Source: Thiohalocapsa sp.
GTDB taxonomy: Bacteria; Pseudomonadota; Gammaproteobacteria; Chromatiales; Chromatiaceae
Direction: 5' to 3'
Assembly: GCA_028277725.1 (NCBI GenBank)
Contig: JANQFX010000046.1
Span: forward strand, 1 to 64,000
DNA: 64,000 bases
Each line of letters starts with the position of its first letter. Positions within the stretch are counted from its first letter, which is position 1. This document shows positions 1-64,000 of the stretch, piece by piece. Under the pieces are notes generated by a model. The model was not told where the DNA came from and ran no database searches. It worked only from the letters and a program-made list of their open reading frames with translations. The position numbers and the translations under genes are program-made.

Positions 1-579
1 CAGCAGGGTCGCACTGAGCCGCTCGATGAGCGGCGTGACCAGCTCGGCGAGTCGGATCATCCAGCGTGCGGTGGTGGCGCGCGGCAGGTCGATGCCGGCG
101 CGCTGGAGGATCTGCTCCTGGCGGGCCAGCGGCAGCGCATCGCAGTACTTGGCGGTGGCGATGTGGGCCAGCAGTCCGGGGGATGCGTTGCTTTTGGGAA
201 TCGGCAGCGGCGCGGTGGCGACGGTGTCCTCGCACGCCTTGCAGGCGTACTTGCCGCGCACATGCTGCAGCACGCGCACCTGCGCGGGGACGACGTCGAG
301 CTGCTCGCTCGTCTCCTCGCCGATGCGCGTGAGCCGGCAACCGCAGGTGCAGGTCTGCTCGCCCTCCGGCAGGTCGTGCTCGATGCGCACCCGCGGCAGG
401 TAGTCCGGCAGCGGCTTGCGGGCGCCTCGGCGGTTGGTGAAGACATAGAGCGTCTCGGCGAACGGGTCTTGCCCCAACGCATCCTCCACCAGCACCGCGA
501 GCGAGCGCATGCCTTTGCGGAAGTCCACCGGCTCGCGGCACAGATACACCCGCGGCAGGTCCGCCGACGGGCGCATCAT
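1..579 (-). pseudogene. IS66 TnpB start fused in frame to TnpC interior (partial)
   Basis: The frame opens at ATG 579-577, overlapping the tnpA stop, and runs 193 codons off the left edge. Residues 1-52 are an IS66 TnpB (Orf2) start, with CREPVDFRKGMRSLAVLV and then LYVFTNRRG. Directly after RRG the protein becomes TnpC, the DDE transposase: RKPLPDYLPR, paired cysteines CTCGC and CKAC, IGEETSEQLDVVPA and KYCDALPLARQEQILQR. The second half of TnpB and the N-terminal coiled-coil part of TnpC are missing. Since TnpC proteins usually carry Arg/Gly-rich sequence just before RKPLP, I infer an in-frame deletion between similar RRG-coding stretches. Whether the fused product does anything is unknown. 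Confidence 0.8.
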
Positions 580-962
580 GGCCGGCCACCCTCCAGGCGC
601 AGCAACTGCCCGATCAGGCGCAGGTCCGCCGCACCCTGCCATTCGAGCACCAGGCCATTGGGGAACAGCAACCGATGCCGGTCGGCCCCGGTGGCTGGCG
701 CCGGCGCCTGACTCGGTGCCGCCACCGCTGCCGGCGCCGCCGGCTCGACGCGCACGAACGTCCGCGCCGATGCCTCGCCGAGCAACCCCTCGGCCTTGAG
801 CCGTGCCTGCCAGCTGTAGAGCGTCGAGAGCCCGAGCCCATGTGCCTCGGCATACGCCTTCAGACTTTGCCCGCGCGCCCGGCAGCGGCGAAGGTGCGCC
901 AGCCACGACGCGCGGCGGTCCGATGACGTTACCCCGACCTGCGGGTCTGCGCTGATACCCAT
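576..962 (-). CDS. tnpA: IS66 family accessory protein TnpA (helix-turn-helix)
   Basis: This 128-residue protein is the first gene of an IS66 element. Residues about 14-60 form the helix-turn-helix expected of Orf1 (SWLAHLRRCRARGQSL, then AEAHGLGLSTLYSWQARLK). The C-terminal part has the typical pattern LLFPNGLVLEWQGAADL followed by LIGQLLRLEGG. An Ala/Pro-rich linker separates the two. Its stop overlaps the start of the downstream tnpB-like frame (ATGA), the usual translational coupling in this family. The gene looks intact although its partners are not. Confidence 0.85.
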   Translation of the reverse strand: MGISADPQVGVTSSDRRASWLAHLRRCRARGQSLKAYAEAHGLGLSTLYSWQARLKAEGLLGEASARTFVRVEPAAPAAVAAPSQAPAPATGADRHRLLFPNGLVLEWQGAADLRLIGQLLRLEGGRP

Positions 963-1050
963 CTGCGATCCTCCTCGCCTGGATTGAATGCGAGGTGAAC
1001 TGTGCCCGATCGCGGGCGGCGCGGGCAGGTGGGGTTGGTGGAGCGCCTAC

Positions 1051-1125
1051 GGTGGATCGGCTGGCCCACTGCGGGGTATGCGCCCGGAACAACGTGCTGC
1101 CCGCGGGCAGGTCGACGAGGATCAA
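1051..1125 (-). pseudogene. RES-domain toxin, first 25 codons, cut by IS66 end
   Basis: A frame opens at TTG 1125-1123, overlapping the antitoxin's TGA stop, and reads LILVDLPAGSTLFRAHTPQW, then ASRST. Many RES-domain toxins begin with an LPAGTxLYRxH-like segment, and genes for them typically follow, often overlapping, a ParS/Xre antitoxin gene. At codon 26 the frame runs into GTAGGCGC, the putative IS66 terminus, so the rest of the toxin is displaced or lost. The identification rests on a short stretch plus position and is an inference. If right, no RES toxin (an NAD-degrading family) can be made from this locus. Confidence 0.6.
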
Positions 1126-1490
1126 CCGACGAACCCGGTGCTGATGGATTCCAGGTAGCCGATCGCATCCTCGGTCCGGCCTTCCTGCACCAATTGCAAC
1201 AGGGTCTTGTGACGGAACGCGGGGATGGGTTCGTTCTTGACCAGAAAGATGGCGCGCTGTGGATCCGGCTGCACCGCCGAGGCGGCCGACAACACGCGCA
1301 TCAGATCACGCAGGCCGGATTGCAGCCTTGGCGATTCCGGATGGGTGCGCAGGGTGTTGCGATGGACCCCCGTCAGCTCGGCTAGATCCTGCTGCTGCAG
1401 GCCGAGGATGTCGGCGACGCCGGACACCGAGAAACGGGACGTTCCTGGTTCCCGCGTCGATTCGAGGACCTCTGCGAAGAGAGCGGCCAT
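1122..1490 (-). CDS. Xre/MbcA/ParS-type antitoxin, now orphaned
   Basis: This 122-residue protein has a helix-turn-helix in its first half (VADILGLQQQDLAELTGVHRNTL, about residues 25-48) and the toxin-binding DUF2384/ParS domain at its end. The latter shows as PIPAFRHKTLLQLVQEGRT followed by EDAIGYLESISTGFVG. Such antitoxins bind their own promoter and neutralise a RES toxin encoded just downstream. Here the downstream frame is broken by the IS66 end after 25 codons, leaving the antitoxin intact without its partner. It lies 175 bp downstream of hisI on the same strand, a spacer in which I see nothing else. It may still act as a DNA-binding repressor. Confidence 0.82.
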   Translation of the reverse strand: MAALFAEVLESTREPGTSRFSVSGVADILGLQQQDLAELTGVHRNTLRTHPESPRLQSGLRDLMRVLSAASAVQPDPQRAIFLVKNEPIPAFRHKTLLQLVQEGRTEDAIGYLESISTGFVG

Positions 1491-1665
1491 CGAGAAGCTG
1501 CCGCAGATCGAGCGGCTAGCGGCTCCGGAAGTGGCGGGGAAGGCTCCTGCGCCGACGCGAGGCAGGATCGCCGGAGATCCATCCGTTCCAAGATGGCAAC
1601 GGGCGCCTGAGTCGGGTGCTCACCACCCTGCTGCGGTGAGTGCGACGTCGGGCGGCCTGTGATCC

Positions 1666-2112
1666 CTACCGATACAGCTCCGCGGGGTCGATCAGCGGCT
1701 CTGCGATGACCTCGACGGTGTCGCCGCGCACCGCATTGTAGAAGCAGTTGCGGCGGCCCGTGTGGCAGGCGGGGCCGGTCTGCTCGACGAGCAGCAGCAG
1801 GGTGTCGCCGTCGCAGTCGATCCGCAGCTCCTTGAGTTGTTGCACCTGGCCCGAGCACTCGCCCTTACGCCAGAGCTTGCCGCGGGAGCGGGAGAAGTAG
1901 CAGACGCGGCCGGTGGCGAGGGTCTCGTCCAGCGACTCGAGGTTCATCCAGGCCATCATCAACACCTCGCCGGTGTCGTGCTGCTGGGCGATGGCCGGGA
2001 TGAGCCCGTCCGCGGTCAGCTTGAGGCTGGCCCGGATCTCCGCCCAAGGCCTGGTGTGCCCCAGCGCGGCGCGCTCGTTGGCCGCGATACCCTGTGCGTG
2101 CTGCTCGCTCAT
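1666..2112 (-). CDS. hisI: Phosphoribosyl-AMP cyclohydrolase
   Basis: HisI opens the adenine ring of phosphoribosyl-AMP in histidine synthesis. The protein has 148 residues, slightly longer than the usual 110-140 because of an N-terminal tail of about 30 residues. The core is clear: ADGLIPAIAQQHDTGEVLMM, then AWMN, the VCYFSRSRGKLWRKGE block, and the metal-binding end CDGDTLLLLVEQTGPACHTG with a further Cys in RNCFY. There is no HisE domain, so it is a stand-alone enzyme, and no other his gene is in view. ATG 2112-2110 is preceded by GGGAGG at good spacing. It is divergent from pyrC, with 173 bp between the two starts. Confidence 0.95.
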   Translation of the reverse strand: MSEQHAQGIAANERAALGHTRPWAEIRASLKLTADGLIPAIAQQHDTGEVLMMAWMNLESLDETLATGRVCYFSRSRGKLWRKGECSGQVQQLKELRIDCDGDTLLLLVEQTGPACHTGRRNCFYNAVRGDTVEVIAEPLIDPAELYR

Positions 2113-2285
2113 GTGCAGACCTCCCGGAACCCCCTAGACTGTGAACCTAGTTGAACCAAACCGCGGGCCCAATCATAGGCCCACCGCGACGCAGGTTAAC
2201 AGAGGCCCGCCCACGGTGACGATCGGCCCACGACCGCGTCGGATAGCGCGTCCGACGCGCCGAACAGACCACAGGAATCACTACC

Positions 2286-3626
2286 ATGCCGAGCCTGCTC
2301 ATTGTCAACGCCGAGGTCGTCAACGAGGGCCGCCGCTTCGAGGCGGACGTGCTGGTGCAGGACGGGCGTATCGCCGCCGTCGGGCCGGACCTGCAGGGCC
2401 GGCCGGCGGAGCGGGTACTGGACGCCGGGGGCCGGCTGCTATTGCCGGGTATGATCGATGATCAGGTGCATTTCCGCGAACCCGGCCTCACGCACAAGGC
2501 GGACCTCCAGAGCGAGTCGCGCGCCGCCGTGGCCGGAGGCATCACGAGCTTCATGGAAATGCCCAACTGCAAGCCGCCGACCCTGGACGCCGAGCGATTG
2601 GCGGCCAAGTGCGCCCGCGCGGCGGAGGTATCGCGGGCGAACTATGCCTTTTATCTTGGCGCGAGCAACGACAACATCGACGCCATCCGCTCCCTACCGG
2701 TGGGCGATGCCTGCGGGGTGAAGGTGTTCATGGGTGCCTCCACCGGCAGTATGCTGGTGGACGACCCGACCGTGCTGGACGCCATTTTCCGCGACAGCCC
2801 GGTGCTCATCGCCACCCACTGCGAGGACACGCCGACCATCCTGGCCAACGAGGCCAAGTACCGGGAGCGCTACGGCGAGGACGTGCCCATGGAGGCGCAC
2901 CCGCTGATCCGCTCCGAGGCCGCCTGCCTGAAGTCGTCCACCCTGGCCGTGGAGCTGGCCCGTCGCCACGACGCCCGCCTGCACGTGCTGCACCTGACCA
3001 CGGCGCGGGAGCTTGCGCTGTTCGAGCCCGGCCCGGTGGCGGGCAAACGCATCAGCGTCGAGGCCTGTGTTCATCACCTGTACTTCGATGAGCGGGACTA
3101 CGCCGACAAGGGCGCACTGATCAAGTGCAACCCGGCCATCAAACGGGCAGAGGACCGCGAGGCCCTGCTGGCGGCAGTCGCCGAGGACAGGATCGATGTG
3201 ATCGCCACCGACCACGCGCCGCACCTGTTGGAGGAGAAGGACGGCACCTATTTCCAGGCCCCCGCCGGGCTGCCGCTGGTGCAAGACGCGCTGCCCTCGC
3301 TGTTCCACCACGTGCACGCCGGCCGGCTGAGCGTCGAGCAGGTGGTCCGGAAGACGAGCCACGCCGTGGCCGAGTGCTTCAATCTCCAAGAGCGCGGCTT
3401 CATCCGCGAGGGCTACTGGGCCGATCTGGTGCTGGTGGACGCGAGCAGCCCCGTCGAGCGAACGCGCGATCAGGTGCTGTACAAGTGCGGCTGGTCGCCC
3501 TTCGAGGGCCGCGAGCTGGGGGCGCGGATCATCGCGACCCTGGTCAACGGCGAGGTGGCCTACGAGAACGGCCGGGTCGATGACGCGGTGCGCGGGCGGC
3601 GGCTGGCGTTCGGGCCGACCCGCTGA
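2286..3626 (+). CDS. pyrC: Dihydroorotase, subfamily with DDQVHFRE motif
   Basis: This 446-residue amidohydrolase should interconvert carbamoyl-aspartate and dihydroorotate in pyrimidine synthesis. Expected elements are present: LPGMIDDQVHFREPG near residue 60, GVKVFMGASTGSM with the lysine that is carbamylated in the family, ATHCEDTPTI, HVLHLTTAREL and VIATDHAPH with the catalytic Asp. The usual HxH of the first metal motif (DxHxHxR) is QxH here. From memory, the same DDQVHFREPG form occurs in many dihydroorotases of Bacteroidetes and others, so it marks a subfamily rather than a decayed gene. ATG 2286 follows an AGGAA-type ribosome site. It is monocistronic, with convergent neighbours. Confidence 0.88.
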   Translation: MPSLLIVNAEVVNEGRRFEADVLVQDGRIAAVGPDLQGRPAERVLDAGGRLLLPGMIDDQVHFREPGLTHKADLQSESRAAVAGGITSFMEMPNCKPPTLDAERLAAKCARAAEVSRANYAFYLGASNDNIDAIRSLPVGDACGVKVFMGASTGSMLVDDPTVLDAIFRDSPVLIATHCEDTPTILANEAKYRERYGEDVPMEAHPLIRSEAACLKSSTLAVELARRHDARLHVLHLTTARELALFEPGPVAGKRISVEACVHHLYFDERDYADKGALIKCNPAIKRAEDREALLAAVAEDRIDVIATDHAPHLLEEKDGTYFQAPAGLPLVQDALPSLFHHVHAGRLSVEQVVRKTSHAVAECFNLQERGFIREGYWADLVLVDASSPVERTRDQVLYKCGWSPFEGRELGARIIATLVNGEVAYENGRVDDAVRGRRLAFGPTR

Positions 3627-3657
3627 GGCGGCGGCGCTCGGCCCGGAGCGGGAGGCT

Positions 3658-3692
3658 TAGGGACATACCGATTATTGATCGGCGTCTCCCTA
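3658..3692. terminator. Stem-loop between convergent pyrC and small-protein gene
   Basis: The outer arms are TAGGGA (3658-3663) and TCCCTA (3687-3692). An inner perfect stem is CCGAT (3668-3672) and ATCGG (3678-3682) around TATTG. The structure sits 32 bases after the pyrC stop and reaches the stop codon of the opposing gene, which suits a two-way terminator. There is no T-run, so intrinsic termination is uncertain. Confidence 0.4.
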
Positions 3693-3917
3693 GGCCGGCT
3701 CGCGGAGGTCGAGCCGCCGTTCGATGCGATCCAGGCGGGCCTCGATCCCGTCCATGCGCTGGTGGGCGATGGCGTTGTCGCCGTGGAGGCCGGCGACCTG
3801 TGACTCCAGCGAGGACATGCGCCGCTTCATGGTCGTCATGTCCTCCGACAGCTGATCGACCCGCCCGCGGATGTGGCGCAGGTGTTCCAGAATGAGGTTT
3901 TCGACTTGTTCGGTCAT
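3690..3917 (-). CDS. Small coiled-coil protein of unknown function
   Basis: The product has 75 residues. Nearly the whole length can form a coiled coil with regular hydrophobic positions (LILEHLRHIRGRVDQL, MKRRMSSLESQVAGLH, MDGIEARLDRIERRLDL). There is no signal peptide, cysteine pair or membrane segment, and it is highly charged. Similar short proteins opening with MTEQxENLILEHL are, from memory, widespread in proteobacteria without an assigned role. It is convergent with pyrC and lies downstream of the thioredoxin gene on the same strand, 69 bp away. I assign no function. Confidence 0.65.
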   Translation of the reverse strand: MTEQVENLILEHLRHIRGRVDQLSEDMTTMKRRMSSLESQVAGLHGDNAIAHQRMDGIEARLDRIERRLDLREPA

Positions 3918-3986
3918 TTCGGGTCGCCCTCTTTCGTCCCATCAGAGACTTACACCAAAGGTTGCCACTTGCAAGGCGCGGCAGGC

Positions 3987-5036
3987 TCAGCGCATCAGGT
4001 CGTAGTCGATGCCGCGGGCATGCAGCGCGTCGGTGCGATGCTGGAGCCAGCGCTGAAAGTTGGGCTGGTGGCGATAGGCACCGGTGGCGACGTAGTCCAG
4101 CACGCCGTGAACATGAAATGCCTTGAGATAGCCGTCGGTGCGGAAGACCTCGTTCCCGTCGTCATCGAATAACACCAGGCTCGGGGTGTACTGGATGCCG
4201 AGTTCCGCGGCCCAATCCCTGCTGGGCAGTGTACGCCCGGCCGGCGTCTGGATGGTCTCCTTGGACGAGATGTCGACGATGGCCCCGTCCAGGTTGGTCA
4301 GGGCCAGCGCCACCGGCTCTCGGCGCAGGATGTCTTGGTGGAGCTCGTCGCACGCGACGCAAACCGGCTGCTCGAACATCACCAACAGGGGTCGCTCGCT
4401 CCGGGCGCGGTTGTCGGCGAGCCGAAGCGGCGGCGCGAGGAAACCCGGCTCTTGGTGGAGCTCGCCGCTCGCCGTCTGCGTATCCTGGCGCGCGTAGAAG
4501 TCGCGGAAGGATTCGCCCGCCTCCTCACGCTTCTGCGCCACGTATCGGAGCCCGGCGTGGAACTGGTGCGGCGGATAATAGCCGTCGATGCGCAACACCG
4601 TGGCCGCGTCCTCATCCAACAATAGGATGCTGGGGGTGTATTGCACACCGAGGGCCGCCGCGAAGGCCTTCTCGGTGGTCGCGGCGCCGTCGATACCCGT
4701 GACCTCCCGATCACCCCAGATATTGAGGGCGATGACCTCGAAGGCGTCCCGGGCCGTCTCGCTGATGGCCTGGTCGCCGAAGTTGTCCCGAAGCAGCTTC
4801 TCGCAGTAGGGGCAGCCGTCCTGATAGAAGTAGAGCAGGACGCGCTTGCCGGCGTCGGCGGCCTCGACGACGTCCTCGCGGATGTCGAGGAAGGAGTTCT
4901 TGAACCACGAGGGTTTGGAGTGATAGCCGGGGTTCTGCAGATCACTCAGGACCTCCGTGTCATCGGCGGCCAGTGCCGGTTGTGCGATCAGCAGCACGGC
5001 GCATAGCGCGAGCGGAAGGTGGGTCGGCCTCGTCAT
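3987..5036 (-). CDS. Exported tandem thioredoxin-fold protein (SoxW-like)
   Basis: The protein has 349 residues with a clear signal peptide ending near ALAADD (residue 24). It carries two thioredoxin-fold units. The first has CPYC (Cys75, Cys78), a following helix and a cis-Pro motif GVQYTPSILLLDED. The second has CVAC (Cys226, Cys229) and GIQYTPSLVLFDDD. Each unit ends with a similar segment (DGYYPPHQFHAGLRYVA and DGYLKAFHVHGVLDYVA), showing an internal duplication. The likely role is thiol-disulfide exchange in the periplasm, in the SoxW/DUF255-like group that serves sulfur metabolism or cytochrome maturation in some bacteria. The substrate is unknown. It lies 80 bp downstream of ruvB and may share its transcript. 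Confidence 0.85.
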   Translation of the reverse strand: MTRPTHLPLALCAVLLIAQPALAADDTEVLSDLQNPGYHSKPSWFKNSFLDIREDVVEAADAGKRVLLYFYQDGCPYCEKLLRDNFGDQAISETARDAFEVIALNIWGDREVTGIDGAATTEKAFAAALGVQYTPSILLLDEDAATVLRIDGYYPPHQFHAGLRYVAQKREEAGESFRDFYARQDTQTASGELHQEPGFLAPPLRLADNRARSERPLLVMFEQPVCVACDELHQDILRREPVALALTNLDGAIVDISSKETIQTPAGRTLPSRDWAAELGIQYTPSLVLFDDDGNEVFRTDGYLKAFHVHGVLDYVATGAYRHQPNFQRWLQHRTDALHARGIDYDLMR

Positions 5037-5116
5037 CGGTGGTCACCATCGTCGTCGTTGTGGTCAACCGATGGTGGGGCGAACAGCCACTGGGTCAATG
5101 GGCCTTGCGGACAGGG

Positions 5117-6166
5117 TCAACCGGGGGGCTGCTCGAACAGGTCCGCCATGGGCGGCGATTCTGGACGCGGCGGCGCCAGGCCGAAGTGCCGATAGGCGCT
5201 CTGGGTTGCCATGCGCCCGCGCGGGGTACGGAGCAGGTACCCCTGCTGGATCAGGAAGGGCTCGAGCACGTCCTCGATGGTGCCGCGCTCCTCGCCGATG
5301 GCCGCGGCCAGGCTTTCGACCCCGACGGGTCCGCCGTCGAACTTCTGAATCACCGCTTGCAGTAGGCGCCGGTCCATGTGGTCGAAGCCGAGCTGGTCCA
5401 CCTTGAGCATGCCCAGGGCCTGGTCGGCGACCTCGCGGGTGATCTGGCCGCCGGCCTTGACCTGCGCGAAGTCCCGCACGCGCCTGAGCAGCCGGTTTGC
5501 GATGCGCGGTGTGCCGCGGGAGCGCCGGGCGATCTCGGCGGCGCCGTCTGGCTCGGCGTGGATGGCCAGGATCTGTGCCGAACGCCGGACGATGTGGGCC
5601 AGGTCCTCGGCGCTGTAGTACTCGAGGCGCTGGACGATGCCGAAGCGATCGCGCAATGGGCTGGTGAGCAGGCCGGCCCGCGTCGTGGCGCCGACCAGGG
5701 TGAAGGGCGGCAGGTCGAGCTTGATGGAGCGCGCGGCCGGCCCCTCGCCGATCATGATGTCGAGCTGGAAGTCCTCCATGGCCGGGTAGAGGATCTCCTC
5801 GACCACCGGGCTCAGGCGATGGATCTCGTCGACGAAGAGCACGTCGCCGCTCTCCAGATTGGTCAGCAGCGCGGCGAGGTCGCCGGGTTTCTCCAACACC
5901 GGACCCGAGGTCTGGCGCAGGTTGACCTGCATCTCATGGGCGATGATGTGCGACAGCGTGGTCTTGCCGAGCCCGGGCGGGCCGAAGATCAGCGTGTGGT
6001 CCAGGGCCTCGGCGCGACCACGGGCGGCGCCGATGAAGATCTCCATCTGCTCGCGCACCGCGGGCTGGCCGACGTAGTCGACGAGCTTGCGCGGCCGGAT
6101 GGCGCGGTCCAGCGCGCCGTCTTCGGCGGCTTCCGCTGGGTCGATGACGCGTTCGGGTTCGTCCAT
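5117..6166 (-). CDS. ruvB: Holliday junction branch-migration ATPase RuvB
   Basis: RuvB is the ring ATPase that drives branch migration with RuvA. The 349 residues show the standard order: an N-terminal [11 protein letters not shown] segment, Walker [10 protein letters not shown] (62-70), Walker B with sensor residues [21 protein letters not shown], arginine-finger region SPLRDRFGI, and the C-terminal winged helix with [12 protein letters not shown] and TPRGR. Length and motifs are normal. In many gammaproteobacteria ruvB follows ruvC and ruvA and precedes ybgC-tolQ. Here neither neighbour is present, although ybgC-tolQ lies 57 kb away in the same window. Upstream is the DnaA-box-rich spacer. 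Confidence 0.97.
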
Positions 6167-6404
6167 CCGGTTTCAGTCTGGTTCTCTGCTGCTGAGCTCA
6201 GGGAGACGGCGATCACCGGCCCTTGCCTAAGGAGAGGCCGATTGCTGGCCATCCATGGCCGAAGTCGGTGCGGGAAGCGCCGATAAACGATAAAGCAGCG
6301 CTTCTCTAACGGTAACCCAAGACCAGGCCACCCGGCGAGTAACCCGCGCCGGCCATCCACGCACTGCTCATCCGGCGGGCTGTTGAGAAACCTGCGCGGT
6401 AGGT

Positions 6405-6561
6405 TGTGGATAAGCTGTGGGTGCTTTGGGACGGAAAACTTATCGACAGGTTATTCACAGGTGGAGGACATCGAGCCAACAGTTTTCCACAACCGCAACA
6501 CATTGGCGAGCTGAGCAAAATCGTCGCTTTTCGGGTTGTCCACTGCATCTGTAACTACTGA
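6405..6561. other. DnaA-box cluster with origin-like unwinding element
   Basis: The 557-bp spacer between ruvB and the GT2 gene contains perfect DnaA boxes TGTGGATAA (6405-6413) and TTATTCACA (6451-6459). Near matches are TTATCGACA (6440-6448), TTTTCCACA (6483-6491) and TTGTCCACT (6536-6544). The last is followed by TAACTACTGAT, resembling the DnaA-trio stretch of bacterial origins. Without gaps, 6518-6561 matches 20557-20600 of the dnaA-dnaN spacer at 30 of 44 positions. This could be a second origin module, a DnaA titration site or a relic of an origin duplication. The remainder of the spacer (6167-6404, 6562-6723) shows nothing I recognise. Confidence 0.6.
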
Positions 6562-6723
6562 TTTGGAGAATTCCCAACATGACAATAGGCCCACCCCATG
6601 GGCCGCTCCTCGGCCCGATTACGAGCCCAATCGGTGCGGAGAACGGCGGTGGACGCCTCGGCACGTTGTGCTTAAGCTGGCGAGCTGACTGATGCCGGCC
6701 ACCGAACTCCCAATCGCAGTACC

Positions 6724-7764
6724 ATGCACGCGCCCCAGACCACGCCGGATGCCGCATCCAGACAGGCCCTCGATGCCGATCCGATGAGCCTGTCCGTGGT
6801 GATTCCGATGTTCGAGGAAGCCGAGAACGTCGAGCCGCTCCTGGCGCGCATCCATGAAGGACTCGCTGGGTACGCAGGCCCCTGGGAGCTGATCCTGGTG
6901 GATGACGGCAGCCGCGACGGCACGGGAGATCGGCTGGCAGCCGCCGCGGAGACCTATGGGCGGCACGTACGCATGATTCGGTTTCGCCGGAACTTTGGCC
7001 AGACCGCGGCCATGCAGGCGGGTTTCGACGCCGCGCGCGGTCAGCTGGTGGCGAGCCTGGACGGGGATCTGCAAAACGATCCGGCGGACATCCCGCGCAT
7101 GGTGCGGGAGCTCTTGGATCGCGACCTCGACCTGCTCCAAGGCTGGCGGCGCAACCGCCAGGATGCGCTGGTGAAGCGCAAGTTGCCATCTCGCATCGCA
7201 AACGGGCTCATCGGCCGGGTGACCGGGGTCGACCTGCACGACTACGGCTGCAGCCTGAAGGTCTATCGGGCGGAGGTCATCAAGGAGGTGCGGCTATTCG
7301 GCGAGATGCACCGGTTCATTCCGGTCTGGGTCGCCGGCATCACCGACCCGGCGCGCATCGGCGAGACCGAGGTCACCCATCGCGCGCGCGAACGCGGGGA
7401 GTCCAAATACGGCATCTCGCGGACCTTTCGCGTCCTGCTGGATCTGCTGGTGGCCTTCTTCTTCCTTCGCTACGGTGCGCGGCCCGGGCACTTCTTCGGC
7501 GCCATCGGTCTCGGCTTCGGAACCGTCGGCGGGCTCATGATGACTTGGCTGTTGATCGTGAAGTTTGGCCTCGGTGAGGACATCGGGCAGCGGCCCATGC
7601 TCTTCGTCGCGATCCTGCTGCTGGTGGCCTCCATCCAGTTCCTGACCACCGGTGTGCTGGCGGAGGTACTGTCGCGGACCTTCTTTGCCTCCCACGAACG
7701 CACGCACCACTGTATCCGCTGGGAGTCCGATCCGGCGCTGGCCGCATGGAAGGCCCCGGCTTGA
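6724..7764 (+). CDS. GT2 family polyprenyl-phosphate glycosyltransferase
   Basis: The 346-residue protein is of the ArnC/GtrB/DPM1 type, which loads a sugar onto undecaprenyl phosphate. The GT-A fold shows as SVVIPMFEEAENV, LILVDDGSRDGT, FRRNFGQTAAMQAGF and ASLDGDLQNDP with its DxD-type metal site. VTHRARERGESKYGISRTF follows, then two C-terminal membrane segments (about residues 242-275 and 280-305). Another possible start, 20 codons downstream (MSLSVVIPM, 6784), fits the family better than the first ATG. It overlaps the next gene by 19 bases, so the GT2 and GT39 genes are coupled. The linked sugar cannot be told from sequence. Confidence 0.88.
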   Translation: MHAPQTTPDAASRQALDADPMSLSVVIPMFEEAENVEPLLARIHEGLAGYAGPWELILVDDGSRDGTGDRLAAAAETYGRHVRMIRFRRNFGQTAAMQAGFDAARGQLVASLDGDLQNDPADIPRMVRELLDRDLDLLQGWRRNRQDALVKRKLPSRIANGLIGRVTGVDLHDYGCSLKVYRAEVIKEVRLFGEMHRFIPVWVAGITDPARIGETEVTHRARERGESKYGISRTFRVLLDLLVAFFFLRYGARPGHFFGAIGLGFGTVGGLMMTWLLIVKFGLGEDIGQRPMLFVAILLLVASIQFLTTGVLAEVLSRTFFASHERTHHCIRWESDPALAAWKAPA

Positions 7765-9347
7765 TCACCAACCGCAGGGACCCTTGGCTGACGCCGCCGA
7801 CGGCCTTCGCGCTGTTGGCGCTGGCCGTGTGGCTGGCGTTCTTCTGGCAGCTCGGCGCGGTGCCCCTATACGACCTCGATGAGGGCGCCTTCACCGAGGC
7901 CACCCGCGAGATGTTGGCAAGCGGCAACTTCATCACGCCGCACCGCGACGGCGAGCCGCGCTACGACAAGCCGGTGCTGATCTATTGGCTGCAGGCGGCG
8001 TCCGTGTCGCTGCTCGGCTTCAACGAGTTCGCGCTGCGCCTGCCGTCGGCCCTGGCCGCGACCCTCTGGCTGGTGGTGCTCTGGGGCTTCACCCGAGCCC
8101 GGCTCGATGCCGCCACCGCGACGGTGGCGGCGCTGATCATGGCGTTTGGTCTGCAGGTCGCCATCATCGGCAAGGCGGCGGTGGCCGACGCGGTGCTGAA
8201 CCTGTTCATCGCGCTGAGCTTCTTCGATATCTACCGCTGGCTGGAGCGGCCGAGTCGCGGGCTGTTGCTGCGGGTGTACCTATGGCTCGGGCTCGGGTTC
8301 CTGACCAAGGGTCCGGTGGCGGTGTTCTTCCCGCTGTTGGTGAGTCTGGCCTACTGCGGATCGTTGGGACGATGGCGAGATTGGCTGCGGGCGGTGTTCG
8401 CGCCGCTCGGCTGGCTGGTGTTCGTCGCCGTGGCCGGTCCCTGGTACCTGGCCATCTACATCGACGACGGGGCGGGGTTCTTCCAGAACTTCTTCCTGGA
8501 CCACAACATCGGCCGCTACGGCGGCGTGAAGCACGGGCACGCGGGCTTCCCCGGTTACTATTTCGTGATGTTGCCGCTGGTGCTGTTGCCCTTCACCGGC
8601 TGGTTCCTGCGCCTGCTGCCCATGGCGCGGGCGCTCTGGTCGGACCCGCTGGACCGCTTCCTGGTGATCTGGTTTGTCCTGGTGTTCGTGACCTTTTCGT
8701 TTTCGGACACCAAGCTGCCGCACTACATGGTGTATGGCATCACGCCCCTGTTCATCCTGATGGCCCGGCACCGCGCGGCGCTGCGCAACCGCTGGCTGGC
8801 GTTTACGCCTCCGCTGCTGTTCCTGGCGCTGTTGGCCGTTCTACCTCTGCTGGTTGGGCCCCTGTCGGCGCAGGCGAACCGGGCGCACGAGCAGGCCATG
8901 TTCGCGGACGCCGCGCGGGTGCTGGACTGGCGTTACCTTATTGCCGTGATCGCGGGGTTCGCGACGGTCTTGCTGCTGGCGCTGATGCCGGGGATCGCGC
9001 TCTGGCGCCGCCTGCTCCTTGCCGGCGCCGTGCAAACGCTGGTGGTGTTCGGCACCGTGGTACCGCGGGTATTCGAGGTCATGCAGGCGCCGGTGAAGGA
9101 GGCCGGGCAACTCGCCGCGCGCATGGACCTGCCTACGGTGGTCTACCGGACCAGCATGCCGAGCTTCAGCGTCTATCGCGGGGCCGTGACGCCGCAGGTA
9201 CCGGCGCCGGAGCCGGGACACCTGGTCTTCCTGCGCGTCGACAAGCTGCAGCGCCTGGCGGCGACCCGTCCCGAGTCGTCGCTGACGGTGATCTACCGAC
9301 GCGGTCCGGTGGCCTTGGCGATCTTCGGCGACGTTGCCGAACATTAG
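7746..9347 (+). CDS. GT39-type (ArnT-like) membrane glycosyltransferase
   Basis: The 533-residue integral membrane protein belongs to the ArnT/PMT superfamily, which moves a sugar from a polyprenyl-phosphate carrier to lipid A or protein in the periplasm. The first periplasmic loop has the expected acidic motif LYDLDEGAFTEATREML, followed by RYDKPVLIYWLQ and, further on, LTKGPVAVFFPL. About eleven hydrophobic segments follow, and DTKLPHYMVY is typical of this family. The C-terminal soluble part is short. It uses the lipid-linked sugar made by the overlapping GT2 gene. The acceptor is unknown. Confidence 0.88.
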   Translation: MEGPGLITNRRDPWLTPPTAFALLALAVWLAFFWQLGAVPLYDLDEGAFTEATREMLASGNFITPHRDGEPRYDKPVLIYWLQAASVSLLGFNEFALRLPSALAATLWLVVLWGFTRARLDAATATVAALIMAFGLQVAIIGKAAVADAVLNLFIALSFFDIYRWLERPSRGLLLRVYLWLGLGFLTKGPVAVFFPLLVSLAYCGSLGRWRDWLRAVFAPLGWLVFVAVAGPWYLAIYIDDGAGFFQNFFLDHNIGRYGGVKHGHAGFPGYYFVMLPLVLLPFTGWFLRLLPMARALWSDPLDRFLVIWFVLVFVTFSFSDTKLPHYMVYGITPLFILMARHRAALRNRWLAFTPPLLFLALLAVLPLLVGPLSAQANRAHEQAMFADAARVLDWRYLIAVIAGFATVLLLALMPGIALWRRLLLAGAVQTLVVFGTVVPRVFEVMQAPVKEAGQLAARMDLPTVVYRTSMPSFSVYRGAVTPQVPAPEPGHLVFLRVDKLQRLAATRPESSLTVIYRRGPVALAIFGDVAEH

Positions 9348-9365
9348 TCTTCGGAGCATGGGATC

Positions 9366-10244
9366 TTGATTGGTCAGCTCGCATCCGACTGGGCAGCGGA
9401 CCAGCAGCTGGCGCTGGTGCGCGGCGTCGCCCGTGATCCGGCGCCAGATGCCGCCGCGGAGTCCTGGCTCACGCAAACCGTCTTGACCTTGCTGGTGCTC
9501 GGCACCGGCCTCTGGGCGCTGTGCGGTTATCACGCGGGCTTCGAGCGACTCAATGGCGCCGCGGCGAGGCTCCCGCCGGAGCTTTGGCAATGGTTGACGA
9601 TGCTCGGTGACGAGCGGGTCGCTTTCGCGCTTGGACTCCTTGCCGCCCGACGGCACCCGCAGGTGTTCTGGGCGCTCATTTGCGCCGGCGTCGTCGCGCT
9701 GGCCTACGCGCGCGGCCTCAAGCCCATCTTCGACGCGGCACGGCCGCCGGCGGTGCTCGACCCGGGTACGTTCAACCTGATCGGCCCCGGCCATCGCGGC
9801 AAGGGCTTCCCATCCGGCCACAGCACGACCGCCGGGGTCTTGTTCGGCGTGTTCCTCTGCTTCGCAAAGCGTTGGCATTGGCGGCTGCTGTTCCTAACGT
9901 TGGCGCTGTTTGCGGGTGCGAGCCGTGTCGCCGTCGGCGTCCATTGGCCCGTCGACGTGGCCTTCGGACTCGGGGGCGGCATGCTCTCCGCCTGGGTGGG
10001 AATACGACTGGCCAGGCGCTTCTCCTGGGGTATCGAAGATGCCTCGGTGCACCTCGCACTGGTGACCTTGGGCGTCTTCGTCAGCATCAGGCTCTGGTTC
10101 GACGACAGTGGTTATTCCGCCGCGGCACTGCCGCTGCGGGTGCTTTGTGTGGCCGTGCTCGGCTACACAGTGTTGGCGTACGCGCTGTTGCCGGGCTGGC
10201 GGGTGCTGCGGCGTACCCTCGCCCCCAGCCCCAGGTCGGTTTGA
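9366..10244 (+). CDS. PAP2-family membrane phosphatase
   Basis: The 292-residue membrane protein has the complete PAP2 triad: KPIFDAARP (119-127), PSGHS (149-153) and SRVAVGVHWPVDV (about 178-190). About six membrane segments are present. Enzymes of this group dephosphorylate lipid phosphates such as undecaprenyl diphosphate or lipid A. After the GT2 and GT39 genes, recycling of polyprenyl carrier or lipid A dephosphorylation are both plausible. The frame has no early ATG. I used TTG at 9366, 18 bases after the GT39 stop, and a later start is possible. Confidence 0.85.
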   Translation: MIGQLASDWAADQQLALVRGVARDPAPDAAAESWLTQTVLTLLVLGTGLWALCGYHAGFERLNGAAARLPPELWQWLTMLGDERVAFALGLLAARRHPQVFWALICAGVVALAYARGLKPIFDAARPPAVLDPGTFNLIGPGHRGKGFPSGHSTTAGVLFGVFLCFAKRWHWRLLFLTLALFAGASRVAVGVHWPVDVAFGLGGGMLSAWVGIRLARRFSWGIEDASVHLALVTLGVFVSIRLWFDDSGYSAAALPLRVLCVAVLGYTVLAYALLPGWRVLRRTLAPSPRSV

Positions 10245-10308
10245 ACCATCCTGCCAGCATGCGGCGAACGAGGCGGGTGCACGCACCAGTGGCGTACCAT
10301 CTCAGACG

Positions 10309-11190
10309 ATGGCTTCTCGCAGTTCCAGTGTGATTTGCCGGTGGTGCGCCCGGACCGGAGTCGCCCTGTTCGCCGCCCTGTTTCAGGCGAGCCAGGTCGG
10401 CGCGTCGGATCTGCCGCGTGTGATGGGTACCAACCTGTGCGCGGACCTGCTGCTGCTCTCGCTGGCCGCGCCCGAGCAGATCGTCTCGCTGTCGCGTGCG
10501 AGCCATGATCCTTCCCGGTCCCAGGTCGCGGACCGAGTTCGCGCCTACCCGATGAATCGCGGCGGAGTGGAGGACCTGCTCTATCGGCAACCTGACATCG
10601 CCTTGGTGTTTCAGGGCTGGACGGGTGGGCGCTTCAAGGGCTTGCTCGCAGGGCAGGATATCCGGCTCCTGCCCATGCCCTATCCCACCGGCTGGGACGA
10701 CGCGCTGGCCACGGCGCGGACGGTGGCACGGGAAATCGGCCGCGCTGAGGAGGGCGAGGCCATCATTGCCGCGGCGGAAGCCCGCATGCACGCCCTGGCC
10801 GAGGGATTACCGGCGTTGCGCACCCTGTACCTGCGCCCCGGTGGAGGCAGCGCCGGAGCTGGAACCTTCGTCGATGATGTTCTAACGCGGCTCGGACTGC
10901 GCAACCTTGCCAGGGAGGCGGGGCACACCGGCTGGGGGAGGTTCCCGCTCGAGCGCATCGTCGCGGACCCGCCTGAGCTGTTCGTGCTCGGCTACTTCGA
11001 CCAGGCGCTACCGCTGACAGACTCCAGCTATGCGCGGCATCCGTTGCTGCGCGACCTGCTTTCGCGAACGCCGAGCATTGCTGTTCCCAGCAACGGCTGG
11101 GGCTGTGGTGGGCTGGAGCTGCTCGAGGCCGCCACGACCATCGCGGAGGCTGTCCGAGGACTGACGTCGACCAGAGCGAACCGCCCGTGA
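10309..11190 (+). CDS. btuF: Cobalamin ABC transporter, periplasmic binding protein
   Basis: The product has 293 residues. The open frame extends upstream, but ATG 10309 is chosen because an Arg-containing N-terminus and hydrophobic signal peptide (VALFAALFQASQVGAS) follow. The mature part is a TroA/BtuF-type helical-backbone binding protein: LPRVMGTNLCADLLLLSLAA, IVSLSRASHDP, then two lobes, ending SNGWGCGGLELLEAATTI. The best support for cobalamin rather than iron chelate as ligand is the overlapping string btuC, btuD and a cobyrinate amidase gene. Its end overlaps btuC by four bases. I found no adenosylcobalamin riboswitch in the 64 bases upstream. Confidence 0.82.
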   Translation: MASRSSSVICRWCARTGVALFAALFQASQVGASDLPRVMGTNLCADLLLLSLAAPEQIVSLSRASHDPSRSQVADRVRAYPMNRGGVEDLLYRQPDIALVFQGWTGGRFKGLLAGQDIRLLPMPYPTGWDDALATARTVAREIGRAEEGEAIIAAAEARMHALAEGLPALRTLYLRPGGGSAGAGTFVDDVLTRLGLRNLAREAGHTGWGRFPLERIVADPPELFVLGYFDQALPLTDSSYARHPLLRDLLSRTPSIAVPSNGWGCGGLELLEAATTIAEAVRGLTSTRANRP

Positions 11191-12230
11191 CGTCCACCCC
11201 TGTTGTGGTGAGGGAGACGACGGCCGACGCCCCGAGGATGGCACGATCCCGGTTGCTCACGCTCGGACTCTTCTGCCTGCTGCTCGCGCTGAGCCTGGCC
11301 TCGCTCGGGTTCGGCGCCGCGCCGCTGTCCTGGGCAGAAGTGCTCGGCGGGCTGTTTGGACTCGGCTCGGAGCAGCATCGCCTCATCGTCACCGAGATCC
11401 GTCTGCCGAGGGTCCTGCTGGCCTGGCTGCTCGGTGCGGCGCTCGGCATGTCGGGCGCCGCCTTGCAGGGCCTGCTGCGCAACCCCCTCGCCGAGCCGGG
11501 GTTGCTCGGCATCTCCTCCAGCGCCGGACTCGGCGCGGTGTTGGCGCTCTACTGCGGCCTGACGGCCCTGAGCATCTGGGCCCTGCCGGTGTCGGCCATG
11601 ATGGCTGCCCTGTTGGCCACGCTGCTGCTGTACGGCCTCACCCGGGGCGGTGCATCGAACCTGACCCTGATCCTGGCGGGGATCGCGCTGTCGTCCCTGG
11701 CAGGTGCGCTCACATCGTTGGCGCTGAACCTGGCACCGAATCCAGCGAGTCTGCAGGACATCGTGCTCTGGCTGCTGGGTTCCATTGCCGACCGTAGCCT
11801 GGCCGATGTCCGGCTGGTCCTACCCTTCGTGCTGCTCGGACTCGGCTTGCTGCTGGCCGCGGCGCCGGCCCTGACCCTACTGAGCCTCGGCGAAGGCGAG
11901 GCGAGCAGCCTCGGGGTGCACCTGTCGCGGGTGCGGGCACTGATCATCGGCGGCAGCGCCCTGTCGGTTGGGGCCTGCGTGTCCGTCACCGGCACCATCG
12001 GGTTCGTCGGGCTCGTGGTGCCGCATCTGCTCCGGGGTCTGGTGGGGCATCGACCTGGCGCCCTGCTGCTGCCGAGTGCCATTGGAGGGGCGGTGCTGGT
12101 GCTCGCTGCAGACCTTCTGATCCGCCTGCTCGATACGCCCAGGGAGTTGATGCTCGGCGTCGTCACCGCGCTGGTGGGGGCGCCGTTCTTCATGGCGCTG
12201 GTGCTGAAGAGCCGCGGGGGCATGCTGTGA
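11187..12230 (+). CDS. btuC: Cobalamin ABC transporter permease
   Basis: The 347-residue permease is of the FecCD/BtuC family, with about ten membrane helices. Family signatures include EIRLPRVLLAWLLGAALGMS, GAALQGLLRNPLAEPGLLGI and SVTGTIGFVGLVVPHLLR. The last contains the loop that contacts the ATPase. It imports the ligand delivered by BtuF through the inner membrane, powered by BtuD. Starts and stops overlap with both neighbours (ATGA-type), so the three components are translationally coupled. Iron-siderophore permeases look alike, so the substrate assignment leans on context. Confidence 0.85.
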   Translation: MTSTPVVVRETTADAPRMARSRLLTLGLFCLLLALSLASLGFGAAPLSWAEVLGGLFGLGSEQHRLIVTEIRLPRVLLAWLLGAALGMSGAALQGLLRNPLAEPGLLGISSSAGLGAVLALYCGLTALSIWALPVSAMMAALLATLLLYGLTRGGASNLTLILAGIALSSLAGALTSLALNLAPNPASLQDIVLWLLGSIADRSLADVRLVLPFVLLGLGLLLAAAPALTLLSLGEGEASSLGVHLSRVRALIIGGSALSVGACVSVTGTIGFVGLVVPHLLRGLVGHRPGALLLPSAIGGAVLVLAADLLIRLLDTPRELMLGVVTALVGAPFFMALVLKSRGGML

Positions 12231-13045
12231 GCCTGCTCTCCACCGAGGGGCTGACGGTGCGCATCGCCGGGCGTACCCTGCTGGATGGGATCGATCTGGA
12301 CATCGACGCCGGCGAGCTGATCGGCCTGATCGGTCCGAACGGTGCCGGCAAGTCGACCCTGATCAAGGCGCTGGTCGGGCTGGTCGCGCACCAGGGGCGG
12401 GTGCTGTATCGAGGCCGCCCCATCACGCGCTTATCGCGGGGGGAACGCGCACGCGCCCTGTCCTACCTGAGCCAGGAGAATCAGGTCCAGTGGCCGATTC
12501 GGGTAGAGGAGCTGGTGGAGCTCGGGCGCTTTCCGCACCGCATGGGCTGGAGCGACCGCTGGATGGGTGGGCAAGCGGCCAGTGCGGCCGAGGCGGACCG
12601 CAGCGCCGTCGAGCGGGCCCTGCGCGCGGCGGACGTCTGGGACCTGCGCTCGCGGCGGGTGGATCGACTATCCGGCGGCGAGCGGGCGAGGGCACGGCTG
12701 GCGCGCGTCCTCGCGGTGGAGGCGCCCGTGCTGCTCGCCGACGAGCCGGTGGCGGCGCTCGACCCCAGACACCAACTGGAGGTAATGGCGCTGCTGCGGT
12801 CCCATTGCCGAGCCGGAGGCGGCGCCGTGGTCGTGCTGCACGACCTGACCCTTGCGAGCCGCTTCTGCGATCGCCTGCTGCTCCTGCATCACGGCAGGCG
12901 CATCGCCGCGGGCGAGGTGCAGTCCGTCCTGTCGATGCAGAATCTGTCATCTGTTTACGGCATCGAGGCCCTCTTCGGCCGTCACGATGGGCAGGACTAC
13001 GTGGTCCCCTGGACCAGCGCATCCTCAGGGGAGCGAAAGGCATGA
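12227..13045 (+). CDS. btuD: Cobalamin ABC transporter ATPase
   Basis: The 272-residue ABC ATPase shows Walker A GPNGAGKST (about 37-45), Q-loop SYLSQENQVQWP, signature LSGGERARARLARVL, Walker B VLLADEPVAALDP and switch HDLTLASRFCD. It opens with a GTG-type start overlapping btuC and ends overlapping the cobyrinate amidase start. The family includes FecE/FhuC-like siderophore ATPases, so the cobalamin assignment rests on the downstream gene. Confidence 0.85.
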   Translation: MSLLSTEGLTVRIAGRTLLDGIDLDIDAGELIGLIGPNGAGKSTLIKALVGLVAHQGRVLYRGRPITRLSRGERARALSYLSQENQVQWPIRVEELVELGRFPHRMGWSDRWMGGQAASAAEADRSAVERALRAADVWDLRSRRVDRLSGGERARARLARVLAVEAPVLLADEPVAALDPRHQLEVMALLRSHCRAGGGAVVVLHDLTLASRFCDRLLLLHHGRRIAAGEVQSVLSMQNLSSVYGIEALFGRHDGQDYVVPWTSASSGERKA

Positions 13046-14382
13046 ACCACGAGCCAACGGAGAACCCATTGAAAGCGAGTGCTGGGGGTGAGTTGCGACC
13101 CTGCCCGGCGCTGCTGGTGTCCGGGGTCGCCTCCGGTCAGGGCAAGACCACCCTGACCGCCGCGTTGGCGCGGCATCACGTCCGTCGCGGCCGGCGAGTA
13201 CGGGTATTCAAGGTCGGACCGGATTTCCTCGATCCGATGATCCTGGGGCGCATCAGCGGTGCGGCGGTGTCTCCGCTGGACCTGTGGATGGTGGGCGAGG
13301 CGGAGTGTGCCCGGCTACTGTTCGAGGCTGCGGCGGAGGCGGACCTGATCCTGGTGGAAGGCGCCATGGGCCTGTTCGATGGCGACCCCAGCGCCGCGGA
13401 CCTGGCGGAGCGTTTCGGACTCCCGATCGCCGCTCTGATCGACGCCCGCGGCATGGGCCAGACCTTCGGCGCCCTCGCGCTCGGGGTGGCCACGCGACGG
13501 GCCACGCTGGACGTGCTCGGCGTCGCCGCCAATCGGGTCGCCGGGGAGCGCCATCTGGACATGATCCGCGCCGGGATGCCGGAGTCGGTGCGGCTGCTCG
13601 GGGCCCTGCCGCGGCTCGACGCCACGAGCCTGCCCAGCCGCCACCTGGGCCTGGTGCAGGCCAGCGAGGTCGCGGACCTGGAGACGCGCATCGACGCGGT
13701 GGCGGACCTGCTGGCGGGTTCCGAGCTCGCGGTGCTTCCGCCCGAGGTGGGGTTCATCGCACCGCCGGGGTCCAAGCCGACCCCCAGTATGTTGGCCGGC
13801 AGGCGCATCGCGGTGGCGCGGGACGAGGCGTTCTCCTTCCTCTACGGCGAAAACCTAAGAGTGCTGCGCGCATTGGGCGCCGAGATCCTGTTCTTCTCCC
13901 CGCTGGCGGACAGCGACGTCAGCGCCGATGCCATCTACCTACCCGGCGGCTATCCGGAACTGCACCTGGACGCACTCGGCGGCAACAGCGGCATGCGCGC
14001 CGCCCTGCATGCGCACGTGGGCGCCGGCCGACCCCTCTATGCGGAGTGCGGCGGCATGCTCTATTTGCTGCGCAGGCTCACGGACAGGTCGGGCCGGGGC
14101 GCCGAGCTCGCGGGCCTGCTGCCCGGCGAGGCCCACATGCAGCCGAGGCTCGCCGGGCTCGGCATGCAGGCGTTGGCCACGGCCGACGGAGAGCTGCGCG
14201 GCCATAGCTTCCACCACTCGACCATGAGCGCCGACCTCGCACCCGTCGCCCACGCCCTGCGCCAACACGGCCGGCGACCGGGCGAGGCCTTCTACCGCCA
14301 CGGACCCATCCGCGCGAGCTATCTCCACCTGTACTTCCCGTCCAATCCAATCGCGGCAGGTCGATTCTTCTTGCCCGATTGA
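13042..14382 (+). CDS. cobB: Cobyrinate a,c-diamide synthase
   Basis: CobB/CbiA amidates two side chains of cobyrinate or its hydrogenated form during vitamin B12 synthesis, using glutamine and ATP. The 446 residues contain the N-terminal dethiobiotin-synthetase-like ATPase (SGVASGQGKTTLTAAL, VFKVGPDFLDP, LVEGAMGLFDG). The C-terminal glutaminase domain has nucleophile Cys in YAECGGMLYL and RGHSFHHS. An upstream extension of the frame overlaps btuD completely; the ATG at 13042 in an ATGA overlap is the natural start. It is convergent with mnmE, 21 bp away. Pairing import and a synthesis step suggests salvage of corrinoids as well as synthesis. Confidence 0.92.
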   Translation: MNHEPTENPLKASAGGELRPCPALLVSGVASGQGKTTLTAALARHHVRRGRRVRVFKVGPDFLDPMILGRISGAAVSPLDLWMVGEAECARLLFEAAAEADLILVEGAMGLFDGDPSAADLAERFGLPIAALIDARGMGQTFGALALGVATRRATLDVLGVAANRVAGERHLDMIRAGMPESVRLLGALPRLDATSLPSRHLGLVQASEVADLETRIDAVADLLAGSELAVLPPEVGFIAPPGSKPTPSMLAGRRIAVARDEAFSFLYGENLRVLRALGAEILFFSPLADSDVSADAIYLPGGYPELHLDALGGNSGMRAALHAHVGAGRPLYAECGGMLYLLRRLTDRSGRGAELAGLLPGEAHMQPRLAGLGMQALATADGELRGHSFHHSTMSADLAPVAHALRQHGRRPGEAFYRHGPIRASYLHLYFPSNPIAAGRFFLPD

Positions 14383-14403
14383 ACACTCGCCTCGGTGCTG
14401 GCG

Positions 14404-15771
14404 TCACTTGCCGATGCAGAACTCGGAGAAGATCTTGCCCAGCAGATCGTCCGAAGAGACGACGCCGGTGACCTCGCCGAGGCATTCCTGGGCGAGCCGT
14501 AGGTCTTCCGCCACCAGTTCCGGCGACTGATGCCGGGTGCTCGCCGCGTGGGCCGCGTGCAGGTGTGCGCGGGTGCGTTCGAGTGCATCGAGGTGCCGTC
14601 GGCGGGCGCTGAACTCTCCGCCCATATTGGCGCCGTCCCCCAAACCGACCCGATGCAGCAGCTCGGCGCACAGGGCATCGAGTCCTGCACCGGTGGTCGC
14701 GGAGCAGGCGATTTCGACCGCGGCGTTCGGGCTGGCGGCCAACCGGCCCGGCGCGCGCCCGCTGAGGTCGATCTTGTTGCGGATGCGCAGCAGCGAGGTA
14801 GCCGGTGTCAGGTCGATGCCCAGGTCGGCATCCGCTTCGGAAACCTGGTCTGTCTCGGCGTCGTCGATGAGCCAGAGCACCAGGTCGGCCTGTTCGATTT
14901 GCGCTCGGGCTCGACGAACGCCCTCCTGTTCGATCGGGTCCGGAGACAGGCGCAGGCCGGCGGTATCGACGACGCGCAGTGGCGTACCGTCGATGTCGAT
15001 ATCGGCGTGGAGGAGGTCGCGGGTGGTGCCGGGGATGGGGGTAACGATGGCCCGGTCGGAATCGGACAGCGCATTGAGCAGGCTGGACTTGCCGGCGTTC
15101 GGTGGGCCGGCCAGGACGACGAGTAAGCCGTCGCGCAGGCGTTCTCCGCGGCGTGCGGAGTCGAGCAGGGTGTCGAGCTGTTGGAGGAGGTCCGCGATGG
15201 CGCCCTGCGCGCGGGCGTCCAGGCCGTCCTCCAGCTCCTCGTCGGGGAAGTCGAGCGTGGCCTCGAGGTAGGCACGCTCGCGGGTCAGTGCGTCGAGCAG
15301 CGCATCCACGCGGCGGGCAAAGGCGCCGGTCAGGGAGCGGGCGGCGAGCTTGGCCTGGCGTTCCGTGCCGCTCGCGATGAGGTCGGCGATGGCCTCGGCG
15401 CGGGTCAGGTCGAGTTTGCCCTCGAGGAAGGCGCGCTCGGTGAACTCGCCGGGACGGGCCGCGCGGGCGCCGAGGGACAGGATGCGTGCAAGCAGGCGGT
15501 CTAGGACCACCGGGCCGCCGTGGCCCTGGAGTTCGAGCACGTGCTCGCCCGTGAAGGAGCGTGGCGCCGGAAAATAGAGCGCGAGCCCCTGGTCGATGAC
15601 CTCGCCGTCGGTGTCGATGAACCTGGCGAGGTGGGCGCGGCGCGGCGCAGGTAGGGCACCGATCAGCGCCGGGGCGAGTTCGGGCACCCGAGGCCCGGAG
15701 ATGCGCAGGATGCCGACGGCGCCGATGCCGGGGGCCGTCGCCACGGCCGCGATGGTGTCACGCTCGGCCAT
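14404..15771 (-). CDS. mnmE: tRNA U34 modification GTPase MnmE
   Basis: With MnmG, MnmE makes 5-carboxymethylaminomethyl uridine at the tRNA wobble position. The 455 residues hold the N-terminal folate-binding domain (DTIAAVATAPGIGAVGILRISG), a helical domain and an inserted G domain. The latter has P-loop GPPNAGKSSLLN, IPGTTRDLL, DTAGLR and RNKID. The C-terminus is the conserved FCIGK with the functional Cys. Length is normal. It is the last gene of the rpmH-rnpA-yidC-mnmE run. mnmG, rsmG and parAB, frequent neighbours elsewhere, are not in the window. Confidence 0.97.
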   Translation of the reverse strand: MAERDTIAAVATAPGIGAVGILRISGPRVPELAPALIGALPAPRRAHLARFIDTDGEVIDQGLALYFPAPRSFTGEHVLELQGHGGPVVLDRLLARILSLGARAARPGEFTERAFLEGKLDLTRAEAIADLIASGTERQAKLAARSLTGAFARRVDALLDALTRERAYLEATLDFPDEELEDGLDARAQGAIADLLQQLDTLLDSARRGERLRDGLLVVLAGPPNAGKSSLLNALSDSDRAIVTPIPGTTRDLLHADIDIDGTPLRVVDTAGLRLSPDPIEQEGVRRARAQIEQADLVLWLIDDAETDQVSEADADLGIDLTPATSLLRIRNKIDLSGRAPGRLAASPNAAVEIACSATTGAGLDALCAELLHRVGLGDGANMGGEFSARRRHLDALERTRAHLHAAHAASTRHQSPELVAEDLRLAQECLGEVTGVVSSDDLLGKIFSEFCIGK

Positions 15772-15828
15772 GATGTTGGCCTAGGTCGGGAGCAAGGGGG
15801 CGAGCGCTATCACGGTCCATCGTGCTTG

Positions 15829-15858
15829 GTCCGCCCGCCCGGGGTCGGGCAGGCGGAC
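15829..15858. terminator. Strong stem-loop between yidC and mnmE
   Basis: Arms GTCCGCC and GGCGGAC enclose a second stem GCCCG and CGGGC with a GGGT loop. Only one C-A mismatch interrupts a pairing of about 12 bp. It lies just downstream of the yidC stop on the minus strand. No T-run follows, so partial termination or RNA processing is as likely as full termination before mnmE. Confidence 0.45.
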
Positions 15859-15874
15859 GGCGTAGCGCGGTGCG

Positions 15875-17581
15875 TCAGGCCTTGTGCTTGGCGGCCTCGG
15901 CCTGTTCGATCTGGCGCGTGATGTACCACTGCTGGGCGATGGACAGCAGCTGGTTCACGGTCCAGTAGAGCACCAAACCCGACGGGAAGAACGCGAAGAA
16001 GACCGTGAACACGAAGGGCAGGGCCATGAAGATCTTCTCCTGCATCGGGTCCGGCGGCGGCGGGTTGAGCTTCTGCTGGATGAACATGGACACGCCCATG
16101 ATCAATGGCAGCACGAACCAGGGATCCGGCTCGGTGAGGTTGTCCAGCCACAGAATGAACGGCGCGTGGCGCAGCTCCACACTCTCGAGCAACACCCAGT
16201 ACAGGGCAATGAAGACCGGGATCTGGACCAGGATGGGCAGGCAGCCACCGAGCGGGTTGATCTTCTCGGTCTTGTACATCTCCATCATGGCCTGGTTCAG
16301 ACGTTCCTTGTCGTCGCCGTAGCGGTCCTTCAGGGCCTTCAGGCGCGGTGCGAGCTTGCGCATGTTGGCCATGGACTTGTAGCTGGCCTCGGACAGCTTG
16401 TAGAACGCGGCCTTGATCAGGATGGTCAGGATGATGATTGCCCAGCCCCAGTTGCCCACCAGGGAGTGGATCAGGTTCAGGAGCCAGAAGATGGGCTTGG
16501 CGATGATGGTGAGCCAGCCATAGTCGACGGCGAGTTCCAGACCGGGCGCGACCTCTTCGAGGGTCTCCTGCAGCTTGGGGCCCGCGAACAGACGCGTTTC
16601 GAAGGTGTGGGTTGCTCCTGGCGCGATGGTCGTCGCGTCGGAGTATTGACCGATGATGTATCGGTCCCCGCCGACGACCTTGGTATAGAAGGTTTGGGGT
16701 TCGTCGGCACCGGGGATCCAGGCGGCCACGAAATAGTGCTGGATCATCGCGATCCAACCGCCCGTGATGGTGACGTCCAGGGGCTCCTTCTCGATCTCCT
16801 TGAAGGTCTCCTTCTTGTACTTGACCTCGGGCCCGTAGTAGACCGCACCGGTGTAGGTGTGGATGAAGCTGGATTCGTTGGGGTCGTCCAGGGGGGTCCG
16901 CTGCAGTTGGTCGTAATTGCGCAGGGCGATGGGGGCACCGGTCCCGTTGATGATCTCCTGCTCGGCGTGGATGACGTAGTTGCCGCGCTCGAAGCGGTAG
17001 CGCTTGACGACCTCCAGTCCGAGCGCGTTGCGCCACGTCAGCTCGACCACCAACGAGTCTTGATCGTCAGCGAGGCGATACTCGGTGTTCTCGGCGGTGA
17101 AATCCGCCGTGTGCGTCGGCAGCCCAGCGTCCGCGGCCCCCAAGAGGCCGGATTGGACGATGAACATGTTCGGGGGCGCAGGTTTCAACAGTTGGAGAGG
17201 ATCATCGGGCCGGTCGGCAACGGCGGGGTAGTCCTTCAGCCAGAGCGACTGGATAGTCCCGCCGCGGCTGGAAATCTGGGCCCGGACGACGTCGGTCTCG
17301 ACCTCGATGATGCTCGCGGCATCCGCGACGGCGCCGGCAACCCCGGGGGAATCGGCAGCGGGGGATGGCACCGAGGGTGCGCTCGGCGCGTCCGCAGGCA
17401 CGCCCGGCCGGTCGGCGGCTGTGCTGAAGGTGTCGGATCCGTCGGCATCCGATGAAGCGGGGGGAGTTGAGGCTGCGACCGGGGCCTGAGGGGCACGGCC
17501 GTAGTCTTGGACCCATGCCTGGTAGATCAGGAACAGGACCGCGCCCAGGGACAGGAGCAGGATGAGCCGGAAGTTGTCCAT
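15875..17581 (-). CDS. yidC: Membrane protein insertase YidC
   Basis: YidC inserts and folds inner-membrane proteins, alone or with SecYEG. The 568 residues show the gammaproteobacterial form: an N-terminal membrane anchor (LILLLSLGAVLFLIYQAW), a low-complexity Ala/Pro/Ser linker, a large periplasmic beta-sandwich (SSRGGTIQSLWLKDYP to about residue 350), and the five-helix core. The core includes NWGWAIIILTILIKAAFYKL, MANMRKLAPRLKALKDRYGD, GGCLPILVQIPVFIALYWVL and FFAFFPSGLVLYW. The protein ends in charged KHKA. yidD, which usually separates rnpA from yidC, is not found in the 216-bp gap upstream. Confidence 0.97.
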   Translation of the reverse strand: MDNFRLILLLSLGAVLFLIYQAWVQDYGRAPQAPVAASTPPASSDADGSDTFSTAADRPGVPADAPSAPSVPSPAADSPGVAGAVADAASIIEVETDVVRAQISSRGGTIQSLWLKDYPAVADRPDDPLQLLKPAPPNMFIVQSGLLGAADAGLPTHTADFTAENTEYRLADDQDSLVVELTWRNALGLEVVKRYRFERGNYVIHAEQEIINGTGAPIALRNYDQLQRTPLDDPNESSFIHTYTGAVYYGPEVKYKKETFKEIEKEPLDVTITGGWIAMIQHYFVAAWIPGADEPQTFYTKVVGGDRYIIGQYSDATTIAPGATHTFETRLFAGPKLQETLEEVAPGLELAVDYGWLTIIAKPIFWLLNLIHSLVGNWGWAIIILTILIKAAFYKLSEASYKSMANMRKLAPRLKALKDRYGDDKERLNQAMMEMYKTEKINPLGGCLPILVQIPVFIALYWVLLESVELRHAPFILWLDNLTEPDPWFVLPLIMGVSMFIQQKLNPPPPDPMQEKIFMALPFVFTVFFAFFPSGLVLYWTVNQLLSIAQQWYITRQIEQAEAAKHKA

Positions 17582-17797
17582 GAGGATGCTGCTGAGTTGG
17601 TTGTCGGCGATGCGGACCGCCGCAATCGGGCTGCAGGGCGGGAGGCATCGGTTTCATGCCTCTCCGTTGGGCGACCAATTTCAGGTACCCAGGTCCGCAG
17701 TCCGAGCGGGCGAGTTTGGCGATGAGGGCAGGCTGCCCGAGACGAACGACCCCGGCGCCATAGTTGCCGGGGAGGGCGATTCTACGCTGGGAACGAC

Positions 17798-18217
17798 CTA
17801 CCTGTGCGCTCGCGCCGTACGCGGACTCCGGCGCACGGATTTCCCCAGATATGCAAAATGCGTACGGAGCGACTCCCGGACCGACATGCGTGTGGCTCCC
17901 CGCACTCCCGCCCTTGCCACAACCACCACATCGAGCGCATCAGGGAAGGGCGCGTGGCGAAATGCCTCCCGCACGAGGCGCTTGATCCGGTTGCGGTCGA
18001 CCGCACGCGGAAGTGCCTTGCGGGAGATAGCGAGTCCAAGGCGGCTTCCGGTCCCTGGGGCAGCCTGGCGCGGGGCGGCACTGATTGCAAAGAAGCGATC
18101 TGCACAACGCTCACCCTCGCGGAACACTCTGGAGAAGTCGGCCGCTAGAAGTAGCCGACGCCCCTTTGAAAAACGGTGATCCAGTGTTGGAGGCGCGTTC
18201 GAGGGCGCTGGCCGCAC
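17798..18217 (-). CDS. rnpA: Ribonuclease P protein component
   Basis: RnpA is the protein subunit that helps RNase P RNA process tRNA 5' ends. The 139 residues contain the N-terminal FSKGRRLLLAADFSRVF, the central SRLGLAISRKALPRAVDRN with the RNR motif (RNRIKRLVREAFR), and the end of the domain DVVVVARAGV. It lies 170 bp downstream of rpmH in the standard order. Nothing recognisable occupies 17582-17797 between its stop and yidC; I specifically looked on the minus strand for the Cys-rich YidD pattern and did not find it. Confidence 0.95.
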   Translation of the reverse strand: MRPAPSNAPPTLDHRFSKGRRLLLAADFSRVFREGERCADRFFAISAAPRQAAPGTGSRLGLAISRKALPRAVDRNRIKRLVREAFRHAPFPDALDVVVVARAGVRGATRMSVRESLRTHFAYLGKSVRRSPRTARAHR

Positions 18218-18387
18218 GGATGGGTAGTCGATCGTCGCCTAGAAAACCTTGTACCCAAGCGTCACAGCGAGCGGTTGGCGTTCCGTCCCGTCTTCCCGAT
18301 GCCCCTTGCACAGGACCAACGGCATCACTCTCCGGGAAGAGCCGATTCTCACAGTGTCACTCAGACGCTCACGGTCCGGATGTCCGC

Positions 18388-18522
18388 TCAGGGGGTGAGG
18401 CGCGCGCGGCCCTTGGCGCGGCGCGCCTTGAGCACCTTGCGGCCGTTGCGGGTCGCGATCCGGGCACGGAACCCATGAGTGCGTGCCCGCTTCAAGCGGC
18501 TCGGCTTAAATGTCTGTTTCAC
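18388..18522 (-). CDS. rpmH: Ribosomal protein bL34
   Basis: This 44-residue basic protein reads [18 protein letters not shown] and continues [20 protein letters not shown] before ending RARLTP, the unmistakable L34 sequence. It starts with GTG at 18522-18520, preceded by TAGGAAAT as ribosome-binding site at good spacing. It is divergent from dnaA, as in most bacteria, and starts the rpmH-rnpA-yidC-mnmE transcript. Confidence 0.97.
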
Positions 18523-19094
18523 GGCGATTTCCTATGGGGGCGTCGCGCGCCCTGGCTGGCGGAGATATGGTCCAGCACCAGGACGGTCCCTTAGTGCTAG
18601 ATCGACATAAAAAAGACCATCAAGGGTATCACAGGGTGGCAACGCGAGCAATAGAATATGGTTGCTCCGCGCGAGCCGTGGCTGTGGATAAGCTGCAGGG
18701 ATGTGGATAGAATGACCCCTAGATCGCTGGGCTCTCAACAGCGCCGAGGGGCGTGAGCCGAGATGATTCATCGCGCCCTCCCATTACTTGGATCGATGTC
18801 ATCGTCGGACTCGATCAAAGCTTCACCGCAACGGCTTGGCCTCAGGCGACGGCGAATGGTGTGGCCGCGATAAGGTGTCGGCGCATGAGGTAGCGAGCGC
18901 GTGGCCCGAGGTGCTGGTTGGCCCGGCGGGCCGTCCAACCCCTTTCCGGTGTCCTGCCGAGCGACACACCTTCGCCGGTGTGGGCATGCCCCATTATCCC
19001 AGAAGGAACAGTTGAGCGGTCGCGGCGCGGTTCACCCAGCGGGTGGGTCTCAAGTAGACGAACAGGCAGTCACCAACAGGGGTATGCATCGACC
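18523..19094. promoter_or_regulatory. dnaA/rpmH divergent control region with DnaA boxes
   Basis: This 572-bp gene-free spacer has a perfect DnaA box TGTGGATAA (18683-18691) and a one-mismatch copy TGTGGATAG (18702-18710), 19 bp apart. The 13 bases TGTGGATAAGCTG from 18683 recur exactly at 6405. An A/T-richer patch lies at about 18600-18660 (ATAAAAAAGA, ATAGAATATGG). DnaA commonly represses its own gene through such boxes, so autoregulation is the simplest reading. I could not place a dependable -35/-10 pair. The stretch 18720-19080 holds nothing I recognise. Confidence 0.6.
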
Positions 19095-20441
19095 ATGAGC
19101 GAACTTTGGGAGCATTGCACCGAGGCACTCAAAGAGGACCTGACGGGCGCTGAGTTCACCACCTGGATCATGCCCCTGCAGGCACGGGAGGACGAGGGCG
19201 TCATGGCGCTGTGGGCACCGAACCGGTTCGTCAAGGACTGGGTCAAGCAACACTACGAGCAACGCATCACCCGGTTGTGTACCGACATCAGCAACGGGCG
19301 GGTGCAGCAGGTGCGCTTCGAGATCGGAACCGTCGACGGCGGGCAGGGTCGGACGGAGCCCGAGCCGACCAGGCCTTTACGCCGGCCCCAACCCGCCGTG
19401 TCGATCGATCGGCGTCGAGCCGAGAGCAATCTCAACAAAGAGTTCATCTTTTCGACCTTCGTCGAGGGCAAGTCGAACCAGATCGCACGGGCCGCATCGG
19501 TTCAGATCGGCCAGAACCCGGGTACGGCATATAACCCGCTGTTCATCTACGGCGGGGTTGGCCTGGGAAAGACACATCTGATGCATGCGGTCGGCAATAC
19601 CATTTTGGATACCAACCCGGGCGCACAGGTGATCTACGTCCATTCGGAGCGCTTCGTATCGGACATGATCCGAGCGCTTCAGCACAACAAGATGGACGAC
19701 TTCAAGGCACGCTACCGACGCGTGAACGCGCTTCTGATCGACGACGTGCAGTTCTTCGCCAACAAGGACCGTTCGCAGGAAGAGTTCTTCCACACCTTCA
19801 ACACGCTGTTCGAGAGCAAGCAGCAGATCGTGCTGTCAAGCGATCGTTACCCGAAAGAGGTGAGCGGGCTCGAGGAACGGCTCAAGTCGCGCTTCGGATG
19901 GGGGCTCACCGTGGGCATTGAGCCGCCCGACTTCGAAACACGCGTCGCGATCCTGCACAGCAAGGCCTCGATGCTCAACATCGAGCTGCCCGAGGACGTT
20001 GGGTTCTTCATCGCCAAGCGGATGACCTCCAACATCCGGGAGTTGGAGGGCGCATTGCGACGGCTGGTCGCGAACTCACAGTTCATGGGCGCGACCATCG
20101 ACATGGCCTTTACTCGGGACGTGCTACGCGACATGTTGGTCGCACAGGACCGGCAGATCACCATCGAGAACATCAAGAAGACCGTTGCGGACCACTACAA
20201 GCTCCGGGTGTCGGACCTGACGTCGGCCAAGCGCACGCGGGCCATCGCGCGTCCACGTCAGGTGGCCATGGCCCTGGCAAAGGAGCTGACGAAGAGTAGC
20301 CTTCCGGAAATCGGCAACGCATTTGGCGGCCGCGACCACAGCACGGTGATACATGCTACACGCAAGGTGGAAGCCTTGCGTGCCAGCGATACGATGATCG
20401 AAGAGGACTACCGCATCCTGTTGAGAACACTGACGAGTTAG
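19095..20441 (+). CDS. dnaA: Chromosomal replication initiator DnaA
   Basis: DnaA binds 9-bp boxes at the origin and opens DNA. The 448 residues show domain I (ELWEHCTEALKEDLTGAEFT), a short variable linker (about 85-105), and the AAA+ domain with Walker A GGVGLGKT (153-160) and Walker B ALLIDDVQFF. Domain IV ends with the DnaA signature GGRDHSTVIHA. The open frame continues upstream, but ATG 19095 gives the conserved N-terminus. The spacing to dnaN (198 bp) contains the origin-like boxes. Confidence 0.98.
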   Translation: MSELWEHCTEALKEDLTGAEFTTWIMPLQAREDEGVMALWAPNRFVKDWVKQHYEQRITRLCTDISNGRVQQVRFEIGTVDGGQGRTEPEPTRPLRRPQPAVSIDRRRAESNLNKEFIFSTFVEGKSNQIARAASVQIGQNPGTAYNPLFIYGGVGLGKTHLMHAVGNTILDTNPGAQVIYVHSERFVSDMIRALQHNKMDDFKARYRRVNALLIDDVQFFANKDRSQEEFFHTFNTLFESKQQIVLSSDRYPKEVSGLEERLKSRFGWGLTVGIEPPDFETRVAILHSKASMLNIELPEDVGFFIAKRMTSNIRELEGALRRLVANSQFMGATIDMAFTRDVLRDMLVAQDRQITIENIKKTVADHYKLRVSDLTSAKRTRAIARPRQVAMALAKELTKSSLPEIGNAFGGRDHSTVIHATRKVEALRASDTMIEEDYRILLRTLTS

Positions 20442-20442
20442 T

Positions 20443-20605
20443 TGTGGACAAACTGTTGGCACTTTCGAGAGACTGGGTTGCCCACAGCTTGTCCACAGAC
20501 GCCGGGGCCATTGTCCACGGGGTTTGAGATCCAGTAAAGGGCTGAACCAAATAGTCAAATCGCGTTCTGTCGGATTATCCACAGCGCTTGTTACTACTAA
20601 GATTC
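20443..20605. other. Candidate replication origin (dnaA-dnaN spacer)
   Basis: Five DnaA-box-like nonamers fill the gap: TGTGGACAA (20443-20451), TTGCCCACA (20478-20486), TTGTCCACA (20489-20497), TTGTCCACG (20511-20519) and the perfect TTATCCACA (20575-20583). The perfect box is followed by GCGC and then TTACTACTAAGAT (from 20591). This matches the box, GC cluster and DnaA-trio order of the basal unwinding element described in bacterial origins. Together with dnaA, dnaN, recF and gyrB alongside, this is the leading candidate for oriC, though the 6.4-kb cluster competes. Confidence 0.65.
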
Positions 20606-20639
20606 TTGAACGTTCATCAGTGCATAGGGGCGTGGCGTC

Positions 20640-21740
20640 GTGAAGATCGAGATCGCACAGCAAGAGCTTGCCGCAGTACTCGGGTCCGTTGCCGGAGTGG
20701 TGGAGAGGCGGCAGACACTGCCGATTCTGGCGAATGTGCTACTTAACGCGGAAGGTCAACGTTTGTCCCTAGCCGCAACGGATCTGGAGATCGGCGTGCA
20801 GACGGACACGCCTTGCCAAGTGATCGAGGCTGGTGCGTTGACGGTACCCGCGCGGAAACTGTCCGATTTCTGCCGCTCGCTGCCCGGAACGGCAACGGTG
20901 AAGATCAAGAACGACGGGGAGCGCTGTGTCGTCTCGAGCGGGCGGACACGCTTCACACTATCGACCTTGCCCGCGGCGGATTTTCCCGACATCGCCATGG
21001 AGGACGATCTGAATTCGTTTCAGATGCCGGTTGCCGCACTCAAGACCCTCTTGGACAAGACCGCGTTTGCCATGGCGCAGCAGGATGTTCGCTACTATCT
21101 GAATGGTGTCATGTTGGAGTTCGGTTCTAACGACCTGGTCGCCGTGGCGACGGATGGCCATCGTCTGTCCATGGTGCGCTCGGAGATCGATGTGCCAGAG
21201 GCGGAGCGGGAACAGATCATCCTCCCCGCGAAGACCGTCTCGGAGTTGCGCCGATTGCTGGCGGAGTCTGAGGAGCACGTCGCAGTTCAGTGGGGAGGGC
21301 GCTCCATCATCCTAACTTTCGGTGGCGTGGAGCTGCGGTCCAAGCTGGTGGATGGGAAGTATCCGGAGTACGAGAGGGTCGTACCGCGCGGGTTGCCCCG
21401 CAGCGCCGTAGTCGAGCGAGACGCGTTGCGAGCGGCGCTGCAGCGCGCATCGATCCTGTCCAACGAGAAGTACAAGGGTGTTCGGGTCAGTTTCGGTGCT
21501 GGCGGACTCGCCTTGCAGGCCCAGAATCCGGAGCATGAGGTCGCCGAGGACGAGGTCCCTGCCGAGTATGACGGCGAGACGGTGACCATTGGCTTCAATG
21601 TGTCTTATCTGATGGATGCCCTGCAGGCGATTGATTCCGATCGGGTGCAAGTGGGGTTTCAGGATTCTGACAGTAGTTCCATCTGGCGTGGCGAGGGTCG
21701 AACCGACGAGACCTTTGTCGTGATGCCGATGCGTCTTTGA
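20640..21740 (+). CDS. dnaN: DNA polymerase III sliding clamp (beta subunit)
   Basis: The clamp encircles DNA and holds polymerase III and many repair proteins. The 366 residues begin at GTG 20640 (MKIEIAQQELAAVLGSVAGV) and show the three repeated clamp domains. Conserved stretches are TLPILANVLL, ATDLEIGV, VATDGHRLS and the C-terminal FVVMPMRL tail that forms part of the partner-binding pocket. Length is typical. It is followed by recF after 41 bp. Confidence 0.98.
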   Translation: MKIEIAQQELAAVLGSVAGVVERRQTLPILANVLLNAEGQRLSLAATDLEIGVQTDTPCQVIEAGALTVPARKLSDFCRSLPGTATVKIKNDGERCVVSSGRTRFTLSTLPAADFPDIAMEDDLNSFQMPVAALKTLLDKTAFAMAQQDVRYYLNGVMLEFGSNDLVAVATDGHRLSMVRSEIDVPEAEREQIILPAKTVSELRRLLAESEEHVAVQWGGRSIILTFGGVELRSKLVDGKYPEYERVVPRGLPRSAVVERDALRAALQRASILSNEKYKGVRVSFGAGGLALQAQNPEHEVAEDEVPAEYDGETVTIGFNVSYLMDALQAIDSDRVQVGFQDSDSSSIWRGEGRTDETFVVMPMRL

Positions 21741-21781
21741 AGTTTGGGGACCTGCGCCGAGCCAGCGCTTGTTGCTGACGC

Positions 21782-22807
21782 GTGACCGTTCTCGATTTCC
21801 TGCGGGTCCGCAACCTCCGGTGTTGTGAAAGGGTCGATACGGAGCTCCCTTCCGGCCTGGTCTGGTTTAGCGGGGACAACGGGGCGGGAAAAACGACGTT
21901 GCTCGAGTCGATCTACCTTCTGGATCGGCAGCGCAGCTTTCGAGGACGGCGGGCTGGACCTCTGGGCACGCGCGGCGGCGGGCATCCAAGCGTGTTCGGC
22001 CGATTGTCTCAAGACGGGCGTCCCCGAAGAGTGGAGTGGCCGAAACCAGTGGGCGTAGCTCGGCGACCGGCCTTCGTGCGATTCCTTGGCGGAGGCACCT
22101 ACTCGCTGGTCGACGGTGATCCCGCTCTGCGCAGACGCTTTCTCGATTGGACGGTGTTCCACGTGGAACCCCGTGCAGGGCATCTCTTCTCCACGCTCAG
22201 GCGGACGCTGGCCCAACGCAATGCCTGGCTGCGAGCCGGAGGGCGAGGCCGTAACGTTTGGGACGAGCCCTATGCCGAGCACCTGGCTCTGCTATGGCAG
22301 TCGCGGGAGAGCCTCGCCAACACGATCGACGGACATCTCAAGGACTTCACGGAGCGGATCGTTGAACTGGATCCCATTGGATTCCGCTGGCGGGGAGCCA
22401 TGACCGATCCTGTCGCGGTTCTCAACCGCTTGGCCGATGCGCTGAAGGAGGACGTCGCGCGAGGCTTCACGTATTTGTCCCCATCCAGGGCGGGATCCGT
22501 GTTCGAGCTTGGCGGCGATCCATGGGTCGGCTCCCGAGGAGAGAGCAAGGCGGTGGGAATGGGACTTCAAGTCGCCGCGCAAAGAGCTGTGGAAGAAGCC
22601 ACCGGGGAGCGAACGCTCATGCTGCTCGATGATCCGCAGGCGGAGCTGGGCCGCCGCCTTTGCGGCCGAGTCCTCCGAGAATGCCTCTGCTGGTCGGACC
22701 AGGTGATCGCCACACACTTGGATAGTGGATCCCCCGATCCATCGGAGCCCGGCACGATGTTCCACGTGAAACAGGGCGCTCTCTCGCCGGCAAGCCCTCA
22801 CCCCTGA
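21782..22807 (+). CDS. recF: DNA replication/repair protein RecF
   Basis: RecF is an SMC-like ATPase that helps load RecA at gaps. The 341 residues start at GTG 21782 and show LDFLRVRNLR, Walker A SGDNGAGKTTLLE, a signature-like GSRGESKAVGMGLQ and Walker B LMLLDDPQAELG. It is slightly shorter than the usual 360 residues, and the typical Walker B ending (DVxSELD) is DPQAELG here. The C-terminal tail after about residue 320 is poorly conserved in type. Two parS-like sites lie within the gene, at codons for VFHVEP and MFHVKQ. Confidence 0.93.
   Translation: MTVLDFLRVRNLRCCERVDTELPSGLVWFSGDNGAGKTTLLESIYLLDRQRSFRGRRAGPLGTRGGGHPSVFGRLSQDGRPRRVEWPKPVGVARRPAFVRFLGGGTYSLVDGDPALRRRFLDWTVFHVEPRAGHLFSTLRRTLAQRNAWLRAGGRGRNVWDEPYAEHLALLWQSRESLANTIDGHLKDFTERIVELDPIGFRWRGAMTDPVAVLNRLADALKEDVARGFTYLSPSRAGSVFELGGDPWVGSRGESKAVGMGLQVAAQRAVEEATGERTLMLLDDPQAELGRRLCGRVLRECLCWSDQVIATHLDSGSPDPSEPGTMFHVKQGALSPASPHP
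22155..22170. other. parS: parS-like site, one mismatch from palindrome
   Basis: TGTTCCACGTGGAACC matches the ParB-binding consensus TGTTNCACGTGAAACA except at two positions, and is one base from a perfect 16-bp palindrome. It lies in the recF coding sequence, within a few kilobases of the candidate origin, where chromosomal parS sites usually cluster. Confidence 0.65.
22758..22773. other. parS: parS site, full consensus match
   Basis: TGTTCCACGTGAAACA fits TGTTNCACGTGAAACA exactly, the conserved centromere-like site bound by ParB (Spo0J). It is in the poorly conserved 3' end of recF, 588 bp after the start of the weaker site. parA and parB themselves are outside this window. Confidence 0.88.
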
Positions 22808-25411
<2,604 letters not shown>

Positions 25412-25480
25412 GAGCGAGGGGTACATTGCCCCGGAGGCGCTGCACGGAAGACCCATAGCCAACGGCGAGGGAACGGACAG

Positions 25481-25511
25481 GCTAGACATTGGCATCGCCT
25501 AGTGTCCTAGC
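25481..25511. terminator. Stem-loop between convergent gyrB and gmhB
   Basis: Arms GCTAGACA (25481-25488) and TGTCCTAGC (25503-25511) pair with one bulged base, and GGC/GCC pair inside. The position, 69 bases after the gyrB stop and 8 before the gmhB stop, suits a two-way terminator. No T-run is present. Confidence 0.4.
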
Positions 25512-25519
25512 TCCAGCCA

Positions 25520-26092
25520 TCAGGGCCCAGGGGCTCCGGGAGCCCCCTGACCGTCGCCGTCGAGCAGGGCAACGGCGGCATGCCAGAGATCTCTGTAGAC
25601 GCGCACGGAGGCGAGATGAGTCGGAAGCTGCGCCAGTGACTTCTCACCATTGCCAGTGAGCACCAAGATGGGCTCGGCCCCGGCCGCGAGACCCGCCTCG
25701 AGATCGCGGAGCGAGTCGCCGATGAAAGGAACGCCAGTGAGCGGCATAGCAAGCCTCCGGGAGATCGCTTCGAGCAAACCGGGTGCCGGCTTCCTGCATG
25801 CGCAGCCGTCATCGGGTCCATGCGGGCAGAAGGCGATCAGGTCGATCCGGCCCCCGACGGCGGCCACCCTCGACAGCAGTTGTCGATGGATGGCGTTCAA
25901 GGCATCCATGTCGAAGTATCCGCGTGCTAGTCCCGACTGATTCGTCGCAATCGCCACTCGACACCCCGACTGTGTAAAGCGCGCGATCGCCTCCAAACTA
26001 CCCGACAGCGGATGGAGGTCCCCAGGCGAGCGGATGTAGTTCGGCGAGTCGACATTGATCACGCCGTCACGGTCGAGGATGACCAGCTCCAC
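25520..26092 (-). CDS. gmhB: D-glycero-D-manno-heptose 1,7-bisphosphate phosphatase
   Basis: GmhB removes the 7-phosphate in ADP-heptose synthesis for lipopolysaccharide core. The 190 residues show the HAD motif LDRDGVINVD (Asp7, Asp9), ATNQSGLARGYFD, the family zinc knuckle CPHGPDDGCACRKP and GDSLRDLEAG. I chose GTG at 26092 because TAAGGAGGT lies five bases ahead and MELVILDRDGV is the usual N-terminus; an ATG 11 codons earlier lacks that support. It sits directly downstream of glyS on the same strand, a neighbourhood also seen in Pseudomonas. Confidence 0.92.
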   Translation of the reverse strand: MELVILDRDGVINVDSPNYIRSPGDLHPLSGSLEAIARFTQSGCRVAIATNQSGLARGYFDMDALNAIHRQLLSRVAAVGGRIDLIAFCPHGPDDGCACRKPAPGLLEAISRRLAMPLTGVPFIGDSLRDLEAGLAAGAEPILVLTGNGEKSLAQLPTHLASVRVYRDLWHAAVALLDGDGQGAPGAPGP

Positions 26093-26170
26093 AGTGACCT
26101 CCTTAGCTTGAGCCGACCGTTCCATGGGCTCCGCACCGCCGGGACACCGGCCGTGCGGAGCGCAACGTAC

Positions 26171-28258
26171 TCACGGCTTGTCGGGAGACGGGAGCTTGGA
26201 GATATCGGCGATGCTCGAGAACAGGGCCCTTAGCCGATTGAGGAGGGCCAGGCGATTCCGCCGACGGTGCGGGTTCTCGTCCATGACCATGACCTTGTCG
26301 AAGAATAGATCGACATCCGGGCGCAGAGAGGCCAGAGTCGCCAGGGCCTCGCCGTAGTCCCGCTGCTCAAGCAGCGGAGCGATGTTGGCCGCGAGTGCGG
26401 ACACACGCGCCGCCAGTGCCTTTTCTTCGTCTTCGACGAGGTGGGACTCATCGACTTCGGCGCCGATGGACTCGGGGCCGGACTTCTTCAGGATGTTTGC
26501 GATGCGCTTGTTGGCCGCGGCGAGTGCCGCGGCGGAGTCCAGCGCCATGAAGGTGGTGACCGCCCGAACCCTGCGGTCGAAGTCAGCTGGCTCCGATGCA
26601 TCCACACCCAGTACCGCCTCGACGGCCGCGATATCGACCTGTTGCTCTGTGTAATAGCCCCTCAGCCGATCCATCGTGTAGGCGTAGGTCGATGCAACGG
26701 CATCCGAGGCCAAGACGTCGTCGGCGAAGGTCTCGGCGGAAGCCTGTAGGGTCCAGCGGAGATCGAGCACCAGGCGCTCTTCGATCATGATTCGCAGTAC
26801 GCCGATGGCAGCCCGCCGCAGGCCGTAGGGGTCTTTGACGCCCGTTGGCCGCTCGCCGATGGCGAAAATGCCGAGCAGGGTATCCAGTCGGTCGGCGAGG
26901 GCGACGACGCGCCCGCAATTCGTCTCGGGCAGACTGTCGCCTGCGAACCGAGGAAGATATTGATCCTCCATGGCCGTCGCGACCGCCGGCGCTTCTCCGT
27001 CATGGGCCGCATAGTACTTGCCCATCACACCCTGCAGCGAGCCGAACTCCGACACCATCGCCGTCGTCAGGTCACACTTCGACAGCAGAGCGGCGCGCTC
27101 CGCCTCTGCGGCGTCGTAGCCCAGTTGATCGGCGATCAGGCGCGACAACCGCGCGACCCGTCGGACCTTGTCACCGATGCTGCCCAACTTGTGCTGGAAG
27201 ACGATGCGATCCAGCTCCGCTGCTCGTTCGGCCAGCGGGGTCCGCAGATCCTGGTCCCAGAAGAAACGGGCATCAGTGAACCTCGGGCGAATCACGCGCT
27301 CGTTGCCGGAGCGAACCAGGTCCGGCTCACGGCTCTCAACGTTGGCGACGGCGATGAAGTTCGGCAGCAGCTTGCCGTCGGCGGAGCGCACGGCGAAGTA
27401 CTTCTGGTGATGCTGCATGGTCTCGATGAGGGCCTCCGCCGGAACCTCGAGGAAGTCCTCGTCGAAGTGGCCGAGCAACGCGACAGGCCACTCGCACAGG
27501 GCGGTCACCTCATCGAGGAGGGCATCGGGCGTGCTCGCGACCCCATCGATGGACGATGCGAGTCCTTCCACCTGCCGCTGGATCGATGCACGACGAGCCC
27601 CGAAATCGGGCTCGACGAAGGCACTACGCAGGGCGGGCAGGTAGTCATCGGGCGCCCTGAGGGGAATCGCCTGCGGGCGATGGAAGCGATGACCGCGCGT
27701 CTCGGGGCTGCTCGCGATGCCCAGCACGCGTCCGCTAACCGGCTCATCCCCGAATAGGATGCAGGCCCAATGGACCGGTCGGACGAAACTGACGTCGCTG
27801 TCGCCCCAGCGCATTCGCTTCGGAATCGGTAGCTCGCCGAGGGCGGCACCGATCATGTCGGGCAACAGCTCGGTGGTCGTGCGACCCGGGACCATGCTTC
27901 GATACTCGAGCCAGCTGCCCTTGTCCGTCTCCTCGCGCCCGAGCTCCGAGATCTCGACGCCGCAGGAGCGGGCGAAGCCCAGCGCCGCCTTGGTGGGCTC
28001 GCCGTTGTCGTCGAACGCGGCGCGCACGGCCGGGCCGCGCCGCACCGATTCCCGGTCGACCTGCCCGAGCACGAGCCCGCGCACGATCAATGCCAAGCGT
28101 CGGGGTGCCGCGTAACGCTCGACATCGCCATACGCCAATCCGGCAGCATCCAGTTGGGCCGCGAATCGCTCCGCAAAGGCCGAGGACAACTCGGGCAGCG
28201 CCGTGGGCGGAAGCTCCTCGGTACCGATCTCGACCAACAGATCCCGCCGATCAGCCAC
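26171..28258 (-). CDS. glyS: Glycyl-tRNA synthetase beta subunit
   Basis: Together with GlyQ this forms the alpha2-beta2 enzyme that charges tRNA-Gly; the beta subunit binds tRNA. The start is GTG 28258, overlapping the glyQ stop by eight bases ([18 protein letters not shown]), giving 695 residues. Conserved parts include [36 protein letters not shown] and a C-terminal anticodon-binding region ending [11 protein letters not shown]. The frame continues upstream into glyQ, which I regard as non-coding in that frame. Confidence 0.96.
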
Positions 28259-29171
28259 CGTGTTCGTCTCCTTGGTTGCGAGCCATCGGGAAGCCCAGCG
28301 CCTCCCGACTGGCGTAAAAGGCCTCGGCGACTGCACGGGCCAGGGTACGGACCCTCAGGATGAAGCGCTGCCGCTCGGTCACGGAGATGGCACCGCGGGC
28401 ATCCAGAAGATTGAACACATGCGAAGCGCGCAGCACCTGCTCGTACGCCGGCAGGGGAAGCCCGTTGTCGATCAGGTGCCCGCTGAGGGCCTCGGCGCCG
28501 TCGAAGGCGGAGAACAGGGCGGGCACGTCCGCGTATTCGAAGTTATAGGCGGATTGTTCCCGCTCGTTCTGGAGGAAGACATCGCCGTAGCTGACCGGGC
28601 CCTGTGGTGTATCGGCCCACTTGAGATCGAAGACGCTCTCGACGCCCTGCAGATACATGGCGATGCGCTCCAGGCCGTAGGTGATCTCCCCCGTGACGGG
28701 GCGACACTCGAGGCCGCCGACCTGTTGGAAGTAGGTGAACTGCGTCACCTCCATGCCATTCAGCCAGACTTCCCAGCCGAGGCCCCAGGCGCCGAGGGTC
28801 GGTGACTCCCAATTGTCCTCGACGAAGCGGATGTCATGCACCAGGGGATCGATGCCGAGCATGCGCAGCGAGTCCAGGTACAACTCCTGGATGTCGGCAG
28901 GCGAGGGCTTGAGGATCACCTGGAACTGATAATAGTGCTGGAGTCGGTTCGGGTTTTCACCGTACCGTCCGTCCGTGGGGCGGCGGGACGGCTGCACATA
29001 GGCGCTGTTCCAGGGCTCGGGCCCGATGGCCCGCAGGAAGGTGGCAGGGTGGAAGGTCCCGGCGCCCATTTCCATGTCGTAGGGCTGCAGGATGACGCAA
29101 CCGCGCTCGGCCCAGTAGGTCTGGAGGCGGAAGATCAGTTCCTGGAAGGTCTTTGGAAGGTCGGCGTTCAA
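28251..29171 (-). CDS. glyQ: Glycyl-tRNA synthetase alpha subunit
   Basis: The 306-residue catalytic subunit binds glycine and ATP. Conserved blocks are [40 protein letters not shown], the [20 protein letters not shown] stretch and [12 protein letters not shown]. The start ATG 29171 is the usual [13 protein letters not shown]. It is the first gene of glyQ-glyS-gmhB. Its promoter should lie in 29172-29250; a TAGAAT-like -10 hexamer is visible there on the minus strand, without a convincing -35. Confidence 0.97.
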
Positions 29172-29510
29172 GCGGACGGTCCGTCAAGCTAAAAACAGGC
29201 ATTCTAGCGGCAATCAGCAGTCTTGGACCACAGCCCCCAACGATCCCCCCCAGGTGATCCCCCAGGCGATCCACTACTGCGTTCTCAAGGTATCGCTGGT
29301 CCGTATCGCCGGCGGCGCTGCAGAGAAGCCAGGCGGCCCGGTTTTCGCGTGCGCGGCGCCGTGCCCAACCGACACAGGCGGGCGGGTGTTCGAGTCAGGG
29401 GCGCTGGGTCCCGACACGCCTGTTTCGCATCCACCCCACCTGCTGACCTGTCCGCCACGGACTGATTCAGCCCGCCCCCGAGAGGCGTCGTCGTCCAATC
29501 GAGGTCTATC
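29172..29510. other. Gene-free spacer between glyQ and CDF exporter
   Basis: This 339-bp divergent spacer should hold promoters for both genes. I see no protein-coding pattern, RNA gene or strong palindrome in it. Runs of C (CCCCCCAGGTGATCCCCC around 29247) are noticeable but have no meaning that I recognise. Confidence 0.5.
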
Positions 29511-30704
29511 ATGCAGTCACAGGACAGAGCAGCGGTGACCGGTTCCATCGACCCCGTCGATCGTCGTCGAGCGGTCACCCGAACCGCCTTGGCCGGCGCG
29601 ATATCCAATCTGTTGCTCTCGGCCCTCAAGGTGGGCGTGGGCTGGGTGGGCAATTCGCACGCCCTGGTGGCGGACGGCATCCATTCCCTGTCCGATCTCG
29701 CGAGCGATGTGCTCGTCTGGGTTGCGGGCCACCACGCCAGCCGCGGACCGGACGAGGAGCATCCCTACGGCCATGCCCGCTACGAAACCATGGCCACCCT
29801 CGCCCTCGGGCTCTTGCTATTCCTGGTTGCCCTCGGGCTCGGCTGGGATGCGGTCGAGCGCCTGTTTGCGCCCGAGGACCTGGCTCAACCGGCCTGGATC
29901 ACGCTCTACGCGGCGGCACTGTCCATATTCGTGAAGGAGTGGCTGTATTGGTATACCCGCGCCTACGCCATCCGGGTGAAGTCCGACATGCTCCGGGCCA
30001 ATGCGTGGCACCATCGCTCCGACGCCATCTCGTCGGTGGTCGTGCTCGTGGGCGTTGCGGGAACGCTGGCGGGCCTGCCCTATTTGGATGCGGTCGCGGC
30101 CTGCATCGTCGCTGCCATGATCGCGAAGATCGCCTGGGATCTGGGCATGGATGCGGTGCGCGAGCTCGTCGATACGGGGCTGGAGCCCGAGCGCCTGGCC
30201 GCGGTGCGCGAGACCATTCTCAACGTGGGCGGTGTCCGTGACATCCATCTTCTGCGCACCCGCACCCTCGGCGGCACCGCGTCGACCGACGTGCACGTCC
30301 TCGTCGACCCCTACATCAGCGTCTCCGAAGGGCACATGATCAGCGTGCAGGTAGAGCGGGAACTGAAGCGCAAGATCGACGAGATATCGGACGTGACGGT
30401 CCATATCGATTCAGAAGACGATAGCTCCACGGCGCCGACCCAAGATCTTCCCGGTCGTCGCGCGGCGTTGGCTCGACTCGCGGCGCTCTGGTCCGATGTG
30501 CCGGGGCTCGCCTCCCGGGAGCGCGTGCAGCTGCACTATCTGGGCGGTCGCATCCAGGTCGAGGTCTTCCTGCCGGGTTCGGACGCTCAACAGGCCCGGT
30601 CCGCGGATGCGCTCTACGAACGCGCCCTTGAGGCCCTGTCCAAGGACGCCGTGTTCGGGGACTTGAGGATCTACTACGGTGGCGCGCCCGACAACGGTGC
30701 CTGA
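29511..30704 (+). CDS. Cation diffusion facilitator (FieF/MamM-like) exporter
   Basis: The 397-residue CDF transporter exports divalent metals in exchange for protons. Six membrane helices include the paired metal sites [13 protein letters not shown] in helix 2 and HHRSDAISS in helix 5. A cytoplasmic dimerisation domain follows ([30 protein letters not shown]). About 85 extra residues at the C-terminus form a second small domain ([12 protein letters not shown] to [10 protein letters not shown]), longer than E. coli FieF (300 residues). The metal cannot be told from sequence. Confidence 0.88.
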
Positions 30705-30849
30705 GCTCGGCGCATGTTGGTGCGTGCGGAGACGGCGTGGCGCATCCCGCGCGCGATGCGGAGTAAGATGCCGGGATCGACGCGGCGCACAGTCCCTATC
30801 CGCCGGCCGACATCACCGACCCTCTACCACTCGACGGGAGATTGACAGT

Positions 30850-32256
30850 ATGGCATCGAAGATCCTGGACACCATCAAGAACGAGGACGTGCGGTTCGTC
30901 GACCTGCGCTTCACCGACACCCGTGGCAAGGAGCAGCACGTCTCGTTGCCCGCCGGTGTGGTCGACGAGGCCCTGTTCCAGGACGGCAAGATGTTCGACG
31001 GCTCCTCGATCGCCGGCTGGAAGGGGATCGAGGCCTCCGATATGGTGCTGATGCCCGAGGCGGATACCGCGGTTCTCGATCCCTTTGCCGATGAGAACAC
31101 GCTGATCGTGCGTTGCGATATCCTCGAGCCCTCCACCATGCAGGGCTACGAGCGTGATCCGCGTTCCGTCGCAAAACGTGCCGAGGCCTATCTGAAGTCC
31201 ACCGGTGTCGCCGATACCGCGTTCTTCGGCCCCGAGCCCGAGTTCTTCGTCCTTGATGACGTCCGCTGGGGTGCCGACATGAGCGGCGCCTTCTACAAGG
31301 TGGACTCCGACGAGGCGGACTGGAACTCCGAGCGTGTCTTCGAGGACGGCAACATGGGCCATCGCCCGGGCATCAAAGGGGGCTATTTCCCGGTGCCGCC
31401 GGTCGACTCGCTCAACGATCTGCGCGCGGCCATGTGCCTGGCCCTGGAAGAGATGGACGTCCCTGTCGAGGTGCACCACCACGAGGTGGCCACCGCCGGC
31501 CAGTGCGAGATCGGCACCAGGTTCAGCACCCTGGTGCAGCGTGCGGATTGGAACCAGATCCTCAAGTACTGCGTTCACAACGTGGCACACGCCTATGGCA
31601 AGACCGCGACCTTCATGCCGAAGCCGCTGGTGGGCGACAACGGCAACGGCATGCACGTCCACCAGTCCCTGGCGAAAGACGGCCAGAACATCTTCGCGGG
31701 GGACAAGTACGGCGGCCTGTCCGAGACCGCGTTGTACTACATCGGCGGTATCATCAAGCATGCGCGCGCGTTGAACGCGCTGACCAACGCCTCCACCAAC
31801 TCCTATAAGCGCCTGGTGCCAGGCTTCGAGGCGCCGGTCATGCTGGCCTACTCCGCCAAGAACCGCTCCGCGTCTATCCGCATTCCGCACGACCCCAACC
31901 CGAAGGCCACCCGCATCGAGGTGCGCTTCCCCGACAGCATGGGCAACCCCTACCTGTCCTTCTCCGCGATGATGATGGCGGGTCTCGACGGCATTCTGAA
32001 CAAGCTCCATCCCGGTGATGCCATGGACAAGGACCTGTACGACCTGCCACCCGAGGAGGAGAAGGCCATCCCGCAGGTCTGCTACTCCCTGGACCAGGCC
32101 CTGGACGCCCTCGACAAGGACCGTGAGTTCCTCACCGCCGGCGGCGTCTTCACCGATGACGTCATCGATGGCTACATCGCACTCAAGATGCAGGAGGTCA
32201 CGCAGCTTCGTATGACCACGCATCCTGTCGAGTTCGACCTCTACTACAGCCTGTAG
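30850..32256 (+). CDS. glnA: Glutamine synthetase type I
   Basis: GS-I makes glutamine from glutamate, ammonia and ATP. The 468 residues include [50 protein letters not shown], the ATP-binding signature [16 protein letters not shown] and [19 protein letters not shown]. Tyr397 lies in DLYDLPPEE, the adenylylation site of the GS-I beta class, so activity is probably set by GlnE/GlnB. The frame opens upstream, but ATG 30850 gives the normal N-terminus. ntrBC follows on the same strand after about 550 bp. Confidence 0.97.
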
Positions 32257-32267
32257 GCTGGCCTCAT

Positions 32268-32289
32268 GCGGCCGCCGATCGGCGGCCGC
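32268..32289. terminator. Perfect 22-bp palindrome after glnA
   Basis: GCGGCCGCCGA followed at once by its reverse complement forms an 11-bp arm palindrome, 11 bases past the glnA stop. As RNA it would fold into a very stable stem, with the central bases forced into the loop. It lacks a T-run. It may limit read-through into ntrBC, which would give glnA more transcript than its regulators. Confidence 0.5.
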
Positions 32290-32536
32290 CCACCGCGCAT
32301 CCCGCCCCGTCCTTCTGCGCTCCCCAAGTCGGCATCGCGATACAGAGCTCCGATCGCCCATTCTCCGTTCGGCAGGTGACCTGGCGCGGGCGATGAAGCT
32401 GCGTGGCCCGTCACCTCCGAGTCTTCCATTGTGCCTCGATCCGGTGCTCAAGATCCGGCACTGGGCGGATGCCTGATGTGCGTCGGCGCAAGGCCTGAGT
32501 CCGGCTGTTTTGCCATCGTAACGATGGTGCACGAAC

Positions 32537-32553
32537 CGCACTATATTGGTGCA
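32537..32553. promoter_or_regulatory. NtrC-binding site upstream of ntrB
   Basis: CGCACTATATTGGTGCA matches the enteric NtrC consensus TGCACYANNNTGGTGCA at all but the first base. It lies 260 bp before the ntrB start. In enterics NtrC controls its own glnLG promoter from such a site, so feedback control of ntrBC is the simplest reading. A further half-site TGGTGCA lies six bases upstream. Confidence 0.65.
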
Positions 32554-32812
32554 TAGCTGGCATCGCTCCCCGACCGCTCTTCCCGGACCTGCGCGCGCAC
32601 TCTGGCATCTGCCGATGCCGTGGTCCAGACTCTACGTGGCGCGACTCTTGCTTGTCTCTTCCTACCGCTGCCTATGCCCGATGTGCCACCCGGCGCATCG
32701 ACATCCCTTGGGGTCGGCGGTCTCAGGTCGAAGACCCCGGTGAAGCGTTGTCGCAAGACGTCAGCAGATGTGCTCTTTGGGTCCGATCCACGCTTGGAAC
32801 GAAGTCTGTCGT

Positions 32813-33887
32813 ATGCAACAGAAAATAAGGGAGAACAGAGCTCTGGCGTCGTCGATCCTGAGCAATCTCAATACCGCAGTGCTGCTCTTCGACGCCGACT
32901 TGCGGCTCACCTATATCAATTCTGCGGGCGAACTCCTGCTGGCCGTCAGTGCCAACGCCGTCCTGGGCCGGGAAGCAGGCGGGCTCGTCCCCTGTCCGTC
33001 GGAGCCGGTGGAGAAGCGCCTCAAGGAGGCCCTGCGGACACGGCATCCCTTCACGGAACGTGAGGTAGAGGTGCGTCGCCCCGATGGAGAGATGATCCGC
33101 GTCAATTGCACCGTGCTTCCGGTGCACCAAACCGAGTCAGAGACCGATCTGTTGATGGAACTGCGTCAGGTGGACCGCCAGATCCGCATCACCCGAGAGG
33201 AGCACCTGATCTCCCAGCACCAGGCGACACAGGCGCTGTTGCGCGGCCTCGCGCACGAGATCAAGAACCCCCTCGGCGGACTACGCGGGGCCGCACAGCT
33301 GCTGGAGCAGGAGCTGCCGAGTGCGGATCTGCGCGAATACACCCGCATCATCATCGATGAGGCCGACCGGCTGCAGAGCCTGCTCAACAGGATGCTCGGG
33401 CCGAATCAGCTGCCGCAGGTGCGGGAGGTCAATATCCACCACGTGCTCGAACACGTGCGCGGCCTACTCAGCGCCGAATACCCGAACGGGCCCGAGATCA
33501 TGCGCGATTACGATCCGAGCATTCCGGACCTGCATGCCGATCCGGACCGATTGATCCAGGCCCTGCTGAATATCGGCCGCAACGGTGCCCAGGCCGCCGG
33601 GCCCAAGGGCCAGCTGACCTTCCGCACCCGGGTCCTGCGCCAGTTCACGCTCGGCAACGAGCTGCATCGGCTGGTGTTGCGGGTCGAGATTGCAGACACC
33701 GGGCCAGGTATCCCGGAGAAGCTGATCGATCGCATCTTCTTCCCGATGGTGTCGGGGCACCCCGGCGGCACCGGGCTGGGATTGCCCATCGCCCAGGAGC
33801 TGATCAACCATCACGGCGGACTGATCGAATGCGAGAGCCGGCCCGGCAGCACCGAGTTCTTCGTCTATTTGCCGTTGGAGACCGGTG

Positions 33888-33895
<8 letters not shown>
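32813..33895 (+). CDS. glnL: Nitrogen regulation sensor kinase NtrB
   Basis: NtrB (GlnL) phosphorylates NtrC when nitrogen is short and is steered by PII proteins. With the start at ATG 32813 it has 360 residues: a PAS domain (LSNLNTAVLLFDADLRLTYI), the H-box LLRGLAHEIKNPLGGLRGA with His148, and the ATPase boxes LIQALLNIGRNGAQA, EIADTGPGIP and GTGLGLPIAQELI. An in-frame start 15 codons earlier is possible but has no better support. It has no membrane segment, as expected. It overlaps ntrC by eight bases. Confidence 0.96.
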
Positions 33896-35330
<1,435 letters not shown>

Positions 35331-35560
35331 TGGAACAACTCGGTTGGCCCGGAGTTGTCGCCCGGTTCGCGCCAAATCGGCGGAGGACTGTCGATCCCCG
35401 AAACTGCAAGACCCGCCCCGAAGGAACCGAGGGCCCCAGACTGCGGGCAAGTCCGCGACCAAGTCCAGGGGCATTGATTGCGGGCGATCCGGCATCGACA
35501 TAGTGGGGCTGTCAGTTTCCGAACCGATCGCCCATCCACCCATCTTGCTCGAGGCCGCCC

Positions 35561-35962
35561 TTGGACAACACCAGTATTCAGCTCGCCGACTCGCAGGTCT
35601 CCGGGATCACTTCCTCGACCGACAGCCTGCGGGTTCGATTCTCCAAGGCCATCGTCATCAAGACCATGACCGGCTCAGTCGAGCGTACCCTCTGGTGGCA
35701 GGCCGGCGACATGGTCCTAGACGAGCCTCAGATCCAAGGCGAACTGCCCGAGGGCGAGCTGACCTGCTCCGGTGGCGACATCGACGACAACATCTACACC
35801 TACCGCGACATGATCCCGCTGCCCCTGGAGAGTCGGGGTGCGATCCGCTGCGAGCTGCATTGGCAAGGGGATGCACCGCCCCTGATCGTCTCCGCCAGCG
35901 CGATCCGCCTGGAGATGGAAGCCACTCCCAAGTACCAGCGACACCTGCGCGACCGAGCGTGA
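35561..35962 (+). CDS. Conserved-looking protein of unknown function
   Basis: The 133-residue product starts at TTG 35561 (MDNTSIQLADSQVSGIT). It has no signal peptide, membrane segment or metal motif. The pattern of alternating polar and hydrophobic residues (SLRVRFSKAIVIKTMTGSVE, GELTCSGGDIDDN, GAIRCELHW, LIVSASAIRLEME) suggests an all-beta domain. Coding quality is good: codon third positions are GC-rich and frame-consistent. It follows ntrC by 230 bp, a stretch with nothing obvious. I do not recognise the family. Confidence 0.6.
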   Translation: MDNTSIQLADSQVSGITSSTDSLRVRFSKAIVIKTMTGSVERTLWWQAGDMVLDEPQIQGELPEGELTCSGGDIDDNIYTYRDMIPLPLESRGAIRCELHWQGDAPPLIVSASAIRLEMEATPKYQRHLRDRA

Positions 35963-36361
35963 CACTACGCCGCCGCCTCAGGGGGCTTGCGGGGGGAGCC
36001 GGGTGCAAGGCACCCCCGAATGCGACGCATGCAGCGCCCTCGATGCCAGCCCCCGTGACACGGCGCCGTGCCGGTCCACGGCGGCAGTTCTTTGCTGGCT
36101 AGCCGTTTCGTGCTATGCTGCAAGGTCATGCCAGAATAACGACACCAGCGCATCAATGCGCTACCCCAGCAGCCGCGGCTCGACCCAGGTCGCCGAGCGC
36201 TCCGCACCTACTCGCTAGATAGCCGGCCAAGCCGCGCAGCCACCTGCAACAGCACTTCCATGGTGCGCCCGCTGTTCCGGGCGCCCCGACGCGCCCGTGA
36301 GCGTGCAATCTGTCATCGCGCGCCCTGGGTACCGACGATCAGTGCAGGAAGGAGAGCAACC
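35963..36361 (+). promoter_or_regulatory. Spacer and possible promoter upstream of kamA-like gene
   Basis: A small hairpin GGGTGC-AAG-GCACCC (36001-36015) follows the unknown gene. A possible sigma-70 promoter is TTGCTG (36092-36097) with TATGCT (36114-36119), 16 bp apart, which would leave a leader of about 235 bases. The match is modest. No gene or riboswitch was recognised in the rest of the spacer. Confidence 0.3.
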
Positions 36362-37738
36362 ATGACAGTGACAAATCTGCGGCATCAGACGAATGGCGGC
36401 ACTGCTTCGCGAAGCACGCCGCGTCCGTTCCGCGTATTCACTCAGCGCGATCTCGACCGCATCACCGCGATCCGCCATCTGCCCGCAGATCAGCGTTTTG
36501 CCATGAAGGTGGTGTCGACGGTGCTTCCGTTCCGCGTCAATGAGTACGTGATCGAGCAGCTCATCGACTGGTCTCGAGTTCCGGACGATCCGGTTTTCCA
36601 ACTCACCTTCCCGCAGACCGGGATGTTGACCGAGCAGCACTTCACGGACGTAGCGGAACTCCTTCGGCGCGATGCCGACAAGGAGGAGCTCAATCGGACC
36701 GTCGCCCGCATCCGTCACGAGCTGAACCCACACCCTGCTGGGCAGCGTGAGCTGAACATTCCGAGGCTTCCGAACGGCGAGGAGGTCACGGGCCTGCAGC
36801 ACAAGTACCGCGAAACGGTGCTGTTCTTCCCGAGCCAGGGCCAGACCTGTCACGCCTATTGCAGCTTCTGCTTCCGTTGGGCGCAGTTCATCGGCGACAA
36901 GGCACTTCGCATCTCGACCAACGAGCAGCGGGGGTTGCACGCCTATCTCCGCCAGCATCGCTGCGTGTCCGACCTGCTCATAACTGGTGGTGATCCCATG
37001 GTCATGAAGACGCGGCACCTGACGGACTACCTTGAGCCCCTGCTGCATCCCGACTTCGATCACATCCAGACCATCCGCATCGGCACCAAGGCCCTATCGT
37101 TCTGGCCACAACGATTCGTCAGCGATGCCGACAGCGACGGGCTGCTCGAGCTGCTCGAGCGACTCGCGTCTGCCGGCAAGCACGTCGCCCTCATGGCCCA
37201 CTTCAACCATTGGCGTGAGCTGGAGACGGATGTGTGCGAGGAGGCCATTCGCCGAATCCGTGCGACGGGCACGCAGATCCGCAGTCAGGGTCCGCTGCTG
37301 GCGCATATCAACGACGAGCCCGACGCCTGGGCCCGCCTCTGGAAGACTCAGGTTCGGCTCGGCATCGTACCCTATTACATGTTCGTGGAGCGGGATACGG
37401 GTGCGCATCACTACTTCAAAGTACCCCTGGTGCGCGCCTGGGAGATCTACCGCGAGGCGATCCAGCAGGTATCCGGCCTGTCCCGTACCGCGAGGGGGCC
37501 GAGCATGAGCGCTGGGCCGGGCAAGGTGGAGGTCCAGGGCGTCGCCGACATCCGCGGTGAGCGGGTGTTCGTCCTTCGCTTCCTGCAGGCGCGCAATCCC
37601 GACTGGGTCAACCGGCCGTTCTTCGCCAAGTTCGACCCGGAGGCCACCTGGCTCAATCAGCTCGAACCCGCCTTCGGCGAGGACTCGTTCTTCTTCGAGT
37701 CCGAGTATCGGGAGCGTTGGCTCGGCGCCTTGCACTGA
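36362..37738 (+). CDS. KamA-family radical SAM protein (lysine 2,3-aminomutase-like)
   Basis: The 458-residue protein has the radical SAM cluster motif CHAYCSFC (Cys163, Cys167, Cys170). VLFFPSQGQ comes just before it, LLITGGDPMVM after it and RIGTKALSFWP further on, as in lysine 2,3-aminomutase. The PLP lysine is probably Lys388 in SAGPGKVEV, where true aminomutases have PGGGGK. ATG 36362 is favoured by GGAAGGAGAG upstream. Its partners for beta-lysine osmolyte synthesis (an acetyltransferase) or EF-P modification (epmA) are not adjacent, so the substrate is open. It is longer than EpmB (about 340 residues). Confidence 0.85.
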   Translation: MTVTNLRHQTNGGTASRSTPRPFRVFTQRDLDRITAIRHLPADQRFAMKVVSTVLPFRVNEYVIEQLIDWSRVPDDPVFQLTFPQTGMLTEQHFTDVAELLRRDADKEELNRTVARIRHELNPHPAGQRELNIPRLPNGEEVTGLQHKYRETVLFFPSQGQTCHAYCSFCFRWAQFIGDKALRISTNEQRGLHAYLRQHRCVSDLLITGGDPMVMKTRHLTDYLEPLLHPDFDHIQTIRIGTKALSFWPQRFVSDADSDGLLELLERLASAGKHVALMAHFNHWRELETDVCEEAIRRIRATGTQIRSQGPLLAHINDEPDAWARLWKTQVRLGIVPYYMFVERDTGAHHYFKVPLVRAWEIYREAIQQVSGLSRTARGPSMSAGPGKVEVQGVADIRGERVFVLRFLQARNPDWVNRPFFAKFDPEATWLNQLEPAFGEDSFFFESEYRERWLGALH

Positions 37739-38094
37739 TCGGGTCGCCGGGTTCGGGGCGGCTCGCGGCATCGGGCTGCCGGCCGTCGCACCCCTGTCGG
37801 TGCAGCTCCATGGTTGGCCCCAAGTACCGAGGCGATTTCTGTCATGAAACACACCACCTGGCTTGTCTTCTCGCCCGCCGACCTTGTCGCGCCAGCCCCC
37901 ACATAGAACGACTATGCGGGGGTCGGCGCTTCGCGGAGGCGAACGAGCATCCGGCGCCATGCGGTATGTTTCATTCCGGCAATCGCCTAAGAGACCCCGC
38001 GTCGGCGATGCCGGCGCGGGGTCTGACCCTTCAGCTCCGCTCGTCCTCGGGGTGTTCGGGAGAAAGCGGGCTCGAAGCGGAGGTCGACGACGAC
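37739..38094. other. Spacer with two strong stem-loops
   Basis: This 356-bp spacer lies between convergent genes. The first stem-loop is CCCCCACATAG-AACGA-CTATGCGGGGG (37896-37922), with one A-C mismatch in 11 pairs. The second is AGACCCCGCG with CGCGGGGTCT (37992-38024), extended by an inner CGGC/GCCG pair. Either could end transcription of the kamA-like gene or of the small gene opposite; neither has a T-run. I see no protein-coding pattern. Confidence 0.45.
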
Positions 38095-38319
38095 TCAGAT
38101 GCGGGAAGAACCGACGATCTCGTGGGCGATGTCGACGACGCGGTTGGCCATGTCCATGTATTCCTGCCGGTAGTCGGCGAGCAGCCCTTCACTCGAGGCC
38201 CAGTAGTCCTTGCCGGTCACGCCGTGCTCGTGTTCGTGCTCGATGAACTGCTTCTGCATCTCGAGCATCTTGTCGATCAGCTCTTGTTTCTCTTTTTTCA
38301 GTGCTGCGATGTCGCTCAT
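38095..38319 (-). CDS. Small helical protein of unknown function
   Basis: The 74-residue product, MSDIAALKKEKQELIDKMLE onward, is almost entirely helical and charged. It has a His/Glu cluster (FIEHEHEHG), an aromatic middle (KDYWASSEGLLADYRQEYM) and no cysteine. The first 20 residues can form a coiled coil. ATG 38319 is preceded by GAGGAG. The spacer upstream (38320-38604) includes an A/T-rich stretch TTTAATATATCA that may hold its promoter. I have a vague memory of similar small proteins in sulfur-oxidising bacteria but cannot name a family. Confidence 0.7.
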   Translation of the reverse strand: MSDIAALKKEKQELIDKMLEMQKQFIEHEHEHGVTGKDYWASSEGLLADYRQEYMDMANRVVDIAHEIVGSSRI

Positions 38320-38604
38320 CGTCGTCTCCTCATGAATGTCGCTGTGGCTGGGCCATCGCGGCCCGCCGACATGGTATTGAATGCCACTGGGTAAGCGCCC
38401 GGGATCGACCCGGCACCGGACCAACTCGGCGTTGCCCGTGATCTGACGCGCGAGTGACTGCCTCGTTCTGGCGTGTCGGCTCGGATTCGCTGGTGATCCG
38501 GAATATGCAGAAACTTTAATATATCACGGTTTTTCCGACCGTCGTCAACGCAAACCCGATTTCCCTACGCGGTCTTACCGGCGGTGTCCTCGCGAGCTGT
38601 CACG

Positions 38605-39072
38605 ATGTTCCATGTCATCCTTCACCGGCCCGAAATCCCGCCGAACACCGGCAACATCATCCGTCTGTGTGCTAACACCGGCGCCATGCTGCACTTGATC
38701 GAGCCCCTGGGGTTCGAGCTCGACGACCGCCGCCTGCGCCGCGCAGGCCTGGACTATCACGAGTACGCTCGGGTGCGCGTCCACGCCGGGCTAGTCGATT
38801 GCCGTCGCGTGCTTCCGTCGGCGCGACTCTACGTCTTCAGCACCCGAGGACAACGCTGTTACGCGGATGTGCGCTACGAGGCGGACGATGCGCTGATGTT
38901 TGGGTCGGAGATCTCGGGTGTGCCGCAGGATGTGCTCGACGCCGTGCCGCCGGAACTCAGGCTGCGTTTGCCCATGCGTCCGGACAGCCGAAGCCTCAAC
39001 CTGTCCAACTCGGTCGCAGCGGTCCTGTTCGAGGCCTGGCGCCAGAACGAATTCGCCGGCGCGGCGCGTTGA
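38605..39072 (+). CDS. trmL: tRNA (cytidine/uridine-2'-O)-methyltransferase TrmL
   Basis: TrmL methylates the wobble ribose of certain tRNA-Leu species. The 155 residues show the SPOUT fold signatures PEIPPNTGNIIRLCANTG, LMFGSEISGVP and RSLNLSNSVAAVLFEAWRQ, which forms the knot that binds S-adenosylmethionine. I start at ATG 38605 (MFHVILHRPEIPPNTGN), which matches the family; a GTG seven codons earlier is possible. It is convergent with gpsA, 18 bp away, a neighbour also in other gammaproteobacteria. Confidence 0.95.
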   Translation: MFHVILHRPEIPPNTGNIIRLCANTGAMLHLIEPLGFELDDRRLRRAGLDYHEYARVRVHAGLVDCRRVLPSARLYVFSTRGQRCYADVRYEADDALMFGSEISGVPQDVLDAVPPELRLRLPMRPDSRSLNLSNSVAAVLFEAWRQNEFAGAAR

Positions 39073-39090
39073 CGGCTGTCGGGAGCAGGC

Positions 39091-40101
39091 TCAGTCCAAC
39101 TCGGATTTGCTCGCCCGCTCCAGCAGCCTCTGTGTGGCCTCGGTGGGGGTTCTGCCTTCGTAAAGGACGGAGAAGACCTCCGAGGAGATGGGCATCTCGA
39201 CACCATGAGTGGCGGCCATCGCATGCACCGCCCGAGCGGTGACGACGCCCTCCACCTCCTGGCCGATGGTCGCCATGGCCTGCTGGGCCGTGCGACCAGC
39301 GGCAAGGGCCAGGCCGAGGCGTCGGTTACGGGATTGGTCGTCCGTGCAGGTGAGCACCAGATCACCGAGACCAGCGAGACCCATGAAGGTCTCGCGGCGG
39401 GCGCCGAGCGCATCACCCAGCCGGATCATCTCGGCGAGCCCGCGGCTAATGAGCGCGGCGCGGGTGTTCGCGCCGAAGCCGAGCCCATCGGCGATGCCCG
39501 TTGCAATAGCGATCACGTTCTTCGCCGCGCCGCCCACTTGGACACCGATCAGATCGCCTTGGGTGTAGGTCCGGAACCGTTGTCCGTGCATCAGATCCGC
39601 GAGCTGCTTGGCGTACTGCGGGCTGGAGGCCGCGATGGCGACGGCGGTCGGCAATCCACGGGCCACCTCGGCCGCGAAGCTTGGCCCGGAGAGGATGCCG
39701 AGCGGCCGGGGGCCGAGCGTCTCTGCCGCGACCGTACTGAGTAGGCGCCCGGTGTTGGGCTCGAACCCCTTGGTTGCCCAAGCGAGCCCTAGGTCAGGCG
39801 CAATGTGCGGCGCGGCCTGCGCCAACACCGATCCAAAGAACTGGCTCGGCACGACCACCAGCACCCCGATGGCAGCCGTCAGGGCGTCCGCGAGGTCGGC
39901 CGTGGGTGTCAGGTTGTTCGGCAGTTCGAAGCCTGGCAGGAACGCGCGGTTCTCGCGATCCCGCGCCAGTGCGGCGACATGATCTGTTTCGTGTCCCCAG
40001 AGCCGCACCTCGTGCCCATTACGGCACAGCAGGAGCGCCAGCGCCGTGCCCCAGGAGCCGGCACCGAGGACCGCAACAGGTTCGCTACCTTTGGTGCTCA
40101 A
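39091..40101 (-). CDS. gpsA: Glycerol-3-phosphate dehydrogenase [NAD(P)+]
   Basis: GpsA makes sn-glycerol-3-phosphate for phospholipid synthesis. The 336 residues have the nucleotide fold VAVLGAGSWGTALALLL (about 8-24), then AWATKGFEPNTG, LSGPSFAAEVARGLPTAV, GGAAKNVIAIATGIADGLGF with the catalytic Lys, and GLGDLVLTCT. It starts eight bases after the secB stop, so secB-gpsA form a unit, as in E. coli. Confidence 0.97.
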   Translation of the reverse strand: MSTKGSEPVAVLGAGSWGTALALLLCRNGHEVRLWGHETDHVAALARDRENRAFLPGFELPNNLTPTADLADALTAAIGVLVVVPSQFFGSVLAQAAPHIAPDLGLAWATKGFEPNTGRLLSTVAAETLGPRPLGILSGPSFAAEVARGLPTAVAIAASSPQYAKQLADLMHGQRFRTYTQGDLIGVQVGGAAKNVIAIATGIADGLGFGANTRAALISRGLAEMIRLGDALGARRETFMGLAGLGDLVLTCTDDQSRNRRLGLALAAGRTAQQAMATIGQEVEGVVTARAVHAMAATHGVEMPISSEVFSVLYEGRTPTEATQRLLERASKSELD

Positions 40102-40109
40102 CTTGCGCC

Positions 40110-40619
40110 TCAGTGGGTCGTCGGCGCCGCGGCGCCGTCCGAGCCGGGCTGCTTCTCGGCGAGCTTCTGCGCGTAGATGGCGTCGAAATTGATGTGCTGC
40201 AGCACCAGCTGCGGGAAGCCGCCCTTGGCCACGAGGTCACTAACGGCCTGCCGCGCGTAGGGGAACAGGATGCTGGCGCAGTAGACGTAGAACAGGGGTC
40301 CGTACTCTTCCTGCGAGAAGCCATGGGCCGACACCACGCCGGCTTGCTGCACCTCGACGACATAGGCGGTCTTCTCGCCCGCCTTGGTCGTGACGGTGAC
40401 GGTCAGCACGACCTCGTGCGTCTGACCGTCGAGGTTGTTCACCTTGATATCCAGGTGCAGGGAGGTCTCCGGCTTCCATTCTCCCTGGGATTGGAAAATG
40501 GTCGGCGCATTCGGGGACTCGAAGGACATGTCCTTCAGGTAGACGGTGCGGAGGGCGAACTGGCGCTCGTCGGCGCCCTGGCCTGCGGCGTTGGGCTCGG
40601 GGGTGTTATCGGTGGCCAT
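40110..40619 (-). CDS. secB: Export chaperone SecB
   Basis: SecB keeps preproteins unfolded and delivers them to SecA. The 169 residues show the core FALRTVYLKDMSFESPNAP, VVLTVTVTTKAGEKTAYVVE, YCASILFPYARQAVSDLV and GGFPQLVLQHINFDAIYAQK. Short variable tails flank it. It lies between a rhodanese gene (94 bp upstream) and gpsA. The glutaredoxin gene grxC, which sits between rhodanese and secB in E. coli, is absent. Confidence 0.97.
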   Translation of the reverse strand: MATDNTPEPNAAGQGADERQFALRTVYLKDMSFESPNAPTIFQSQGEWKPETSLHLDIKVNNLDGQTHEVVLTVTVTTKAGEKTAYVVEVQQAGVVSAHGFSQEEYGPLFYVYCASILFPYARQAVSDLVAKGGFPQLVLQHINFDAIYAQKLAEKQPGSDGAAAPTTH

Positions 40620-40713
40620 CGAACTGCTCCGGTCGTAGAAGGGTCGGAATGGGGTGTCGTCGGTGCGTCGTCGTGACGCGCGGGTCGGTCGAGCGCCGTA
40701 TCGGCACCCGGTG

Positions 40714-41139
40714 TCAACGCTTCTTTCGCGTCAGGGGCAGGCTGGCGCTTTCCCAGGCGAGTACGCCACCCTTGAGGTTGTAGACCTCGTTGAACCCGGC
40801 CTTGCGCAGGACGTGACAGGCCGCCTGGGACTGGGCCCCGGATCGGCAGGTCACGACGATGGGTTTGTCCTTGAACTTGTTCAGACTCGCGGTCTGGTTC
40901 TTGAAACCGTTCATGGGAATGTTCACCGCGTGCAGGATATGCCCCTTCGCGAAGTCTGCGGCCGGGCGTACGTCCACGACGGCGGCGTCCTGGTGGTTGA
41001 TCAGTGCGGTGGCGCCCGTCGGATCGACGGAGCCCTTGTCGCCGACCAGCAGGTTGTAGGTCAGCAACCCGAGGATGACGCCCAAGGCGGCGAACAATAC
41101 CCAGTGATTGCCCATGAACTCGAAGATCTGTGCCTGCAT
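40714..41139 (-). CDS. Membrane-anchored rhodanese-like protein (YibN-like)
   Basis: The 141-residue protein has one N-terminal membrane helix (about residues 12-32, WVLFAALGVILGLLTYNLLV). A rhodanese domain follows: VVDVRPAADFAKGHILHAVN, active-site loop TCRSGAQS with Cys98, and NLKGGVLAWESASLPL. It probably carries sulfane sulfur on Cys98. It is the YibN position relative to secB-gpsA. Upstream on the same strand, 180 bp away, is the ArsR-type regulator with persulfide-sensor cysteines, suggesting a sulfur-responsive link. Confidence 0.9.
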   Translation of the reverse strand: MQAQIFEFMGNHWVLFAALGVILGLLTYNLLVGDKGSVDPTGATALINHQDAAVVDVRPAADFAKGHILHAVNIPMNGFKNQTASLNKFKDKPIVVTCRSGAQSQAACHVLRKAGFNEVYNLKGGVLAWESASLPLTRKKR

Positions 41140-41319
41140 CGAAGCTATTCCGGAAAGGGTTGTCGCGCGGGAACTCGTGTCCCGAGGGTCGCTAGGAAGA
41201 CGATCCTGCGATGCCTCTTCAGGACGAGGCCGCGAGTATAAAGAGGCTGCGGTGTCGGGTCACGCCGCGAGTCGGCGGCGCCTGGTCCGGCGACGTCCTG
41301 CGTCGCCGTTTTGGTGCGA

Positions 41320-41679
41320 TCAGCGCGTGTGTTGGCAGAAGACCTCGCGCATCATGCCAATCAGGCGCAGCGTGCGTGCGTCCCCCACGCGGTAGTAGAC
41401 CCGGTTGGCGTCCTTGCGGGAAGCCAAGATGCCCTTGTCGCGTAGGATGGCGAGGTGTTGCGAGATGTTGCTCTGCGAGGTGCCCACGTGTTCGACGATA
41501 TCCTGCACACTGACCTCCTCGGCCCCGAGAGTGCACAGGATCTTGAGTCGCAACGGGTGCGACATGGCCTTCAGCGAGCGGGACGCGCGTTCGATATCCG
41601 CATCGTCCGCGAACAACTCGACCGTGCCCTCGTCTTCGTTGAGCACAGGTGTCGTCGGGCGTGAGATGAGATCGGCCAT
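41320..41679 (-). CDS. ArsR-family regulator with SqrR/BigR-type cysteine pair
   Basis: The 119-residue winged-helix regulator has LKAMSHPLRLKILCTL, the recognition region IVEHVGTSQSNISQHLAILR and wing ANRVYYRV. Two cysteines, Cys49 in KILCTL and Cys115 in REVFCQH, are 66 residues apart. The persulfide sensors SqrR (Cys41/Cys107) and BigR (Cys42/Cys108) have the same spacing and context, and E. coli YgaV is similar. I infer a repressor released by polysulfide. Likely targets are itself and the rhodanese gene downstream. It lacks an ArsR-type CxC metal motif. Confidence 0.85.
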   Translation of the reverse strand: MADLISRPTTPVLNEDEGTVELFADDADIERASRSLKAMSHPLRLKILCTLGAEEVSVQDIVEHVGTSQSNISQHLAILRDKGILASRKDANRVYYRVGDARTLRLIGMMREVFCQHTR

Positions 41680-41692
41680 ACCCGAGAGTCTA

Positions 41693-41715
41693 TATCAATT
41701 CATCATCATTCGATA
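41693..41715. promoter_or_regulatory. A/T-rich divergent arsR-envC control region
   Basis: Only 54 bp separate the arsR start from the first envC start, and the DNA is unusually A/T-rich. An inverted repeat TATC-N15-GATA spans this interval, and GATAAT and TATAGA hexamers could serve as -10 elements in either direction. It is a reasonable operator for the regulator, though the repeat arms are short. Confidence 0.3.
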
Positions 41716-41733
41716 ATAAAGCATCATCCTGAG

Positions 41734-43068
41734 ATGCTCACCCAGCCGCGAATGTCCATGCCCACCGGCACACAAGCGCACCACGGTGCCTTACTCCCAG
41801 GGCGTCGTGGCCCGCGCCGACGTGCGCCCTGCCTGGTCAGGCTGGTGCTGGGTGTTCGTGTGGGCCTGTTGTGTGGGGCGCTTGCCGCATCGCTCCCGTG
41901 TCAGCTCGCCGGCGCGAGTACACCGGAACCGCTGCTCGAGGTGCAGGAGGCCGAGTTGCGGGAGACCGAACAGCGTCTCGATGCCTTGCGCGAACGGCTC
42001 ACCGACCGGGAACGCTATCGGGAAGCCCTCCATAGCGAGCTGGAACGCGCCGCGCGGGAGGTGAACGAGTTGCTCCGCACCGAACGGGAGCTCGCTCGCC
42101 GCGTGGAGGCCCAGGACGCCAAGGTGGCCGGTCTCATGGAGCGCCTCGTGCATACCCAGGACGAACTGACCGCCGCCCGCGCCGCGCTCGTCGAATTGAT
42201 CCGCTCCGCCTACCAGTTCGGGCCAGGCGATCGCTTGCGCCTGATACTCGATCAACAGGACCCTGGCCGCATGGGCCGTCAACTGGGCTATTACCGTGCA
42301 TTGGCCCGGGCGCGTGCGGCGCGCATCGTCGAGGTGAAACGACTCGCCTCCGAACTGCAGGATCTGAAGCGTCTCGGCGAGCGCGAGTCGGAGGAGCTCG
42401 CGATGCTGGCCGAGCACCAGCGTCTCACGCGCGAGGCCCTTGAGGGTGCCCAGCGTGCGCGCACTGCCGTGCTTGCGGACATGGATGAGGCCATCGAAGA
42501 CGATCGTGCACGTGTCGAGGAACTCGACGCCAATGCCACCGCCCTGCGCGAGCTGGTGGAGGAACTACGCCGGCGCGCGAAAATCGCCGATGAGATCGAG
42601 ATCCACCAGGCGCCGATTATGGATCGATTCGGTAAGCTGCCGCTGCCGGTCACAGGCGCGACCCTGGTCCAGCACTTCGGTCGTGACGCGCAACCGGGCG
42701 ATTTGCACGCCGACGGGGTCTTGTTCGCAGTTCCCGAGGGCCGCGAGGTGTTCCCGGTCCATCACGGCCAGGTCGTGCATGCGGATTGGCTGCGCGGCTT
42801 TGGCCTGTTGCTGGTAATCGACCATGGCGATGGCTATATGTCGTTCTACGGACACAACCAGGCCTTGTTCAAGGAAGTCGGCGAGTGGGTGGGACCCGAC
42901 GAAGCCGTCGCCCTCTGCGGTACCTGGCCCGGCGGCCGGCCGGCGGTGGCCCCGGACGCGGCATCGGTCGCCGAACCCGAAGCAGCCGGCGGACGGCTAT
43001 ACTTCGCGCTCCGCAAGAACGGCGCGCCCGTTGATCCGGCCGGTTGGTTCGGCGGCGGCCCCGGTTGA
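41734..43068 (+). CDS. envC: Murein hydrolase activator EnvC
   Basis: EnvC recruits and activates amidases that split the septal wall. The frame has 444 residues. A basic N-terminus and signal peptide (VRLVLGVRVGLLCGALAASL) are followed by a long coiled coil (about 65-300) and a LytM/M23 domain at the end (GATLVQHFGRDAQPGDLHAD, VHHGQVVHADWLRGFGLLLV, HGDGYMSFYGHNQALF). The zinc ligands of active M23 peptidases are replaced, as is usual in EnvC. The true start may be an in-frame ATG a few codons later. gpmI, often just upstream, is absent; ctpA follows. Confidence 0.92.
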   Translation: MLTQPRMSMPTGTQAHHGALLPGRRGPRRRAPCLVRLVLGVRVGLLCGALAASLPCQLAGASTPEPLLEVQEAELRETEQRLDALRERLTDRERYREALHSELERAAREVNELLRTERELARRVEAQDAKVAGLMERLVHTQDELTAARAALVELIRSAYQFGPGDRLRLILDQQDPGRMGRQLGYYRALARARAARIVEVKRLASELQDLKRLGERESEELAMLAEHQRLTREALEGAQRARTAVLADMDEAIEDDRARVEELDANATALRELVEELRRRAKIADEIEIHQAPIMDRFGKLPLPVTGATLVQHFGRDAQPGDLHADGVLFAVPEGREVFPVHHGQVVHADWLRGFGLLLVIDHGDGYMSFYGHNQALFKEVGEWVGPDEAVALCGTWPGGRPAVAPDAASVAEPEAAGGRLYFALRKNGAPVDPAGWFGGGPG

Positions 43069-43288
43069 GGTCACCGACGCCATGCCAGGTCCCACGCACC
43101 GCGACGGGTCGACCGGAGCAAGGTGTGCCGCGGTTGCCCGGCCCAGAGACCGCGTGTCCACAGCCCGCCCCATGCTCTCGAGCTACCTTCGATCGGTGGC
43201 TCGATCCTAGGGCTTGATCCGTCCACCGAGCAGCGGATCGATCTGCGAGTGGCCCCAGGCCCAAGACACAGCATCCATGCGTTGAGAC

Positions 43289-44905
43289 ATGCTAATGAAT
43301 CATCCTCAGCAACGTCGGGCCGGCTCCATCGGCCTGCTCGTTCTTCCGCTCCTGTGCCTGGTCGGCTCCCTCGTCGGCGCCGCCGAGCCCGCGGATACCC
43401 CGACGGCCGATCCGGCGCAGAACCAAGCCCAGCCGAGCGCCGTGCCTCACCAACCGCCGGCCCCGGTCGACCCACCCGTGGAATTGCCCTCGCCGCCTGC
43501 CGCACCGGCGGCGGAACAACCGACCGTCACCGAGCAGCCCACCCCCGCCGCGACTCAGCCGACGCCCGATGAACCTGTCCCCGATGAACCTGCCGAGGAG
43601 TCGACTGACGAATCCGACCCGGACGCCCTAGCCGCCGACGAAGACGCCGCCGACGGGAAACAGTCCGACGGCCTGCCGCTCGACGACCTGCGCACCTTCG
43701 CCGAGGTCTTCGGCCGCATCAAGAGCGATTACGTGGAAGACGTCGACGACCGAGAACTGCTCGCCAGTGCCATCCGCGGCATGCTCGGCGGTCTCGATCC
43801 GCATTCGTCCTACCTGGACCCGGACGCCTACCGTGACCTGCGCGTCGGCACCACGGGCGAGTTCGGCGGACTCGGCATCGAGGTCGGCATGGAAGACGGC
43901 TTCGTGAAGGTCATCGCCCCCATCGACGACACGCCCGCACAGCGTGCGGGCATGCAGGCGGGCGACCTCATCGTGCGCATCGACGGCAAGCCGGTGAAGG
44001 GGATGAGCCTCAGCGACGCCGTGGCGCTGATGCGCGGCAAGCCGGGGTCCAAGATCGAGTTGACCGTGGTGCGCGAGGACGCGGGCAACCCGCTCAATGT
44101 CACCATCATCCGCGACGTCATCAAGGTCGCGAGCGTCAGAAGCCGCACCCTGGAGCCGGGCTACGGCTACCTGCGGATCTCCAACTTCCAGGCTCGCACC
44201 ACCGAGGACCTCCTCGCCGAGGTCGCCGAGCTCAAGGCCGCGAACGTAGACGGCCTCAAAGGCGTGGTGCTGGACCTGCGCAACAACCCGGGTGGCGTGC
44301 TCAACTCCGCCGTGGGCGTCAGCGATGCCTTCCTCGACGAGGGGCTCATCGTCTACACCATGGGTCGCGACGAGGAGGGCAAGCTGGAGTTCAGGGCCGG
44401 CCCGGATGACATCCTTGACGACGCGCCGCTTGCGGTGCTGGTCAACGGCGGCAGCGCCTCGGCGTCCGAGATTGTCGCCGGTGCCCTGCAGGATCAGCGC
44501 CGCGCCGTCATCATGGGCGAGAAGACCTTCGGCAAGGGCTCGGTCCAGACCATCGTGCCCATCGACGACCGCACGGCCTTGAAGCTGACCACGGCCCGCT
44601 ACTACACGCCCTCCGGCCGCTCCATCCAGGCCATGGGGATCGAGCCCGACATCGAGCTCGCCCGTGGCAACCTGGACGTGCAGACGGAGCCGGACGTGGC
44701 GCCGTTGAAGGAGGCCGATCTGATGCGCCACCTCGAAGACGCCGAGGACTCGGACACGGAACAGCTGGACGCGAACGACGCCGAGAACCCAGCCGATGGG
44801 GACGACGCGACGCCTCTCGCGGCCGAGGACTATCAACTCTCCGAGGCCCTGAATGTGCTGAAGGGCCTGAATCTGTTCCGCGGCGCCTCGGCGCCACAAC
44901 CCTGA
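43289..44905 (+). CDS. ctpA: C-terminal processing protease (S41A) with long linker
   Basis: This 538-residue periplasmic protease has a signal peptide (LLVLPLLCLVGSLVGAAE). Residues 32-128 are an unusual Pro/Glu/Asp/Ala-rich stretch. The family core follows: LRTFAEVFGRIKSDYVEDVD, GMLGGLDPHSSYLDP, a PDZ domain (GIEVGMEDGFVKVIAPIDDT) and the catalytic region NGGSASASEIVAG (about 387-399). The lysine is in TFGKGSVQ (Lys416). After Gln-type ends it closes with an acidic tail. In gammaproteobacteria ctpA commonly follows envC, so a role in wall remodelling is likely. It lies 220 bp after envC. Confidence 0.93.
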   Translation: MLMNHPQQRRAGSIGLLVLPLLCLVGSLVGAAEPADTPTADPAQNQAQPSAVPHQPPAPVDPPVELPSPPAAPAAEQPTVTEQPTPAATQPTPDEPVPDEPAEESTDESDPDALAADEDAADGKQSDGLPLDDLRTFAEVFGRIKSDYVEDVDDRELLASAIRGMLGGLDPHSSYLDPDAYRDLRVGTTGEFGGLGIEVGMEDGFVKVIAPIDDTPAQRAGMQAGDLIVRIDGKPVKGMSLSDAVALMRGKPGSKIELTVVREDAGNPLNVTIIRDVIKVASVRSRTLEPGYGYLRISNFQARTTEDLLAEVAELKAANVDGLKGVVLDLRNNPGGVLNSAVGVSDAFLDEGLIVYTMGRDEEGKLEFRAGPDDILDDAPLAVLVNGGSASASEIVAGALQDQRRAVIMGEKTFGKGSVQTIVPIDDRTALKLTTARYYTPSGRSIQAMGIEPDIELARGNLDVQTEPDVAPLKEADLMRHLEDAEDSDTEQLDANDAENPADGDDATPLAAEDYQLSEALNVLKGLNLFRGASAPQP

Positions 44906-44926
44906 CCTTCGATACGGGAGGACCAC

Positions 44927-45502
44927 ATGGCGCGTGCGCTGGTTCCGCTGGCCGAGGGCTGCGAGGAGCTCGAGGCCGTCACCATCATCGACATCTTGAG
45001 GCGCGCCGGTGTCGAGGTCGTCTCGGCCGGGCTCGACGCCGGTCCAGTGACCGCGAGCCGTGGCACCGTGCTGCTGCCCGACAAGATCCTAGCGGAGGTC
45101 CTGGACCAGGACTTCGATCTCATCGCCCTCCCCGGCGGCCTGCCCGGCGCCAACCATCTGGACGCGGACCCACGCCTGCGCGACCTGCTGGTGCGTCAGG
45201 CGGAGCGGGGTCGTTGGTGTGCCGCGGTCTGCGCGGCACCGCTGGTGTTGGCCAACGCCGGCCTACTCACAGGCCGGACGGCCACGAGCTATCCCGGCGC
45301 CCTGGACCCGGACGCGCTGACACAGACGCGCCTCGTCGAGGAGCCGGTGGTGGTGGACGGACGCATCGTGACCTCCCGCGGGCCTGGGTCGGCGATGGAT
45401 TTCGCATTGCAGCTGGTGGAACTGCTCGAAGGGTCCGCCAAGCGCGATGAAGTCGAGTCCAAGCTCGAACGCCCGCCGAGGCGGTCGGCCCAGCTCGCCT
45501 GA
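44927..45502 (+). CDS. DJ-1/PfpI family protein (YajL-like)
   Basis: The 191-residue protein has the DJ-1 features: LAEGCEELEAVTIIDILRRA with the Glu that polarises the active Cys, PGGLPGANHL, and the nucleophile elbow AAVCAAPLVLANAGLL. YPGALDP and VTSRGPGSAMDFALQLVELL follow. Such proteins are linked to oxidative stress and glyoxal or protein repair; the exact reaction is debated. It starts 21 bases after ctpA with GGGAGGACC as ribosome site, and may be cotranscribed with it. Confidence 0.9.
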   Translation: MARALVPLAEGCEELEAVTIIDILRRAGVEVVSAGLDAGPVTASRGTVLLPDKILAEVLDQDFDLIALPGGLPGANHLDADPRLRDLLVRQAERGRWCAAVCAAPLVLANAGLLTGRTATSYPGALDPDALTQTRLVEEPVVVDGRIVTSRGPGSAMDFALQLVELLEGSAKRDEVESKLERPPRRSAQLA

Positions 45503-45518
45503 GGCGATCGCGCGCAGC

Positions 45519-46652
45519 ATGCCTTTGCTCACGTCCATGGATCAGGCGGCGACGGCATCGCCGTTGCTCGTGGTCCTTCCGGCACTTCTGGTCTCCTTCC
45601 TCCTGGCCGCCGGTTTGGTCGGACTGCTCAAGCGTAACGCGATACCGGGGCTGCGCATCCTCGATCACCCCAACGACCGCTCCCTGCACCAGGCACCGGT
45701 GCCCAGAACAGGTGGAATAGGGGTCCTGGTGGCGGTCGTGATCCCACTGTCGGCAGTCCTACCCTGGCTGCCGCCGTGGCAGTTGTGGCCGGGCGGCGCC
45801 GATCCGACGTTGACCAGCATGGTGCCGGCCATCCTCGCGGCCCTCATGCTGGCCACACTGCTGCTGGCGGCCGTTTCGCTGCTTGACGACCGCGGGCACG
45901 TCGCACCGCAGTACCGACTCGCCACCCAGCTGCTGGCAGCCTTGCTCCTGTATGCGGTCGGGCTGCGATGGGACAGCGTCGGCCTGCCCGGGATCGGCGA
46001 GCCGATTCCCGCCTGGCTGACCCTGCCGCTGACGCTGTTGTTCGTCGCTTGGATGACGAACCTGTACAACTTCATGGACGGCATGGATGGTCTTGCCGGG
46101 GGGATGGCCGTGTTCGGCTTCGGCGCGCTCGCGGTCTTCGGTGTGCTCGGCCACGCCTGGGGCTATGGGCTCATCAATGCGGTCATCGCTGCTGCGGCCG
46201 CCGGATTTCTGATCCACAACCTGCCGCGCGCGGGGATTTTCCTCGGTGACCTGGGCTCCGCATTGCTCGGTTTCTGGGCCTCGGGGTCCATCCTTGCCGG
46301 CGTCCGTCTCGAGCTCTTTCCGCTCTGGGCGGGGCTTTTGGTCTTCTCGCCCTTCATCGTCGATGCGACCTGGACCTTGATCCGGCGAGCCACCCGCGGG
46401 GTACGGGTCTGGCGCGCGCACCGGGAGCACCACTACCAGCGCCTGGTGCTCGCCGGTTGGTCCACCCGCCGCACCCTGCTTCGGGCCTATATCCTGATGG
46501 CCGCGGCGGGCGCGACGGCCATCGCCGGGAGTCGGCTGCCGGTCTCGGAGCAGTGGCTGCTGCTCGCCGGCTGGGCCGCTATCTATGGTTTGGTCCACCT
46601 GCGCGTTGAACTGGCGGAACGATCCGATTCGGCGGCGTCGACCGAGGGCTGA
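45519..46652 (+). CDS. WecA/WbpL-like polyprenyl-phosphate sugar-1-P transferase
   Basis: The 377-residue membrane enzyme is of the MraY/WecA family and starts a polysaccharide on undecaprenyl phosphate. Family motifs are LDHPNDRSLHQAPVPRTGGI, the Asp pair AVSLLDDRGH, NLYNFMDGMDGLAGG, GIFLGDLGSALLGF and the His-rich loop HREHHYQRL. About ten membrane helices are present. The frame opens earlier inside the DJ-1 gene; ATG 45519 (MPLLTSMDQ) or 45537 are the realistic starts. It lies just upstream of a WbpM-type dehydratase, the pairing seen in O-antigen or capsule loci. Confidence 0.9.
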   Translation: MPLLTSMDQAATASPLLVVLPALLVSFLLAAGLVGLLKRNAIPGLRILDHPNDRSLHQAPVPRTGGIGVLVAVVIPLSAVLPWLPPWQLWPGGADPTLTSMVPAILAALMLATLLLAAVSLLDDRGHVAPQYRLATQLLAALLLYAVGLRWDSVGLPGIGEPIPAWLTLPLTLLFVAWMTNLYNFMDGMDGLAGGMAVFGFGALAVFGVLGHAWGYGLINAVIAAAAAGFLIHNLPRAGIFLGDLGSALLGFWASGSILAGVRLELFPLWAGLLVFSPFIVDATWTLIRRATRGVRVWRAHREHHYQRLVLAGWSTRRTLLRAYILMAAAGATAIAGSRLPVSEQWLLLAGWAAIYGLVHLRVELAERSDSAASTEG

Positions 46653-46659
46653 GGCGGCC

Positions 46660-48582
46660 ATGGCCATGAATCCCCTGTTCGATCGACTGCGCTCGCGCAC
46701 AGCGGCCTTCGCCCATGATCTACTCATGGTGCCTGCGGCCTGGATGCTCGCCTATTGGACGCGCTTCAACCTGGAGCGGATTCCACCCGAGTATCTCGAT
46801 ACCGCCCTCAAGACCCTGCCCTTCGTCATGGCGCTGGCCGCGTCCGTGTATTGGGGCTTCGGGCTCTATCGGGGCGTCTGGCGCTTCGCGTCTCTTCCGG
46901 ACCTGCTGCGCATCCTGAAGGCGGTCGCGGCGACCACGCTCGCGGTCGTGGTCGTGCTCTTCGTCTTCAATCGCAGCGAAAACCTGCCGCGGTCCGTGCC
47001 CCTGCTCTTCTTCGGTTTCCAGCTGCTGCTCCTGGCCGGACCTCGGCTGCTCTACCGCTGGCTCAAGGACCACCGGCTGAGTCTCGGTGGTGGCACCCGG
47101 GTGCTGATCATCGGCGCCGGGCGGGCCGGAGAGATGTTGGTGCGCGATATGCGCCGTGGCGGCGCCAGGCAATACGAGCCCGTCGCCTTCGTCGACGACA
47201 AGCTGCGCCGGCACGGTGCCGACATCCATGGCGTGCCGATCCGCGGCGGCACCTCGCTGATCCCGACGCTGGTCGAGGAGTTGGCCATCGATTTGATCCT
47301 GCTGGCCGTCCCGAGCGCCTCCGGCAAGGAGATGCGGGACGTCGTGTCCCTCTGCGAACAGACCGGCAAGCCCCTGCGCACCGTACCCCAGCTGGAGAGC
47401 CTGATGACCGGGCAGGTCAGCATCAATCAGCTGCGACCCGTGTCCATCGAGGACCTGCTCGGCCGCACCCCGGTGCAGCTCGACTGGGCGGGGCTGCGCC
47501 AGGGCCTCGCCGGGCGCGTGGTGCTGGTGACCGGCGCCGGCGGGTCCATCGGCTCGGAACTCTGCCGCCAGGTCGTGGCCGCCGGGCCGCAGCGCCTGGT
47601 GTTGGTGGACCACTGCGAGTACAGCCTCTATCGGATGGAGCAGGAGCTGCTGGAACAGCATCGGGGCCTGGAGTTCCGGCGCTACCTGCTCGACGTGGGT
47701 GACCGCTCCGGGGTCGACGCCCTGTTCCAGCGCGAGCGGCCGCAGATCGTCTTCCATGCGGCAGCCTACAAACATGTGCCGCTCCTGGAGGATCAGCTGC
47801 GTGCCGCGGTGCGCAACAACGTGCTGGGCACCGGCATGGTTGCCGACGCGGCGCAGCGATATCGCAGCGAGCGATTCGTGCTCATCTCCACCGACAAGGC
47901 CGTTAACCCGGCCAATGTCATGGGTGCCACCAAGCGCGCCGCGGAGTTGACCTGTCAGGCGCTCGCCGAACACGCCGAGACGCGTTTCATCACCGTGCGC
48001 TTCGGCAACGTCCTGGGCTCTGCCGGAAGTGTGGTGCCGCTGTTCCAGCGCCAAATCGAGCGCGGAGGACCGGTCACCGTGACCGACCCCGCGGTGGAGC
48101 GTTACTTCATGACCATCCCCGAGGCCTGTCAGCTCATCATGCAGGCGGCGGTCATCGGCGGCGGCGGCGAGATCTTCGTCCTCGACATGGGCGAGCCGGT
48201 CAAGATCCGAGACATGGCCGAGCAGATGATTCGCCTCGCAGGGCGGGAGCCCGGTGCCGAGATCGAGGTCCGCTATATCGGTCTGCGCCCCGGCGAGAAG
48301 CGCTTTGAGGAGTTGTTCTACGATGTCGAGGCCTTGGCGGAGACGACCCACCCGAAGATTCGCGTCGCCCGCCGGGAACACGTCGATGCCGAGGTGATCA
48401 CGGCCTGGCGTAGGGATCTGCAGATCTGCATCGAGCGTTGCGATGCCGGTGCCCTCGCGGCTCGACTCCACGAACTGGTGCCGCAGTGGACACGCGGCCC
48501 CGAGGCGGTGCCATGCGCGAGCTCGCAACCGCTCGACCCGGACCCCAGCCCCGATTCGACCCAGGAGCCGAGCCATGTCTGA
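46660..48582 (+). CDS. CapD/WbpM-type nucleoside-diphosphate-sugar dehydratase
   Basis: The 640-residue protein has four N-terminal membrane helices, a CoA-binding-like Rossmann unit (LIIGAGRAGEML, about 149-160) and a second Rossmann dehydratase domain (VTGAGGSIGSELC, about 296-308). The SMK catalytic triad is in STDKAVNPANVMGATKR, with Met in place of the Tyr of ordinary SDRs, as in FlaA1/WbpM. It probably makes a 4-keto-6-deoxy amino sugar for the carrier lipid. Eight bases separate it from the WecA-like gene. The ending DPSPDSTQEPSHV overlaps the start of gspE. Confidence 0.93.
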   Translation: MAMNPLFDRLRSRTAAFAHDLLMVPAAWMLAYWTRFNLERIPPEYLDTALKTLPFVMALAASVYWGFGLYRGVWRFASLPDLLRILKAVAATTLAVVVVLFVFNRSENLPRSVPLLFFGFQLLLLAGPRLLYRWLKDHRLSLGGGTRVLIIGAGRAGEMLVRDMRRGGARQYEPVAFVDDKLRRHGADIHGVPIRGGTSLIPTLVEELAIDLILLAVPSASGKEMRDVVSLCEQTGKPLRTVPQLESLMTGQVSINQLRPVSIEDLLGRTPVQLDWAGLRQGLAGRVVLVTGAGGSIGSELCRQVVAAGPQRLVLVDHCEYSLYRMEQELLEQHRGLEFRRYLLDVGDRSGVDALFQRERPQIVFHAAAYKHVPLLEDQLRAAVRNNVLGTGMVADAAQRYRSERFVLISTDKAVNPANVMGATKRAAELTCQALAEHAETRFITVRFGNVLGSAGSVVPLFQRQIERGGPVTVTDPAVERYFMTIPEACQLIMQAAVIGGGGEIFVLDMGEPVKIRDMAEQMIRLAGREPGAEIEVRYIGLRPGEKRFEELFYDVEALAETTHPKIRVARREHVDAEVITAWRRDLQICIERCDAGALAARLHELVPQWTRGPEAVPCASSQPLDPDPSPDSTQEPSHV

Positions 48583-50890
48583 CACCACGGATCGACATCG
48601 CCCCGCATCGACGGAAGAGGATGCCTTGCCGTGGGCGTTGCGAACCGCCGACGTCGCGGCGACCGAGCACGCCGGTGCTTCTGTCCCCACAGAGCACGAT
48701 CTGGACCTGAACTTCGACTTCGAGTCGGAGCTGCTCGACGGCGAGCCCGAGCACCGGGCGCCCCGGTTCGAGCCGCTCGAGGCGGAGGACCTGGACCAGC
48801 CAGACCCGGTCCACCCCGCCGAGCCGTTGCTGCAGCCGGACTGGGAGGAGCACGTGTTGGGGGCGGATTCGGCAGCCGTTGCCGCATTCGACCCGGAGCA
48901 AGGGCAGGACGGGACACTCGAGCCGCGGCACCTCGTATCCGAGCCGCTCGCGCTGGATCTCGAGGAGGACCCGCCGGACGACCGTGACTCGGGGGCGTAT
49001 CCGGAAGGCCTGACCGAGGACATGCCGTCGGAACCGACGCAACCGCGGCAGAGACCCGCGCTGGGTCCTCAAGCCATGATCGCGGCTGGGGCACTCGCAG
49101 AACCGACCGCCGCCGAGGAACCGGCCGCTGCCGCCCTGGACGACGGGCTGCCGCAGGCCGAGCCGGCCCTGATGCCCACTCAGATTCCAAGCAACGATAC
49201 CGCGGCGGAACAGGCCGTGGTCCGCTACCTGCGCGAGCGCGGTCGGCTCTCCGATGGCGACCTGGCCCGGGCCGGCAAGCTCGCCGAGGATAGCGGTGAT
49301 CCGCTGCGGCTCATGCTGGTGCGCCTTGGCCTGGTGTCGGACCGCGATATGGCCGCTGCTTTCAGCGCCGTACTCGGGCTCGAATCCATCACCGCGGAGG
49401 CCTACCCGGACGACCCGGTACCGGACCTCGACCTGAGTCTGAGGTTCCTCAAGGACGCGCGCATGGTGCCACTGCGCGACGACGGCCAAGCCCTGGAGCT
49501 GGCCGTGGCCGATCCGGTCGATTCCTCCGCGGTGCAGGCCGTCGAAATGGCCACGGGCCGCGACGCCAGGTTATGGGTCGGTCTGCCCAATGAAATCGAC
49601 GCGGCGCTGGAGCAGCTCTACGAGAAGCCCGAGGCGGAGGATGCGCAGTCGGACCTGGACGCCGACCTGGGCAACTTCTCGGAAGAGGACATCGAACACC
49701 TGCGAGACCTCGCAAGCGAGGCGCCGATCATCCGGTTGGTGAACCAGATCCTGCAACGGGCCGTCGAGTCCCGCGCGTCGGACGTCCATATCGAGCCCTT
49801 CGCCGACGAGTTGAAGGTGCGCTACCGCATCGATGGCATTCTGAAAGAGGGCGAGCGCCCTCCCGTGCGTTCCACGGCCGCCGTGATCTCACGTATCAAG
49901 ATCATGGCCAAGCTCAACATCGCCGAGCGGCGCCTGCCCCAGGACGGGCGCATCCCGCTACGCATCCAGGGCAAGGAGCTGGATCTGCGTGTCTCGACCG
50001 TGCCGACCATGTTCGGCGAAAGCGTGGTCATGCGCCTGCTGGACAAGGAATCCGTCAGCTTCGACTTCGACGCGCTCGGCTTCGACGGCCCACCGCGCGA
50101 GCGGGTGCTCGACATACTGGATAAGCCCTACGGCATCTTCCTGGTGACCGGTCCGACCGGCAGCGGTAAGAGCACGACCCTCTACACCGCCCTGTCCAGG
50201 CTCAATACCGGCGATCGCAAGATCATCACCGTCGAGGACCCGGTGGAGTATCAGGTGGCCGGCATCAACCAGATCCCGGTCAAGGCCAGCATTGGTATGA
50301 CCTTCGCGCACGCGCTGCGCGCCATCGTCCGTCAGGATCCCGACATCATTATGGTCGGCGAGATGCGCGACCTCGAGACCGCCCGCATCGCCGTCCAATC
50401 GGCCCTCACCGGCCACGTCGTGCTTTCGACGTTACACACCAACGACGCGGGGAGCGGCGTGACCCGCCTGATGGATATGGGCGTCGAAGACTATCTGCTC
50501 ACCAGCACCATCAACGGTATCCTCGCCCAGCGCCTGGTTCGGCGCCTGTGCGAACACTGCCGCCAGCCCTTCACGCCGCAGCCGGAGATGGCCGCGCGGT
50601 TCCTGCAGCTCCCCGGCGTCGACGAGAACAACCTGACCCTCTATCGGCCCCACGGCTGCGACGCCTGCAACCACAGCGGCTACCGCGGCCGGCTGGTTAT
50701 CGCCGAGGTGCTGCTGATGACCGACCGCCTCCGTCAGGCCGTGCTCAATCACGCCACCGCCACCGAGCTCCAACGCATCGCCACCGATCAAGACATGCTC
50801 ACCATGTACCAAGACGGCCTGCGCAAGGCCGCCGACGGGCGCACCACGGTGGAAGAGGTGCTGCGCGTGGCCGCGGTGAGCGACGACTGA
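48575..50890 (+). CDS. GspE-like secretion ATPase with long acidic N-terminus
   Basis: The 771-residue protein is a type II secretion/type IV pilus assembly ATPase. Residues about 210-330 form the N-terminal MshEN-like domain (VVRYLRERGRLSDGDLARA, MLVRLGLVSDRDMAAAF). The ATPase has SDVHIEPFADELKVRYRIDG, Walker A GPTGSGKSTTLYTAL, Walker B MVGEMRD, LTGHVVLSTLHTND and a zinc site CEHC/CDAC. Typical relatives have 500-570 residues; here about 205 extra acidic, Pro-rich residues precede the fold. No other gsp or pil gene is adjacent. ATG 48575 overlaps the dehydratase stop. Confidence 0.9.
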   Translation: MSDTTDRHRPASTEEDALPWALRTADVAATEHAGASVPTEHDLDLNFDFESELLDGEPEHRAPRFEPLEAEDLDQPDPVHPAEPLLQPDWEEHVLGADSAAVAAFDPEQGQDGTLEPRHLVSEPLALDLEEDPPDDRDSGAYPEGLTEDMPSEPTQPRQRPALGPQAMIAAGALAEPTAAEEPAAAALDDGLPQAEPALMPTQIPSNDTAAEQAVVRYLRERGRLSDGDLARAGKLAEDSGDPLRLMLVRLGLVSDRDMAAAFSAVLGLESITAEAYPDDPVPDLDLSLRFLKDARMVPLRDDGQALELAVADPVDSSAVQAVEMATGRDARLWVGLPNEIDAALEQLYEKPEAEDAQSDLDADLGNFSEEDIEHLRDLASEAPIIRLVNQILQRAVESRASDVHIEPFADELKVRYRIDGILKEGERPPVRSTAAVISRIKIMAKLNIAERRLPQDGRIPLRIQGKELDLRVSTVPTMFGESVVMRLLDKESVSFDFDALGFDGPPRERVLDILDKPYGIFLVTGPTGSGKSTTLYTALSRLNTGDRKIITVEDPVEYQVAGINQIPVKASIGMTFAHALRAIVRQDPDIIMVGEMRDLETARIAVQSALTGHVVLSTLHTNDAGSGVTRLMDMGVEDYLLTSTINGILAQRLVRRLCEHCRQPFTPQPEMAARFLQLPGVDENNLTLYRPHGCDACNHSGYRGRLVIAEVLLMTDRLRQAVLNHATATELQRIATDQDMLTMYQDGLRKAADGRTTVEEVLRVAAVSDD

Positions 50891-50922
50891 TCCAGCCGCG
50901 CGCAGATTCCACAGTCTCGGAC

Positions 50923-50938
50923 TGGCACCATCTTTGCT
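50923..50938 (+). promoter_or_regulatory. Sigma-54 promoter upstream of GS-II
   Basis: TGGCACCATCTTTGCT fits the -24/-12 consensus TGGCAC-N5-TTGCW at every fixed base. It points at the GS-II gene and would start transcription near 50950, leaving a leader of about 400 bases. It lies 32 bases after the gspE stop. Confidence 0.75.
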
Positions 50939-51074
50939 TACACACCGTCGGGCGCACGATGTATGCGCTATGAGCGAACCGGGCGCGCGGCCGGGTTTTC
51001 CCGCTGGAAGTGGGCAAACTCAACGCCATGCCGGCGTTGTCCGACCGTTGCGGAAACGATCGCGTGGTGGGCGG

Positions 51075-51091
51075 TGCACCGTAGTGGTGCA
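51075..51091. promoter_or_regulatory. NtrC-binding palindrome upstream of GS-II
   Basis: TGCACCGTAGTGGTGCA matches the NtrC consensus TGCACYANNNTGGTGCA with one substitution, and its outer arms TGCACC/GGTGCA are a perfect inverted repeat. It lies 276 bp before the GS-II start. Oddly it is about 140 bp downstream of the sigma-54 promoter, whereas NtrC sites are usually upstream. Confidence 0.7.
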
Positions 51092-51350
51092 AGCTGCCTC
51101 GGCGTGGCCTCATCCGGTGCAGACCCGATGTGCCCTCGAGAACCTTGGATGACTGGTCCGTAGTCCTTCCGGATGCCTCGGTGCTGGAGCCACCGCGTGA
51201 TCACTCCGGAATCGCCCCTGGACAGGCTCCACAGTCGTTGTCCGGCCCGGCCCGAGCGCCCGCGAGGGCAAGCCGGCCGGCCAGGATTCCATCGCTCGCA
51301 TCGATCAGGGCTTCGGCCCGAAAACAGACCAATCTTCGGAGATCCGAAAT

Positions 51351-52361
51351 ATGAAGAGTAAGTTGGAGTACATCTGGTTGGACGGTTACAAGCCGACCCA
51401 GAGCCTTCGCAGCAAGACCATGGTCCGCAAGGATTTCAGCGGCAAGCTCGAGGATTGCCCGATGTGGTCGTTCGACGGTAGCTCCACCGAGCAGGCCGAG
51501 GGCAACGCGTCCGATTGCCTGCTCAAGCCGGTGATGATCATCCCCGATCCGGGCCGAAAGAACTCCTACCTGGTGATGACCGAGGTACTGAACGCCGACG
51601 GCAGCCCGCACGTCTCCAATGGCCGGGCCACCATCGACGACGATGACGATGACTTCTGGTTCGGCTTCGAGCAGGAGTACTTCCTATGGGATCCGAGCAC
51701 CAACCTGCCGCCGGGCTTCCCCCCCGGCGGTTACCCACCGCCCCAGGGTCCTTACTATTGCTCGGTGGGCGCGCGCAACGCCTACTGCCGTGACTTGATC
51801 GAAGAGCACCTCGACATGTGTCTCGAGGCCGGTCTGAACGTCGAGGGTATCAACGCCGAGGTCGCCGCGGGCCAATGGGAGTTCCAGATCTTCGCCAAGA
51901 GTGCGGCCCGCGCCGGTGACGAAATCTGGCTGGCGCGCTACCTGCTGGAGCGCACCGCCGAGAAGTACGACCTGGCAGTCGATTGGCATCCCAAGCCCCT
52001 AGGCGACACCGACTGGAACGGCTCGGGCATGCACGCCAACTTCTCCAACGGCGCCATGCGTGAAGCGGGCGATGAAGAGATCTTCACCAAGGTCTGCGAC
52101 GAGTTCGCCAAGAACATCCCCGCCTGCATCGCCGTCTATGGCGCGCACAATGAGCAGCGCCTGACGGGCAAGCACGAGACCCAGTCCATCGACCAGTACA
52201 GCTACGGCGTATCCGACCGCGGTGCCTCCATCCGCATCCCGATCGCCACCGTCGACGACGGCTGGAAGGGTCGCCTTGAAGACCGCCGTCCGGCATCCAA
52301 CGCCGATCCGTACAAGGTGGCGTCGGTCATCGTCAAGGTGACCAAGTCCGCACTCGCCTAG
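51351..52361 (+). CDS. glnII: Glutamine synthetase type II (GlnII)
   Basis: The 336-residue enzyme is of the eukaryotic-like GS-II class, best known in rhizobia and Streptomyces and unrelated in regulation to GS-I. Class motifs are LEYIWLDGY, WSFDGSSTEQAEGNASD, FGFEQEYFLWD, GINAEVAAGQWEFQI, DWNGSGMHANFS and HNEQRLTGKHET. There is no adenylylation tail, so control is probably at transcription. This agrees with the sigma-54 promoter and NtrC-type site upstream. The cell thus carries both GS-I (glnA) and GS-II. Confidence 0.95.
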   Translation: MKSKLEYIWLDGYKPTQSLRSKTMVRKDFSGKLEDCPMWSFDGSSTEQAEGNASDCLLKPVMIIPDPGRKNSYLVMTEVLNADGSPHVSNGRATIDDDDDDFWFGFEQEYFLWDPSTNLPPGFPPGGYPPPQGPYYCSVGARNAYCRDLIEEHLDMCLEAGLNVEGINAEVAAGQWEFQIFAKSAARAGDEIWLARYLLERTAEKYDLAVDWHPKPLGDTDWNGSGMHANFSNGAMREAGDEEIFTKVCDEFAKNIPACIAVYGAHNEQRLTGKHETQSIDQYSYGVSDRGASIRIPIATVDDGWKGRLEDRRPASNADPYKVASVIVKVTKSALA

Positions 52362-52389
52362 TCGGTCTGTCGTCGATTCGGCCGAAGAA

Positions 52390-52415
52390 ACCGGGGCGCC
52401 CAGCGGCGTCCCGGT
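52390..52415 (+). terminator. Stem-loop downstream of GS-II
   Basis: ACCGGGGCGCC pairs with GGCGTCCCGGT in an 11-bp stem (one G-T pair) around the loop CAGC, 28 bases after the GS-II stop, followed by CTATTTGG. It is a good terminator shape with only a weak T-rich tail. The remaining 150 bp to the convergent kinase gene show nothing else. Confidence 0.55.
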
Positions 52416-52566
52416 CTATTTGGTCCTTGATGAGGGCCGTGGGAGCGGCATTCCCGCCGCGACGCTCGGTCCAGACATGGCCATCGCGGCTGGAGACCCC
52501 TCTACCGGGACCAGCGTGATGGTGCCGCGGCGCAACGAGAGCGCAGCGCTGGCACCGCGCCCAGGC

Positions 52567-53559
52567 TCAACCCTTGCGTTTGAAGCCGATCAGGTCGCTC
52601 GCCCAGTCTTCGTTCAATAGAGTCACCATGTCCTTCATGGTCGGGCGTTTGGCCGGGTCCTTCTGCAGGCATTGCATGCAGAGCCGCTCCAGTAGCCTCG
52701 GTACCGGGTACTTGGCAATGCTGGACGGTTCGGCGGGTTCCTTGTTCTCGACCCAGTCCAGGACCTCGTAGGTCTTGTCGCTGTCGAACGGCGGCTGCCC
52801 GGTGAGAACCTCGTAGAGCACGGTGCCCAGGCTATAGACATCGGTGCTGACGTCGATGTCCGAGTCCCGGCGAATCTGCTCCGGCGACATGTGACACAGC
52901 GTCCCCTGCAGCTTGCCGTGTCCGGTCATGGACTTGTCGCGCTTGGTCGGATCAGGGGTCGGGTCTCTGGTCAGCTCCTCGTCCTGCGCGTCGGTGGAGG
53001 TGCCATCCTTGTTCCAGACCTTGGCCAGTCCCCAGTCGAGCAGCAAGACCTCGCCGTAGGGTCCTGCCAGGATGTTCTCCGGTTTGATGTCACGGTGCGC
53101 GACGCGTCGGGAATGGGCATAGGCCAACGCCAGGGCGATCTGCTCGATCACCTCCACCAGCTGCGTCAGGTCGTAGCGATCGCGGAAGTCCAGGAGTTGC
53201 CTCAGGGTGTAGCCGTGCACGAATTTCATCGTGAAGTAGTAGTTGCCCTTGCGATCGCGCCCCAGCTCGTACACGGGCATCGTATTGGGGTGCTGCAGCA
53301 TGGCCGACACCCGCGCCTCGCGCAGCAGGCGACGCTGTTCGATCGGGTCTTGGACGAACTCCGGCCGCAGTGTCTTGTAGGCGACCACGCGGGCCAGGTG
53401 TCTGTCCTTGACGGACATGATCAGCGACTTGCCCCCCTTCGCGATCTCACCGAGCGGCATGTACCGCGTACTGGGATTCAGCACCTCCGGCAACGGGCGG
53501 TCCGTATCTTCGAGAAAGACGTTCGACGATTCTCTGGGGGGCTGTTGAAAAGTTCGCAT
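52567..53559 (-). CDS. Hanks-type serine/threonine protein kinase
   Basis: The 330-residue soluble kinase has no membrane segment or sensor domain. Visible features are a glycine-rich loop region GEIAKGGKSLIMSV, the ATP lysine Lys62 in VAYKTL, and catalytic HRDIKPENIL with Asp157. The metal motif is DWGLAK (Asp175; DWG for the usual DFG), the activation segment GTLCHMSPEQ, and DVYSLGTVLYEVLTGQPPF follows. A charged insert lies in the activation segment (about 183-215). The substrate is unknown. It is convergent with GS-II and divergent from the DUF1028 gene; I see nothing definite in the 294-bp spacer upstream. Confidence 0.92.
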   Translation of the reverse strand: MRTFQQPPRESSNVFLEDTDRPLPEVLNPSTRYMPLGEIAKGGKSLIMSVKDRHLARVVAYKTLRPEFVQDPIEQRRLLREARVSAMLQHPNTMPVYELGRDRKGNYYFTMKFVHGYTLRQLLDFRDRYDLTQLVEVIEQIALALAYAHSRRVAHRDIKPENILAGPYGEVLLLDWGLAKVWNKDGTSTDAQDEELTRDPTPDPTKRDKSMTGHGKLQGTLCHMSPEQIRRDSDIDVSTDVYSLGTVLYEVLTGQPPFDSDKTYEVLDWVENKEPAEPSSIAKYPVPRLLERLCMQCLQKDPAKRPTMKDMVTLLNEDWASDLIGFKRKG

Positions 53560-53853
53560 GGAGCTCGGTCGCAGTGCTGGAGGACGACACCGACGATCCT
53601 ACCGCGCCGCACCGGCCCGCTGCTCGGTGGTCTTCTTCGCTGTCGGTTCGCCGGACTGGTCGACAGAGGATGTACGTTCGACGGCCACCCAACCCAACGT
53701 CGGGCCAATCGCTTTGGCGCTAGACACCTCGCCGACGAGTGGCCTGCGTGGGCGCTTGGTCTAGCTGCCCGAGCGTCTCGGAATTCCAATCCCGTTCCTT
53801 TACCATGATTTGCCCCGTCGCGCCGTAGCGACGCCTCGTCGGAGTTCCAACCC

Positions 53854-54996
53854 GTGGCCGTACATGCCTGCAACCGCGCCCCCGTTCGCCGTCTTCTCTT
53901 CGCCCTGATACTCGGCGCACTGCCCATGCTGTGCCTCGGCGCGGGCATCAGTCCCGAGTCGGAGCACCCGGCATCGGCGACGCATATCGCGACCTTCTCC
54001 ATCGTTGCCAGGGACCCGGAAACGGGCGATCTGGGCGTTGCGGTGCAGAGCAAGTACTTTGGCGTCGGCTCCGTTGTGCCGCACGCGAAGGCGGGCGTCG
54101 GTGCGCTGGCGACCCAGGCGCGTGGGAATATCCTCTATGGGCCGCAGGGGCTTGGGCTGTTGGAGTCCGGCGTCGGACCGCAGGAGGCCATCGAGCGACT
54201 GATCGCGGAAGATCCGCTGCGCGAACAGCGCCAGGTCGGCCTGGTAGCGGCGGATGGCTCTGCTGCGACCTTCACCGGTGGCGAGACCCTACCCTGGTCC
54301 GGCGGTAAAACGGGCGACAACTACGCGGCCCAGGGCAATCTGCTCGCGGGCCCGGAGGTGGTGGAGGCCATCGCGGCGGCGTTTGAGACCACCGACGGCG
54401 ACCTGTCGACGCGGCTGGTCACCGCCATCGCCGCCGGTCAGGCGGCCGGCGGCGATGCTCGCGGACGCCAATCCGCGGCGCTGCTGGTGGTGCGTGCCGG
54501 GAGCGGCTACATGGGCGCGAGCGATCGACTGGTGGATCTTCACGTCGAAGACCACCCGACACCCATCAAAGAACTCTGGCGACTGCTGGGCATCCGACTG
54601 TCGCAGATCGCCGTGCACGACGCGCGCATGGCCCTCGCCGCCGCGGCCCGCGCCGGCGGTGAACCGGACAAGGCCGCGGCGGCCGTCGCCGAGGCCCGGC
54701 GGTTGGCCCAGGAGGCGGTGGAGCGCTACGAGTTCGGCGACGCCGGCTGGCTGGTGCTTGCCGATGCCGAGGCGCAAGCCGGCGATATGGATGCGGCGAG
54801 CGAGGCCGCGCGACGGGCGCTACTGATCAACCCGCTGCTGAAGCGCTATTCCGTGATGCCGGAGACGGGTCTCGGCATCGATCCGGCGCAGCTTGAGACG
54901 CTGCTCAACGACGCGGACTTCCGCAAGGTCTGGGACGCGCTGCCGGGCGAGGACGACGTGAAGGTCGAGGCGACGGTTGCGGAGCCGACGGAATGA
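53854..54996 (+). CDS. Exported DUF1028 protein with helical C-terminal region
   Basis: The 380-residue product starts at GTG 53854 and has a signal peptide (LLFALILGALPMLCLGAG). Residues about 42-255 are a DUF1028 domain, a member of the Ntn-hydrolase-like fold: ATFSIVARDPETGDLGVAVQ, SKYFGVGSVVPHAKAGVGA and YAAQGNLLAGPEVVEAIA. The remaining 120 residues are helical with TPR-like spacing (AEARRLAQEAVERYEFGDAG, DAASEAARRALLINPLL). The function of the family is not established. The neighbours (kinase, GGDEF protein) do not clarify it. Confidence 0.85.
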   Translation: MAVHACNRAPVRRLLFALILGALPMLCLGAGISPESEHPASATHIATFSIVARDPETGDLGVAVQSKYFGVGSVVPHAKAGVGALATQARGNILYGPQGLGLLESGVGPQEAIERLIAEDPLREQRQVGLVAADGSAATFTGGETLPWSGGKTGDNYAAQGNLLAGPEVVEAIAAAFETTDGDLSTRLVTAIAAGQAAGGDARGRQSAALLVVRAGSGYMGASDRLVDLHVEDHPTPIKELWRLLGIRLSQIAVHDARMALAAAARAGGEPDKAAAAVAEARRLAQEAVERYEFGDAGWLVLADAEAQAGDMDAASEAARRALLINPLLKRYSVMPETGLGIDPAQLETLLNDADFRKVWDALPGEDDVKVEATVAEPTE

Positions 54997-55218
54997 CCTC
55001 TCCGGTTCCGACCGAGCGTACCCGCTTCGCCGAGCACCTGGATAGCGGCTACTGCGACATGGTCGCAACCCGGAGGTCGGGGTGCCTATACTCCCCCCAG
55101 GATCTCCCTTCGACAGACCCTAAACCGTGATCGAGTCCTCGAACCGGCAGCTGCCCTCATCGACGATTGCCCATGGGCGAAACCGGGAATGTCCCGCTGC
55201 GGGCGCCGGAGCCGATAC

Positions 55219-56664
55219 ATGACCGATCGGCCACAGCCGCTGATGCTCGGGCACGATGGCTTGGCCCATGACCTGGGCGGGTTGGGATACCGGGCCGCCG
55301 ACATCGATCGGCCCCGCGCGTTGGTGGTGGACGACGACCCGGTGTTGCGCATCAGTATTCGGCGCTTCGTCGGGAAGCAGGGGTTGTCGACCCTGGACTG
55401 CGCCAACGGCCAGGAGGCGGTGGATCTGCTGAGCACGACACCGGTGGACATCGTCCTGCTCGATGCGGAGATGCCGGTCATGGACGGCTTCTCGGCCTGC
55501 GCCGCCATGCGCGCCCTGCCTCACGGTGAGCGCGTGCCCATCATCATGATCACGGGGCATCAGGATGCGGCCAGCGTAGACCGTGCCTTCGCCGTCGGTG
55601 CCGACGAGTACATCACCAAACCCGTGCATTGGCCCGTGCTGCGCCACCGCCTGCGCCAGCTCATCGCTGCGGCCCGGGCGGAGCAGGCCCTACGTGACGA
55701 CCGGGCCTTCCTGCAATCCATGGTCGATGCGATCCCGGACCCGACCCTGGTGTGTGATGCCATGGGTGTGCTGGTCTGGGCCAATCGAGCCGCGCGCCAG
55801 AGCTGCCTTATGTGCGATGCGAGGGTCGGCCAACGGCTCCGATTCGCAGCGCAGGTCCATCTAGCGGACGATGCGGACGTCGACGGTGATGCGCTCCTGT
55901 CGTCCCTGCTGAAGTCGTTGATCCGTGCCAGTCGCCCCGAGCAGTGCCTGCTGGTTCACCGCGCGGTCGGCCGCGATGCCCTGTTCGCGGAGCTGCATGC
56001 ACGGCCGCTGCTCGGCGCCCTCGGGGCCTCGCGGGGCATGATCCTGCGCCTCCAGGACGTGACCGAACGCGAGCGCGAGGGGCGCAAACTGCGCAGCGAG
56101 GTCTCGCGTTTCGATCAGCTCGCCCACGAGGATCCGCTGACGGGATTGGCGAACCGCCGGCTGTTCGAGCGGAGACTCGGTGAGGCGACGCGCGAGGCCC
56201 GCGAGCGCGGCACGACGGTCGCGGTGCTATTCATCGATCTCGATGGCTTCAAGGCCATCAACGACACCGACGGCCACGAGGTCGGAGATCAGGTCCTCAA
56301 GGCCATCGGCGAGCGGCTCACCAAGCAGGTCAGGCGCAGCGACACGGTCGCCCGCTTCGGCGGGGATGAGTTCGCGGTGATGATCGTCGGTTGCCCTGAC
56401 CTGGAGCTACTCCTCAGAATCGGCCGGAAGCTGCTGGTTGCCATCTCCGCCCCGCTGCCGGCGGACATCACCCGCTTCGGTGTCGGCGCCAGCGTCGGTG
56501 CGGCGCTCTACCCGGCCCATGCGGCCACGGACAGCGAGTTGCTGCGTGTCGCGGATGCGGCCATGTATCGGGTCAAGCACTCCGGCAAGGGGGCCATCCG
56601 CCTCGCCGATGAACCGCCAGACCAGGCGGTGCAAGCCGAGACTGGACACCGAGGCACGGCATAA
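55219..56664 (+). CDS. Response regulator with PAS-like and GGDEF domains
   Basis: The 481-residue protein probably makes cyclic di-GMP under control of phosphorylation. REC: RALVVDDDPVLRISIRRF, phospho-acceptor Asp82 in LLDAEMPVMDG and the ITKPVHW switch. A PAS-like segment follows (AIPDPTLVCDAMGVLVWANR). The GGDEF domain has HEDPLTGLANRRLFERRL, FIDLDGFKAINDTDGHEVGD and intact RFGGDEFAV. RRSD just before it supplies the RxxD inhibitory site. ATG 55219 is preferred over one ten codons earlier. No cognate kinase is adjacent. The 222 bp upstream show nothing clear. Confidence 0.92.
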   Translation: MTDRPQPLMLGHDGLAHDLGGLGYRAADIDRPRALVVDDDPVLRISIRRFVGKQGLSTLDCANGQEAVDLLSTTPVDIVLLDAEMPVMDGFSACAAMRALPHGERVPIIMITGHQDAASVDRAFAVGADEYITKPVHWPVLRHRLRQLIAAARAEQALRDDRAFLQSMVDAIPDPTLVCDAMGVLVWANRAARQSCLMCDARVGQRLRFAAQVHLADDADVDGDALLSSLLKSLIRASRPEQCLLVHRAVGRDALFAELHARPLLGALGASRGMILRLQDVTEREREGRKLRSEVSRFDQLAHEDPLTGLANRRLFERRLGEATREARERGTTVAVLFIDLDGFKAINDTDGHEVGDQVLKAIGERLTKQVRRSDTVARFGGDEFAVMIVGCPDLELLLRIGRKLLVAISAPLPADITRFGVGASVGAALYPAHAATDSELLRVADAAMYRVKHSGKGAIRLADEPPDQAVQAETGHRGTA

Positions 56665-56944
56665 TCGCGACCGGTGCGGACTGTCTCTAGTCCTGGAGCC
56701 GAGCGCCTCCATCAGCGCCGTGTCGTCGAGCTTGGGGTCGTGGGTCGGAGCGACGACCGCGCAACTTCGGCCAGCCGTCGCGCACCGAGGTGCTGCCACC
56801 GGTGAGTTGCTGACCGACCAGCCGGCTGTCGATGCCGCAGCGGCACGAGACGCGGTCCATGACGACACGACATTGGCTTGTTCGTCGGTGGGCCATGGAC
56901 GGATTCCTGAGCCGTCGCAAAGCGATGCGTCGACAGACAAGACC

Positions 56945-57685
56945 ATGCTCGCGTTCCCCGATCTACCCACGGCTCTGATCCTGCTGTTGTCCGCCTTCGT
57001 CCATGGCGCCTTCGGCTTCGGCTTCCCCATGGTCGCAACACCGCTGCTGGCGCTGTCGCTGGACCTGCGCGAGGCCTTTCTGCTGACGCTGCTACCCACC
57101 ATCGCCATCAACCTCGCCAGTATCGCCGGAGAGCGGCGGCGTACCGAGGCCCTGCGGCGCTTCTGGCCCATCCCGGTATTCACCTTCGTCGGTAGCCTGG
57201 TGGGGACCCAAGTGCTCCTGTCGACCGATCCGGAGCCGTTCCGGGTGCTACTGGCGCTGGTGCTGATCGCCTACCTGCTGGCGGACCGTCTGCACGGCGT
57301 GGAGCGCGAACGCCGGGTACCGCCCTGGGGCCTGGCGCTGCTCGGGCTCGGCATGGGGTTGCTGGCGGGGGTGGCGAACGTCTTCTCGCCCATCATCGTC
57401 GTCTTCGCGCTCTACACCCGGATGCCGGCAGCGCTGATGGTCACGGCGTTCAACCTGAGCTTCGTCACCAGCAAGACGGGGCAGCTCATTGGTTTTGCGG
57501 GGAATCAGGCGTTGGACCCGGTGGTGCTCGGGCAGGCCGTCGTCATGCTGCCGGGCGTGCTGGCGGTGCTCTGGCTTGGCATGCGCATTCGCCGGAGGCT
57601 AGCGGCCGAAACCTATCGGCGGCTGCTGAAACTGGGTCTCTGGGCCATCTCGGCGGCGCTGCTCTGGGATGTACTGACGGGGTGA
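56945..57685 (+). CDS. TauE/SafE family membrane exporter
   Basis: The 246-residue protein has about eight membrane helices in the two-fold TauE/SafE arrangement. The N-terminal FVHGAFGFGFPMVATPLLAL and second-half LLAGVANVFSPIIVVFALYT repeat units are typical. Members export sulfite, sulfoacetate or other small organic anions. The frame continues upstream into the previous gene, but ATG 56945 (MLAFPDLPTALILLLSAFVH) gives the normal size. The 280-bp spacer before it holds nothing I recognise. The substrate is open; in a sulfur oxidiser sulfite would make sense. Confidence 0.88.
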   Translation: MLAFPDLPTALILLLSAFVHGAFGFGFPMVATPLLALSLDLREAFLLTLLPTIAINLASIAGERRRTEALRRFWPIPVFTFVGSLVGTQVLLSTDPEPFRVLLALVLIAYLLADRLHGVERERRVPPWGLALLGLGMGLLAGVANVFSPIIVVFALYTRMPAALMVTAFNLSFVTSKTGQLIGFAGNQALDPVVLGQAVVMLPGVLAVLWLGMRIRRRLAAETYRRLLKLGLWAISAALLWDVLTG

Positions 57686-57734
57686 AGCCCGCGGCTGGCT
57701 GGCTGCGGACCCCAGCGCAAGCCGGAGGCGGCGC

Positions 57735-58682
57735 TCAGCCGCCGTCGCGTGTCATCTGCTCCAGTCGCCCCTTGGCCAGGCGGCCCTCGGTGGTGTCGGG
57801 GAAGCGCTTGCTGACGGCCTGCAGCATGTCGCGGGCCTGATCCAGGTCTTGCTGCTCCGCGTACACATAGCCGAGCTTGAGCATGGCGCTCGGCACCTTC
57901 GGGCTGCCGGGGTAGTCGCTGATCAGCCGGCTGAAGTGCGTCAGTGCAGCGGCGTAGTCCTTGTTGACGTAGCCGATCTCGCCTAGCCAGTAGACGCCGT
58001 TGTCTGCGAACTGGCCCTGCGGGTAGCGCACCAGCATCGCCGCGAACTGTTGCTTTGCCGCCTCGTAGTCGCGGTCCTTGAGATGCTCGAACGCTGTGCG
58101 GTAGGCGTCGCGCTCGCTGCCCTCCAGGGTTTCAGGCGACGGCAGCGCCAGGGTGCCGCCGCTGTCGCTGCCCGCGCCGAGGGCGCCGACACCGGTCTTG
58201 GGTGGTGGTGCGACAGGGACAGCAGCTGCATCGACACCGGCGGCCTCCGTCGGCTCGGTGCCTTCGCCGGCGGCCTCATCGGGCGACGCGCTTTCCGCCT
58301 CGACCTTCCGCCGTTCCGCATAGGACTGCCCGAGCTGTGGCAAGGGCGCGCCGCTTCGGCGGAGGTGATATTGATGCAGTTCTACCTGACCGCGCAGGTC
58401 CTGAACTTCCTGCTGCAACTGCTGGAGCTGCAGGACGAAGTCGGACAGGCTCTGATCGTTGAGCATCCGCTCAAGGCGTTCCAGGCGTTGCGCCAGGTCG
58501 GCCGTCGTCGGGACATCGGTGCTCGCCGATGCGCCGCCGGAGAGCGTCGATGTGTATCTCGGCGCGAGCAGGTCGTCGCGACGCTGCTGTGCATCGGCCG
58601 TGATGCCGGCGCCGAGCAGCGCCAGGCCGATCGACAGGACAAGCACTCGGCGGGCAGGTGATAGGTGCTTGCGTTGGTTCAT
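57735..58682 (-). CDS. cpoB: Cell division coordinator CpoB (YbgF)
   Basis: CpoB links Tol-Pal to peptidoglycan synthesis at division. The 315 residues include a signal peptide (VLVLSIGLALLGAGITADA), a trimerising coiled coil (TADLAQRLERLERMLNDQ and LQLQQLQQEVQDLRGQVELH) and an Ala/Pro-rich linker. Three TPR repeats follow at the end (AYRTAFEHLKDRDYEAAKQQ, YWLGEIGYVNKDYAAALTHF, MLKLGYVYAEQQDLDQARDM). It starts one base after the pal stop and ends the tol cluster. Confidence 0.95.
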   Translation of the reverse strand: MNQRKHLSPARRVLVLSIGLALLGAGITADAQQRRDDLLAPRYTSTLSGGASASTDVPTTADLAQRLERLERMLNDQSLSDFVLQLQQLQQEVQDLRGQVELHQYHLRRSGAPLPQLGQSYAERRKVEAESASPDEAAGEGTEPTEAAGVDAAAVPVAPPPKTGVGALGAGSDSGGTLALPSPETLEGSERDAYRTAFEHLKDRDYEAAKQQFAAMLVRYPQGQFADNGVYWLGEIGYVNKDYAAALTHFSRLISDYPGSPKVPSAMLKLGYVYAEQQDLDQARDMLQAVSKRFPDTTEGRLAKGRLEQMTRDGG

Positions 58683-58683
58683 G

Positions 58684-59223
58684 TCAGTACACCAGTTCGA
58701 CGCGGCGATTCAGGGCCCAGGCACGCTCGCCGCTAGCCGGGGCTGCGGGCCGCTCCTCGCCGTAGCTCAGGCGGCTGAGCTTCGCCGGCGGCACGCCCTC
58801 GGCGACCAGGAATCTCTGCACCGTGTCCGCGCGTCGATCGCCCAGGGCCAGGTTGTAGCCGCGGGTGCCGCGCTCGTCGGTGTGGCCCTCGACGGTGACC
58901 GACGCGCCGGGGGTGTTGTAGAGATAGCCGGCGTGCAGCTTGAGCAGATCCGCGCCGTCCGGGGGGATCTCGGCCGTGTCGTAGTCGAAGTAGATGACTT
59001 TCTTGTACAACGGGTTGTTCGGATCATCCAGCGGTGAGAGGGGCTTCGCGGGCTCGAAGTCGATGGCGACACCTTGGGGGGCGCCGCTGGTGTTCGGCGT
59101 CATGGCGTCGAGCTCGGCGGCACTCGGTGAGCCGGTCGGCGGCGACGGCTGGGTGGAGGCGCAGCCGGCGAAGAGCGTCGCAGCGAGCATGAGCCCGGCG
59201 GCGGGAATGGGGCGCGGCGTCAC
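58684..59223 (-). CDS. pal: Peptidoglycan-associated lipoprotein Pal
   Basis: Pal is an outer-membrane lipoprotein that binds peptidoglycan and TolB. I start at GTG 59223, which has AGGAGA ahead and gives a compact lipoprotein signal with lipobox LFAGC (Cys21), 179 residues in all. The OmpA-like domain has IYFDYDTAEIPPDGADLLK, VTVEGHTDERGTRGYNLALG, RRADTVQRFL and the Arg in LNRRVELVY. A longer frame to 59310 has no signal peptide at its start. Confidence 0.95.
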   Translation of the reverse strand: MTPRPIPAAGLMLAATLFAGCASTQPSPPTGSPSAAELDAMTPNTSGAPQGVAIDFEPAKPLSPLDDPNNPLYKKVIYFDYDTAEIPPDGADLLKLHAGYLYNTPGASVTVEGHTDERGTRGYNLALGDRRADTVQRFLVAEGVPPAKLSRLSYGEERPAAPASGERAWALNRRVELVY

Positions 59224-59292
59224 GATGGTCTCCTGGGTGATTGGCTGGCGTTGCGCGAGTGGGGAGGTGGCTGCGGACGAGTTCCGCCGTCG

Positions 59293-59317
59293 GTCGGGCT
59301 GAGGCACCAAGCCCGAC
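59293..59317. terminator. Stem-loop between tolB and pal
   Basis: GTCGGGCT and AGCCCGAC pair perfectly around a nine-base loop in the 205-bp gap between tolB and pal. It may set the ratio of the two halves of the cluster; there is no T-run. Confidence 0.4.
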
Positions 59318-59428
59318 GATCAGCGTGTCATCTGACGCACGAGCGCCGGACCTCCTGGTGGCGGCCCGATCTAGGATGGGCCTGTACCGATGCATGCGTT
59401 GCAGCCCCGGCGCGATCGAGCGCTGTGA

Positions 59429-60754
59429 TCAGCGGAACAGTGGCGACCAGGCCGGCTCGCGCACCTCGCCGGCATCGCGGGACAGGCGGTGGCTTGCGCC
59501 GGAGGACACCGGCGTAGCAGCGAGCACGCCGCGCCCGTTATTCTGGGTCGCGTAAATTATCATGTTGCCATTGGGCGCGAAACTCGGCGACTCGTCCAGG
59601 CTGCCGCTGCTGATGTAGCGCCGCGAATCACCGTTGGCATCGGTCATGACGACGCGGAAGCGGCCCCCTTCGCGGGTCACCATGGTCAGCGCGTTGCCGT
59701 CCGGCGAATAGGACGCGTCGGCGTTGTAATCGCCCTGGAAGGTGACGCGCTGCGCCGGTCCGCCGGCGGCGCCCACACGGTAGATCTGCGGCTTGCCGCC
59801 CCGGTCGGACGTGAACACCAGGTTGCTCCCGTTCGGTGCCCAGGCGGGCTCGGTGTCGATGGCGTAGTGGTCGGTGAGCTGGATCAGCTGGCGGGTCGCG
59901 AGGTCGAGCACATAGATGTCCGCGTTGCCCCCCTTGGACAGACTCATGGCCAATTTGCTGCCGTCCGGCGAAAAGGCCGGCGAACCGTTGATGCCCTGGT
60001 AGCTCGCCACCCGCTCGCGGCGGCCGCTGGAGAGGTCCTGCACGTAGATGGCGGATTGGCGCCCCTCGAACGATACATAGGCCAGCCTGTTGCCCTCCGG
60101 CGACCAGGCCGGGGCCATGATCGGCTCCGCCGAATCGACGATGGTCTGCGCATTGTAGCCGTCGGAGTCCGCCACCCGCAGTGCGACCCGCCCCGCTGCG
60201 CCGGCGGAAGTCACGTAGGCGATGCGCGTGGCGAAGACACCCGGTTCGCCGGTGAGGTCCTCATAGACCTTGTCCGCGATGCGGTGCGCGGCGTTGCGCA
60301 GGCCCTTGGTGGTGGAGCTGACGGTGCCGGCCAGGAGCTTCTTGCCGCTGAACACGTCGATCAGCTCGAAGCGGATGTCGTAGCCGCCGCTGGTCTTAGG
60401 GCTCACCTCGCCCACCACCAGGCTGTTCATGGCCAGTAACTGCCATTCGCGGATGTCGACGTCTTCCTCGCGATGCGGGGTCATCAGCATCTCGCGCCGC
60501 GGCATGGGCTTGAACTTGCCACTCCGGGCGAGGTCGGCGCCGACCACCGCGGCGATGTCGACGTCCGGCTTGGCCCCGTCGACATTGCCGAAGGGTACAA
60601 CGGCGATGGGCTGGGCGCCCTCGACGCCACCGGTGATTTCGATGGTCAGCTTGGCGGCGGCGTTGCCGGCCAGCGCGCAGAGCAGTAGTGAGAACAGCGT
60701 CGCGAGTATGGCGCTTGAGCGCATAGTGTGGGCGCGCATGGTGTCGGGGTGCAT
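59429..60754 (-). CDS. tolB: Tol-Pal system protein TolB
   Basis: TolB is the periplasmic beta-propeller that shuttles between Pal and TolA. The 441 residues have a signal peptide (AILATLFSLLLCALAGNAAA) and an N-terminal domain (IAVVPFGNVDGAKPDVDIAA, GLRNAAHRIADKVYEDLTGE). Six WD-like blades follow, with repeats of the type PAWSPEGNRLAYVSFE, PAFSPDGSKLAMSLS, PAWAPNGSNLVFTSDRGGK and PSFAPNGNMIIYAT. A start ten residues later (MRSSAIL) is also possible. It begins ten bases after tolA. Confidence 0.96.
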   Translation of the reverse strand: MHPDTMRAHTMRSSAILATLFSLLLCALAGNAAAKLTIEITGGVEGAQPIAVVPFGNVDGAKPDVDIAAVVGADLARSGKFKPMPRREMLMTPHREEDVDIREWQLLAMNSLVVGEVSPKTSGGYDIRFELIDVFSGKKLLAGTVSSTTKGLRNAAHRIADKVYEDLTGEPGVFATRIAYVTSAGAAGRVALRVADSDGYNAQTIVDSAEPIMAPAWSPEGNRLAYVSFEGRQSAIYVQDLSSGRRERVASYQGINGSPAFSPDGSKLAMSLSKGGNADIYVLDLATRQLIQLTDHYAIDTEPAWAPNGSNLVFTSDRGGKPQIYRVGAAGGPAQRVTFQGDYNADASYSPDGNALTMVTREGGRFRVVMTDANGDSRRYISSGSLDESPSFAPNGNMIIYATQNNGRGVLAATPVSSGASHRLSRDAGEVREPAWSPLFR

Positions 60755-60764
60755 GGCGTCGGCC

Positions 60765-62000
60765 TCAGGGTCGGAAACGGAAATTGAAGTCCTGGAACAT
60801 CTGCTCGAACTCGGCGCCGTCCGGCACGGGGAGCGGCGAGGACTTGTAGACGGCTGAGATCACGGACTGGTCGAAGGCGCCGTGGCCGCTGCTCTGCACC
60901 ACCTTGACGCTACCGGGGATCACGAAACCGCCGGGCTCCAGGCGCAGGTTGACCACGGTCTCGATCCCTCCCGGACTGCCAGCGGGCCGCACCCAGAAGC
61001 TGCGGATGCGGCCCTGGATCTGCGGCACCCAACGGCTCGCGACCTGCTTCCGGGCGGCGGCCTGCCGGGCCTGTTCGGCGGCGGTGGCGCGGCGCTGTTC
61101 TTCGGCCTCCTGTGCCTGCCTCTCGGCGGCAACTTCTGCGGCCAGTTCGGCAGCTAGCGCTGCCTCGAGCTCGCGCTCACGGCGTTCGATCTCCTCGGCC
61201 TCACGGCGGGCCTGCTCTTCCGCCCTGCGACGTGCCTCGAGCTCCGCCTGCCGCTGGGCCTCGGCCTCTCGTCGTGCCGCTTCTTCGGCCTCGCGGCGGG
61301 CACGTTCCTCGGCCTCGCGCCGGGCGGCGAGCTCGGCGGCGCGGCGCTCCGCCTCTTGGCGTTCACGCTCCGCCCGGGCGGCGGCCTCGGCCTCCGCGGC
61401 ACGTCGGCGGGCCTCCTGCTCGGCGCGGCGTTGCGCCTCCTCGGCGGCGCGGCGCTCGGCCTCTTCGGCCACCTGACGACGGACTTCCGCTTCGGCACGG
61501 CGGCGTTCGTCGAGCTCGGCCTGGCGTTGGCGTTCCAGTTCCTGCTGGCGCTGCCGTTCGGCCTCCGCCGCCTGGCGTTGACGCTCCAGCTCCGCCTCAC
61601 GGGCCTGGGCCTGCCGGCGCGCCTCTTCCGCGGCGAGCGCTTCGGCCTCGCGCAGGGCTTGCTCCGCGGCCTGTCGTTCAGCCTCCTGCTGGGCTTCGAG
61701 CTCGGCCGCCCGTTCGGCTTCGAGGGCGGCCCGTTCGGCCTCGGCTCGTGCTTTGGCGATGGCCTCTGTGTCCACAGGAGGCGCCGCGTCCGCGCTCGGC
61801 ACGAATGCGCGCAGCTCCTCGACACGGCGTTCGATGTCCGGCGTCGCCGGCAGCGAGGCCTGGATCATGTTCTCGAAGGCCCCGAGCTCCTGGTTACGCA
61901 CCATCCAATCGATGCCGAAGAGCATCATCGCGGCGAGTGCGAGGTGCAGCAGCAGCGACCATCCGAACGCCTGCCGGTATCGGGTCCAGACCTCCCACAT
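60765..62000 (-). CDS. tolA: Tol-Pal system protein TolA
   Basis: TolA spans the periplasm and passes energy from TolQR to Pal/TolB. The 411 residues comprise one membrane helix (WSLLLHLALAAMMLFGIDWM), a linker, and a very long Ala/Glu/Arg-rich helical region (about 80-320) with repeated ERRAAEEA- and RREAEE-like units. The C-terminal domain (WVPQIQGRIRSFWVRP, VNLRLEPGGFVIPGSVKVVQ) binds partners. The repetitive helix makes several long open frames on the opposite strand, which I consider meaningless. Confidence 0.95.
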   Translation of the reverse strand: MWEVWTRYRQAFGWSLLLHLALAAMMLFGIDWMVRNQELGAFENMIQASLPATPDIERRVEELRAFVPSADAAPPVDTEAIAKARAEAERAALEAERAAELEAQQEAERQAAEQALREAEALAAEEARRQAQAREAELERQRQAAEAERQRQQELERQRQAELDERRRAEAEVRRQVAEEAERRAAEEAQRRAEQEARRRAAEAEAAARAERERQEAERRAAELAARREAEERARREAEEAARREAEAQRQAELEARRRAEEQARREAEEIERRERELEAALAAELAAEVAAERQAQEAEEQRRATAAEQARQAAARKQVASRWVPQIQGRIRSFWVRPAGSPGGIETVVNLRLEPGGFVIPGSVKVVQSSGHGAFDQSVISAVYKSSPLPVPDGAEFEQMFQDFNFRFRP

Positions 62001-62015
62001 GGCTTCTCGGCCGGC

Positions 62016-62459
62016 CTATCCCTGACCGGGGCCCGGCGGCGGCCGGGTCACCAGACCGACGCTGGGGGCGCCGGCGGCCTGGGCGGCGACCATGGCATCG
62101 ACCACCAAGCCGTAGTCGATGCTGGCATCGGCGCGAATCTTGATGGGGGTGGCAGGGGCGTCCGCCAGCAAGTCGACGAGGCGCTCGTACAGCAACTGCT
62201 GATCCACCGGCAGGAGGTCATTGTTGCCGAGATCGAGATAGGTGTCGCCGAAGCGATCGATGTGGACCACCACCGGCGGTGCGCCCTCGCCGGGCTGGGG
62301 GTTGGCGTCCGCCTGCGGCAGATCCACCTTGACGCCCTGGGTGATCAGCGGCGCCGTGACCATGAAGATCACGAGCAACACGAGCATGACGTCGATGTAG
62401 GGGACGACATTGATCTCCGCCATGGGTTTGCGGCGGGCGCGGCGTTCTTTGCGTTTCAT
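62016..62459 (-). CDS. tolR: Tol-Pal system protein TolR
   Basis: TolR is part of the proton-driven TolQR motor. The 147 residues show a basic N-terminus (MKRKERRARRKPMAEINVVP) and one membrane helix with the essential Asp (YIDVMLVLLVIFMVTAPL). A periplasmic ExbD-like domain follows (VDLPQADANPQPG to the end). Length is normal and it lies between tolQ (20 bp) and tolA (15 bp). Confidence 0.96.
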   Translation of the reverse strand: MKRKERRARRKPMAEINVVPYIDVMLVLLVIFMVTAPLITQGVKVDLPQADANPQPGEGAPPVVVHIDRFGDTYLDLGNNDLLPVDQQLLYERLVDLLADAPATPIKIRADASIDYGLVVDAMVAAQAAGAPSVGLVTRPPPGPGQG

Positions 62460-62479
62460 GGCGTCGTCAAAGCGCCGAT

Positions 62480-63169
62480 CTAGACGGTCGCGGCGCCGCT
62501 ACCCTGGCGCTGCAGCAGGGTCGAGAACTCTTCCATAAACTCTTCGTAGCGGTTGTTGAGGCGCTCGACCTGATTCGAGTAGCGATTGTACGCCACCACC
62601 GCCGGAATGGCCGCGAACAGGCCGATGGCGGTGGCCACCAGCGCCTCGGAGATGCCCGGCGCCACCAGCGCGAGGGTCGCCTGCTGTACGTTCCCGAGGG
62701 CGTGGAAGGCGTGCATGATGCCCCAGACGGTGCCGAAGAGACCGATGTAGGGGCTGGTGGAGCCGACTGTCGCCAGGAACGGCAAGTTGCTCTCCAGGCG
62801 GTCCATTTCCCGGCTCAGGGCGACGCGCATGGAGCGCTCCGCACCCATGATGACGGCCATGGTGTCGTCGGGGGTGGCCTTGCGCAGACGCGCATATTCT
62901 CGGAAACCGTTGCGGAAGATGGACGCGAGCCCGGTGAGGCCCTTCTTTTCTTCCTGGCCAAGTTCGCGGTACAGGGCGCTGAGGTCGCCGCCGGACCAGA
63001 AGCGCCCCTCGAAGTCGTCCGCGGCGCGGCGGGCAAACTTCAGGACCCGCGAACGGTCGATGATGGCCGCCCAGGACAGCACCGAGGCGAGCACCAGGAT
63101 CAGCAGCACCAGCTGCACCATCAGGCTCGCTTGCAGGACCAGGTCGAGCAGTGACAGCTCAGCGCCCAT
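62480..63169 (-). CDS. tolQ: Tol-Pal system protein TolQ
   Basis: TolQ is the MotA/ExbB-like channel subunit of the motor. The 229 residues have three membrane helices: LVLQASLMVQLVLLILVLAS, TVGSTSPYIGLFGTVWGIMH (with the conserved Thr) and ALVATAIGLFAAIPAVVAYN. It overlaps the end of ybgC by 11 bases, giving the standard ybgC-tolQ-tolR-tolA order. Confidence 0.97.
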   Translation of the reverse strand: MGAELSLLDLVLQASLMVQLVLLILVLASVLSWAAIIDRSRVLKFARRAADDFEGRFWSGGDLSALYRELGQEEKKGLTGLASIFRNGFREYARLRKATPDDTMAVIMGAERSMRVALSREMDRLESNLPFLATVGSTSPYIGLFGTVWGIMHAFHALGNVQQATLALVAPGISEALVATAIGLFAAIPAVVAYNRYSNQVERLNNRYEEFMEEFSTLLQRQGSGAATV

Positions 63170-63602
63170 CGGCGGTCTCCAGTGGCAAGGCGTTCATGAG
63201 ATCTTGGGGGATGCGTGTCGGGCGCATGCGCTCGGCGTCGACGCAGGCGATGTTGATCCTGGCTCGGCAGCAGGGGGTGCCGTCCGACGCCTGCAGCACC
63301 TCCTGTTGGAAGTCGAGACTGGCGCGACCGCGATGGACCAGCCCTGCCGTGACGGTCAGTAGGTCGTCGAACCTCGCCGGATAGACGAAGGACACGTCTG
63401 CTCGACGCACGGTGAACAGCACGCCCTGGTGGTCGCGCAGCTGCATCTGCTCGAAGCCGAGCTGGCGCAGCCAATCGGTGCGCGCGCGCTCCATGAATTG
63501 CAGGTAGCGAGCGTGGTAGACGACGCCACCGGCATCGGTGTCCTCGTAGTAGACGCGCACATTCAAGCCGAAGCGCGACAGCTTGGTTGCTTCGGTTGCC
63601 AT
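63159..63602 (-). CDS. ybgC: Acyl-CoA thioesterase YbgC
   Basis: YbgC is a hot-dog-fold thioesterase tied to the Tol-Pal cluster. The 147 residues start at ATG 63602 (MATEATKLSRFGLNVRVYYE) and show the active-site signature YYEDTDAGGVVYHARYLQFM with the catalytic Asp, then ERARTDWLRQLGF. A longer upstream frame has no conserved content. ruvB, often just upstream, is elsewhere. The 229-bp spacer before it, shared with a divergent gene, should contain the tol promoter, but I could not place one. Confidence 0.95.
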   Translation of the reverse strand: MATEATKLSRFGLNVRVYYEDTDAGGVVYHARYLQFMERARTDWLRQLGFEQMQLRDHQGVLFTVRRADVSFVYPARFDDLLTVTAGLVHRGRASLDFQQEVLQASDGTPCCRARINIACVDAERMRPTRIPQDLMNALPLETADGR

Positions 63603-63831
63603 CAGGGGGATTTCGCCATCAAAAAATCGCTTCAATATAGCGCAACGCGTCGCATCGAGCCCGCTCGATTTGACCGGCACGGCATTTCGCTGTCCAAGAC
63701 GGCGATGGCTTGACGGGCGCAGGCGGACAGGCCAAGGTTCCGCACTCCATCGGCGCCGCCGGCCTGCCGGTTGCAAGATACCCGCGGTGTTGCTTTGATT
63801 CGCCGCCCTCGTTGCGTTCCTCCGCGAAACC

Positions 63832-64000
63832 ATGGCAATCGACCGCCTATGCTCCAGATCGGTCCCCGGCTCGCTCGGGCTCGTCGTCGTCTTGGCCCTG
63901 CTGACGCTGTTGCTATGGAATGCGGACGGGGCGCGGTCCTGGGCGCAGGCCGCTGAGACTGAGGCCGAGCCCCTGCCGGATCCGCTGACGCTGCAGGCGG
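63832..64000 (+). CDS. Exported protein, N-terminal fragment (possibly TolC-like)
   Basis: The frame opens at ATG 63832 and runs 56 codons off the right edge. It has a basic start, a hydrophobic segment (LGLVVVLALLTLLLWN) and then AEPLPDPLTLQA. That last motif resembles the beginning of mature TolC-family outer-membrane proteins, where LTLxxALxxA starts the first helix. The stretch is too short for more than a hint. It is divergent from ybgC. Confidence 0.5.
   Translation, partial: MAIDRLCSRSVPGSLGLVVVLALLTLLLWNADGARSWAQAAETEAEPLPDPLTLQA

Follow-up and report, generated by a model that had tools for sequence, protein, structure and literature searches.

We propose from the sequence that positions 6380-6567 of the window, which is the first 64 kb of the 106,250-bp contig C98 of a Thiohalocapsa draft genome (4.35 Mb, 121 contigs), hold a paralogous copy of the chromosome origin, and we think it rather probable that this copy is a DnaA-binding, DNA-opening site that serves as a second or alternative place of initiation. 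The rule is one origin per bacterial chromosome. The module lies in a divergent spacer (6167-6723) between ruvB and a gene for a family 2 glycosyltransferase (Table 1); among named relatives, the three closest matches to the RuvB protein come from a Chromatiaceae MAG, Thiocapsa roseopersicina and Thiocapsa imhoffii, which places the organism with the gammaproteobacterial kin of purple sulfur bacteria. The paralogue reading is based upon a profile match, a retained layout of DnaA boxes, the retention of conserved columns, a remnant of the dnaA tail and recurrence of such copies within the family. Counted against a second origin are the lack of a skew switch, a weak box at 6536, a shorter run of trios, a higher GC content and the absence of the site in congeners.

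Table 1. Origin-related features of the window and the genes beside them (positions in the 64-kb window)
Feature	Position	Strand	Remarks
ruvB, left neighbour	5117..6166	-	Pfam RuvB_N, AAA_lid_4, RuvB_C; 89-93% identity in congeners
Ectopic oriC-type module, homologous over its full length to the dnaA-dnaN origin	6380..6567	+	Profile R1
Remnant of dnaA 3' end, CTGTTGAGAA	6380..6389	+	Contains weak box TTCTCAACA (minus strand, 6381-6389, 2 mismatches)
Perfect DnaA box TTATCCACA	6405..6413	-	Aligns with left box of aligned origins
DnaA box TTATCGACA	6440..6448	+	1 mismatch
DnaA box TTATTCACA	6451..6459	+	1 mismatch; position of strong plus-strand box in congeners
DnaA box TTTTCCACA	6483..6491	+	1 mismatch; no congener box aligned to it
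DnaA box TTGTCCACT	6536..6544	+	2 mismatches; place of unwinding-element box
Three trio-like triplets, CTA CTG ATT	6555..6563	+	10 bp from box 6536; published BUS pattern, loose
Family 2 glycosyltransferase gene, right neighbour	6724..7764	+	Pfam Glycos_transf_2; 77-88% identity in congeners
Two DnaA boxes upstream of dnaA	18683..18710	-	385-412 bp before dnaA start
dnaA	19095..20441	+	Start chosen by eye inside ORF 18918-20441; adjoins dnaN in nine congeners read
Canonical oriC, dnaA-dnaN spacer	20418..20602	+	R1 107.6 bits (itself a member of R1)
Canonical boxes	20443(-), 20478, 20489, 20511, 20575		
Canonical trios, TTACTACTA	20591-20599		
dnaN	20640..21740	+	ORF

The densest cluster of DnaA boxes in the window is that of the module, with four boxes of at most one mismatch in 160 bp compared with three at dnaA-dnaN. 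These four fall inside 87 bp, an oriC being expected to have at least three. In total, the window contains 11 boxes of this quality; in 100 shuffled sequences the mean was 3.24 and 11 was never attained. The earlier note had counted two perfect and several near-perfect boxes here. Strictly, a single box (6405-6413) is perfect and three (6440, 6451 and 6483) carry one mismatch; that at 6451 is perfect only under the looser DnaA-box consensus TTATNCACA.

For origins of the dnaA-dnaN type, Pelliciari et al. (2021, PMC8287927) describe a basal unwinding system (BUS) in which the unwinding-side box stands no more than 16 bp from three or more NAN triplets. The pattern was applied here as a box of at most two mismatches, a spacer of at most 16 bp and at least three NAN trios (PMC8287927). 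It is present at the 6536 box (spacer 10) and in the canonical copy, although this is a weak test, since 11 of 60 boxes in the window fit. A box with no more than two mismatches is followed by ACTACT within 20 bp only at the two modules in the window. The module resembles the BUS-type oriC, as that source portrays it, in its box array, its box with trios and the orientation of the canonical copy, and differs in lying away from dnaA and dnaN, in the two mismatches of its unwinding-side box and in being a second copy on the contig. Compared with the canonical copy, its left box is stronger (TTATCCACA versus TTGTCCACA) and its unwinding-side box weaker (TTGTCCACT versus TTATCCACA), its trio run is shorter, and the 60-bp stretch directly behind the unwinding side has 57% GC versus 48% at dnaA-dnaN.

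When the module itself was used as a DNA query against relatives, little was recovered (top match outside its own genome E 2e-5, to the dnaA-dnaN spacer of G002), and profiles were therefore used. R1 was built from nine dnaA-dnaN origins (own genome plus G001-G005 and G007-G009), with the ectopic copy excluded; G006, in which the dnaA-dnaN spacer is devoid of boxes, was for that reason left out of the constraint and model alignments. In a whole-genome search, R1 matched 6380-6560 at 69.7 bits over model positions 1-181 of 185 (E 6.4e-19). Besides the two modules and antisense matches overlapping them, the genome returned a single weak match of 15.3 bits. Canonical copies score 99-126 bits, a comparison biased by their membership of the model.

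The eight aligned congeners (G001-G005, G007-G009) share a common box array and trio end in the dnaA-dnaN spacer, and 6380-6567 aligns with these throughout: CTGTTGAGAA, a minus-strand box, plus-strand boxes 35 and 46 bp on, conserved ACAG and TG steps and a final box with TAACTACTG. Most of the boxes have the order and strand of the canonical origin, at nearly equal spacing; the first weak box and the box on the unwinding side span 155 bp in the ectopic copy and 156 bp at dnaA-dnaN. CTGTTGAGAA is the dnaA tail of the own genome and of six of the eight congeners, and is one base off in G003 and G004; this remnant, beyond which the coding tail is decayed, points to the dnaA-dnaN spacer as the source. 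Identity to the dnaA-dnaN origins of the genus is 48-54%, and that of the canonical copies among themselves 53-72%. The module adjoins neither dnaA nor dnaN. The claim of a second origin-like cluster 14 kb from dnaA-dnaN is confirmed at 14,038 bp, and the element proves larger than was claimed, covering 6380-6567 with the dnaA tail. The ungapped match of 6518-6561 to 20557-20600 was reproduced at 30 of 44 bases, with at most 24 of 44 elsewhere in the window on both strands, and the view that chance was an unlikely cause is borne out by the R1 E-value. That the 6.4-kb module is a paralogue of oriC, not a chance cluster of boxes, is well supported by these comparisons.

Among the spacer columns invariant in eight congeners, the ectopic copy keeps 29 of 30 and the canonical copy 28 of 30, while of the invariant columns in the dnaA coding tail they keep 11 of 15 and 15 of 15, respectively. 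The contrast between 29/30 and 11/15 is modest (Fisher p = 0.036). At variable columns both copies agree equally poorly with the majority (19 and 21 of 62). This retention is what would be seen if selection acted on the features of the origin but not on the coding remnant; a recent copy from another lineage, conserved in appearance without selection here, would also fit.

The gene order as far as dnaN is conserved from ruvB in G001 and G002, and from the glycosyltransferase gene in G004 and G005. The module is absent from the ruvB/glycosyltransferase gap in all congeners with data, eight of nine; in G007 neither gene was matched. Of 111 loci scanned, seven of them congener ruvB loci, only the own genome's two loci had at least three boxes with one mismatch or none. 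No such array was present at the glycosyltransferase loci of eight congeners, and no box cluster at 80 ruvB loci of named genomes, a ruvB-centred survey which is silent on copies elsewhere. At the module, the only insertion-junction repeat was a 25-nt pair of 72%, which is not convincing.

Copies at other places are frequent. Run over 74 genomes, R1 detected a strong second copy, placed on a different contig, in each of G002 (101 bits), G003 (87) and G008 (86), and in G006, with its box-less dnaA-dnaN spacer, two module copies elsewhere; among the matches listed, no other congener had a full-length second copy. The copy in G002 adjoins a sufS-like aminotransferase gene, and translations inspected by eye place that in G003 beside rsmE-like and condensin-like genes and that in G008 beside a phosphofructokinase-like gene. 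The two G006 copies (L255 8665-8828 and L256 607-776) are mutually 86% identical and each lies near a contig end, possibly as a tandem pair across a gap.

R2, a broader profile from 16 hand-picked dnaA-dnaN origins, was run over 194 genomes sampled from the family and matched 158. At least 25 of the 194, in nine genera, have two separated modules, as counted by hand among the matches listed (>=34 bits) with pairs within ~1.2 kb (G011, G117, G179) left out. Both modules are on one contig in 13 of these genomes and on two contigs in 12, in which contamination is possible. The 13 one-contig pairs are 7.2-67 kb apart, a spacing biased by short contigs; the five on contigs of at least 5 Mb (G032, G037, taken as circular, G107, G172 and G217) are also separated by at most 67 kb. 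Tandem modules a few hundred bases apart were seen in G024 (L156, inside the dnaA-dnaN spacer), G117 and G179.

The extra or only module stands beside uvrD, mostly in the hemE-uvrD gap, in genera g19, g23, g24, g27, g28, g32, g34 and g77. Among 20 second or relocated sites, uvrD was adjacent at 15 and hemE also at 13, the five g16 sites having neither; the same neighbour check returned dnaA and dnaN at all of 15 dnaA-dnaN sites. Other locations are beside an rpoH-like sigma gene (G037), between mnmE and topA (G044) and in an integrase-transposase gap (G040). The last (L258 6064-8419) is downstream of mnmE, between genes for a phage-type integrase and a DDE transposase, a possible route for the movement of an origin copy. 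The nearest neighbours of the extra copies are too close in identity to tell own, common or foreign ancestry. Given the additional or displaced copies found in relatives at various loci, the oriC of this family seems to duplicate and relocate.

In genus g24, the eight species with both copies listed, out of 11 genomes with matches, keep both modules conserved, with mean pairwise identities of 80% and 79% and invariant columns (106 of 196 and 96 of 201) which by eye are largely boxes and trios. A module was present at six of 30 hemE loci. In four of these six genomes (G027, G031, G036 and G042) the 350 bp preceding dnaN are free of boxes with one mismatch or fewer, and the other two (G032 and G040) keep both modules. 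Genus g23 contains both situations, the dnaA-dnaN boxes being lost in G031 and both modules kept in G106 and G156. The hemE-uvrD copy appears to have replaced the dnaA-dnaN origin in some genera. Loss of boxes is not tied to that copy, which argues against simple exchange, since 10 of 30 dnaN loci lack such a box and six of them are in genomes without a hemE-uvrD copy (G006, G025, G026, G030, G035 and G066). Of these, G006, G026 and G030 match R1 elsewhere, and in G035 neither R1 nor R2 found a module.

Skew analysis gave single-test p values below 0.05 in three of 11 regions (G036, G042 and contig 22 of G008). G036 is a single contig of 3.78 Mb; its cumulative skew, followed to 100 kb from dnaA, is lowest at 22,867 (block-shuffle p = 0.006), 1.4 kb from the hemE-uvrD module (24,237-24,382) and 21 kb from the box-less dnaA-dnaN spacer. 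In G042, the distance of the minimum is 5.6 kb to the module and 50 kb to dnaN (p = 0.048). On contig 22 of G008 the switch is 48 kb from the module, so the support from skew is mainly that of G036. Based upon the lost dnaA-dnaN boxes and the skew minimum near the hemE-uvrD module, the relocated copy is probably the working origin in some relatives. The two-module genomes G032 and G037 gave p = 0.11 and p = 0.25.

C98 itself, which has only 6.4 kb of contig to the left of the module, showed no V-shape at 6.4 or 20.5 kb (p = 0.96); over the 15 kb on the left of the canonical origin its skew is +0.052, and on the right it is near zero. GC skew over the window, C98 and six contigs of four congeners gave no usable switch at any module, and four congeneric dnaA-dnaN contigs tested had no V-shape, including those of G001 and G005, two genomes that yielded no second copy. 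Compared with congeners, four-fold-site skew did not shift consistently in the direction of the 6.4-kb site: plus-strand genes lying between the two modules gave +0.082 (relatives +0.079 to +0.182), mnmE/yidC +0.260, above all seven relatives (+0.100 to +0.234), and dnaA/dnaN/recF +0.035, below all seven (+0.095 to +0.216). To the left of dnaA (window 6000-21000 and the syntenic L202, L203, L206 and L207), most genes in this genus, whichever way they point, are G-rich on the plus strand at their four-fold sites, the opposite of what is expected for an origin at dnaA-dnaN.

We envisage that the gap between ruvB and the glycosyltransferase gene received a stretch copied from a dnaA-dnaN spacer, either of this genus or of a close relative, which ran from the last dnaA codons to slightly beyond the unwinding element; its non-coding part has retained the box array and the box-plus-trio end. 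DnaA would bind the array, an oligomer would load from the 6536 box onto the trio strand, the helix would open, and forks could start at the module beside the dnaA-dnaN origin. Relocation may proceed by copy, coexistence and loss, with the copy at hemE-uvrD supplanting the original in some genera, and the window would represent an intermediate with the old and new modules together, 14 kb apart. The wider proposal, that this bacterium and several genera of the family use two homologous oriC modules at once and that their origins move by this route, so that the window would capture a natural chromosome with two origins of the oriC type, is tentative, and we regard it as possible and no stronger.

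The earlier note had left a choice between true origin, second origin module and DnaA sink. By homology the suggested second origin module stands; for this genome each of the three functions is possible. The refutation proposed in that note came out mixed for skew and conservation: a switch is seen at neither 20.5 nor 6.4 kb, and the boxes are missing from the same gap in the congeners examined while equivalent copies exist at other loci. Among the alternatives, the module might be a sink or regulatory site whose array binds DnaA and tunes initiation at dnaA-dnaN, in the manner of datA or DARS, without firing. In favour of this, among the five boxes that precede the unwinding end, four carry one mismatch or none, and the unwinding-side box carries two; yet a sink needs no whole oriC layout, and here 29 of 30 columns are retained along with the spacing and the box-trio end, and the equivalent copy looks like the working origin in some relatives. 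We consider a sink unlikely, although it is the alternative to be taken most seriously.

More doubtful again is a decaying relic, a copy of the origin which, whether it once worked or never did, is now without function. The 48-54% identity to the origins of the genus, the weak unwinding-side box and the lower score (69.7 against 99-126 bits for canonical copies, biased by their being model members) would all agree with decay, and decay does occur, given the dnaA-dnaN spacers without boxes in related genomes. Canonical copies also diverge widely, however (53-72% identity), and it is the conserved columns that are retained here and the coding remnant that is not.

The divergent gap, with 214 bp to the ruvB start and 157 bp to the glycosyltransferase start, could accommodate a DnaA-controlled promoter region for either or both genes, but a crude scan of 6100-6800 detected no sigma-70-like promoter, the same genes lack the box array in the examined congeners, and the origin layout and dnaA tail would be left unexplained; we give this very little weight. 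A chance cluster or an assembly artefact, for which one might cite a draft of 121 contigs, is scarcely credible in view of the E-value of 6.4e-19, a sequence that differs from the canonical copy and so is not a misplaced repeat, and flanking genes syntenic with congeners on both sides.

Read as a second initiation site, the module can be set beside several known systems. The datA and DARS regions of Escherichia coli are not known to be oriC copies, unlike the module, and the two origins of Pseudomonas aeruginosa flank dnaA, whereas the second copy here is 14 kb off and apparently derived from the dnaA-dnaN spacer. With datA and DARS (PMC4585315) it shares the character of a non-coding DnaA-binding region outside oriC, its own binding being predicted. 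P. aeruginosa, like the present organism a gammaproteobacterium with two origin-like regions, is cited in PMC4403523 as having two autonomously replicating origins, one alone being essential under usual laboratory conditions. Putative double origins with two box clusters per chromosome were listed by Gao (2015, PMC4403523), with a hemE-side cluster in Ralstonia pickettii and Ochrobactrum anthropi, as were duplicated origin regions in Acidaminococcus fermentans and in Mycobacterium bovis BCG Pasteur, the latter with identical copies of a whole rnpA-gyrA block. These cases share with ours two box clusters on one chromosome, but either were predicted in silico or are duplications in which dnaA is included, whereas here the module is short, gene-free and diverged, occurs in nine genera and shows turnover. 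In 2015 Gao found no evidence of two origins ever being used on one natural chromosome (PMC4403523). Caulobacter crescentus has a hemE-side origin (PMC4403523); the relocated module of the window's relatives also adjoins hemE, in a different class of bacteria. In fused-chromosome Vibrio cholerae, according to PMC6284228, both origins are active in NSCV1 and ori2 is silent in NSCV2. The likeness is a natural chromosome with two origin modules (here predicted); the V. cholerae origins are of different types (oriC and plasmid type) brought together by fusion, and both of ours are oriC homologues of one family. Searches of the open literature, outside which most subscription papers fall, listed no paper describing copies of oriC in Chromatiaceae or a gammaproteobacterial hemE-uvrD origin. 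As a kind of element the oriC module is already known, and its recurrent duplication and relocation are, as far as we have seen, new.

If this reading is correct, two oriC modules of the same family are conserved together across a genus and apparently swap roles between genera, a situation unlike the V. cholerae fusion. Such genomes would permit direct tests of dual origin use and of the relocation route, and the spacer next to dnaA could not be presumed to be the origin in this family.

Rfam and tRNA scans of the 64-kb window gave no matches. A perfect box is located 1.6-1.9 kb before dnaN in six of eight relatives read, at about the dnaA start (the position of dnaA was measured only in G006 and G027); together with the boxes at 18683-18710, these counterparts suggest a conserved autoregulation of dnaA. 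Near the contig end, a short ORF (576-962) with weak helix-turn-helix matches below the Pfam cut-off has, by eye, the look of an insertion-sequence accessory gene, and a second short ORF (1122-1490) shows a weak match, again below the Pfam cut-off, to an Xre-like antitoxin domain.
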